Positions 1 to 37,150 of a stretch of 37,150 nt of DNA are shown in pieces; position 1 is the stretch's first letter; each line of letters opens with the position of its first letter. The DNA is from Levilactobacillus humaensis (GTDB lineage Bacteria > Bacillota > Bacilli > Lactobacillales > Lactobacillaceae), in NCBI RefSeq assembly GCF_024345185.1, contig NZ_BROB01000024.1, positions 1 through 37,150 on the forward strand, written 5' to 3'. A program made the position numbers and the translations under genes. Under the pieces are notes generated by a model. The model was not told the DNA's origin. It did no database searches and saw only the letters and a list, made by a program, of their open reading frames with translations.

Positions 1-29
1 CACAATGGTGATGTGCCCTTTTATTATAC

Positions 30-63
30 AAAAATGGTGTTGATGGATTTACCATCAACACCA
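30..63 (-). terminator. Rho-independent terminator of the MucBP protein gene
   Basis: A perfect 12-bp stem (35-46 with 52-63, loop ATTTA) is followed, in minus-strand direction, by five U residues (A-run at 30-34). It lies 15 bases past the stop codon of the minus-strand surface-protein gene. Confidence 0.85.
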
Positions 64-78
64 AATATCATAGATCCT

Positions 79-1587
79 CTATTTGACGATTTTAACAAGT
101 TTAGGGTTTCCAGTAATATAGCCGCCAGCGATCTTGTACCGCTTGGTACCACTGACGCTCAGGTTATGGCCATGCGAGTAATCCCAACTCTTAACGGTGA
201 AGATATGACCTTTACGGTAGTGTTTAAGACGGTGGGTGAGGTTGACGTCACTGTACAGATTCCGTCCATCTCTAGCCTTAACGTGAATGACTTTCTTAGG
301 TTTAGTCGGGGTTACGTAGCGTTTGTTCCCGGTAATGAAGGTACCATCAGGTAATGTGTAGCGGGTTACCGGACCGTTCTTGATAAGGTGGGTGACGGTG
401 ACCTTCGTGCCTTGCTTAAGGTGATGGAGGAGTTGCGTCGGGTAGTTAAACATCACCGTCCCATGAGTCCAAGTGCCTCTAGGATTTGTGACGTATAGTG
501 TTTTGACGTTCTTTCGGAGGAAAAGTTTGCCAACGTAAGCGGACTTCGCCGTGATGTAGGTGCCGTCGCTCAGTTGGTAACGGGGGTTCCCGGCATTAGA
601 TTGCGTCGTCTTAACCACTGTAAATACCGGAGCGTAGACGCTCGGTTTCTTAGCGTACTTTTTGACACGCTCACTCTTCTTGAAATCAACGTGTTGGTAG
701 CTATAGAATTTCTGCTTGCCATAGACTTGGAAGGTAGCGGGTGTGCTTGGTGTCGGCGTTGGATCCGGTGTGACTGGCGTGCTACTATTTTTGACATATG
801 TAACGGTGACCGGTTGCACGCCAGATGCATCAACCTTGCTTTTATCAAAGGTCACGCTAGATTTGTTGGCGGTGTATCCCGGAACGTTGGGGATTAGCAT
901 GTGATCGGTATCTGTGTAGACTTGTTGGTCGGCGCCAGTAATTGACTTGGAAAATGACTTTGATTGGTCATCAGTTGTGGCCTCAATATCCTTGAATGTG
1001 TCAGCTGGCAAGGCAGTACCATCGTTGGTCTGGTAGGTAATCTTTATGGTCTGTGAAGCAAGTTCAGTTGGAATGGGGCTTGTGATGGTAAAATCATCCA
1101 ATTTACTTTCATGAATAATGGGTTCATTTATCATTTTTTCGAATGCGGACTCATCAATCATCAGATGATCTGGTTTCAAGATATCAGCAAAATTTGACAG
1201 TTCTTTAGCAGCATCCGCAGGAAGAACATCCGTGGGTTGAGCAAAATTAACTATGAAAGTACCAGCCTGATTTGCTGTCCAAAGGTTATTTGCAATGTAA
1301 CTGGATAGTTTAATTTCTAATAATACAGATCCCTTCGGGGTTTGTGAACGTTCTTCATACTTATCGATAATGTCTTTTATAGTTGTTTGATTACTGGTGT
1401 AGGGATAGCGAGGAAAACTAAATATCGATTGGCCATTGAATGGCATATTTAGTGTAACCAGTTGACCCGTGTCGTCGGCCTGTGCAACAGTTCCGAAATC
1501 ATTTGAAATTGTCGGCAGGGCAAAACTACCAAGTAGCGAGAGACTGAGTGTTGCCAAAGTGGTGATGAAGAATTTAGTAAGTCGCAT
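79..1587 (-). CDS. Secreted MucBP / DUF5776-like surface protein
   Basis: A 502-residue exported protein. I start it at the ATG at 1587, which has an AAGGAGG site six bases upstream; an upstream in-frame start at 1626 lacks this and would put charged residues before the signal peptide. Residues 1-37 form a signal peptide ending in AQA. Residues 38-175 are an unrecognised N-terminal region. Residues about 178-266 resemble a MucBP domain (ITYQTNDG start, PGY core). A Thr/Pro linker (about 268-285) leads to three repeats at about 286-355, 361-425 and 432-502, each ending in a YIT/FITG pattern as in DUF5776 wall-associated repeats of lactobacilli. No LPXTG anchor is visible, so attachment would be non-covalent, probably through the basic repeats. 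Mucin or wall binding is inferred from the family. The gene is monocistronic, with its own promoter and terminator. Confidence 0.8.
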   Translation of the reverse strand: MRLTKFFITTLATLSLSLLGSFALPTISNDFGTVAQADDTGQLVTLNMPFNGQSIFSFPRYPYTSNQTTIKDIIDKYEERSQTPKGSVLLEIKLSSYIANNLWTANQAGTFIVNFAQPTDVLPADAAKELSNFADILKPDHLMIDESAFEKMINEPIIHESKLDDFTITSPIPTELASQTIKITYQTNDGTALPADTFKDIEATTDDQSKSFSKSITGADQQVYTDTDHMLIPNVPGYTANKSSVTFDKSKVDASGVQPVTVTYVKNSSTPVTPDPTPTPSTPATFQVYGKQKFYSYQHVDFKKSERVKKYAKKPSVYAPVFTVVKTTQSNAGNPRYQLSDGTYITAKSAYVGKLFLRKNVKTLYVTNPRGTWTHGTVMFNYPTQLLHHLKQGTKVTVTHLIKNGPVTRYTLPDGTFITGNKRYVTPTKPKKVIHVKARDGRNLYSDVNLTHRLKHYRKGHIFTVKSWDYSHGHNLSVSGTKRYKIAGGYITGNPKLVKIVK

Positions 1588-1624
1588 GGTTATCCTCCTT
1601 GTGTAAACAATCACATATAGCTTC

Positions 1625-1653
1625 ATTATACCCGTTAATCAAACTTTTCATAA
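1625..1653 (-). promoter_or_regulatory. Promoter of the MucBP protein gene
   Basis: A perfect TATAAT (minus strand, 1625-1630) lies about 40 bases upstream of the chosen start. The -35 is weak: the best 17-base-spaced match is TTATGA at 1648-1653. The preceding gene's terminator abuts it. Confidence 0.55.
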
Positions 1654-1684
1654 GATAAAAGGCCTCAATCCACAGATTGAGGCC
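1653..1684 (-). terminator. Terminator of the M50-like / deacylase operon
   Basis: A 9-bp perfect stem (1661-1669 with 1676-1684, loop of six) is followed on the minus strand by a U-rich tract (UUUUAUCUU). It lies 18 bases beyond the stop at 1703. Confidence 0.85.
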
Positions 1685-1702
1685 AACAAGTCCAATTGAA
1701 AT

Positions 1703-2488
1703 TTAGCGCCGCAAGATCAGCCGCACAACCAAATTAGTCAATAGCGAGATAACTAGAGCGTACCCCAACATCAGCACCAACCAGATGGCTAGGGCTGTGA
1801 TGGCACGTAGATACCCGGTGGCCGCGTTCGCCATGGTCAGGAGGACCGTGACGGCGGTCACCGCCATGATGAAGCTGATGACGCCAATCTTAGAGTTGGC
1901 GAAGTCGGCATTACTGAGGTCGAAGCCACCGATGCTGATGTTGAGGGACAGGACGATCATCAGAAGCCAGCGCCACCAGTTGGCGCCGACGGGTTGACCG
2001 AAGCCTGACCAGTCAAGATTAAAGGGATCGGCCATGAGCGTCAGGAGTCCGTGGCACACGCCTGGCAGAAGCAGTGCCGTGAGGCCGAAGAGGGCCAGGG
2101 CACAACCGAAGATGGGGGCGATCCCGATAAAGAGATTGCCCATCGTTTGGTACCAGTTCCGTCGATTCCAGGTGTGGTTCACGTAGCCCAGCGTCATATC
2201 AGAGTCGCCGGTCACACCCGGTTGATCGGGATGGGGCCGCTTTAAAAGGCGGAAGGCCACGATGCGGTGGCCGAAGAAGATCGCCGTTAGCAGGTGACTT
2301 AATTCATGGAGAAAAATTCCAATGAATCCCAAATAGAGTTGGCTGATCATGCCGAATCCGCCAGCTAGATGCTGCTTGGTATTGCGGTTCAGGTAGGTGA
2401 GAACCGCGATCAAGAAGAAGGGGATGGCCACGAGATCGAGGCCGGCAATCCCAAGATTCTTGAAAATGAGTGGGAGGTCAGTTACCAT
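1703..2488 (-). CDS. M50-like polytopic membrane protein with HExxH motif
   Basis: A 261-residue, very hydrophobic protein with about six membrane segments. Residues 61-65 read HELSH inside a hydrophobic segment, as in site-2-protease/M50-type intramembrane zinc peptidases. A later GNLFIGIAP segment and an FDLSNADF segment (near residue 190) could supply the second metal-ligand region, but the classical NPxPxxLDG motif is not seen. Protease activity is therefore only an inference. The start ATG is three bases after the stop of the upstream Cys-tRNA(Pro) deacylase gene, which indicates translational coupling in a two-gene operon. No strong ribosome binding site of its own is visible. I do not recognise a named orthologue. 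Confidence 0.65.
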   Translation of the reverse strand: MVTDLPLIFKNLGIAGLDLVAIPFFLIAVLTYLNRNTKQHLAGGFGMISQLYLGFIGIFLHELSHLLTAIFFGHRIVAFRLLKRPHPDQPGVTGDSDMTLGYVNHTWNRRNWYQTMGNLFIGIAPIFGCALALFGLTALLLPGVCHGLLTLMADPFNLDWSGFGQPVGANWWRWLLMIVLSLNISIGGFDLSNADFANSKIGVISFIMAVTAVTVLLTMANAATGYLRAITALAIWLVLMLGYALVISLLTNLVVRLILRR

Positions 2489-2491
2489 CTG

Positions 2492-2995
2492 CTATTCCAG
2501 CAGGTCGGTGAAGGTGCCGTGCACCAACCCGGCCAGGTCAGTGGCATCGAGTTCCACGGACCGTCCGATTTGCCCGGATGAGACCAGAATCTGGCCCTGT
2601 TCCTGAGCGGTGTTGTCGAGGTAGATCGGGAACTGATTCTTCTCCCAAATGCCGACGGGTGTATTGGCCCCATGCTCATAACCGGTGGTCTTCACTAGGT
2701 CCTTTAGTGGCACCATATTAACTTTTTTATTACCGGAGGCCTTGGCCAGTTTCTTTTCGTCGAGGTGTTCATCGATGGGCAGAACCCCCACGACAGGGCC
2801 GGTGACGTTACCACTGAGCACCAGGGTCTTATAGATGTGGTGTTCATCGACATCGGCGTGGTCCACGTCCATCTGGGCGACATCGCCTTCGACGTGGGTG
2901 GCAAACTCAACTTGTTTATAGGCAATTTTATTTTTATCGAGAATCTGTTCGACGAGCGTCTTGTGGAGACGTTTGCCCTTTTTCTTTTTTGACAT
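2492..2995 (-). CDS. ybaK: YbaK/EbsC-family Cys-tRNA(Pro) deacylase
   Basis: A 167-residue member of the YbaK/EbsC family, which hydrolyses Cys mischarged on tRNA(Pro). The N-terminus is strongly basic (SKKKKGKRLHK). The body shows the family pattern: a KTLVL segment, a VGVLP strand, KKLAKASG with the conserved Lys/Gly region, and a GANTPVGI segment. I start at the ATG at 2995, with AAGGTG seven bases upstream, in preference to an in-frame GTG three codons earlier. It is the first gene of a minus-strand pair with the M50-like protein. Confidence 0.85.
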   Translation of the reverse strand: MSKKKKGKRLHKTLVEQILDKNKIAYKQVEFATHVEGDVAQMDVDHADVDEHHIYKTLVLSGNVTGPVVGVLPIDEHLDEKKLAKASGNKKVNMVPLKDLVKTTGYEHGANTPVGIWEKNQFPIYLDNTAQEQGQILVSSGQIGRSVELDATDLAGLVHGTFTDLLE

Positions 2996-3041
2996 GTGGG
3001 TCACCTTTCATGGTTAAAGTCGTTCGGGTTCCTTCTGGTTG

Positions 3042-3127
3042 CCACCGTCCGCATTTAGCCGTATGATGGCCGCGGTTACCGGTGGTTTCAAATGAACTAA
3101 AATATACACTAGCGTAAATGACGACAA
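3042..3127 (-). promoter_or_regulatory. Promoter and structured leader of the deacylase operon
   Basis: On the minus strand a TTGTCG (3122-3127) and TATTTT (3099-3104) spaced by 17 bases form a plausible sigma-A promoter. The leader then carries a hairpin with arms CCACCG and CGGTGG (3042-3047 with 3080-3085) and GC-rich inner pairings, ending about 45 bases before the start codon. No T-box or known riboswitch signature was recognised. The remainder of 3128-3250 holds nothing I can name. Confidence 0.35.
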
Positions 3128-3250
3128 GTTTCAATTAGAAACACCGGCAGGAACCGTTTTGAAGCTATCGAGTGAAGACCAATGATAAACGTTTTTATAA
3201 ATTGGATCGCACTTTACTCTGAACTGGATCGGTTGTTTTTTGCTAAAAAG

Positions 3251-3279
3251 CAGACAGCACTTGAAAAACCTGTTATACT
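3251..3279 (+). promoter_or_regulatory. Promoter of the GntR regulator
   Basis: CAGACA (3251-3256) and TATACT (3274-3279) are spaced by 17 bases, 43 bases before the ATG. A GTCTAG core at 3294-3299, just after the likely transcription start, matches the core of the two repeats upstream of xpkA and could be an autoregulatory half-site. Confidence 0.5.
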
Positions 3280-3322
3280 CGATACCTGTAGAAGTCTAGT
3301 TGAAGAGTTATGAGGAGATATC

Positions 3323-4048
3323 ATGGCAGATTTAGTCTATCGACGCGTGATGCGGGACTTAAAACAACGAATCCATCAAAATGAATTCCCCAATAAGCGG
3401 TTGCCAGACGAACGGAGCCTGAGCGAATCCTATGGGGTCAGCCGTAGTTCGGTTAAGCGGGCGCTCAGTGTGCTCGCGACCCAGGGCATCATCTTTAAGA
3501 AGCGTGGTGCGGGGACCTTCATTAACCCATTATATATGAAAAACCAATCGATTTTTCAATATGAAGGGTCAAATTTAGGCATTACCGACAGTATGAAGGC
3601 TGCCGGATCGACGCCCGGAATCCGTCTTCTGAAGTTTGACGTGGTGCCGGCCAGCAAGGAAATCCAACAGGACTTGTTCCTGGCGGAGGGTGATTTTGTT
3701 TACGAGATTAAGCGGTTACGGTTGTTTAACGACCAGCCATTTATGATTGAAACCGGCTATATTCCCATTAAGATTGCGCCAAACCTGTCGCAAAAGACGG
3801 TGTCGGACTCCATTTTTAACTACTTGGAGGCGCAAGGGAAAGTCGTCACCAAGTCCTTCATGTCGATTCAGGCGCAGCCATCGACGGCGGAAGATCAAGA
3901 ATTATTGAATTTGAAACCGGTAGAACCCGTGGGCATCATGGAAGGGATTTTCTTCCTGGATGACGGGACCCCGTTTGAAGTTTCTAACATGCGTTTGCAT
4001 TACAAATATTTGAATTACAACACGTTCGTTTCATTGGACGGCGAATAA
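3323..4048 (+). CDS. GntR-family (HutC/UTRA) transcriptional regulator
   Basis: A 241-residue regulator. Residues about 5-70 form the GntR winged helix (YRRVMRDLKQ, LPDERSLSESYGVSRSSVKRAL, then KRGAGTFI). Residues about 85-235 form a UTRA effector domain of the kind that usually binds sugar phosphates or other small ligands. A GAGGAGAT site precedes the ATG. It is followed by its own terminator and then by xpkA in the same direction; two exact 12-bp repeats between the genes resemble half-sites of HutC-type operators (TGGTCTAGACCA type). Control of xpkA by this protein is inferred from position. Confidence 0.85.
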   Translation: MADLVYRRVMRDLKQRIHQNEFPNKRLPDERSLSESYGVSRSSVKRALSVLATQGIIFKKRGAGTFINPLYMKNQSIFQYEGSNLGITDSMKAAGSTPGIRLLKFDVVPASKEIQQDLFLAEGDFVYEIKRLRLFNDQPFMIETGYIPIKIAPNLSQKTVSDSIFNYLEAQGKVVTKSFMSIQAQPSTAEDQELLNLKPVEPVGIMEGIFFLDDGTPFEVSNMRLHYKYLNYNTFVSLDGE

Positions 4049-4058
4049 GTCTTTTACG

Positions 4059-4086
4059 ACGACTGCCAAATGGCGGTCGTTTTTTT
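4059..4086 (+). terminator. Terminator after the GntR gene
   Basis: The stem at 4059-4067 pairs with 4072-4080 (one G-U pair, loop AAAT) and is followed by six T residues. It separates gntR transcription from xpkA. Confidence 0.88.
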
Positions 4087-4092
4087 ATACTC

Positions 4093-4148
4093 AATTGGTC
4101 TAGCCAGTGTTATCAATGATGGTAGACAAATCTTAAAATTGGTCTAGC
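4093..4148. promoter_or_regulatory. Two direct repeats AATTGGTCTAGC, candidate GntR operators
   Basis: The 12-mer occurs exactly at 4093-4104 and 4137-4148, 44 bases apart, close to four helical turns. The core TGGTCTAG equals one arm plus centre of the HutC-subfamily operator type. A third GTCTAG core lies upstream of the regulator gene itself (3294-3299). Binding is inferred. Confidence 0.5.
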
Positions 4149-4290
4149 TTTTATTTGCGAAATTATAAGAAGATATTTATCGAAACGTCAGTGGTTCGGC
4201 GGATGAATTTGACCGGGTGAGTGCCGATAATCCGCGTGAATAAAGGGGTTAGGCTGCCTTGAAATTGATACGATCCAATTTACATAAAAG

Positions 4291-4318
4291 TTGACTTTTC
4301 TATAAAAGAAGCTATGAT
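4291..4318 (+). promoter_or_regulatory. xpkA promoter
   Basis: TTGACT (4291-4296) and TATGAT (4313-4318), spaced by 16 bases, give a start near 4325 and a leader of about 98 bases. A second promoter further upstream, overlapping the repeat at 4137-4148, is possible but weak. Confidence 0.65.
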
Positions 4319-4320
4319 GG

Positions 4321-4370
4321 AGTTGTAAAAAAGCCTCCGGGTAAACATTAACGAGGGTGGTTTTACAACT
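4321..4370 (+). promoter_or_regulatory. Hairpin at the 5' end of the xpkA transcript
   Basis: A perfect 10-bp inverted repeat, AGTTGTAAAA (4321-4330) and TTTTACAACT (4361-4370), with a weaker inner CCTC/GAGG pairing, sits at or just after the predicted transcription start. It lacks a following U-tract, so it is not a standard terminator. A 5' stabilising stem or an operator are the likely readings. Confidence 0.5.
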
Positions 4371-4422
4371 ATCTATCAACTAGATTATGCAGTTACGATT
4401 TCAAAGAAGGAGTGTTAATTAC

Positions 4423-6810
4423 ATGGCAGCAGATGCAAAATTCGACTCCAAGTCTTACTTGGAAGGCGTTGACAAGTATTTCCGTGCAGCGAACTACCTG
4501 TCCGTTGGTCAGTTATTCCTGCGTGACAATCCATTATTGAAGCGTGACTTAACATCTGACGACGTTAAGATCAAGCCTATTGGTCACTGGGGGACGATTG
4601 TTTCTCAAAACTTTATCTACGCTCATTTAAACCGAGCTATCTTAAAGTATGATTTGAACATGTTTTATATCGAAGGTTCAGGTCACGGTGGTCAAGTTAT
4701 GGTTTCGAACTCATATCTTGATGGTAGCTACAGTGAAATCTACCCTAACATCTCTCAAGATGAAGAGGGTATGAAGCGCTTGTTCAAGCAATTCTCCTTC
4801 CCAGGTGGGGTTGCTTCTCATGCCGCACCTGAAACGCCAGGTTCTATCCACGAAGGTGGGGAACTTGGTTACAGCTTGTCACACGGGACTGGTGCTATCT
4901 TAGATAACCCAGACGTGATCGCCGCTGTAGAAATTGGTGATGGGGAATCTGAAACTGGTCCATTGGCCGCTTCATGGTTCTCAGACAAATTTATCAACCC
5001 AATCAAAGATGGTGCTGTATTACCAATCATCAACATGAACGGGTTCAAGATTTCTAACCCAACTATCCTGTCACGGATGTCCGACGAAGACTTAACCAAG
5101 TACTTCGAAGGTATGGGCTGGGATCCTCACTTTGTTGAAATTGAAGCCGGTGACACTGACTTTATGCGGGTTCACAAGGACATGGCTAAGGTCATGGACG
5201 ACTCCATCGAAAAGATCAAGGCTATTCAAAAGAATGTCCGTGAAAACAACGATGAATCCTTACCTAACTGGCCAATGATCATCTTCCGTTCCCCTAAGGG
5301 CTGGACTGGTCCAAAGGCCGACTTAGATGGTAACCCAATCGAAGGTTCATTCCGTGCTCACCAAGTCCCAATTCCTGTTGCCGCTGGCGACATGGAACAC
5401 AAGGACATGTTGATCGACTGGATGAAGTCTTACAAGCCAGAAGAACTCTTTAACGAAGACGGTTCTGTTAAGCAAGAAGTCCGTGACATGGCGCCTAAGG
5501 GCGAACAACGGATGGCGATGAACCCTATCACTAATGGTGGGATCAAGCCAGAACCATTGAAGTTACCTGACTACAAGAAGTACGCCGTGGACACTACTGA
5601 ACACGGGAAGACGATTGCGCAAGACATGCTGGTTTGGTCACAATACCTGGCTGATACCATGAAGTTGAACCCAACGAACTTCCGTGCTTTTGGTCCTGAC
5701 GAATCCAAGTCTAACCGGCTTTACGCTATGCTGGACTATGGTAAGCGTCAATGGATGGAAGGTATCCACGAACCAAACGATGAAAACATGGCTCACGAAG
5801 GCCGGGTCATTGACTCGCAACTCTCCGAACACCAAGCTGAAGGTTGGTTGGAAGGTTATGTTCTGACTGGTCGTCATGGTTTCTTCGCCACCTACGAATC
5901 CTTCGGCCGTGTCGTTGACTCTATGTTGACGCAACACATGAAGTGGTTACGTAAGGCAACGGAACAAGACTGGCGTCATGATTACCCATCCTTGAACTTC
6001 GTTGACACGTCAACTGTCTTCCAGCAAGACCACAACGGGTACACCCACCAAGATCCAGGTATGCTGACCCACTTAGCTGAAAAGAAGCCTGAATTCATCC
6101 GTGAATACCTGCCAGCCGATGCTAACACCTTGTTAGCCGTTGGTGATGTAGCCTTCCGGAGTCGTCAAAAGATCAACTTGATCATAACGTCCAAGCACCC
6201 ACGTCCACAATGGTTCTCCATTGATGAAGCCACTAACTTGGTTCACAATGGTTTGGGCTACATTGACTGGGCTTCGACTGACCAAGGTCAAGAACCTGAC
6301 GTCGTCTTCGCCGCAGCTGGTACTGAACCAACTTGGGAAGCTTTAGCCGCAATTTCATTATTGCATGACGAGTTCCCAGAAATGAAGATGCGCTTCATCA
6401 ACGTCGTTGACCTGTTGAAGTTGCGTTCTCCTAAGATTGACCCTCGTGGGATTTCCGATGAAGAGTTCGATCGTCTGTTCACGACCGACAAGCCAGTTGT
6501 CTTTGCCTTCCATGGCTTTGAAGGATTGGTTAAGGATATCTTCTTCGACCGTCACAACCACAACTTACACGTGCATGGTTACCGTGAAAACGGGGATATT
6601 ACCACGCCATTTGACATGCGTGTCTTGAACCACATGGACCGTTACCACTTAGCTAAGGAAGCCGTTGACGACATTCCTAGCTACGCCGTAAAGGGTGCCT
6701 ACTTTGCACAACGTATGGACGACATGGTTGCTAAGCACACTGCTTACATCCGTGAAGTCGGGACTGACTTGCCAGAAGTTAACGCTTGGCAATGGAAGCC
6801 TCTCAAGTAA
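4423..6810 (+). CDS. xpkA: Xylulose-5-phosphate/fructose-6-phosphate phosphoketolase
   Basis: A 795-residue phosphoketolase, full length for the family. It cleaves xylulose 5-phosphate (often also fructose 6-phosphate) with phosphate to acetyl phosphate plus glyceraldehyde 3-phosphate, using thiamine diphosphate; it is the key enzyme of heterolactic fermentation. Visible marks are [11 protein letters not shown] near residue 54, the GHGGQ region at 85-91, the diphosphate-binding GDGESETGP at 172-180 followed by NMNGFK, and the SPKGWTGPK segment. The start is the ATG at 4423, preceded by AGAAGGAG; an upstream ATG at 4387 lacks a site. Codon use is strongly biased, as expected for a highly expressed gene. 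The usual GPGHGG reads GSGHGG here (Ser86). It has its own promoter, a 5' hairpin and a strong terminator. Confidence 0.97.
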
Positions 6811-6855
6811 AAACTGATTTAACAAGTCATCATCAATTGCGATTGATGGGACTGG

Positions 6856-6892
6856 GAGCCTGCATTCTTTGTTGAATGCGGGCTCTTTTTTT
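6856..6892 (+). terminator. xpkA terminator
   Basis: A 12-bp stem (6856-6867 with 6874-6885, one G-U pair) with loop TTTGTT is followed by seven T residues. Confidence 0.93.
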
Positions 6893-6907
6893 GAACTCGT
6901 TGAAATT

Positions 6908-6940
6908 GACCGCCTGCGGCTGTCAGGGATTCCGCCTGCT
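6908..6940. repeat. Fragment of the intergenic repeat also present near 36 kb
   Basis: These 33 bases match 35961-35993 with three differences, beginning CCGCCTGCGGCTG and including CAGGGATT and CGCCTGCT. After this the similarity becomes weak, so this is a truncated or decayed copy. It sits just behind the xpkA terminator. Confidence 0.7.
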
Positions 6941-7101
6941 AGGTGGATGTTCAATGGCCACAGAGTGATTAGAGTCGGCCACAAAACAGAAGTTGCGTCT
7001 CGAACTGGCCACTAGTATTTGATGTTGCGACATCGAAGTTCGTTTTTTCTATCCATTCGCCGCTTACCTGCTATACTGAGGAAAAAATGAGGTGAGTGGG
7101 C

Positions 7102-7641
7102 ATGCGCGTGGAGATTAAGCCGTTAACAACGGCAGAAGTGGCGGAATTCTGGAAACTGGCTTACAGTGATCCGCAGGCGGAATGGACGAAGTGGAATGGA
7201 CCATACTTTCGAGACGAGTTGCCGAGTCGTTCGGCCTTTATTGAGAAGATTGCTGCAGAGAAGTTCATTGGTCATCCGGAACGTCAGGTGATCTGGGTGG
7301 ATGGCCAGATGGCGGGGATGGTTTCCTACAATTTTGAAGATGGGGCCTTACAGCGCTGGCTGGATGTCGGGATTGTTATCTATCGATCGGATGAGTGGCA
7401 TCGGGGGATTGGGCGGCAAGCCCTGACTCAGTGGCTAGACTGGCTGTGGACGCAGACGGACCTGCCACACATTGGCCTGACGACTTGGTCAGGGAATGCG
7501 CGCATGTGTCGGTTAGCCACTCGGTTGGGCCTCAAGGAAGAGGCCCGGGTGCGTCAGGTGCGGTATTGGCAGGGCCAATACTGGGATTCCGTGAAGTATG
7601 GGTGTCTACGCGAAGAATGGCTGACCCGAAGTAAGGTATAA
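7102..7641 (+). CDS. GNAT-family N-acetyltransferase
   Basis: A 179-residue protein with the GNAT fold pattern: a central strand followed by the acetyl-CoA-binding EWHRGIGRQAL (R/Q-x-x-G-x-G/A motif, near residue 100) and, later, the TWSGNARMCRLATRLGL segment typical of the RimJ/RimL-like acetyltransferases. The target is unknown. I start at the ATG at 7102, six to seven bases after GAGGTGA, rather than the in-frame GTG at 7096 that lies directly behind that site. A TATACT at 7072-7077 is the likely -10. The gene appears monocistronic. Confidence 0.85.
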   Translation: MRVEIKPLTTAEVAEFWKLAYSDPQAEWTKWNGPYFRDELPSRSAFIEKIAAEKFIGHPERQVIWVDGQMAGMVSYNFEDGALQRWLDVGIVIYRSDEWHRGIGRQALTQWLDWLWTQTDLPHIGLTTWSGNARMCRLATRLGLKEEARVRQVRYWQGQYWDSVKYGCLREEWLTRSKV

Positions 7642-7771
7642 TCGGTCAACTTTACTTGGTTAAATTGGCTTAATCATAAAAGTTGTTGGAATCACGACCC
7701 TTTCAGTTGACCTAAAGCCGACTCTAAGTAGTAGACTGATCTTGTAAATAAAATTAGGAGCGTGATTTTGG

Positions 7772-8611
7772 ATGACAAAAACATGGTTAATTACGGGTAC
7801 TTCCACTGGTTTCGGGAAATCACTGTCGATCTACTTGGCCCAACAGGCTGACGTGAACTTGGTGGCGACGGCTCGACACACGGACCAATTGAGCTACCTG
7901 GACCAATACGATCACGGCCAAATTTTGAAGCAGACCTTGGACGTTACCAAGGCCGATGAGATTGCGGCCGCGGTCAAGGCGACCACGGAAAAGTTCGGCA
8001 CTCTCGACGTTTTGATTAATAACGCCGGTCTCGGCTACTTCGGAACCTTTGAAGAAAGTGACCGTGACGCCGTTCGTTACATGTTTGACGTGAACGTCTG
8101 GGGATTGGTCGACATGACCCGGGCCGTCTTACCAACGATGCGAGCCCAGAAATCAGGAATTGTGATTAACTTCTCCTCCATCGCTGGCTTGGCTTCCTTC
8201 CCAACGCTGTCCTTCTACAATGGGACGAAGCATGCAGTTGAAGGGATCACGGATGCCATGGCTCAAGAAGTGGCGGACCAAGGGATTAAGCTCATGCTGA
8301 TCGAACCTAGTGGTTTCCGGACTGACTGGGCGGGTCGTTCTTCCCAGAAGGCGATGCCAACGATCGACGCCTACAAGCAATTCACGGCGAATATTGAAGG
8401 CAGTGCCAGTGATGCGCACCATGAGGCCGGCGATCCCGACAAGGCTGCGGCGATTATCTATGATCAAGTGACAAACCACGCCGCTGACCTGCCACTGCAC
8501 TTGCCATTGGGTAAGTTTGCCTCGGATACAGCAATTGCCAAGTACGAAAAGTCCTTGGGTGAATTCAAGGCAGAACGCGATCTTTCCATTTCTGCCGATC
8601 AACCAGAATAA
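7772..8611 (+). CDS. Short-chain dehydrogenase/reductase (classical SDR)
   Basis: A 279-residue classical SDR. The cofactor motif TGTSTGFG is at 8-15, NNAG at 83-86, the catalytic Ser in FSSIAG (134-139), and Tyr149 and Lys153 in YNGTK. Arg35 after the second beta strand suggests NADP(H) preference. The C-terminal part resembles SDRs annotated only as oxidoreductases, so the substrate is not inferable. An AGGAG site lies 11 bases before the ATG. It is a single gene ending in a strong terminator. Confidence 0.9.
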   Translation: MTKTWLITGTSTGFGKSLSIYLAQQADVNLVATARHTDQLSYLDQYDHGQILKQTLDVTKADEIAAAVKATTEKFGTLDVLINNAGLGYFGTFEESDRDAVRYMFDVNVWGLVDMTRAVLPTMRAQKSGIVINFSSIAGLASFPTLSFYNGTKHAVEGITDAMAQEVADQGIKLMLIEPSGFRTDWAGRSSQKAMPTIDAYKQFTANIEGSASDAHHEAGDPDKAAAIIYDQVTNHAADLPLHLPLGKFASDTAIAKYEKSLGEFKAERDLSISADQPE

Positions 8612-8628
8612 GTGAAAATGAAACGATA

Positions 8629-8663
8629 GAAGCCGTGACCTAATTGGGTCACGGCTTCTTTTT
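8629..8663 (+). terminator. Terminator after the SDR gene
   Basis: A perfect 12-bp stem, GAAGCCGTGACC (8629-8640) with 8647-8658, is followed by five T residues. Confidence 0.92.
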
Positions 8664-8731
8664 ACGCTATGATTGATTGTGCGGGTGTGGTATAACTAAA
8701 ACATCAGAAGAAAGTGATGGGGGACGAGGAG

Positions 8732-9409
8732 ATGCGTTGGGGACGCACAATTGTGTTAATCGTTTTAGTGGGGGCTTTGTTAGTGGGACTCGGGTACCGC
8801 AGTGGACAATTTCCACAGTTGTCGGCAGCCGTCGACCATGCCCGAGCGGAGATGCCCTTTCAACAGCGAAAACGGGTGGTCACGAAGGCTTCCTCACTCG
8901 ACGTGCCCAAGGCCGATACACCGGTCGTGGACATTGTTCAGGGGATGGACTTATCGAAAACCTACTATTACAAGTTCAGTGATAATATGCCGGCCGGAGG
9001 GAAGCAGGCGTTTGCGGATGCCGTTACTATTTATAATCAGACCGGAACCGTTCACCTGGTCGCCAACTCTGGTTGGTCCGCGGCCGGGCACAATCGGATT
9101 ACCTTTTCCATCTACCATAAGCGGATGAAGAAGCATGCCGCAATGCTCGAGTTAGGCCACGGGGGCCCGAAGATCATCCAGACCAGTGACTTTCTTGGCA
9201 CGAAGACCGTCAATCACGCAGAGGCCAGTCTCAACGGGGATTATGATGCGGCCTTCAACGATGATGTGGCGGTGCATGAACTGGGACACGCGTTGGGCTT
9301 AGCCCACAGCAAGTCCAAGCATTCGGTGATGTACCCACTGACTCACGGGCAAACGAAGTTGGCGCCGAGTGATGTGAAAAGTCTGAAGCTCATCTATAAT
9401 CAGCAATAA
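8732..9409 (+). CDS. Membrane-anchored metzincin-type (matrixin-like) metalloprotease
   Basis: A 225-residue protein with one N-terminal signal anchor (residues about 6-22, no clear signal-peptidase site) and an extracellular domain. Residues 182-192 read HELGHALGLAH, the full metzincin zinc-binding motif HExxHxxGxxH, and SVMYP at 198-202 gives the Met-turn, so catalytic residues are intact. The C-terminal LAPSDVKSLKLIY is typical of matrixin domains. No separate propeptide with a cysteine switch is visible; there is no Cys in the chain. The start is uncertain: ATGs at 8717 and 8732 are both possible, and I prefer 8732 because GGGGG lies six to ten bases before it and it begins the signal anchor directly. 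The natural substrate is unknown. Confidence 0.8.
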   Translation: MRWGRTIVLIVLVGALLVGLGYRSGQFPQLSAAVDHARAEMPFQQRKRVVTKASSLDVPKADTPVVDIVQGMDLSKTYYYKFSDNMPAGGKQAFADAVTIYNQTGTVHLVANSGWSAAGHNRITFSIYHKRMKKHAAMLELGHGGPKIIQTSDFLGTKTVNHAEASLNGDYDAAFNDDVAVHELGHALGLAHSKSKHSVMYPLTHGQTKLAPSDVKSLKLIYNQQ

Positions 9410-9412
9410 AGC

Positions 9413-9461
9413 AAAATCACCCGAATCGGTCGTGAGAACTGACTGATTCAGGTGATTTTTT
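9413..9461. terminator. Bidirectional terminator between protease and MFS genes
   Basis: The outer stem AAAATCACC (9413-9421) pairs with GGTGATTTT (9451-9459). An inner stem GAATC/GATTC continues it, with A and T runs on both sides, so it serves the converging plus- and minus-strand genes. Confidence 0.8.
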
Positions 9462-9462
9462 G

Positions 9463-10845
9463 TTATTTGGCGATCTTACGGTGACTCAGGAACCAGGCTG
9501 GAATAGCCGTCACGGCAATGAAACCCACGGACCACAGGAAGGCGGTCTGGTAGGCCGCGGTCAGGCCCACCTTGGGCAAGTCATGCTGGATAATGGTGGC
9601 GAGGACCGCGGTTCCCATGGCCCCACCGATATTTTGCAGCATTCGGGTGGCGGTGGTGGCTTCGGCAACTAAGGCTTGTGGTACACCGGTATAGCTGTCG
9701 GCCATGACTGGAATCGTCAGGCCACCTTGGCCGATCCCCCGGACGAAGAGGGTCAACAGGACCAGCCAGGTGCTGGTTTTGGCGGTAAAGAAGACAAAGG
9801 GTAAGGTTCCCACGATAGCAATGGCGATCGCGGCCAGGACAACCCAGCGGGCCCCGATACTGTCGGTGAGTTTGCCGATCTGACCCCGAACGACGAGTAA
9901 TCCGATACCTTGAGCGATCAGGTAGGTCCCGGACCAGACGACGCTCAATCCCCGGCTGTTTTGAAGATAGAGCGGCAGAAGAAACATGGCGCCGTTAACC
10001 GCGATGCCCGAAAGCATCAGGATGATGGCGGAGGCGTCAAAGGTTGGCGACTTGAAGAGTTGGAGACTGACCAAAGCCTTTTGGGGCAAGAAGGTTGCGT
10101 AGAGTACGTAGCCGATCAGAAAGGCCAGTGCCAGTAACAGAGGCGTCAGGACCTTCAGGGAGGTGAAGCTGTCACCGGTACTGAAACGCGTGATTCCGAT
10201 GATGGCGGACGTGAAGAGACCGGCTAACAGGACGAGACTGGGGATGTCGAGGTGTTTGCCACGGCGAACTGCTGGGAAGCTCGGCATCTTCCAAGCCAGA
10301 AGAACCAGTGAGATGAGGACTAACGGAATATTAATCAGGAAGATCCAGTGCCAGTTCAGGGTTTGAATCAGATAGCCCCCAACCGTGGGACCCAAGATGG
10401 GAATCAAGACGGCAGGCATGCCGACAATGGCCATGAGCTTGCCGAGGCCATTACCCCCGGCAACTTGGACGATGAGGGTGGTAATTAGGGGGACAATGAA
10501 GCCGGCTGCGGCACCTTGGATGACGCGGCCGACAATCAGCAGTGGCAGGGTGGTTGCCCAACTGGAGACGATAGATCCCAGAAGGAAGACCACCAGAGCC
10601 CACAGATAGAGCCGTTTACCATTGAACCAGTTGCTGGCCCAACCGGCGACCGGAACGGCGATGCCCATGGCCAGGACGTAGCTGGTGGTGATCCACTGAA
10701 TGGCGTTGACGGAAACGTTTAGCGACTTCATAATAGTGTCTAGAGCAACGTTGGTCATGGTGGTATCGAGAAGTGGGGCAATGGCCCCAATAACCAGGAA
10801 CAACGCGACCTGAATGATTTTTTTAGTTGAAGTTTGTGAATTCAT
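9463..10845 (-). CDS. MFS multidrug exporter of the DHA2 (EmrB/QacA) type
   Basis: A 460-residue major facilitator. Near residue 25 it has LDTTMTNVAL, the LDxTxVNVALP signature of drug:proton antiporters, and near residue 100 the GRVIQGAAAG motif C-like segment. There are about 12-14 hydrophobic segments. I start at the ATG at 10845, with AGGTG seven bases upstream, instead of an in-frame GTG three codons earlier. The divergent TetR gene and a perfect palindrome between them point to repression by that TetR and derepression by a toxic compound. The compound is unknown. Confidence 0.9.
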   Translation of the reverse strand: MNSQTSTKKIIQVALFLVIGAIAPLLDTTMTNVALDTIMKSLNVSVNAIQWITTSYVLAMGIAVPVAGWASNWFNGKRLYLWALVVFLLGSIVSSWATTLPLLIVGRVIQGAAAGFIVPLITTLIVQVAGGNGLGKLMAIVGMPAVLIPILGPTVGGYLIQTLNWHWIFLINIPLVLISLVLLAWKMPSFPAVRRGKHLDIPSLVLLAGLFTSAIIGITRFSTGDSFTSLKVLTPLLLALAFLIGYVLYATFLPQKALVSLQLFKSPTFDASAIILMLSGIAVNGAMFLLPLYLQNSRGLSVVWSGTYLIAQGIGLLVVRGQIGKLTDSIGARWVVLAAIAIAIVGTLPFVFFTAKTSTWLVLLTLFVRGIGQGGLTIPVMADSYTGVPQALVAEATTATRMLQNIGGAMGTAVLATIIQHDLPKVGLTAAYQTAFLWSVGFIAVTAIPAWFLSHRKIAK

Positions 10846-10869
10846 AATGGTCACCTACAATTTTAAATT

Positions 10870-10885
10870 AGATACGGCCGTATCT
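10870..10885. promoter_or_regulatory. Perfect palindromic TetR operator
   Basis: AGATACGGCCGTATCT is a 16-bp perfect palindrome lying between the divergent MFS and TetR genes, 24 bases upstream of the MFS start codon. The GATACGGCCGTATC core is a common type for TetR-family operators next to exporter genes. Confidence 0.8.
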
Positions 10886-10942
10886 TATATTCAAAGATAG
10901 TACACGCCTTTTAACCAAAAAACAAGGGAGAGCGATGCGATT

Positions 10943-11536
10943 ATGGCAGAAAAGAAAAAGCGTCGTCGTGGCGCCGAACTTGAAACGGCAATTTTAACGG
11001 CGGCCTGGGACCAATTACAGGCTAAGGGGTATCATGACCTAACCATTGAGGGCGTAGCGGCTGCGGCTGCGACGACCAAGACCGTCCTGTACCGACGTTG
11101 GCCGGATAAGGCCCGGTTGGTGATTGCTGCGCTGAGTAAGTTTGGTGAGATGCCGAGTTACCAAGGAGTGGATACCGGGAGCCTGCGAGGAGACCTGTTG
11201 AATCTCTTCGGCCAGATGGCCGCCGTCTTGGCAAAACTTCGGACGGGGACCTTGCGGGGCATTCTGGCCGATCGTTTGGATAAGTTGGATTTAGGGCAAC
11301 TCATGGGCAAGGCGAACACCAGCCATACGGTGATGGAGCTCATCCAGCCTATGTTGGATCGGGCCGCAGCCCGAGGCGAAATCGCCAGTGCCGACCAGCC
11401 CGACCGGGTCGTGACGCTCCCTGGGGTGCTACTGATTAACGAGGTGATCGGCCAACGGCAATTGACCGTTGCGGCTCAAGTGGCCATTGTTGATGAGATT
11501 CTGTTGCCGGTATTTCAGTCGGTAACAGCTAAATAG
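10943..11536 (+). CDS. TetR/AcrR-family repressor
   Basis: A 197-residue regulator. The N-terminal helix-turn-helix spans about residues 12-58 (ILTAAWDQLQAKGYHDLTIEGVA, then TTKTVLYRRWPDKARLV), preceded by a basic KKKRRRG tail that may also touch DNA. The C-terminal ligand domain looks like the TetR_C_11/AcrR group but has no recognised specificity. It is divergent from the MFS exporter, with the palindrome at 10870-10885 between them, so it very probably controls the exporter and itself. Confidence 0.9.
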   Translation: MAEKKKRRRGAELETAILTAAWDQLQAKGYHDLTIEGVAAAAATTKTVLYRRWPDKARLVIAALSKFGEMPSYQGVDTGSLRGDLLNLFGQMAAVLAKLRTGTLRGILADRLDKLDLGQLMGKANTSHTVMELIQPMLDRAAARGEIASADQPDRVVTLPGVLLINEVIGQRQLTVAAQVAIVDEILLPVFQSVTAK

Positions 11537-11542
11537 AAAAAG

Positions 11543-11593
11543 AAACAACCGTGATCCTATCGAGAATTGACTCGAGGGATCGCGGTTGTTTTT
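11543..11593. terminator. Bidirectional terminator between tetR and the PRD regulator gene
   Basis: A 15-bp stem (11543-11557 with 11577-11591, one G-U pair) is extended by an inner TCGAG/CTCGA stem. It ends in T residues on the plus side and an A-rich flank on the other, and serves converging genes. Confidence 0.85.
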
Positions 11594-11595
11594 GA

Positions 11596-13662
11596 TTAGG
11601 CTTCAGCCATTAAGGTAACGAGTTCAGACTTGCGTTCTGAATGGATCAAGGTTTCATACTTGTCGTCATCTTCGAGAATATCTAGCAGGTCGCTGAGAGC
11701 CTTTAAATGTTGCTTTTCACGCTTAGGGGCTAGGCAAATGATGGTGGTAATGGTTTTGTCTTCCATCTTGACTGGATGTTGTAGTTCTAAGAGGGACATG
11801 CCCATCTTGTGAATCTTGTTAGATGGGGCGGAGTGAGCTAGCAAGACACCGCCTTTGACAATCATAAAGGGTCCATTCTTTTCTAGTTTTCGGATGATTT
11901 CAGTGACATAACTTTTATCAACATACCCACCACTCAGTAGCGGGAGAAAGGATCGTTGAATAGCTTGTTTCCAAGTCAATACTTTCGATGTCACGTGGAT
12001 GTGATTAGGGGTAAGAAGTTCCTGAATTGATGGCTGACGATTGCCATCGACGGGGTTCTGAGTGTCCTTAGTGACTGTCGTATCACCATTAAAGTAGGCA
12101 ATTAGCTTATGCGAGAGTGATTGTGGATTGGTAATCATAACTTCATTGGAAATGATGTCCATAATGTCATTTGTCATCTTGGTGGCATCTAAGGTTCCCA
12201 GAAGACCAACCTTGTGAAGTGCTTTGTCGATTTGATCGAAATCGTTGTCTGTGGGAATACTCTGTACGGTGAGTCGTGGTGTCTCTTGGGTTGTTGTGAG
12301 GTCAATGGTTGAAATAATCAATTTCGCGTGAATTAAGGGTTCCATCCGATTGAATTCGCGGATGCTCATTGGATGCGAGAATTTAATGTGGCCATACTTA
12401 CGTCGCAACGTTTGCTGGAGAAAGTAAGAGGTCCCAACGCCACTGGAACAGATTAAGAAGACATCAATATTGGGATTGAACGTTTCTGAGTTACTGAGAT
12501 AGTTGGTCTGACCACCAAAATAAGTGGTTAATAGGGCCAATTCATCACTCGATAATGTTTTATGCATGAAGTCTTCAAAAGGTTGAACTGCGTAATTCGT
12601 CAAAGTCATCAATTCTTGGTAATCACGCTTGATATCTTCAAGGTTAGCTGCTCGGTAAGGAATTCCAGCCATGACTCGTTGATAGGTTGTAATAAGGTGA
12701 GCTTTCAAGCCATTTCGCAGATTGGGTGTGCTGACCTCCGCTCCAGAAATACTACTGAAACGTGAAATAACTTGATTGACTAGGACATCGGCCGGAAAGT
12801 TCTCGGTGAATGCCCAGTGGGCAACGCTTTTTGTTTGGGCACTGTAGACGATGTCGCGGAAGAATGTCACTTCATCGATAGAAACTGGAATATCATAATG
12901 AGTCATCAGACCGGTAATCCAGTCATTGACGACCTTATCTCCGGGAGTTAGGTGATCTGGAGAACTAGTCAGAGTCAGTGCTGGATTGAGTTGAATCCGT
13001 TTTAAACACCACGATAGAAAGGTAGCCAGTAATTCGAGCGCGTTGTCGCTGAAGATGACCCGGCTTGCGCGTTGAAGCGTAATGAGTTCACCAATCAGGT
13101 AACGATAATGAGCACCATGCATTTCATTAATAATCAATGGATTATTATGCATGCTAACCTGACTGTAGACCCATAATCGCTTATCCCTTTCATTACCCAC
13201 CAAACGTTTTCCATCTTTAGCATTCGTAATTTCAAAGTTTTTTGGTAAATGCTCGCGGACACCCTGAATATCATTGACGATCGTGTTCTTTGAAACCCGA
13301 AAATATTTTGCAAGTTTCGTCAGAGAAACATTGTTCTTATTTTGAATGAGAAACCAAACGATTAGGTCGCGTCGCGAGTACTTATTCGAGTAGGCAATAG
13401 GATAATCGTCTTCCTCAAGGTTGTCATAATGTCGCAGAGCTTCCTTAGTCTCTGGGGGCAAGAAATACTGACTCTGTGCGAGTTTGGCAATGCGATCGAG
13501 TTGCATTTCATCGAGCTGCTTATTAAAACTTGTGATCCAATAGAAAGCACTTCTTCTAGAAATTTTGAATTCCATTTCAATGTCTTTGATATTGATATAG
13601 TCGTGTTCAATGAAATACGTTGCAAGTAAATTGATTCTCTTTTTGTGGCTAATAACGATCAA
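11596..13662 (-). CDS. PRD-type PTS regulator (MtlR/LicR-like) of cluster 1
   Basis: A 688-residue multidomain activator. In order: helix-turn-helix at about 22-50 and a second one (Mga/HTH_11-like, SLTKLAKYFRVSKNTIVNDI) near 113-135; two PTS regulation domains at about 185-390; an EIIB-like domain with Cys405 in LICSSGVGTS; and a C-terminal EIIA domain of the mannitol/ascorbate type with His610 in LLAHSAP. PRD2 keeps the His in KAHLITTYQ but has Tyr in place of the usual second His (TYFGG). I choose the TTG at 13662: it sits eight bases after AGGAGG and aligns exactly with the ATG start of its paralogue at 28403; the GTG at 13671 overlaps that site. It is divergent from the fructose-type PTS operon, with two cre boxes and an inverted repeat between them. 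Activation of cluster 1 is inferred. Confidence 0.85.
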   Translation of the reverse strand: MIVISHKKRINLLATYFIEHDYINIKDIEMEFKISRRSAFYWITSFNKQLDEMQLDRIAKLAQSQYFLPPETKEALRHYDNLEEDDYPIAYSNKYSRRDLIVWFLIQNKNNVSLTKLAKYFRVSKNTIVNDIQGVREHLPKNFEITNAKDGKRLVGNERDKRLWVYSQVSMHNNPLIINEMHGAHYRYLIGELITLQRASRVIFSDNALELLATFLSWCLKRIQLNPALTLTSSPDHLTPGDKVVNDWITGLMTHYDIPVSIDEVTFFRDIVYSAQTKSVAHWAFTENFPADVLVNQVISRFSSISGAEVSTPNLRNGLKAHLITTYQRVMAGIPYRAANLEDIKRDYQELMTLTNYAVQPFEDFMHKTLSSDELALLTTYFGGQTNYLSNSETFNPNIDVFLICSSGVGTSYFLQQTLRRKYGHIKFSHPMSIREFNRMEPLIHAKLIISTIDLTTTQETPRLTVQSIPTDNDFDQIDKALHKVGLLGTLDATKMTNDIMDIISNEVMITNPQSLSHKLIAYFNGDTTVTKDTQNPVDGNRQPSIQELLTPNHIHVTSKVLTWKQAIQRSFLPLLSGGYVDKSYVTEIIRKLEKNGPFMIVKGGVLLAHSAPSNKIHKMGMSLLELQHPVKMEDKTITTIICLAPKREKQHLKALSDLLDILEDDDKYETLIHSERKSELVTLMAEA

Positions 13663-13679
13663 CAGTTGCACCTCCTAAA

Positions 13680-13693
13680 TGTAAACGGTAACA
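13680..13693. promoter_or_regulatory. cre box (CcpA site) at the PRD regulator gene
   Basis: TGTAAACGGTAACA fits the cre consensus TGWAANCGNTNWCA at every position. It lies directly upstream of the regulator's ribosome binding site, where bound CcpA would block transcription of the regulator. Confidence 0.75.
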
Positions 13694-13743
13694 ATAGCAT
13701 ACCATTCTGTGAAGATTAAAAAAACATGAGCCTGTCCAAATGT

Positions 13744-13760
13744 TGCACTTTCCAAGTGAA
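13744..13760. promoter_or_regulatory. Inverted repeat TGCACTT-TCC-AAGTGAA, candidate operator
   Basis: A near-perfect inverted repeat upstream of the EIIA gene. It shares the TGCACT arm with the perfect repeat upstream of cluster 2 (22063-22081), which suggests related binding sites for the two related PRD regulators. Confidence 0.45.
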
Positions 13761-13784
13761 TCAATTTGCCTTTTTGCATTATTG

Positions 13785-13798
13785 TGTAAGCGCTATCA
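13785..13798. promoter_or_regulatory. cre box (CcpA site) of PTS cluster 1
   Basis: TGTAAGCGCTATCA fits the cre consensus fully and lies 34 bases before the EIIA start codon, over the probable promoter -10 (TATCAT at 13794-13799). This predicts carbon catabolite repression of cluster 1. Confidence 0.8.
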
Positions 13799-13831
13799 TT
13801 GTTCTTGTAGAAAGGAACGAGGTGAACAGGG

Positions 13832-14296
13832 ATGAACAATGTCGCTAATTTTGTTGACGTAGTTACAGCGTTTGATATCGATGCAGATTCTAAGGAAGAA
13901 GCCATCAAAGCCGTAATTACTAAACTAGACACAGCTGGTAAGTTATTGGATAAAGAAAAGTTTCAAGCCGACGTCTTTGCTCGGGAAGCGGAATTACCTA
14001 CTTATATCGGTTTCGGATTTGGGTTACCACATTCTCAGAGTGATTACGTTAAGGACGCTACAATCGGAATTGGAAAACTAACCCACCCGGTAGAGTGGAA
14101 TGACGGAAAGAAAGCCGATTTTATTTTTCTGATTGCCGTACCTTATGGTGGAAAAGAAAATACGCATCTTAAAATTTTAGCAAATCTTTCACGGTTACTG
14201 ATGCATGATGACTTCCGAGACAAACTTCGGAGCACATCTGAAACAGAGGTTCGAGATTTGTTAATGGCTAGTCAAAACCCTCACAGGAGTGAATAA
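13832..14296 (+). CDS. PTS EIIA component, fructose type (cluster 1)
   Basis: A 154-residue EIIA of the fructose/mannitol (PTS_EIIA_2) fold. It accepts phosphate from HPr on His67 in GFGLPHSQS and passes it to EIIB. The TYIGFGFGLPH and LANLSRLLMHDDFRDKL segments are typical. A GAGGTG site precedes the ATG. It is the first gene of an operon that continues with EIIC (one base after its stop), EIIB, a GatZ-like protein and a small membrane protein. Sugar specificity cannot be read from this subunit. Confidence 0.9.
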   Translation: MNNVANFVDVVTAFDIDADSKEEAIKAVITKLDTAGKLLDKEKFQADVFAREAELPTYIGFGFGLPHSQSDYVKDATIGIGKLTHPVEWNDGKKADFIFLIAVPYGGKENTHLKILANLSRLLMHDDFRDKLRSTSETEVRDLLMASQNPHRSE

Positions 14297-14297
14297 C

Positions 14298-15389
14298 ATG
14301 GCTGAAAATGCAAGCAAGAAAAAGCAGAGTTGGTGGGCACCAGCGCAAAAGCACTTGATGACCGCGACCGGGTACATGATTCCCTTCGTTGTTGCCGGTG
14401 GTATTATCTTCGCACTTGCCGTAATGCTTAGTGGGAAACCATCAGTTCCAACCACAGGGAACCTTGGAAAATTAGCTTCAATTGGTTCCGCCGGGTTGGC
14501 ATTGTTTATCCCCGCTTTAGGTGGTTACATTGCCTTCAGTATGGCAGACCGTCCTGGTTTAGCACCTGGTTTCATTACCGCATACTTAGCGACTCAGATT
14601 CATGCCGGGTTTATCGGTGGGATTATCGGTGGTATTATGGCCGGATTCGCCGTTAAGTACTTAAAGAAAATCAAAGTTCCAAATAACTATCGGACATTAA
14701 CGACTATCTTCCTTTATCCATTAGGGGGAACGTTAATCGCCAGTGGGATCATGGTTTACCTAATTGGGGCGCCAATTGCAAACTTCATGACGTTCTTGAC
14801 CCACTTCCTGAATAGCTTGAGTGGCGCTGCTAAAGCCCCACTTGGAGCGGTTCTGGGTGCCATGGTCGGGGTCGATATGGGTGGTCCAATCAACAAGGTT
14901 GCCTATACCTTCGCTCAAACGCAAGTGGATACCTTACCATTCCTGATGGGTGGTGTTGGTGCCGCCGGTGCAACTCCACCAATTGGTTTAGGGATTGCCA
15001 CGTTAATCTTCAAGAAGAAGTTTAGTCCTGAAGACCGTGATGCCGGGATTGCCGCTTTATTGATGGGAACCATGGGAATTACCGAAGGTGCTATTCCATT
15101 CGCTACTGCGGATCCACTTCGGGTCATTCCAGCTAACACGATTGGTGCCGCTGTCGCTTGTTTATCAGGATTCATGTTTGGGTGTTTGAACCATGCGCCT
15201 TGGGGTGGCCTTATCGTCTTACCAGTGGTGGATAATCGCTGGGGATACATTGCCGCCGTTGCTCTTGGTTCAGCGGTAGTCGCATTAATTGTCGGATTTG
15301 CTAAGAAACCGTACGTTGCGGAAACGCCGGCGGAAGAAAAAGCAGAAGCTGACGATGACGACATTGATTTCGATATTCAACAATTCTAA
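14298..15389 (+). CDS. PTS EIIC permease, fructose family (cluster 1)
   Basis: A 363-residue membrane permease of the fructose (Fru) PTS family with about ten hydrophobic segments. Diagnostic segments are YMIPFVVAGGIIFALA near residue 22, GAMVGVDMGGPINKVAY near 195, the MGITEGAIPFA active-site region near 258 (the GxxEGAIP pattern) and NHAPWGGLIVLP near 302. It forms the membrane channel, with phosphorylation by the separate EIIB. The ATG at 14298 follows an AGGAG by eight bases; an in-frame GTG at 14289 overlaps that site and is rejected. The C-terminal tail is acidic (DDDDIDFD). Confidence 0.93.
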   Translation: MAENASKKKQSWWAPAQKHLMTATGYMIPFVVAGGIIFALAVMLSGKPSVPTTGNLGKLASIGSAGLALFIPALGGYIAFSMADRPGLAPGFITAYLATQIHAGFIGGIIGGIMAGFAVKYLKKIKVPNNYRTLTTIFLYPLGGTLIASGIMVYLIGAPIANFMTFLTHFLNSLSGAAKAPLGAVLGAMVGVDMGGPINKVAYTFAQTQVDTLPFLMGGVGAAGATPPIGLGIATLIFKKKFSPEDRDAGIAALLMGTMGITEGAIPFATADPLRVIPANTIGAAVACLSGFMFGCLNHAPWGGLIVLPVVDNRWGYIAAVALGSAVVALIVGFAKKPYVAETPAEEKAEADDDDIDFDIQQF

Positions 15390-15407
15390 TTTACAGGAGA
15401 TGGCATT

Positions 15408-15713
15408 ATGAAAATTGTTGGTGTGACATCTTGTCCTAGTGGGGTTGCCCACACATATATGGCAGCCGAAGCATTGCAAAAGGCTGGCAAGGAAAAAGAT
15501 ATTGAAGTTCACATTGAAACCCAAGGAACCAGCGGGGTGGACGACGAGTTAACCAGCGGTCAAATCTCCGCAGCTGACTTCGTAGTTCTCTCCACCGATA
15601 CCAGTATCCGGGGAACTGAACGTTTCAAAGGAAAGAAAGTGGTTCAGTTAACGACGACTCAAATCATTGAAAAAGCCGACGCATTGATGAACAAGCTATC
15701 AAAGATGGCTTAG
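15408..15713 (+). CDS. PTS EIIB component, fructose type (cluster 1)
   Basis: A 101-residue EIIB-Fru. Cys9 in CPSGVAHTYMAAE is the phosphorylated residue; the sequence AHTYMAAE is a hallmark of the fructose family. ACAGGAG lies upstream of the ATG. It receives phosphate from the EIIA encoded two genes upstream (or from the second EIIA at 19528) and phosphorylates the incoming sugar at EIIC. Confidence 0.95.
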   Translation: MKIVGVTSCPSGVAHTYMAAEALQKAGKEKDIEVHIETQGTSGVDDELTSGQISAADFVVLSTDTSIRGTERFKGKKVVQLTTTQIIEKADALMNKLSKMA

Positions 15714-15747
15714 ACAGAAAAGCAAATTTATTGGAGGCAAATATATT

Positions 15748-17037
15748 ATGAGTGAAAAGGTTTCTATCAAACAATCAATCAGTACTATGTTGAAGTTACA
15801 AGATCAAGGACGTTACGCAACGTTACTGGGTATCGGCCCAATGTCACCAAACTTATTGCGGGCTAGTTTTGAATTAGCCAAAGACGATGACTTTCCATTA
15901 ATGTTCATCGCTAGCCGTAACCAAGTTGATAAGGATGACCTCGGTGGGGGCTATGTAAATGGCTGGGATCAAACTCGGTTCAGTGCCGACATCAAGAAGG
16001 TTGCCGATGCTGTTGGTTTCAATGGCCTTTACTACTTATGCCGTGACCATGGTGGTCCATGGCAGCGTGATAAGGAACGTAACAGCCACTTGAAGTTTGA
16101 CGAAGCCATGAAGCTCGCCAAGGAATCCTACTTAGCTGATATCGAAGCTGGATTTGACTTACTGATGATTGACCCAACCAAGGACCCATTCCAAATCGGG
16201 AAAGTTGTTAACTTAGATAATGTTATCGACTGGACTGTTGAGTTGATTGAATACTGTGAAACTGAACGTAAGAAGCGTAACTTGCCAGAAATTGGTTATG
16301 AAGTTGGTACTGAAGAAACCAATGGTGGGTTAACCACGACTGCTAAGTATGAAAACTTTATTCAACGTTTGAAGGGTGAACTCGACAAGCGTAACTTGCC
16401 AATGCCAACTCTGATTGTTGGTCAAACTGGGACATTGACTCGTATCGGTGTTCAGGCCGGTGAATGGAACTTTGAAAACGCCGTTGAATTAGGGACGATG
16501 GCTAAGAAGTATGGTGTTGGTTTGAAGGAACACAACGCTGACTACTTGGACGATGTTACCTTGCTCTTACACCAACCAGCACACATCACGGCTTGCAACG
16601 TTGCTCCTCAATATGGGACTGCTGAAACCCACGCTTTGATTCACTTAACTGAAGTTGAACAACAACTGGTAAAGCATGGCTTAGTTGAGAATCCATCAAA
16701 CTTATACAAGGTTCTTTTGGACAAGGCTATCCGCAATGGTCGTTGGACTAAGTGGATGGAAGGCGACGATGACAAGTTGACTGTCGACCAAGCTTTGAAC
16801 CGTCCTGACTTATACCAAATCATCCTGGACGTTGCTGGTCACTACGTTTACAATGAACCCGAAGTTAAGGCTGAAGTTGCTAAGTTATACGCTAACTTAT
16901 CCGAAAACAACATTGATGGTCAACGTTACGTGATTGACCGCATCAAGGATCCATTACGTCAATACGTTGAAACCTTGAACTTAACTGGTTTAACCAGTGA
17001 CATTCGTAAGAACGTTTCCCAAGCACAAAAAGCTTAA
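15748..17037 (+). CDS. GatZ/KbaZ-like tagatose-bisphosphate aldolase subunit family protein
   Basis: A 429-residue protein of the GatZ/KbaZ family. Resemblance to GatZ includes the SRNQVDKDDLGGGY segment (SNQV...GGYTG in GatZ), the RDHGGPWQRD segment (GGDHLGPN in GatZ), GYEVGTEETNGG and the EHNADYLD region. In the known system GatZ is a non-catalytic partner that stabilises the class II aldolase GatY. No GatY, and no tagatose or fructose 1-phosphate kinase, is encoded in the window, so the role is open: partner of a distant aldolase, or an aldolase-like enzyme in its own right. It follows EIIB in the operon by 34 bases with a GGAGG site. Codon use is highly biased, like xpkA, suggesting strong expression. 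Confidence 0.8.
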   Translation: MSEKVSIKQSISTMLKLQDQGRYATLLGIGPMSPNLLRASFELAKDDDFPLMFIASRNQVDKDDLGGGYVNGWDQTRFSADIKKVADAVGFNGLYYLCRDHGGPWQRDKERNSHLKFDEAMKLAKESYLADIEAGFDLLMIDPTKDPFQIGKVVNLDNVIDWTVELIEYCETERKKRNLPEIGYEVGTEETNGGLTTTAKYENFIQRLKGELDKRNLPMPTLIVGQTGTLTRIGVQAGEWNFENAVELGTMAKKYGVGLKEHNADYLDDVTLLLHQPAHITACNVAPQYGTAETHALIHLTEVEQQLVKHGLVENPSNLYKVLLDKAIRNGRWTKWMEGDDDKLTVDQALNRPDLYQIILDVAGHYVYNEPEVKAEVAKLYANLSENNIDGQRYVIDRIKDPLRQYVETLNLTGLTSDIRKNVSQAQKA

Positions 17038-17056
17038 TGTAAAGGAATGGTGACTG

Positions 17057-17296
17057 ATGAAACAAACAAATACAAGTAATCATGGTGTCGGCAAGTTTAT
17101 TCGCGGGTTAGTTATTACCGTCTGCACGCTGTTTATCCTCTACCTAATTATTGGGTTCTTTGGTTTAACCGCTGCACAGAAGACCACCGGGTTCATGTTT
17201 AGTTGGATTGGGATGTTCTTCGTCAGTGTTTACATCATCGTTCGTTGCATCTACCCGAGAGCGAGATTATCAAACCTCTTTCGAGGGAAGCTATAA
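17057..17296 (+). CDS. Small two-helix membrane protein
   Basis: A 79-residue protein of unknown function with two predicted membrane helices (about residues 16-36 and 43-62) and a basic C-terminus (RARLSNLFRGK). It is 19 bases after the GatZ-like gene with an AAAGGAATGG site, so it belongs to the same operon. It could assist the PTS permease, but nothing in the sequence shows this. Confidence 0.65.
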   Translation: MKQTNTSNHGVGKFIRGLVITVCTLFILYLIIGFFGLTAAQKTTGFMFSWIGMFFVSVYIIVRCIYPRARLSNLFRGKL

Positions 17297-17304
17297 GCAT
17301 AACA

Positions 17305-17334
17305 AAGAAGCCTTCCTTAACGGGAAGACTTCTT
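17305..17334 (+). terminator. Hairpin after the first part of cluster 1
   Basis: AAGAAG (17305-17310) pairs with CTTCTT (17329-17334), continued by an inner CTTCC/GGAAG stem. No T-run follows, so termination would be partial; it may act as a processing or stability element between the transporter part and the transketolase part of the cluster. Confidence 0.4.
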
Positions 17335-17395
17335 GGCATTAATAAACGAATACGGTTTTACGGCTAAAAACAGTATAGGTTATTTCTGCCGTTAA

Positions 17396-17409
17396 TGCAA
17401 GCGCTTTCA
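17396..17409. promoter_or_regulatory. cre-like box upstream of transketolase 1
   Basis: TGCAAGCGCTTTCA matches the cre consensus except for C at position 3. It lies 52 bases before the transketolase ATG. Its presence in a 165-base gap suggests a separate, CcpA-controlled promoter for the transketolase-EIIA-Enzyme I part. Confidence 0.65.
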
Positions 17410-17461
17410 ACTGCCGATTTTTAGGCTTTCTTAGGTTGCTAATGAAAACGGAGGAAAATCA

Positions 17462-19468
17462 ATGATTAATGCAGAAGATATTTCAACTAAAAATTTTGAT
17501 GAAACAGATGAACTAGCAGTTAATACTCTCAGAATGTTGAGTGTTGATATGATTCAAAAGGCAACGTCTGGTCACCCAGGTATCTGTTTGGATGCTGCAC
17601 CCATGGCTTATGTGCTGTGGAATTATCAGATGAACGTCGATCCTAAGCACCCTGACTGGATTAACCGTGACCGGTTTGTCCTGTCAGCAGGACATGGGTC
17701 TGCACTTCTTTACAGTCTGTTACACCTCAGCGGGTATGATTTACCGATGAGTGAATTGAAACAATTCCGTCAGCTCGGATCGAAGACACCTGGGCACCCA
17801 GAATTTGGGAAGACCGTTGGTGTTGACGCGACGACGGGTCCTTTAGGCCAAGGGATTAGTATGGCCGTTGGGATGGCGATCGCTGAAAAGCATATGGCCG
17901 CTGTCTACAACCGCAACTATCGGCTGATTGACCACTACACTTATTCTATCGTTGGTGATGGGGACTTGATGGAAGGGATCAGTCAAGAAGCTATCAACAT
18001 TGCCGGAAAAGAAAAACTAGGTAAGTTGGTTGTGCTTTATGATTCGAATGATGTGACGCTTGATGGGCCACTGAACAATGAGTCCGTCGAAAATGCTGGA
18101 CAACGTTTCCAGGCTGCTGGTTGGGACTATCTCTCCGTTTCTAATGGGGAAGACTTAGCTGCCATCAATGAAGCTATCGACCAAGCCAAGAAGACTGACA
18201 AACCAACATTGATTGAAGTTAAGACTGTGATCGGCTATGGTTCGCCACAAGCCGGCACTAACAAAGTCCATGGGTCTGCATTGGGTGATGAAAATATTGC
18301 CGCTACCCGGAAAGCTTTGCACTATACCGATGCGCCATTTGAAATTGAAGATACGGTTTACGAACAATTCCAAAAGAACCTTCAAAGTCGTGGGATTCAA
18401 GCTTACAACGATTGGGAAGCAGACTATCGTGACTTCAGTGATAAGGATGCTTTAGCTAAAGACTTCTCCGCTGACCCACGCGAAAAACTTAACCTGGATC
18501 AAGTTACTTCATCCTACAAGGTGGGCGATGAGATCGCGACTCGAGTTGCTAACTCAGATATTTTGCAACAGATCAGCGATCACAACCTCAATTTCTGGGG
18601 TGGCGCTGCCGACTTGTCTTCAAGCAACAAAACACAATTAGCAGATAGCGGACGTTTCTCACCACTGAATCCGCAGAATAAGAATATTTGGTTCGGGGTT
18701 CGTGAATTCGGGATGGCCGCTGCATTAAACGGTATTACCTTACATGGTGGTAGCCGGGTCTTTGGGAGTACTTTCTTTACCTTCTCCGACTACATGAAGT
18801 CTGCTGTACGTTCTTCAGCCTTACAGAATCTGCCAGTTACCTATGTCTTTACCCATGATTCTATTGCCGTTGGGGAAGATGGGCCAACTCATGAACCTGT
18901 TGAACAATTAGCCGCATTACGGTCGATGCCAAATGTTAATGTTATTCGGCCAGCTGATGCCAATGAAGTTCTGAGTGCTTGGAAGTTCATTGCTGAAGAA
19001 ACTCAGGCACCAAGTGTCTTGGTTCTTTCGCGGCAAAAGTTGCCTGTTTTGAAGGAAACGGTTGATGCTGATGTTTCTAAAGGGGCTTACGTGCTTTCAC
19101 CAGCCAAGACTAGTAATCCAGATGCAATTTTGATTGCTACTGGGTCTGAAGTCCCATTAGCTTTAGCTGCTAAGGAAGCTTTAACCAAGCGTTCTTACGA
19201 CATTTCAGTTGTTTCGATGCCAAGTATGGAACTCTTTGATAAGCAGTCTAAGGACTATCGTGAATCTGTTTTGCCAAGCGACATCAAGCGGCGGATTTCC
19301 ATTGAAGCTGAAAGCACCTTTGGTTGGGGCAAGTATGTTGGCTTAGATGGGACCAGTGTTGGAATCGATACATTTGGTGCCAGTGGTAATGGTCCAGCTG
19401 TTCAGAAGCACTTTGGTTTCACGGTAGATAATATTGTTAAGCACTTTGAAATGTTATGGAATAAGTAA
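17462..19468 (+). CDS. tkt: Transketolase 1 (cluster 1)
   Basis: A 668-residue full-length transketolase, which moves two-carbon ketol units between sugar phosphates using thiamine diphosphate. Marks: TSGHPG near residue 38, SAGHGSALLYSLLH, TTGPLGQG, the cofactor motif GDGDLMEG followed by YDSNDVTLDG, and in the second half the FTHDSIAVGEDGPTHEP region and RPADANE. CGGAGG precedes the ATG. It is closely related to the transketolase at 24359. Both have CLDAAP after SGHPG where canonical enzymes have (L/A)P(M/L)G. It links the PTS cluster to the pentose-phosphate/phosphoketolase pool. Confidence 0.95.
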   Translation: MINAEDISTKNFDETDELAVNTLRMLSVDMIQKATSGHPGICLDAAPMAYVLWNYQMNVDPKHPDWINRDRFVLSAGHGSALLYSLLHLSGYDLPMSELKQFRQLGSKTPGHPEFGKTVGVDATTGPLGQGISMAVGMAIAEKHMAAVYNRNYRLIDHYTYSIVGDGDLMEGISQEAINIAGKEKLGKLVVLYDSNDVTLDGPLNNESVENAGQRFQAAGWDYLSVSNGEDLAAINEAIDQAKKTDKPTLIEVKTVIGYGSPQAGTNKVHGSALGDENIAATRKALHYTDAPFEIEDTVYEQFQKNLQSRGIQAYNDWEADYRDFSDKDALAKDFSADPREKLNLDQVTSSYKVGDEIATRVANSDILQQISDHNLNFWGGAADLSSSNKTQLADSGRFSPLNPQNKNIWFGVREFGMAAALNGITLHGGSRVFGSTFFTFSDYMKSAVRSSALQNLPVTYVFTHDSIAVGEDGPTHEPVEQLAALRSMPNVNVIRPADANEVLSAWKFIAEETQAPSVLVLSRQKLPVLKETVDADVSKGAYVLSPAKTSNPDAILIATGSEVPLALAAKEALTKRSYDISVVSMPSMELFDKQSKDYRESVLPSDIKRRISIEAESTFGWGKYVGLDGTSVGIDTFGASGNGPAVQKHFGFTVDNIVKHFEMLWNK

Positions 19469-19527
19469 GTTTGTCTCAGCTGGTTTCTAAATCTCTTGGA
19501 GGTTTTGGACTAGAAAGGGCGGTAGGA

Positions 19528-19977
19528 ATGGACTTAATGAGTACGATTAATCCAAATAATATTTCACTACATCTTGAATGTTCCGATCGAGAGGCACTGC
19601 TTCAAGAAATGACGCATTGGTTGTTTCAATCACATGCCATTACGAATGAAGCAGGCTTTCTAGAGGACGTTGAATACCGTGAAATGTTAGGAATGACTGG
19701 AATTGGCAATGAAGTTGCAGTTCCTCATGGGAGTAATTGTGTGGCCTATCCTACTGTCGCCATTGCAACCCTCCGAGCGCCAATCGCTTGGAAGAGTATT
19801 GATGATGCGCCAGTTCGGTTGGTTCTGTTATTTGCGGAACCTGACGAACCGACCCCTGATCAAGCCCATAACACGTTACTAACAAAAATGATTCAGAAAC
19901 TCAGCAATGATGAGACCCTGTATGCCGTGAAACAAGCGGCGACAGTGGATGAAATTGTAAACGCCTTGAAGGAATAG
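19528..19977 (+). CDS. Second PTS EIIA component, fructose/mannitol type (cluster 1)
   Basis: A 149-residue EIIA domain protein with the phospho-acceptor His67 in NEVAVPHGS. It is distinct from the EIIA that opens cluster 1: the sequences differ widely outside the active-site strand. The start is uncertain. I use the ATG at 19528 with AAAGGG eight bases upstream; an ATG at 19537 and a TTG at 19471 are alternatives. It lies between transketolase 1 and Enzyme I, so the cluster encodes two possible phosphate donors for one EIIB. It may have a regulatory rather than a transport role. Confidence 0.85.
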   Translation: MDLMSTINPNNISLHLECSDREALLQEMTHWLFQSHAITNEAGFLEDVEYREMLGMTGIGNEVAVPHGSNCVAYPTVAIATLRAPIAWKSIDDAPVRLVLLFAEPDEPTPDQAHNTLLTKMIQKLSNDETLYAVKQAATVDEIVNALKE

Positions 19978-20051
19978 GTCAGGAGCTAGTTGAACCGAAG
20001 TCTTTCGTCAGTTTCAATTTCGTGAAGAGTTGAAATGAAAAGAGGGATAAC

Positions 20052-21782
20052 GTGTCTAGCAAAATCAAAGGAATCGCAGCCAGCAATGGTATTGCTATCG
20101 AGAGTGCCTACGTTTTAGTTGAACCAGACTTATCTTTTGCCACTGGGAAGACGGTTGATGTGGACCAAGAGATTAGTAGCCTGCATGCCGCGCTGAAAGA
20201 TTCCGAAAAAGACTTAATTGTTATTAAGAAGAATGCTGCTGAATCTATGAGTGATGAGGAAGCTCAGGTTTTTGAAGCCCATATTACGATGGTCAATGAC
20301 CCTGAATTTATTGGGGCAATTGAAAAACAGATTCGTGGGGACCAAGTTAGTGCCGCCGAAGCTTTGAGTCAAGTGGCCGATCAGTTTATCGCTGTGTTTG
20401 AAGGGATGACTGATAATGCCTACATGCAAGCCAGAGCCGCTGATGTGAAGGATGTCCGTAAACGGGTTCTGAGCCATCTACTAGGTGTTGCACTGCCATC
20501 ACCGTCATTGATTGATCAACCGTCAATCGTGGTTTCTCATGATCTGACGCCAAGTGACACCGCCCAAGTTAACAAAGCCTTTGTTAAGGGGTTCGTGACG
20601 GATATTGGTGGTCGGACGTCTCATTCCGCTATCATGTCACGGACATTGGAAATTCCAGCAGTTGTCGGCAGTGAAACGGCAACACAGGTCATTCACAACG
20701 GTGATACGGTAATTGTGGATGGCTTGCACGGTGAGATCATCGTGAGTCCATCGGCTAAAGAGGTTGCGACTTATCAGCAAATGAAAGTCGATTATGACAA
20801 ACAACGAGCCGAGTGGGCTTTGTTAAAGAATGCTGATTCGGTCAGTCAAGATGGTAAAAAATTTACGATTGGCGCCAACATTGGGACACCCAAAGATGTC
20901 GAAGCCGTTACCGCTAACGGTGGGGATGCTGTTGGGCTGATGCGCTCAGAATTCTTGTATATGGATTCCCAGGAATTACCAACCGAAGAAGATCAGTTTG
21001 AAGCTTACAAAGCCGTTGTTAGCAAGATGAATGGTAAACAGGTGGTTGTCCGGACTATGGACATCGGGGGCGACAAGAAGTTGCCATACCTGCCACTACC
21101 AGAGGAAATGAACCCATTCTTAGGTTACCGGGCCATTCGGATTAGTTTGGATCGCCAAGAAATCTTCCGTACCCAACTGCGGGCACTGTTACGAGCTTCG
21201 CACTTTGGCAAATTGGCTATCATGTTTCCAATGATTGCTACGGTGGCCGAGTTCAAACAAGCTAAAGCAATCTTTGAAGAGGAGAAAGCCAAGCTGGTTG
21301 AACAGGGAACACCTGTTGCGGATGATATCGAAGTTGGGATGATGATGGAAATTCCTGCTGCCGCGATGATTGCAGACAAGTTAGCAAAGTATGCTGACTT
21401 CTTCAGTATTGGGACGAATGACTTGATTCAATATTCGTTTGCTGCAGATCGTGGGAATGAACATGTTTCCTATCTGTATCAGCCTTACAATCCATCATTG
21501 TTACGGTTGATCAAGCGGACCATTGATTGCGCACATGCCGAAGGAAAATGGGTTGGGATGTGTGGTGAAATGGCTGGTGACCAGGTTGCTGTTCCATTGT
21601 TAATGGGAATGGGCTTGGATGAATTCTCCATGAGTGCCACGTCAATTCTTCAGACGCGTTCACTAATGAAGACGCTGGATACGCAACAATTAACCGCTTT
21701 GGTTGATCGAGCGCTAGATGCCGAAGGCAATGATGAAGTAAAACAAATTGTTAACGACTTTACAGCCGTTCTCAATAAGTAA
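20052..21782 (+). CDS. ptsI: PTS Enzyme I, cluster-1 copy (PEP-protein phosphotransferase)
   Basis: A 576-residue Enzyme I, normal full length. It takes phosphate from phosphoenolpyruvate and gives it to HPr. His191 in [13 protein letters not shown] is the phosphorylated residue. The PEP-binding C-terminal part has RSEFLYM, the MDIGGDK segment, [12 protein letters not shown] and the conserved Cys in MCGEMAGD. The start is GTG, with AGAGGG close upstream. HPr is not encoded beside it, whereas housekeeping ptsI genes normally follow ptsH. It is highly similar to the copy at 26405 and ends in a very long hairpin. Confidence 0.95.
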
Positions 21783-21784
21783 TC

Positions 21785-21845
21785 AGTAGCGCAAAACAGA
21801 GAGACTGTGACTGTTGTCGCAGTCTCTCTGTTTTGCGCTACTTTT
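21785..21845 (+). terminator. Exceptionally long terminator hairpin of cluster 1
   Basis: A 23-bp perfect stem (21785-21807 with 21820-21842), extended by one G-U and three more pairs, closes on a TGTT loop. Four T residues end it. The rest of the gap to 22060 is AT-rich and holds nothing I can name. Confidence 0.8.
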
Positions 21846-22062
21846 ACGCTGATCTATCGGTTTTAGCTATCTTAACTTCTGTCCATTGCTTTGGACGAAA
21901 ACCAGATAGTTCTGTATATTCGATGGGTTTATGATTAAATTACGATGAATTCATAAGCGAAACTTCTCATTGTAAATCGCCTAGTGACAAGGGTTTATTG
22001 ATTAACAGCTAAGTAATTCAGCCAGTCTAAAGATGCAGAAAAAGGTATAAAGGTTCACTTCC

Positions 22063-22081
22063 TGCACTCTATAAGAGTGCA
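22063..22081. promoter_or_regulatory. Perfect inverted repeat TGCACTCT-ATA-AGAGTGCA, candidate operator
   Basis: An 8-bp perfect inverted repeat upstream of cluster 2, followed seven bases later by another TGCACT (22088-22093). Arms TGCACT recur in the inverted repeat upstream of cluster 1. It is likely the target of a PRD regulator; it is too AT-rich in the loop and lacks a T-run for a terminator. Confidence 0.5.
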
Positions 22082-22092
22082 CTGACTGCACT

Positions 22093-22106
22093 TGGAACCG
22101 TTTCCA
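22093..22106. promoter_or_regulatory. cre-like box upstream of PTS cluster 2
   Basis: TGGAACCGTTTCCA fits TGNAANCGNTNNCA, with arms TGGAA/TTCCA forming an inverted repeat. It sits 46 bases before the EIIA start codon, directly behind the TGCACT repeats. CcpA control is inferred. Confidence 0.6.
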
Positions 22107-22152
22107 TAACAAGTTAAGGTGTAGTTGTCTTTAGAAGCGGAGGTTGATTAGA

Positions 22153-22602
22153 ATGTTAGAAACTTTATTGACGCCCCAGACTGTCCAGGTAAGACAGGCT
22201 GGTCACCTAGACTGGAAGGAGGCAATTAAGCAGGCAGCATCGCCGTTGTTAACTACAGGGAAGGTTGAACAATCGTACGTTGATGCCATGATTAATGTTG
22301 TCGAGAAGAACGGCCCATTTATCAATATTGGACCCCACATTGCTTTAGCACATGCTCGTCCCGAGAATGGTGTAAATGAAATGTCAATGGCTCTCATGAA
22401 AGTTGATCCAGCGATCAACTTGGTTAGTGAAGACCATCCAATTACATTATTCTTCGTTCTGGCCGCTAGTGATAACACCAAACATTTGGAAGCGCTACAA
22501 GAATTAGTAATGAAGCTTCAAGATGCGGATAGTTTCGCCAGAATGGAAAAAGCAACAACTGTCGAAGAGTTGGTTAATGAATTCAGAGGAGTGGAAAAAT
22601 AA
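22153..22602 (+). CDS. PTS EIIA component, ascorbate/mannitol type (cluster 2)
   Basis: A 149-residue EIIA with His67 in HIALAHARPENGV, the pattern of ascorbate-type (UlaC/SgaA) and related EIIAs. It resembles the C-terminal EIIA domains of both flanking regulators. The ATG at 22153 follows GGAGG by nine bases; the in-frame TTG at 22144 overlaps that site. Its stop codon overlaps the EIIB start (TAATG). It is the first gene of cluster 2. Confidence 0.92.
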   Translation: MLETLLTPQTVQVRQAGHLDWKEAIKQAASPLLTTGKVEQSYVDAMINVVEKNGPFINIGPHIALAHARPENGVNEMSMALMKVDPAINLVSEDHPITLFFVLAASDNTKHLEALQELVMKLQDADSFARMEKATTVEELVNEFRGVEK

Positions 22603-22901
22603 TGAAAATCGCAGCAGTTTGCCAATCAGGTTTAGGTTCTAGCTTCATGATTCAAATGAACATCGACGCTGTCCTCAAAGCAGAAAACGTTGATACGGAT
22701 AACATTGAAGTTACCCACTTTGATACCGGTAGCATGAACGTTAATGCCGCTGATTACTTCTTCTTAGGGAACGACTTGGCTGAACAAGCTTCAGACATGC
22801 CAAAAGAAAAGGTCTTTGTCTTAAAGAGCATCATCGACAAGGATGAGTTGCAAGAAAAGCTCAATGTCTTATTAGACAGAGAAGGTATCAAGCACGACTA
22901 G
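22602..22901 (+). CDS. PTS EIIB component, ascorbate type (cluster 2)
   Basis: A 99-residue EIIB of the ascorbate (Sga/Ula) class, with phosphorylated Cys7 in CQSGLGSSFMIQMN. The ATG shares one base with the EIIA stop, so translation is coupled. The usual partner is the UlaA-type EIIC that follows. Confidence 0.93.
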   Translation: MKIAAVCQSGLGSSFMIQMNIDAVLKAENVDTDNIEVTHFDTGSMNVNAADYFFLGNDLAEQASDMPKEKVFVLKSIIDKDELQEKLNVLLDREGIKHD

Positions 22902-22934
22902 TGTTTTTAACGTTAGATTGGAGGAATAGCAATT

Positions 22935-24305
22935 ATGCAATCAGTTATTAATTTTATTGTTTCTATCGTTAGTACACCTGCCATCCTAGTTGGGTTAATT
23001 GCTTGTCTAGGTTTGGCACTTCAAAAGAAGCCCGGAACCAAGATCATGGAAGGGACTGTTAAGACCTTCGTTGGGTTCTTAGTTCTGACCGGTGGTGCCG
23101 GCATCTTGTCAAATTCATTGGCACCATTTGCTTCCATGTTCAAGTTTGCTTTACACGTTCAAGGGGTTGTTCCTTCTAACGAAGCCGTTGTGGCTATTGC
23201 CTTACAACAGTACGGGACCACGACCGCTTTGATCATGTTCGTTGGGATGATTGTCAACGTTCTGTTGGCACGTTTCACGAAGTTCAAGTACATCTTCTTA
23301 ACGGGTCAAGCAATGCTTTACGTTTCTTGTTTAACCGCCGTTATCCTGATCTCTACTGGGATGAAGGCCGGTGCAACCACGATTCTCTTAGGTGGGTTGT
23401 TTGAAGGGACCTTGTTAACTGTTACGCCAGCATTGTGTCAACCATTTATGCGTAAGATTACTGGTGGTGACGCCGTTGCCATGGGGCACACGGGTAACAT
23501 TGGTTATGCAACTGCCGGTTTGATGGGTAAGTGGTTCGGTGACTCCAAGAAGTCTACTGAAGACATCAATGTTCCTAAGGGCTTAAGCTTCTTACGGGAC
23601 TCAACTGTTTCTATTACATTGGTTATGGCTATTGTTTACTTAGTATTAGCTTTAGTTTCAGGTCCACATTTCGTTGAAACGAAGTTGAGTTCAGGCACCA
23701 ACTACTTAATTTACGCATTGACTCAAGCCGGGACTTTCGCCGCTGGTTTCTACGTTGTTTTAGCCGGTGTTCGGATGATCTTAGGTGAAATTGTGCCAGC
23801 CTTCCAAGGGATCGCTACGAAGTTGGTTCCAAATGCCAAGCCAGCCTTGGATGTTCCTATCATCTTCCCATACGCACCTAACGCTTTGCTGATTGGGTTC
23901 TTCGTCAGCTTCATCGTGGGTACCTTGAGTATGTTCGGGATGATCGCTATGGGGTCAACCGTTATTATCCCTGGTGTTGTTGGTCACTTCTTCTGTGGGG
24001 GTGCCGCTGGGATTTACGGGAACGCTACCGGTGGTCGTCGTGGGGCCATCATTGGTTCTGCTGTTAACAGTCTGCTGATCAGTTGGTTACCATTATTGAT
24101 TCTGCCTGTTCTGGGTGGTTTGAAGATGGCTGCTTCAACTTTCGCCGATACCGACTACTTGGTACCAGGTATCTTACTTGGTAACTTGGGTCACTACGGC
24201 CAAGCTGCTGTTATCGCTGGTATCATCGGCTTTACAGTTGTTGTTATTATTTGGTCTTTCTTCCTCAAGGGAAACAAGAAGGCTAAGACTGAAGCCGAAG
24301 GTTAA
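22935..24305 (+). CDS. PTS EIIC permease, ascorbate (UlaA/SgaT) family (cluster 2)
   Basis: A 456-residue permease of the ascorbate-galactitol superfamily with about ten to twelve membrane segments. Typical parts are PAILVGLIACLGLALQKK near residue 15, KTFVGFLVLTGGAGIL near 43, QPFMRKITGGDAVAMGHTGN near 172 and GGAAGIYGNATGGRRGA near 352. Family members carry L-ascorbate, but many lactobacillar relatives are thought to carry other sugars or polyols. The neighbours here (transketolase and Enzyme I, no UlaD/E/F-type ascorbate catabolic enzymes) argue against plain ascorbate use. Confidence 0.92.
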   Translation: MQSVINFIVSIVSTPAILVGLIACLGLALQKKPGTKIMEGTVKTFVGFLVLTGGAGILSNSLAPFASMFKFALHVQGVVPSNEAVVAIALQQYGTTTALIMFVGMIVNVLLARFTKFKYIFLTGQAMLYVSCLTAVILISTGMKAGATTILLGGLFEGTLLTVTPALCQPFMRKITGGDAVAMGHTGNIGYATAGLMGKWFGDSKKSTEDINVPKGLSFLRDSTVSITLVMAIVYLVLALVSGPHFVETKLSSGTNYLIYALTQAGTFAAGFYVVLAGVRMILGEIVPAFQGIATKLVPNAKPALDVPIIFPYAPNALLIGFFVSFIVGTLSMFGMIAMGSTVIIPGVVGHFFCGGAAGIYGNATGGRRGAIIGSAVNSLLISWLPLLILPVLGGLKMAASTFADTDYLVPGILLGNLGHYGQAAVIAGIIGFTVVVIIWSFFLKGNKKAKTEAEG

Positions 24306-24358
24306 ATTTAGAGCATCACTTTTTAAAATTTCAGTCCAAGGATAAGGAGTAATCGTTA

Positions 24359-26383
24359 ATGACAAACGCAGGCGTAAGCGAAGTTCAAGCGAACTTCACA
24401 GAGAAAGACGAATTAGCTGTTAATACTTTAAGAATGTTAAGTGTGGATATGATTGAAAAGGCTAAGTCAGGGCACCCAGGTTTGTGCTTGGATGCCGCTC
24501 CAATGGCTTATGTTTTATGGAACTACCACATGACGACTGATCCAAAGCGTCCTAACTGGATCAACCGTGACCGGTTTGTCCTTTCAGCAGGTCATGGTTC
24601 AGCCTTACTTTACAGCTTACTTCACATGAGTGGGTACGCGGTTAAGATGGATGACTTAAAGCAATTTCGGCAGATGGGTTCATTAACGCCCGGACATCCC
24701 GAATACGGTCACACCCCAGGCGTTGACGCAACGACTGGGCCACTGGGCCAAGGGATCGGCATGGCTGTTGGGATGGCCTTAGCTGAAAAGCATTTAGCAG
24801 CTAAGTACAACACGGCAGATTACGATTTAATCGATCACTGGACTTATTCAATCGTTGGTGATGGGGACTTGATGGAAGGGATCAGTCAAGAAGCCATCAA
24901 CATCGCTGGTAAGGAAAGACTGAACAAATTAATCGTGCTTTACGATTCAAACGACATTACGTTGGATGGACCGTTGGCCAATGGTTCTGTGGAAACGCAA
25001 AGCTACCGTTTCAAGGGTGCTGGCTGGAACTACCTCTTCGTCGAAGACGGGGAAGACTTAGCTGCCATCAACAACGCCATCAACGAAGCTAAGCGTTCAA
25101 CACAACCAACGCTCATTGAAGTTAAGACCGAAATTGGTCACGGTTCACCAGAAGCTGGGACAAACAAGGTTCACGGTTCCGCTTTAGGTGCTGAAAACGT
25201 CAAGAAGACTAAGGAATTCTATCACTGGAGTCAGACCCCATTCTCCGTTTCTGAAGACGCCTATGCCCAATTCAAGCAGGGCATTGAAGAACGCGGGACT
25301 TCTGCTCACCATGAGTGGACGGAACTCTACACGAATTACCAACGTAACGAACCTAAGTTGGCTGCTGACTTTACGCCTGAAGTAGGGCCTAAGTTGGACA
25401 TGAGCCAAGTTAAGTTGAGTGATGAAACGATTGGCAAGGAAGTTGCCACCCGTGTCAGCAACTCAGAATTGATGCAACAAATCTCCAAGTACAACCCGAA
25501 CTTCTGGGGTGGTGCTGCCGACTTGTTCTCAAGTAACAAGACCCAATTGAAGAATGAAGGTCGCTTTAACCCTGACGAACCTGCCAACGATAACGTTTGG
25601 TTTGGTGTTCGTGAATTCGGTGAAGCTACTGCCTTGAACGGGATGACCTTACATGGTGGTTCCCGTGTCTATGGGTCAACCTTCTTCACCTTCTCCGACT
25701 ACATGAAGGCTGCTATTCGTTTAGCTGCCTTACAGGGACTCCCTGTTACCTTCATCTTCACGCATGATACGATTGCCGTTGGTGAAGATGGCCCAACTCA
25801 TGAACCAATCGAACAACTGGCTGGTTTACGGGCTATTCCAAATGTGAATGTGATTCGTCCGGCCGATGCTCACGAAATGTTAGGGGCATGGCAAACGATC
25901 GCCAACACGACCGACAAGCCAACGGTCCTGGTTCTTTCTCGTCAAGGGTTACCTCTGCTGGAACAAACACGTCCAGAAAATGTTGCTCGTGGGGGCTACG
26001 TGGTTTCGCCAGCTAAGAACGAAGACTCAGATGGTATTTTAATGGCCACTGGTTCTGAACTCCAATTAGCACTGAAGGCCCAAGCTGCCTTACGGGAAAA
26101 GCAATACGATGTTTCTGTGGTTTCCATTCCTAGTGTCGAACTCTTCGACCAACAGAGTGAAGACTACAAGAACTCCGTCTTGCCACCAAAGGTTGACAAG
26201 CGGATCTCGATCGAAATGGACAGTACCTTTGGCTGGGGTAAGTACACCGGCTTAAAGGGTGCCAACATTGGGATCGATACCTTCGGATTAAGTGGTAAGG
26301 GTTCAGACATCATCGAACACTTTGGCTTTAATGCGGAGACCATCGTTAAGAAGTACGAAGAATTGTGGAAGAAGTCGGAATAA
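24359..26383 (+). CDS. tkt: Transketolase 2 (cluster 2)
   Basis: A 674-residue full-length transketolase, closely similar to transketolase 1 throughout. It has SGHPG with CLDAAP following, SAGHGSALLYSLLH, TTGPLGQG, GDGDLMEG and YDSNDITLDG, then FTHDTIAVGEDGPTHEP and RPADAHE. Codon use is more strongly biased than in copy 1, suggesting higher expression. It follows EIIC by 53 bases with AAGGAG and precedes the second Enzyme I by about 20 bases. Because the same enzyme type sits in both clusters, the two imported substrates probably meet the same step at the pentose-phosphate level (inference). Confidence 0.95.
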   Translation: MTNAGVSEVQANFTEKDELAVNTLRMLSVDMIEKAKSGHPGLCLDAAPMAYVLWNYHMTTDPKRPNWINRDRFVLSAGHGSALLYSLLHMSGYAVKMDDLKQFRQMGSLTPGHPEYGHTPGVDATTGPLGQGIGMAVGMALAEKHLAAKYNTADYDLIDHWTYSIVGDGDLMEGISQEAINIAGKERLNKLIVLYDSNDITLDGPLANGSVETQSYRFKGAGWNYLFVEDGEDLAAINNAINEAKRSTQPTLIEVKTEIGHGSPEAGTNKVHGSALGAENVKKTKEFYHWSQTPFSVSEDAYAQFKQGIEERGTSAHHEWTELYTNYQRNEPKLAADFTPEVGPKLDMSQVKLSDETIGKEVATRVSNSELMQQISKYNPNFWGGAADLFSSNKTQLKNEGRFNPDEPANDNVWFGVREFGEATALNGMTLHGGSRVYGSTFFTFSDYMKAAIRLAALQGLPVTFIFTHDTIAVGEDGPTHEPIEQLAGLRAIPNVNVIRPADAHEMLGAWQTIANTTDKPTVLVLSRQGLPLLEQTRPENVARGGYVVSPAKNEDSDGILMATGSELQLALKAQAALREKQYDVSVVSIPSVELFDQQSEDYKNSVLPPKVDKRISIEMDSTFGWGKYTGLKGANIGIDTFGLSGKGSDIIEHFGFNAETIVKKYEELWKKSE

Positions 26384-26404
26384 GCATTTGAGGTGAAGGC
26401 AGAC

Positions 26405-28129
26405 ATGTCAAAGAGAATTACAGGTATTGCAGCAAGTGATGGGATTGGGATCGCCAAGGCTTATCGCCTGGTTGACCCAGACCTGAGCTTCGAGAAAAAG
26501 TCAGTGACGGATGTGGACGCCGAAATCAAGCGTCTGACCCAAGCCATGAGTGACTCGACGGATGACTTGAAGGTTATTCGCGACAAGGCGGCGCAGAACC
26601 TTGGCGAGAGTGAAGCCGAAGTCTTCGATGCTCACATGACGATTCTGGCCGATCCTGAAATGACTGGACAAATTGAACAGCTCATTAAGGATCAGAAGAT
26701 CAACGCTGAAGAGGCTTTGAAAGAGGTCACTGACCAATTCATTGCCATCTTCGAGGGAATGACTGACAACAAGTACATGCAAGAACGAGCAGCCGATGTT
26801 AAGGATGTGACGAAGCGTGTCTTGAGTCACTTACTTGGGAAGGCACTGCCTAACCCAGCGTTAATTAACGAACCCGTCATCGTGATTGCTCACGATTTGA
26901 CCCCTTCTGATACCGCCCAGATGGATACCCAGTTTGTTAAGGGTTTCCTGACGGACCTCGGTGGTCGGACGAGTCACTCAGCTATCATGTCACGGACCTT
27001 GGAAGTGCCAGCGGTTGTTGGGACTGAAGAGGCCACTCAAGATGTTCAAGACGGGGATCTCCTCGTGTTGAACGGATTGGATGGATTTGCTCTGGTCGCT
27101 CCCGATAAGGATGAAGTTCATCAATATCAGGAACAGGCTAAGCAATACGCTCAAGAGCGTGCCGAATGGCGGAAATTGAAGGATGCGGCGTCCGTCTCTA
27201 AAGATGGCAAGCATTTCGAAGTTGCCGCTAACATCGGAACCCCAGATGACATCGACGCCGTTGTCGATGCCGGGGCCGAAGCGGTTGGGCTGTTCCGGAC
27301 GGAATTCCTTTACATGAACAGTGATAAGTTACCATCCGAAGATGACCAGTTCGAGGCTTACAAGTCCGTGGCTGAAGCCATGAAGGGTAAGCCAGTGGTT
27401 ATTCGGACGATGGATATTGGTGGGGACAAGCACCTCCCATACTTACCACTTCCCGAAGAAATGAACCCATTCCTGGGTTACCGGGCTATTCGGATTTCGT
27501 TGGACCGGCAAGAAATCTTCAGAACTCAGTTACGGGCACTGATCCGGGCTTCCCACTACGGTGAAATTCGGATTATGTTCCCAATGATTGCCACGCTGGA
27601 TGAATTCCGTGCAGCCAAGAAGGTCTTTACAGAAGAAAAGGCCAAGTTGGTTGCCGCCGGGGTTCCTGTAGCGGACGACATCAAGCTGGGGATGATGGTT
27701 GAAATTCCAGCCTCTGCGGTCTTTGCGGACCAATTTGCCAAGGAAGTTGACTTCTTTAGCATTGGGACTAATGACTTAATTCAATACACCTTTGCTGCCG
27801 ACCGTGGGAACGAACACGTTTCCTACCTCTACCAGCCTTACAATCCTGCCTTACTGCGGCTGATCAAGAATGTTATTGAAGCTGCTCACAAGGAAGGTAA
27901 GATTGCGGCGATGTGTGGTGAAATGGCCGGTGACAAGATTGCCGTGCCACTGTTGATGGGGATGGGCCTCGACGAATACTCGATGAGTGCTACCTCTGTC
28001 TTACGGGTTCGGAGTGAAATGAAGAATATTGACACCACTGATTGGGCTAAGGTTGTTGACGAGGCTGTCACGACCTGCCAGACCAATGAAGAGGTCAAGG
28101 CTCTCGTGGAAAAGCACCTTCAGGCTTAA
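26405..28129 (+). CDS. ptsI: PTS Enzyme I, cluster-2 copy (PEP-protein phosphotransferase)
   Basis: A 574-residue Enzyme I with all catalytic marks: His191 in [39 protein letters not shown] and Cys in MCGEMAGD. The ATG at 26405 follows GAGGTGAAGG; an in-frame GTG at 26393 lies inside that site. It is the last gene of cluster 2, with no HPr gene nearby. Similarity to the cluster-1 copy is high along the whole length, so the two are recent paralogues or allied transfers. Confidence 0.95.
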
Positions 28130-28165
28130 TCACGAGTTGTCAGAATTAAAAGAATAATTTTCGCA

Positions 28166-28204
28166 AAACGTATGGCTGCCAAGTGTCTTTGGCGTCATAC
28201 GTTT
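28166..28204 (+). terminator. Hairpin at the end of cluster 2
   Basis: AAACGTATG (28166-28174) pairs with CATACGTTT (28196-28204), with an inner GCCAA/TTGGC stem. The following CGTGTTTC is only weakly T-rich, so termination may be incomplete. Confidence 0.6.
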
Positions 28205-28257
28205 CGTGTTTCAGGCGCTGACGAGAAATCGTTGGGTCTGCGGAACAAAATTCAGCG

Positions 28258-28266
28258 TGGTACAAT
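28258..28266 (+). promoter_or_regulatory. Extended -10 promoter of the second PRD regulator
   Basis: TGG-TACAAT forms an extended -10 element (TGnTACAAT); no good -35 is present. Transcription would start near 28273, giving a leader of about 130 bases before the ATG. Confidence 0.5.
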
Positions 28267-28292
28267 CAATACCAATTAGGTTTGTCGATCAA

Positions 28293-28323
28293 TCAGTTGT
28301 GGGGTTCGACTCCCTGCGACTGA
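28293..28323 (+). other. tRNA-like acceptor/T-arm minihelix in the regulator leader
   Basis: Twelve continuous base pairs (28293-28304 with 28312-28323, three G-U) close a seven-base loop TTCGACT. Geometry and sequence equal a tRNA acceptor stem stacked on a T arm (12 bp, TTCRANY loop), without D or anticodon arms and without a CCA end. It may be a tRNA remnant, a mimic in the mRNA leader, or chance. Confidence 0.4.
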
Positions 28324-28402
28324 CTTAAAAGGGTGACGCGGTTTAGGGAAATGTGGACCGGTCACAAGGCTTGTTAGTTTGGAGAATTGATGAGGTAAGA
28401 CG

Positions 28403-30448
28403 ATGCTAAACATTAGTGAAAAGGGTCAAATCAACCTATTAGTTTCCATTTTGGCTGAGGGTAAAAAGTATAAAACGGTGGCTGACCTTGAGGATAAGAT
28501 GAGTCTTTCGCGGCGCAGTGTCTTCTATTGGTTGAAGCAGACCAATGGGGCGTTGAAAAACTTGGGACTGGACGATATTCAACGTCTGTCTCAAGGGGGG
28601 TACTTCTTGACGCAATCGACGCTAGATGATCTGCAGGCACACAACCAGGCCGACGCACGACCCGTCTTAAATGCCGAGGAGCGGCGTCAAATGATTATCT
28701 GGGCTCTCATCCAGCATAACCAGCATCTCTCACTGGTGAACCTGTCAGAGCGTTTAGAAGTCTCCAAAAATACCATCATTAAGGATTTCCGGGAGCTGGT
28801 AGCCAATTTGCCAGTCGATACGGAAGTCATCAATACCAGTCATGGGAAGGCTTTGGTCGGGAGCGAAGTGTCGCAACGGCAATGGGTCTATCAACAACTC
28901 GCCCAACAAAATCCACTGATTATTCAGCAAATTCAAAAGCTACCGCGCCTGCAGGTCGTGACAGAACGGTTAACGCAATTACAGGTGGATACGGGAAACT
29001 CGTATAGTGGGGATGCCGCGCAACTCCTAATCTGGTATCTGGCTTGGCTCCTGAATCGGCTACAGGACCGGGATCGTGAGCTAACGGGTGTCAGCAATTA
29101 TCCGTTAGACCAGTACAGCCAGTGGTGTGAGTCTCTCCTGGACCAGTATGGTCGGGTCAGCCCGGCGGAAGTTGGGAGTTTGCGAAAGCTTCTGTTAGCG
29201 GGCCAACTACAACAGGTCAATGAGGATGGTCAGTTCAGCAAGCGACTCCTGACGACCACGAAGAATGTGGCCGAACGCTTCAGTTCCGTTTCCGGCATAG
29301 ATCTGGTCACGGATGCCTTCTTAGGTGCCTTGGCGACCCACCTTTACTCCACCTACTTTCGAATTAAATATAATGTGCAGTACCACAATGCTAATCTGAC
29401 GGATGTGAAGTTGGAATATAGCTATCTGATGAGCCTAACGAAGTATGCGCTGAAACCCTTTGAAGACTTCCTGCAATCGCCAGTTTCTAGTGATGAGTTG
29501 GCCCTGATTGCGGTGTATTTTGGTGGTGAAGTTAAACGGATTTCACCGGACTGGCTCGCGTCAGAGAAGCAACCGGATGTACTCCTGGTCTGCACCAGTG
29601 GGATCGGGACAAGTCTCATTTTGTATCAACAACTCTCGGATCGTTATCCTGGAATCAGCTTCTCACAACCCTTTAGCTTGTCAGAATTTAAGAAGATGGA
29701 TTTGACGCATGGCGCACCCAAGCTGGTCTTGACCACGGCTAAAATGGAAGCAACTGGCGAGGTGCCCAGCCTATGGGTGCAGGCAATTCCGAATTCCAGT
29801 GACTTTCAACGGCTGAGTCAGGAATTCCGGCAGCTGGGACTGCTGGATAATTCTCGTGAGACCAAGCTGGTGCATGCGGTTCTAGATATTATTACGGACT
29901 ACGCGCGAGTCGATGATTTCGAGGGACTCACGGCGAGTTTACAAGATTACTTCCAGCAGGTGCCGGCGGATACGACGGTCATGCCCAACAATCGACCGTC
30001 ACTCGCGGACTTGTTGACGGTTGCTCATATCCAACTGCTCGATACGGCGGTAGACTGGCAGTCCGCCGTACATACGGCGATGGCGCCATTGGAACGTGAC
30101 AACTCGGTTGAAGCCAGATATGCCGATCAAATCATCAATATTACCTTGGATAATGGGCCGTACATGATGATTAAAGACGGCGTCATGTTGGCCCATGCGA
30201 AACCAGAAGATGGGGTCAACCAATTGGGGATGTCCTTACTGATTCTAAAAAAGCCGACAACCATGGTGGTTGACGGCAAGTCCAAACGGCTTCAGGTTAT
30301 CTTTGGTCTAGCTTCGGTGGATCGAGATGCCCACGTCCACGCCTTGAGTCAGTTGTTGGCGTTACTTCAAGATGAGGGACTCTACCAAAAGTTACTAGGG
30401 GCAAATAATCTTGAAATTGTTCAAGAAGTCATTCAAAAAGTTCAATGA
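28403..30448 (+). CDS. PRD-type PTS regulator (MtlR/LicR-like) of cluster 2
   Basis: A 681-residue paralogue of the regulator at 11596. Domains in order: helix-turn-helix (about 25-50), second helix-turn-helix (NLSERLEVSKNTIIKDF, about 112-130), two PRDs (about 185-375), EIIB-like with Cys397 in LVCTSGIGTS, and EIIA with a His in VMLAHAKPEDGV near residue 600. PRD2 has the His in ATHLYSTYF but Tyr instead of the second His (VYFGG), as in the paralogue. GAGGT precedes the ATG. Two DNA-binding domains and no RNA-binding (CAT) domain indicate a DNA-binding activator rather than an antiterminator. Target choice between the two clusters is inferred from proximity. Confidence 0.87.
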   Translation: MLNISEKGQINLLVSILAEGKKYKTVADLEDKMSLSRRSVFYWLKQTNGALKNLGLDDIQRLSQGGYFLTQSTLDDLQAHNQADARPVLNAEERRQMIIWALIQHNQHLSLVNLSERLEVSKNTIIKDFRELVANLPVDTEVINTSHGKALVGSEVSQRQWVYQQLAQQNPLIIQQIQKLPRLQVVTERLTQLQVDTGNSYSGDAAQLLIWYLAWLLNRLQDRDRELTGVSNYPLDQYSQWCESLLDQYGRVSPAEVGSLRKLLLAGQLQQVNEDGQFSKRLLTTTKNVAERFSSVSGIDLVTDAFLGALATHLYSTYFRIKYNVQYHNANLTDVKLEYSYLMSLTKYALKPFEDFLQSPVSSDELALIAVYFGGEVKRISPDWLASEKQPDVLLVCTSGIGTSLILYQQLSDRYPGISFSQPFSLSEFKKMDLTHGAPKLVLTTAKMEATGEVPSLWVQAIPNSSDFQRLSQEFRQLGLLDNSRETKLVHAVLDIITDYARVDDFEGLTASLQDYFQQVPADTTVMPNNRPSLADLLTVAHIQLLDTAVDWQSAVHTAMAPLERDNSVEARYADQIINITLDNGPYMMIKDGVMLAHAKPEDGVNQLGMSLLILKKPTTMVVDGKSKRLQVIFGLASVDRDAHVHALSQLLALLQDEGLYQKLLGANNLEIVQEVIQKVQ

Positions 30449-30520
30449 CCAAGAACTTCTACGACGCCACGGGGATCCCCGTTACCGAGTAGAAATGCGC
30501 ATGATTTGAGAGAGAATTGA

Positions 30521-30579
30521 GAACACAAAGAGAGCTGCCAGACCGGGCGTTAACCCGGCTGACAGCTCTCTTTGTGTTC
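30521..30579. terminator. Long bidirectional hairpin between the PRD regulator and GreA-family genes
   Basis: A 17-bp perfect stem (30521-30537 with 30563-30579) is extended by further inner pairs around a CGTTAA loop. T-runs are poor on both sides. A smaller hairpin (TTCTAC...GTAGAA, 30457-30494, containing the palindrome ACGGGGATCCCCGT) precedes it, right behind the regulator stop codon. Confidence 0.6.
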
Positions 30580-30635
30580 TTGAATTTCGGTAAAAACCTG
30601 ACCACGACTGGTCGGTTTTTCATGGTATACTGGTT

Positions 30636-31124
30636 CTATTGTTCTGGCGGGTTAAGACCGACTGTGAGTAGGGTCACTTGATACGACCCATTGGGGGCTT
30701 GGACCGTGACCGTATCGTTGGCCTGATGTCCCATGAGTGCTTTGCCCAGTGGCGAGATCCGAGTGATTTTACCCGCATCGAGGTCGGCCTCAGCCGTACC
30801 AACGAGTTGATAAGTTTCCAGGTCCTCGTCATCTGTGAAACGCAGAGTGATCCATTTACCTAGTTCCACGACGGGACTGGTGCTGGGCGTGACGACGCGG
30901 GCATACTGGAGTTGCTTATTCAAGAAACGCAAACGACTTTCCAAATGTCGCAGATCACGTTTAGCGGCGGAGTAGTCCGCATTTTCCGAGAGGTCGCCGT
31001 GCGCCCGGGCCTCGGCTAAGGCCGCAATCTTGGTCGGCCGATCCGCCTGGAGGGCAGCAATCTCGTCTTCAATGTGGCGGTAACCCGCGGCGGTGATGGG
31101 ATTGAAATCTCGTGAATTTGCCAT
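30636..31124 (-). CDS. GreA/GreB-family transcription elongation factor
   Basis: A 162-residue protein with the Gre layout: an N-terminal coiled coil whose tip reads GDLSENADYSAAKRD (acidic Asp44 and Glu47, needed to stimulate RNA cleavage by RNA polymerase) and a C-terminal FKBP-like domain ending in ISPLGKALMGHQANDTV. The coiled coil is Ala/Arg-rich and diverges from housekeeping GreA, so this may be a second copy. I start at the ATG at 31124, with GAGGTG seven bases upstream; five extra in-frame codons to 31139 are unlikely. Confidence 0.88.
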   Translation of the reverse strand: MANSRDFNPITAAGYRHIEDEIAALQADRPTKIAALAEARAHGDLSENADYSAAKRDLRHLESRLRFLNKQLQYARVVTPSTSPVVELGKWITLRFTDDEDLETYQLVGTAEADLDAGKITRISPLGKALMGHQANDTVTVQAPNGSYQVTLLTVGLNPPEQ

Positions 31125-31197
31125 AATTGAACACCTCATTACTTACATTTAAGTCTAGTCTATAACAGTTTTACCGGAAAGGGAAAGGTGGACAGCT

Positions 31198-31623
31198 ATG
31201 AAAATTAACGGATCGTACTGGTTACGTCAAGCCGGGATTGGCCTGGTCATCGTCCTCGTCATTGCCCTCCTAGGGCATCTGAACTACGCGCAATGGCGGT
31301 TGATGCCTGGCATTACTGGGGCCGACTGGTACTTTTTAATCAGTTGGTTATGTTTCCCATTTGCCAAGTGGGCGATCTTAGAGGATAACCGAGATGTCAA
31401 AGCGCCAACGGTTCGGCGCAAGCGTAAACGCCGACGTCGGGCAGCCGATGAGACGGCCTCGGTCTACGAGAAGATGGGCAAGTCCCAACGTGAACCACGG
31501 CTAACTGCGGCTCCTAAGACCGCTTTGAAGTGGTACTGGCGCGGGTTGATCGACATTGTGGTGGCCTTCGTGGGTCCCTTAATTTTAGGAGGCTACATCA
31601 CTTATTCGCTACGACACAATTAA
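31198..31623 (+). CDS. Hypothetical membrane protein with basic cytoplasmic loop
   Basis: A 141-residue protein that I do not recognise. There are hydrophobic segments at about 10-28, 44-58 and 115-136. The middle holds a very basic run (RRKRKRRRR, near residues 73-81) that should lie inside the cell and could contact RNA, DNA or phospholipids. AAAGGTGG precedes the ATG. It is divergent from the GreA-family gene. Confidence 0.7.
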   Translation: MKINGSYWLRQAGIGLVIVLVIALLGHLNYAQWRLMPGITGADWYFLISWLCFPFAKWAILEDNRDVKAPTVRRKRKRRRRAADETASVYEKMGKSQREPRLTAAPKTALKWYWRGLIDIVVAFVGPLILGGYITYSLRHN

Positions 31624-31689
31624 ATTGTGCTGATTATCCGGGCATTAACGTGCAAATATTGACGTTTTTGCCATTTAACGACTGATAAG

Positions 31690-32027
31690 CTAAGAACATG
31701 GTAAAGTGATAACAGTTGGAAGGGGTCAGTTTTACGGAAACTGATTTCGCGAATCAATCAATTAAAGTATGCGTGATTAACACGACATCTGGGGGATATT
31801 GATTGGGACGTACTTGAGATTATCTAATCACATGGCGGCTTGGTAGAACGCAATCTTTGTCAGATGCTTAGGATGGCTAGTAACAAGACTTTCAGCAGTG
31901 ACTGAAGAGTAAGTGTACAGCAGTATCTGATGACTTAATTAGAACTTGGGGGAGTGCTAATTTAGCCAGCACCAAATTAAATAATCCATGCGGATTGGGA
32001 ACTATCTGAGGGGATGGTTCCTTTTTT
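31690..32027 (+). ncRNA. Candidate structured non-coding RNA upstream of the two-component operon
   Basis: The 490-base gap before the response regulator holds no credible ORF but ends in a good terminator, so a transcript probably covers it. Local hairpins near the end include AATCC-ATGC-GGATT (about 31983-31996) and GTGCT...AGCAC. The promoter is uncertain: TTGCCA (31668-31673) or TTGACG (31659-31664) could be -35 boxes. No known riboswitch or T-box core was recognised. A long leader with an attenuator for the downstream operon is an alternative. Confidence 0.35.
31998..32027 (+). terminator. Terminator upstream of the response regulator promoter
   Basis: GGAACTATC (31998-32006) pairs with GATGGTTCC (32013-32021), with one G-U pair and loop TGAGGG, and is followed by six T residues. 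Confidence 0.85.
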
Positions 32028-32035
32028 GCGTGAGT

Positions 32036-32071
32036 AAAACGATTGCAAGTCGTCGCGATTCAATATATATT
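32036..32071 (+). promoter_or_regulatory. Promoter of the two-component operon
   Basis: TTGCAA (32043-32048) and TATATT (32066-32071) are spaced by 17 bases. The -35 is embedded in AAAACGATTGCAA (32036-32048), a 13-mer that recurs with one change at the promoter near 35630. This suggests shared control, possibly by CcpA or by the response regulator itself. Confidence 0.7.
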
Positions 32072-32115
32072 AGTGGGTGATAGATATAGTCCCGACTTAG
32101 TTGAAAGGGTGTGAG

Positions 32116-32874
32116 ATGATGTTAGCCGTGTACCTGTGTGAAGACAATCCAGAACAATTACAACACTATAACGACGTGATCAAGCGCTACATCATGATTA
32201 ATGACTATGATATGGTGGTTAATCTCGCCACGCCCAGCCCCCAAGACCTCCTGAAGGCACTTGAGGAAAATCCGCCGGAGTATGCGCTGTTCTTCCTCGA
32301 TATCGAGTTTCCTGCGGAGAAGATGAGTGGGTTAGAGACGGCCATTGCCATTCGAAAGCTCCTGGGTTTTGCCGAAATTGTCTTCGTGACCACGCATTCC
32401 GAAATGGCGCTCCTGACCTTCGAACGAAAGGTGGAACCGATGGATTTCATCGTCAAGGACTTGGGGCGTACTCAGATCGACCAGAAGCTCCGCGAGAACG
32501 TCGACTACGGTTATCAGCGCTACACGAACTATCTCGGCAACACCGAAAATCTCTTCAGCTATAGCATTGGTGGCCGAAATTTCAGTCTGTCAATGGGGGA
32601 TGTGTACTTTGTGGCGACAGCGGAGACGCCGCATAAGGTCACGGTGCACGCGGCCAACCAGTTAGTGGAGTTCCCGGGTTTTTTGAAGGACATTGCCGAC
32701 CAGTATCCGGAGCTCTACCGAACGGACAAGAGTTTTCTGGTGAATCTCGACAATGTTAGTGGGATCGATTCGGAGAAACGACGTCTGATTTTTCCTAATG
32801 GCGACGAGACAGACGTGGCCACTCGCCGATTCCACGAGGTCAAAACGTTGGTACAAAAGCATTTAAAATCCTAA
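32116..32874 (+). CDS. LytTR-family response regulator
   Basis: A 252-residue regulator of the AgrA/PlnC type. The receiver domain (about 1-130) keeps the acidic pair in LCEDN, the phospho-acceptor Asp in FFLDIEF, Thr in VTTHSE and Lys in DFIVKD, so it should be phosphorylatable. A LytTR DNA-binding domain (about 145-248) follows: FSYSIGGRNFSL, DVYFVAT, LYRTDKSFLVNL, RRLIFPNGDETDV. AAAGGG precedes tandem ATGs at 32116 and 32119; either could be used. It is the first gene of an operon with two kinase homologues (12-base and 4-base gaps). Such regulators bind pairs of short direct repeats, but I found no clear pair in the window. Confidence 0.92.
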   Translation: MMLAVYLCEDNPEQLQHYNDVIKRYIMINDYDMVVNLATPSPQDLLKALEENPPEYALFFLDIEFPAEKMSGLETAIAIRKLLGFAEIVFVTTHSEMALLTFERKVEPMDFIVKDLGRTQIDQKLRENVDYGYQRYTNYLGNTENLFSYSIGGRNFSLSMGDVYFVATAETPHKVTVHAANQLVEFPGFLKDIADQYPELYRTDKSFLVNLDNVSGIDSEKRRLIFPNGDETDVATRRFHEVKTLVQKHLKS

Positions 32875-32886
32875 GAGGGTGCAGTG

Positions 32887-34215
32887 ATGGACGCCGTGCT
32901 ACAACTATTCGGACGTCAATTTTGGACAAATTTCGTGTTGGCGATGACCATGCAGTGGTTCCTCACGATTTGGATTGGTCTCATTCGACCACAAAACTGG
33001 AAATTACCCCTGAAATGGGTCGGCTGGGCGTTGATCCCAGCCTTTATTGGGGCGCCATGGAGTCTGCTCATTCCGCCGATCAGTGCTTGGTTCTATTTGC
33101 TCCGGCACCGGCGGCATTTGGTGTTGATTTTTGTCAACGCCACCATTGTGATCTTTCTAGTGGTCGTTCTGATTAACGATGTGACGCGACAGGTAGCCAT
33201 CGAGCTCTGGAGCAGAAAAATTGCCGACGGCGCTCCGGCCATTGCGGCGCGGCTGCTCTTTCAGATTTTTATCTATAGTCTGATCTCCCTAGCGGTATCC
33301 GGTATGCATATCCAGCCCGGGAATCTCACCAAATTGGCGTTGAGTCGTAAGGAACAGTGGACGGTCATGGCCATGCTAGCCAGTCTCACGGTGCTGGCAG
33401 AGACGTCGTCACGCATCATTCATCACCTCCAAATCTCACACGCTATGCTGACATTTTCTTTGAGTATCGAACTGGTGATGGTGCTCTTGATCTCGGCGAG
33501 CCTCTTCGGCTTTCTCCAGAGCTTCTTCTCGCGTCAACGGATGCGGGCAAAGTACCAGGAAACGCTGTTAAGAACACGCTACGACCGGCGAATCTCTGAT
33601 CAAGTTCAAGCGATTCGCCAATTCAAGCAAATTTATCAAAAGCAGATGCTTCAGCTGGGAGATTACCTGGATGCCAAGGATTATGAGGGCTTAGCGGCGT
33701 ATTATGAGACACTCAACAACCGTTGGCAGGCCACGAGTCACTTGGCCGGACTGGAGGCGGACGGTCTCCAGCAGCTAGGGGACCCCGCTCTAAAGAGTCT
33801 GTTATTTCAGAAAATACTAGCTGCCCAGAACCAGGGACGCGATCTGCATCTGGAGATTCCCGATGCCATCGTTAGCCTCCCCATGGCCAGTATGGATCTG
33901 TTGCGAATTGTCGGGATTCTGCTAGATAACGCTATCGAGGCCCCAATTGTTGGTGATCGGGCAGAGCTTTATTGTGCCATTTTAGTTTATCCGGAATCTT
34001 ATGAGATCGCTGTCGCCAATCCCGTTTCCCCGACAACGCCCCCCCAGATTAATCGATTCCTGAAGGCGGGCTATACGACCAAGGGAAATGGTCACGGTCA
34101 AGGACTCAGCACTGTGAGGGAATTGATTGATCAGACCGAGAACGCTGCCCTGCAGGTGGCGGTAAAACGCGGGATGTTGTACTTTACCGTGATTTTAACC
34201 AAGCCGGGGAGGTGA
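32887..34215 (+). CDS. AgrC-like kinase homologue A: ATP-binding half, phospho-acceptor His missing
   Basis: A 442-residue membrane protein with six or seven N-terminal membrane segments (about 1-212) and a cytoplasmic AgrC/PlnB-type (HPK10) kinase region. The GHKL domain is intact: N box LLDNAIEA (345-352, with Asn348) and G box KGNGHGQGLS (399-408). The dimerisation helix, however, reads FKQIYQK at 246-252 where the family has F(R/K)HDYxN: the phospho-acceptor His is Gln248 and the following Asp is Ile. It should bind ATP but cannot phosphorylate itself on the usual residue. It probably acts in trans on the next gene's product. The ATG at 32887 follows GAGGG; an in-frame GTG lies one codon earlier. 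Confidence 0.88.
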   Translation: MDAVLQLFGRQFWTNFVLAMTMQWFLTIWIGLIRPQNWKLPLKWVGWALIPAFIGAPWSLLIPPISAWFYLLRHRRHLVLIFVNATIVIFLVVVLINDVTRQVAIELWSRKIADGAPAIAARLLFQIFIYSLISLAVSGMHIQPGNLTKLALSRKEQWTVMAMLASLTVLAETSSRIIHHLQISHAMLTFSLSIELVMVLLISASLFGFLQSFFSRQRMRAKYQETLLRTRYDRRISDQVQAIRQFKQIYQKQMLQLGDYLDAKDYEGLAAYYETLNNRWQATSHLAGLEADGLQQLGDPALKSLLFQKILAAQNQGRDLHLEIPDAIVSLPMASMDLLRIVGILLDNAIEAPIVGDRAELYCAILVYPESYEIAVANPVSPTTPPQINRFLKAGYTTKGNGHGQGLSTVRELIDQTENAALQVAVKRGMLYFTVILTKPGR

Positions 34216-34219
34216 GCGT

Positions 34220-35542
34220 ATGATTACAGTGAGTATTTGGAGTTTCGCGGTGGCGGACTTTACGTTGATTTTTTGGTTTATCTACTTTCAGTATTACTGG
34301 TTCCCCGAACTACGGCAGAAACACTTTCTCACCTACTGCGCTGGGATGGCGATCGGCTTCACCTTCCTGGATATCGTCAACCCCTTCACTGCTCGGAGTT
34401 CCTTACTGGGGGCACTAGCGGTCGTGGTCATGCTGGTGATTGAGGTCGCGCTCCTCGCCAAGGGTCATCAGTGGCAGTATTTACCGGCTTTCATCGACGT
34501 GACCATTATGGCCTACCTGCTGACGGAATTTGTCGATATGGTGGTGTTAAATGGTATCATCTGGCTGACCAGTCTGAGCTTTGCCACCAGCTGGTGGGGG
34601 ACCTTGACGGGAATGACCATTGATGCCGTTATCTTTACGTTGATGGCGATGAGTCTGTGGTTGACGCGAGCCCCAATGGAAAATCTTATTCAAGCGACGA
34701 TCGGCAGGTCTATGGAGTATCTCTTTCTGATCTTTATGACTGGGATTGCCCTGGTGTACATTCTCTTCGAATACTCTTTACAGGAGTTGGCCGATTCCGA
34801 CCACTACCTGATCTTTCTGACGGGGGTTACCGGAACCCTGTTGATTGGCTTGTCATTGAGTACCTATATGCTGATGCTGACCCATTTGCAAGAGGAACAT
34901 ACCCAGCTTCAACGGCAACAACAGGAATTTCGTGAACAATATACCAGTGAATTGAACCGACAAATGGGCGCGATTCGCAAGTTCAGCCACGATTATCAAA
35001 ACATGTTGTTGGGACTCGGTGGTTACCTTGAGGACAAAGATTACGAGGGGTTTCGGCAATTGTACATCGACATCCGCTCGGGTTGGGAGACTAGTAACGC
35101 AGCGGAATTGACGATTGATGATCTCTCCAATATTCCCAGTGCTAGTCTGCGTTTCGATGTTTACCATAACTACTTGGTGGCCCAGGAAGCCGGGGTTCAG
35201 CTGTTTATCAAGGTACCAGAACCCCTGACTGCGACGATTACGACCCTCAAGCTGATGGGCACGCTGTTGAATCGGACACTCCCTCCATTGGTCGATGGCG
35301 TGAAACATCTGAAACCAGCGGTGGTGACGCTGGATCTTCAGGAAACGGCGCAACTCGTCCGCTTTCAAGTCATCTTCCCGGTACCGGATGATGCGCAAGT
35401 TGGCGGTGAGGCTCGCGTTCAGAGTGAAGAGGCCGAGTTGGACCTGTCGCGCCTGCAGCGCGTGCTCCCCACGAGTGCCACCAGTACGCTGAAATTAAAG
35501 CGCCACTGGGGCCAGTTAACGGTGGCCTTACCGAAGGGATAG
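34220..35542 (+). CDS. AgrC-like kinase homologue B: phospho-acceptor half, ATP-binding boxes missing
   Basis: A 440-residue paralogue of the preceding gene. About six membrane segments (1-222) lead to a dimerisation helix with an intact phospho-acceptor: FSHDYQN at 255-261, His257. The following LGGYLEDKDYEGF matches LGDYLDAKDYEGL of homologue A. The C-terminal domain is degenerate: where A has LLDNAIEA it has LLNRTLPP (349-356), and no glycine-rich G box exists in the last 80 residues. It should be phosphorylated but should not bind ATP normally. Its ribosome binding site (GGGGAGG, 34206-34212) lies over the stop codon region of homologue A, four bases before its ATG, so the two are co-translated, as expected for a heteromeric kinase. 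Confidence 0.88.
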   Translation: MITVSIWSFAVADFTLIFWFIYFQYYWFPELRQKHFLTYCAGMAIGFTFLDIVNPFTARSSLLGALAVVVMLVIEVALLAKGHQWQYLPAFIDVTIMAYLLTEFVDMVVLNGIIWLTSLSFATSWWGTLTGMTIDAVIFTLMAMSLWLTRAPMENLIQATIGRSMEYLFLIFMTGIALVYILFEYSLQELADSDHYLIFLTGVTGTLLIGLSLSTYMLMLTHLQEEHTQLQRQQQEFREQYTSELNRQMGAIRKFSHDYQNMLLGLGGYLEDKDYEGFRQLYIDIRSGWETSNAAELTIDDLSNIPSASLRFDVYHNYLVAQEAGVQLFIKVPEPLTATITTLKLMGTLLNRTLPPLVDGVKHLKPAVVTLDLQETAQLVRFQVIFPVPDDAQVGGEARVQSEEAELDLSRLQRVLPTSATSTLKLKRHWGQLTVALPKG

Positions 35543-35619
35543 CCCAAGGCTTGAACGATTCACAAGGTCGGACTGCGTGGTCAACTGGTTTCACAGGCAA
35601 ACAGTTATCGTTTCATTTC

Positions 35620-35656
35620 TGAAAACGCTTGCAATTCTAGGGCTGTCTGCTATACT
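35620..35656 (+). promoter_or_regulatory. Promoter with cre-like box for a small RNA
   Basis: TTGCAA (35629-35634) and TATACT (35651-35656) are spaced by 16 bases. The -35 is covered by TGAAAACGCTTGCA (35620-35633), which fits TGNAANCGNTNNCA. AAAACGCTTGCAA here differs by one base from the box at the response-regulator promoter. Confidence 0.7.
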
Positions 35657-35662
35657 TAATGA

Positions 35663-35933
35663 ATGTAATACCAATCAATCCTTCAGAGAAGTCGTAGAAT
35701 GTGGAAGTTCTGCGGAGTCTCAACTTTGTGAAGTGACCCTTACCGTCATGATGAGAGTTACTTTAATGGCTCGACTGGGTTCCCAACCTGATCGGGTAGA
35801 GTTGCTCAATAAAGATTACATATTGAGGTCTAGCAAGCCTGAGATAACAGCGATTTCCTGACTACAAACGGTGAAACGTTGCGACTCAAAGCTGCTAACT
35901 GGGAGCCGGAGCGTGGTTACTCCGGTTTTTTTT
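35663..35933 (+). ncRNA. Candidate small RNA (about 270 nt)
   Basis: A good promoter at one end and a strong terminator at the other enclose about 270 bases without a convincing gene. The only sizeable reading frame, ending at 35861, has no ribosome binding site before its internal ATGs and a composition unlike the neighbouring genes; a ten-codon frame from 35698 also lacks one. Small hairpins (for example AACG-GTGAAA-CGTT near 35870) are visible. It does not match the 6S, tmRNA, SRP or RNase P features that I know. Confidence 0.5.
35906..35933 (+). terminator. Terminator of the candidate small RNA
   Basis: CCGGAG (35906-35911) pairs with CTCCGG (35920-35925), with an eight-base loop, and is followed by eight T residues. 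Confidence 0.88.
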
Positions 35934-35960
35934 GATCTCTTTGAAAGATAGTGTTGGAGT

Positions 35961-36143
35961 GGCCGCCTGCGGCTGCCAGGGATTACGCCTGCTGTGGGGA
36001 CGCTTCAGCCCTCTGGGCTTCTCGCTCGACTTTAAGCCCCGCCAGGGGCGCGGGTCTTAAAGGTCGCCCGTGCAGTAAGGCCGAGAATATCGCTCGGTCT
36101 AACTGCACCACCACGGCCGGCTCCATCCCTGGCCTCCTCCGGC
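35961..36143. repeat. GC-rich structured intergenic repeat (MITE/REP-like)
   Basis: Imperfect terminal inverted repeats share GCCAGGGAT (35975-35983) and ATCCCTGGC (36125-36133). Inside are two stem-loops: GAC-TTTAAG with CTTAAA-g-GTC (36028-36065), and TGCAGT with ACTGCA (36071-36107) containing CCGAG/CTCGG. Its first 33 bases recur at 6908-6940. The base composition is much richer in GC than the surroundings, and no ORF is convincing. It resembles the non-autonomous repeats scattered between genes of lactobacilli. Confidence 0.7.
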
Positions 36144-36228
36144 TAGAATGGACGAGGAAGTCAAAAATAACCGGGGGTTGCCACAGTATCGTGGCATTCA
36201 AACTAGCTGGTTGTTAATGGATAAATTG

Positions 36229-36269
36229 AAAAGTAGTGTCGGCGAAAAAACTTCGTTGGCACTACTTTT
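36229..36269. terminator. Strong bidirectional hairpin before the transposon gene
   Basis: AAAAGTAGTG (36229-36238) pairs perfectly with CACTACTTTT (36260-36269); the stem continues to 18 bp with three G-U pairs and a loop AAAAC. A and T flanks make it a terminator in either direction. The stretch 36271-36436 holds nothing I can name. Confidence 0.65.
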
Positions 36270-36436
36270 AATTTGGGTGGAAACTTAGGATCTAGGTTCA
36301 GATAACACGACTACCAAGATAATTAGAACAGAACCTTAACCGGTGACATCGCTCTATTTTTAGTAGTTGCTTTGTTAATAACTAAGCAGAAAATCTGCGA
36401 TTTAAATAGTGGGGTGAATGCAAGAATTTAGCACTC

Positions 36437-36481
36437 TTTGGAAACATACGTTCCCCTCTAGAGGGCCAAACATGTTATACT
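36437..36481 (+). promoter_or_regulatory. Hairpin and -10 box upstream of tnpB
   Basis: TTTGG (36437-36441) and CCAAA (36466-36470) enclose the palindrome CCCTCTAGAGGG (36454-36465). A TATACT (36476-36481) follows as the likely -10. The hairpin may be a subterminal structure of the transposon left end, but the exact end is not identified. Confidence 0.35.
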
Positions 36482-36508
36482 TAATCCCATCTACAGGGGA
36501 GGTATTCA

Positions 36509-37150
36509 TTGGTTAAATTAGGGCGAACAATCAAGCTGAGACTCTATCCGGACACGGATCAAGCAGAACAATTTTTGGCGATGAGCCAGGAATATCAACG
36601 ATTAGCTAATATTGTTAGTCAATGGATCTTTGACCATGAGTTTCAGTTAAGCTGGTTAAAGATCAATCACCATCTGTACAAAGTATTTAGACAAAGTTCA
36701 GAACTCAATAGCCAGATGATTCAGTCTGTTTTCCGAACAGTCTCAGCTTGCTACAAAACTGTTCGAGATCAAATGAAACAACATCCTTACCGTTACAAGA
36801 ACGAAAAAAACAAATGGATTCAAGCTCCTAGAGACCTGACCTGGTTGGTTAAACCCATCCAATTTCGCCGACCACAAGCAGATTTGGTTCGCCGGGGTAA
36901 TTACTCTTTTGCAAATGGAATGAGAAAAATCTCGATAACCACTCTGGGCAAACGGACTAAGCTGAATTTCACTAACAAAGGATTCGAAAAATACTTTACC
37001 GGTGACTGGAAGCTTGGGACCGCCAAGTTAGTCCATAACCAAGACAAATGGTTTCTGTACATTGGCATCACGAAAGAAGTTAGCGACTTCGATCCTAAGG
37101 ATAATCCGCAAATCGTAGGAATTGATCGCGGATTGCGCTTCCTAGCAACT
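36509..37150 (+). CDS. tnpB: IS200/IS605-type TnpB (RNA-guided nuclease family), partial
   Basis: The first 214 codons of a TnpB-type protein; the gene runs off the window. It starts at a TTG with GGGGAGG close upstream. The N-terminus (TIKLRLYPDTDQAEQF) is the usual TnpB start, followed by a helical region, then TAKLVHNQDKWFLYIGI and IVGIDRGLRFLAT, where Asp206 is the first catalytic residue of the RuvC-like nuclease. No TnpA (Y1 transposase) is found upstream, so on this side it is a TnpB-only element. TnpB proteins are RNA-guided DNA nucleases whose guide RNA is normally made from the element's right end, which lies outside the window. Confidence 0.88.
   Translation, partial: MVKLGRTIKLRLYPDTDQAEQFLAMSQEYQRLANIVSQWIFDHEFQLSWLKINHHLYKVFRQSSELNSQMIQSVFRTVSACYKTVRDQMKQHPYRYKNEKNKWIQAPRDLTWLVKPIQFRRPQADLVRRGNYSFANGMRKISITTLGKRTKLNFTNKGFEKYFTGDWKLGTAKLVHNQDKWFLYIGITKEVSDFDPKDNPQIVGIDRGLRFLAT

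Follow-up and report, generated by a model that had tools for sequence, protein, structure and literature searches.

Adjacent AgrC-like sensor proteins with complementary loss of acceptor-site and ATP-site motifs across the genus Levilactobacillus

In the usual description of a histidine kinase, two identical chains form a dimer and each of them holds both halves of the reaction. We describe here a locus of Levilactobacillus, a genus of food lactobacilli, in which these two halves appear to lie on two different proteins. In the window (the whole stretch of 37,150 nucleotides from Levilactobacillus humaensis that was analysed), the gene of an AgrA-like response regulator (R) is followed on the same strand by the genes of two AgrC-like homologues (A and B), and a conserved repeat element, a putative structured RNA and a promoter-like sequence lie upstream of R (Table 1). 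The gaps between the genes measure 12 bases (R to A) and 4 bases (A to B), and this short spacing suggests that the three genes form one translationally coupled operon. The start of A is either the ATG at 32887 or a GTG at 32884, so that the residue numbered Gln248 from the ATG would be 249 from the GTG. The nearest named relatives of the B protein are found in L. paucivorans (96%), L. lindianensis (93%) and L. huananensis (92%).

Table 1 Features of the R-A-B locus and their positions in the window.
Feature	Position	Strand	Basis or remark
Conserved repeat element TTAACGTGCAAATATTGACGTTTTTGC, candidate R operator	31645..31671	+	Half-sites by eye
Putative structured non-coding RNA	31713..32027	+	Conserved core, fold z -4.3, terminator-like hairpin and T-run
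Promoter-like sequence before R (TTGCAA, 17 bp, TATATT)	32043..32071	+	Similar pattern in 31 of 34 loci
R: AgrA-like response regulator (receiver and LytTR DNA-binding domain)	32119..32874	+	Pfam, residues
A: AgrC-like kinase, ATP-site motifs intact, acceptor His replaced	32887..34215	+	Motifs, Pfam, profiles
Gln248 codon CAA in A, in place of the acceptor His	33628..33630	+	
B: AgrC-like protein, acceptor site intact, N and G boxes lost	34220..35542	+	Motifs, profiles, predicted structure
Acceptor His257 codon CAC in B	34988..34990	+	

The surroundings of the operon were also inspected. An open reading frame at 31198-31623 (+) encodes a 141-aa protein with apparently two membrane helices and no credible Pfam match, and members of its cluster precede R in 28 of 34 loci. 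Translations of 11596-30448, read by eye, show two adjoining sugar-use clusters, each with a PTS-type-like regulator, a transketolase and an enzyme-I-like (PtsI-like) protein of its own; dedicated enzyme I copies of this kind looked unusual to us. At the end of the window (36509-37150, +) lies the start of an open reading frame resembling IS605 OrfB transposases, for which the sole Pfam match was weak and below the cut-off.

R matched the Pfam families Response_reg and LytTR, both above the cut-off, and scored 130 bits against the NCBIfam AgrA model, below that model's cut-off of 400. Residues E8, D9, D61, T91/T92 and K113 were invariant among 13 aligned R sequences, which bears out the statement of an earlier sequence-only reading that the LytTR regulator keeps all its phosphorylation residues. 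The same reading had described A as keeping the N and G boxes with Gln248 in place of the acceptor His, and B as keeping His257 with LLNRTLPP at the N box and no G box; both descriptions agree with the open reading frames, and the two acceptor positions agree also with profiles that were aligned to 6e52, the solved kinase module of AgrC. A carries FKQIYQK (Gln248), the N box LLDNAIEA and the G box KGNGHGQGLS, together with a Pfam GHKL domain above the cut-off at residues 334-436. In B the H box reads FSHDYQN, and its sequence matched no ATPase family in Pfam at E 1 or better, the one match being unrelated and below the cut-off. The NCBIfam AgrC model covered residues 65-429 of A (122.5 bits) and only residues 64-338 of B (56.7 bits), both scores being far below the cut-off of 500. 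Module 6e52 was the best solved-structure match of both profiles (E 9.4e-35 for A and 6.9e-10 for B), and Gln248 of A and His257 of B both align with the H-box His of AgrC. Single-chain structure models reached moderate confidence (mean pLDDT of 62.9 for A and 69.8 for B), and for the C-terminus of B they predict an ATP-domain fold from which the site has gone. Both proteins are full length, with no whole catalytic or acceptor domain missing.

We then looked at how far this arrangement extends in the genus. A and R were each found in 34 of 35 Levilactobacillus genomes, and A in all 34 of those that are at least 90% complete; the exception, G401 (72% complete), yielded no A, no R and no B, its best match to B having an E of 0.0135 over 83 residues. 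B was sought by protein search in 25 genus genomes and in G401, and was read from the fetched loci for the remaining genomes. All 34 loci (33 fetched loci and the window) were read by one script, and A lies directly 5' of B in every one, so that a failure of the two genes to occur together, which had been named as evidence against the pairing, was looked for and not seen. R is unbroken and immediately 5' of A in 30 of the 34 loci. In the other four, a contig edge lies before R (L084), an insert splits R (L087), R is read in two frames (L112), or an insert of about 2 kb separates R from A (L103). The inserts (between R and A in L103, inside R in L087) carry opposite-strand open reading frames of 429 and 391 aa and are perhaps mobile elements. 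Seven genomes (L106-L112) have one A followed by two tandem copies of B, of which the first is split over two frames in L111.

Motifs were counted in 34 A proteins, 41 B proteins and 43 kinases from other genera of the family. The last group was hand-picked from the stronger matches to A or B and is therefore non-random; it comprises the kinase reading frames of 40 loci (45 in number) after removal of two incomplete ones of less than 400 aa, both from L128. In these 43 kinases the His, Asp and Asn of the H-D-x-x-N motif, the N-box Asn and the G-x-G-L motif were present without exception. All 34 A proteins keep the N-box Asn and G-x-G-L, and all 41 B proteins keep the His, Asp and Asn of H-D-x-x-N, whereas the N-box Asn and G-x-G-L occur in none of the 41. 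The swap is thus conserved across orthologous loci, and B orthologues with intact N or G boxes, which would have spoken against it, were sought and found in none. Together, the counts in A, in B and in the intact comparison kinases rule out chance or misreading as the origin of the pattern. A general habit of neighbouring kinases was likewise rejected, on a small sample, since, L128 apart, all seven proteins of three loci in other genera with two or three kinases each (L130, L133, L134) keep both halves. Among 397 sampled genomes of the family we found no close B-type protein outside the genus, the best non-genus match scoring 63.3 bits; for A the best match outside the genus reached 144.6 bits.

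The acceptor position of A is less uniform than its ATP site. It holds Gln in 24, Arg in five and His in five of the 34 proteins (His in L085, L087, L088, L089 and L109), and these five His-bearing proteins are what speaks most against the swap claim in its simplest form, for which an intact His in A had been named as a refutation. Such a His does occur, but none of the A proteins has Asp at +1 or Asn at +4, so that H-D-x-x-N is found in 0 of 34. On a tree built without the motif columns, the His state among the A proteins needs two changes; since Gln is the commonest state, the His appears to have been regained rather than retained, the direction of change being our inference. The acceptor position of A is thus free to vary and is occasionally His, and a canonical acceptor site is present in none of the 34.

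In a tree of the 118 kinases, all A proteins formed one clade and all B proteins another, each with a support of 100. Both clades were grouped, with a support of 97, with L113 and L114, two single kinases from another genus. Because the branching among A, B and L113/L114 is drawn open and the program issued a warning about long branches that meet, the tree does not show A and B to be sisters. The loci of L113 and L114 have the order R then kinase, and a parsimonious reading is an ancestral regulator-kinase pair in which the kinase was duplicated and complementary losses followed before the genus radiated. In the genomes with two B genes, the first- and second-position copies of two sub-groups do not pair simply in the tree. 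The idea of a reciprocal decay, which the sequence-only reading had put forward, does not fit the present state of the locus, as each of the two losses is found throughout the genus and appears to be long-standing and stable.

Selection was estimated as dN/dS by the Nei-Gojobori method from pairs of low synonymous divergence (17 for A, 11 for B and 20 for R), so that the values rest on close species. For A we obtained 0.090 in the membrane part, 0.052 in the linker-plus-DHp part and 0.062 in the ATP part; for B 0.048, 0.018 and 0.038 in the membrane, linker-plus-DHp and C-terminal parts; and for the two domains of R 0.030 and 0.023. With values this low, the parts of A and B that have lost their motifs are still strictly maintained. 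The assignment of A as the ATP half and B as the acceptor half, made at first from a single locus, gains support from the genus-wide motifs and from strong purifying selection on both genes, and is worded here as a probable division of labour.

A division of this kind has precedents of several sorts, and split kinases and kinase heterodimers as such are already known. In a 2009 study of AgrC, a mutant without the acceptor His was reportedly complemented by a mutant with a broken ATP site. AgrC of Staphylococcus aureus (HPK10), which works with AgrA, resembles A and B in its domain order and its LytTR partner, but carries both functions on one chain where the present locus has two genes. AgrC is described as undergoing trans-autophosphorylation (PMC10482373), and its H239Q substitution, the same residue change that A shows naturally, is reported to disrupt autophosphorylation (PMC12930874). 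A search for the peptide-processing AgrB (PF04647) matched 0 of 35 genus genomes, a negative to be taken with caution, as one of 14 control genomes gave a match and none gave one over the cut-off. The acceptor and the ATP domain also sit on separate proteins in CheA3 and CheA4 of Rhodobacter sphaeroides, neither of which autophosphorylates alone (PMC3591291), and A and B, judged by their motifs, resemble them in having the two sites on different proteins. The Rhodobacter proteins are of the CheA type, belong to a cytoplasmic cluster and lack whole domains, whereas A and B are full-length AgrC-type membrane proteins with adjacent genes that have lost motifs alone. Hik36 and Hik43 of Synechocystis, described as a kinase spread over two genes with a common regulator, differ in being a CheA-type gene split into HPt and catalytic parts at distant loci (PMC7656254). 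In RetS-GacS (PMC12189002) and HrrS-ChrS (PMC9491836) two different sensor kinases pair, as we propose here, but the excerpts of these sources do not describe a complementary loss of halves. A search of the open-licence papers of PubMed Central brought up no account of a pair of AgrC-type homologues, both full length, that have lost complementary motifs, and within that scope we regard this motif loss as new.

With opposite halves on two chains, and with AgrC autophosphorylating in trans, a heterodimer would be expected. We consider it probable that R-A-B is a two-component system whose kinase is divided as an A:B heterodimer, with B phosphorylated in trans and R phosphorylated thereafter. A and B would sit in the membrane as sensors, paired by way of their dimerisation helices; the ATP domain of A, lacking an acceptor of its own, would phosphorylate His257 of B across the dimer, and B, lacking an ATP site, would pass the phosphate to Asp61 of R. 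As the Asn of HDxxN is kept, B may also dephosphorylate R. Signalling would need both sensors, since by its residues neither A nor B looks like a complete kinase alone; two sensors could integrate two inputs, and in the seven species with two B genes a single A would be shared by two distinct B proteins. This reading draws on the residues, the genus-wide complementary loss, the adjacency of the genes, strong purifying selection and the predicted fold of B, and from these we infer dimerisation, the direction of phosphate flow, the phosphatase role of B, the two inputs and the term 'obligate'. The net charge of five stretches around the H box was compared among the 34 A, 41 B and 43 other kinases. 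The stretch of 36 residues that precedes the H box is basic in all 34 A proteins, with a mean net charge of +4.9 (range 2 to 7), against -0.9 (range -4 to 2) in B and 0.1 (range -3 to 3) in the other kinases. In the four stretches before the H box A is the most basic on average, single A proteins reaching 0 in two of them, and in the stretch that follows the H box the mean charge of A, of B and of the other kinases is acidic. This suggests, as a weak argument, that A:A pairing may be disfavoured by basic charge; charge does not disfavour B:B pairing.

The same complementarity of sequence would fit equally well if homodimers of A phosphorylated homodimers of B in a transient encounter, as in a two-protein relay of the CheA4/CheA3 type, in which the ATP domain of CheA4 binds the acceptor domain of CheA3 transiently (PMC3591291). 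Homodimers of B would moreover retain a complete site for phosphotransfer and phosphatase activity. We nonetheless regard such a relay as unlikely, because the DHp part is under strong selection in both A and B, because AgrC-type homologues that are almost equally long should, by expectation, pair in the manner of AgrC, and, more weakly, because the signalling helix of A is unusually basic. A second alternative, to which we assign a still lower probability, is that one partner is a purely allosteric pseudokinase, with B phosphorylated by another kinase or A merely regulating R, and with no exchange of phosphate between A and B. Examples of degenerate kinases with a modulating role exist, such as DivL and an evolved ChrS variant (PMC9491836), and the genome of the window has three further matches to the GHKL family, that of the ATP domain of A, two of them over the cut-off. 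It counts against this alternative that a search of the same genome with A matched only A and B at E 0.001 or better, and a pseudokinase would leave unexplained both the complementary loss in every genome read and the ATP-site motifs that A has kept. Hardly any weight can be given to a pair that is decaying or non-functional and retained by chance. The two disrupted R genes, the split B copy and the insert between R and A would point that way, yet dN/dS among close pairs lies between 0.02 and 0.09 throughout R, A and B, which rejects pseudogene decay, and A persists in every genus genome that is nearly complete. The divided A:B kinase thus remains our preferred reading.

The stretch between the stop of the 141-aa frame (31623) and R is also conserved in the genus. 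The start of the putative RNA was placed from an extended -10 sequence, TGgTAAAGT, at 31699-31707 (the -10 itself at 31702-31707). Its core TTGGGGGAGTG was present in all 33 loci that have upstream sequence, and when the core pattern was lengthened and searched for in the 397 genomes of the family, it matched 24 of 25 genus genomes, once in each, and 1 of 372 others; the genus genome that it missed, G279 (L110), carries a one-base variant. The predicted hairpin has the loop AACTTGGGGGAGTG, and the RNA of the window folds better than all 100 shuffles, whereas the 5' hairpin alone, in the 30 loci with an identified 5' stretch, mostly does not fold better than its shuffles. In an alignment of 25 of the 33 sequences, the predicted core hairpin shows little variation, and only the terminator has clear two-sided changes. 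A comparison with Rfam gave no match at the gathering score and none credible by E-value. The half-sites of the repeat element look LytTR-like by eye, with 14 and 16 bp between half-sites; in the genome of the window its pattern is matched exactly at one place, and four more matches at 3 mismatches equal the number of control matches (4). AgrA sites at P2 are described as two 9-bp sites 12 bp apart (PMC10482373), and because this spacing differs, the role of the element as an operator of R is a guess. The promoter-like pattern before R was not matched in L086 and L108, and L084 lacks the stretch. At 32036-32048 the sequence AAAACGATTGCAA, which overlaps the promoter-like sequence of R and of which variants occur at numerous loci of the genus, resembles a cre box. 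The order of repeat element, RNA and R recalls agr P3-RNAIII. The RNA is a possible target of R, and may in this way be linked to the kinases. Extended to its full form, this would make the locus a genus-defining agr-like module, with an obligate A:B heterodimer, an AgrA-type R whose single main target is the adjacent RNA promoter, an RNA that is an as yet undescribed counterpart of staphylococcal RNAIII, and a second input added in the species with two B genes by two distinct heterodimers that share the one A; we hold this whole to be speculative and rather doubtful.

The genus thus appears to depend on two chains with one half of the kinase reaction each, arrived at through complementary motif loss in homologous genes. 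Modelling of split kinases indicates that switch-like responses are possible under certain conditions (PMC3591291). If the proposed pairing is true, R-A-B would offer a natural version of the mutant-complementation experiments carried out on single kinases, and a natural and tractable obligate heterodimeric sensor, which would serve as a test bed for how a pair becomes locked in and how inputs are combined.
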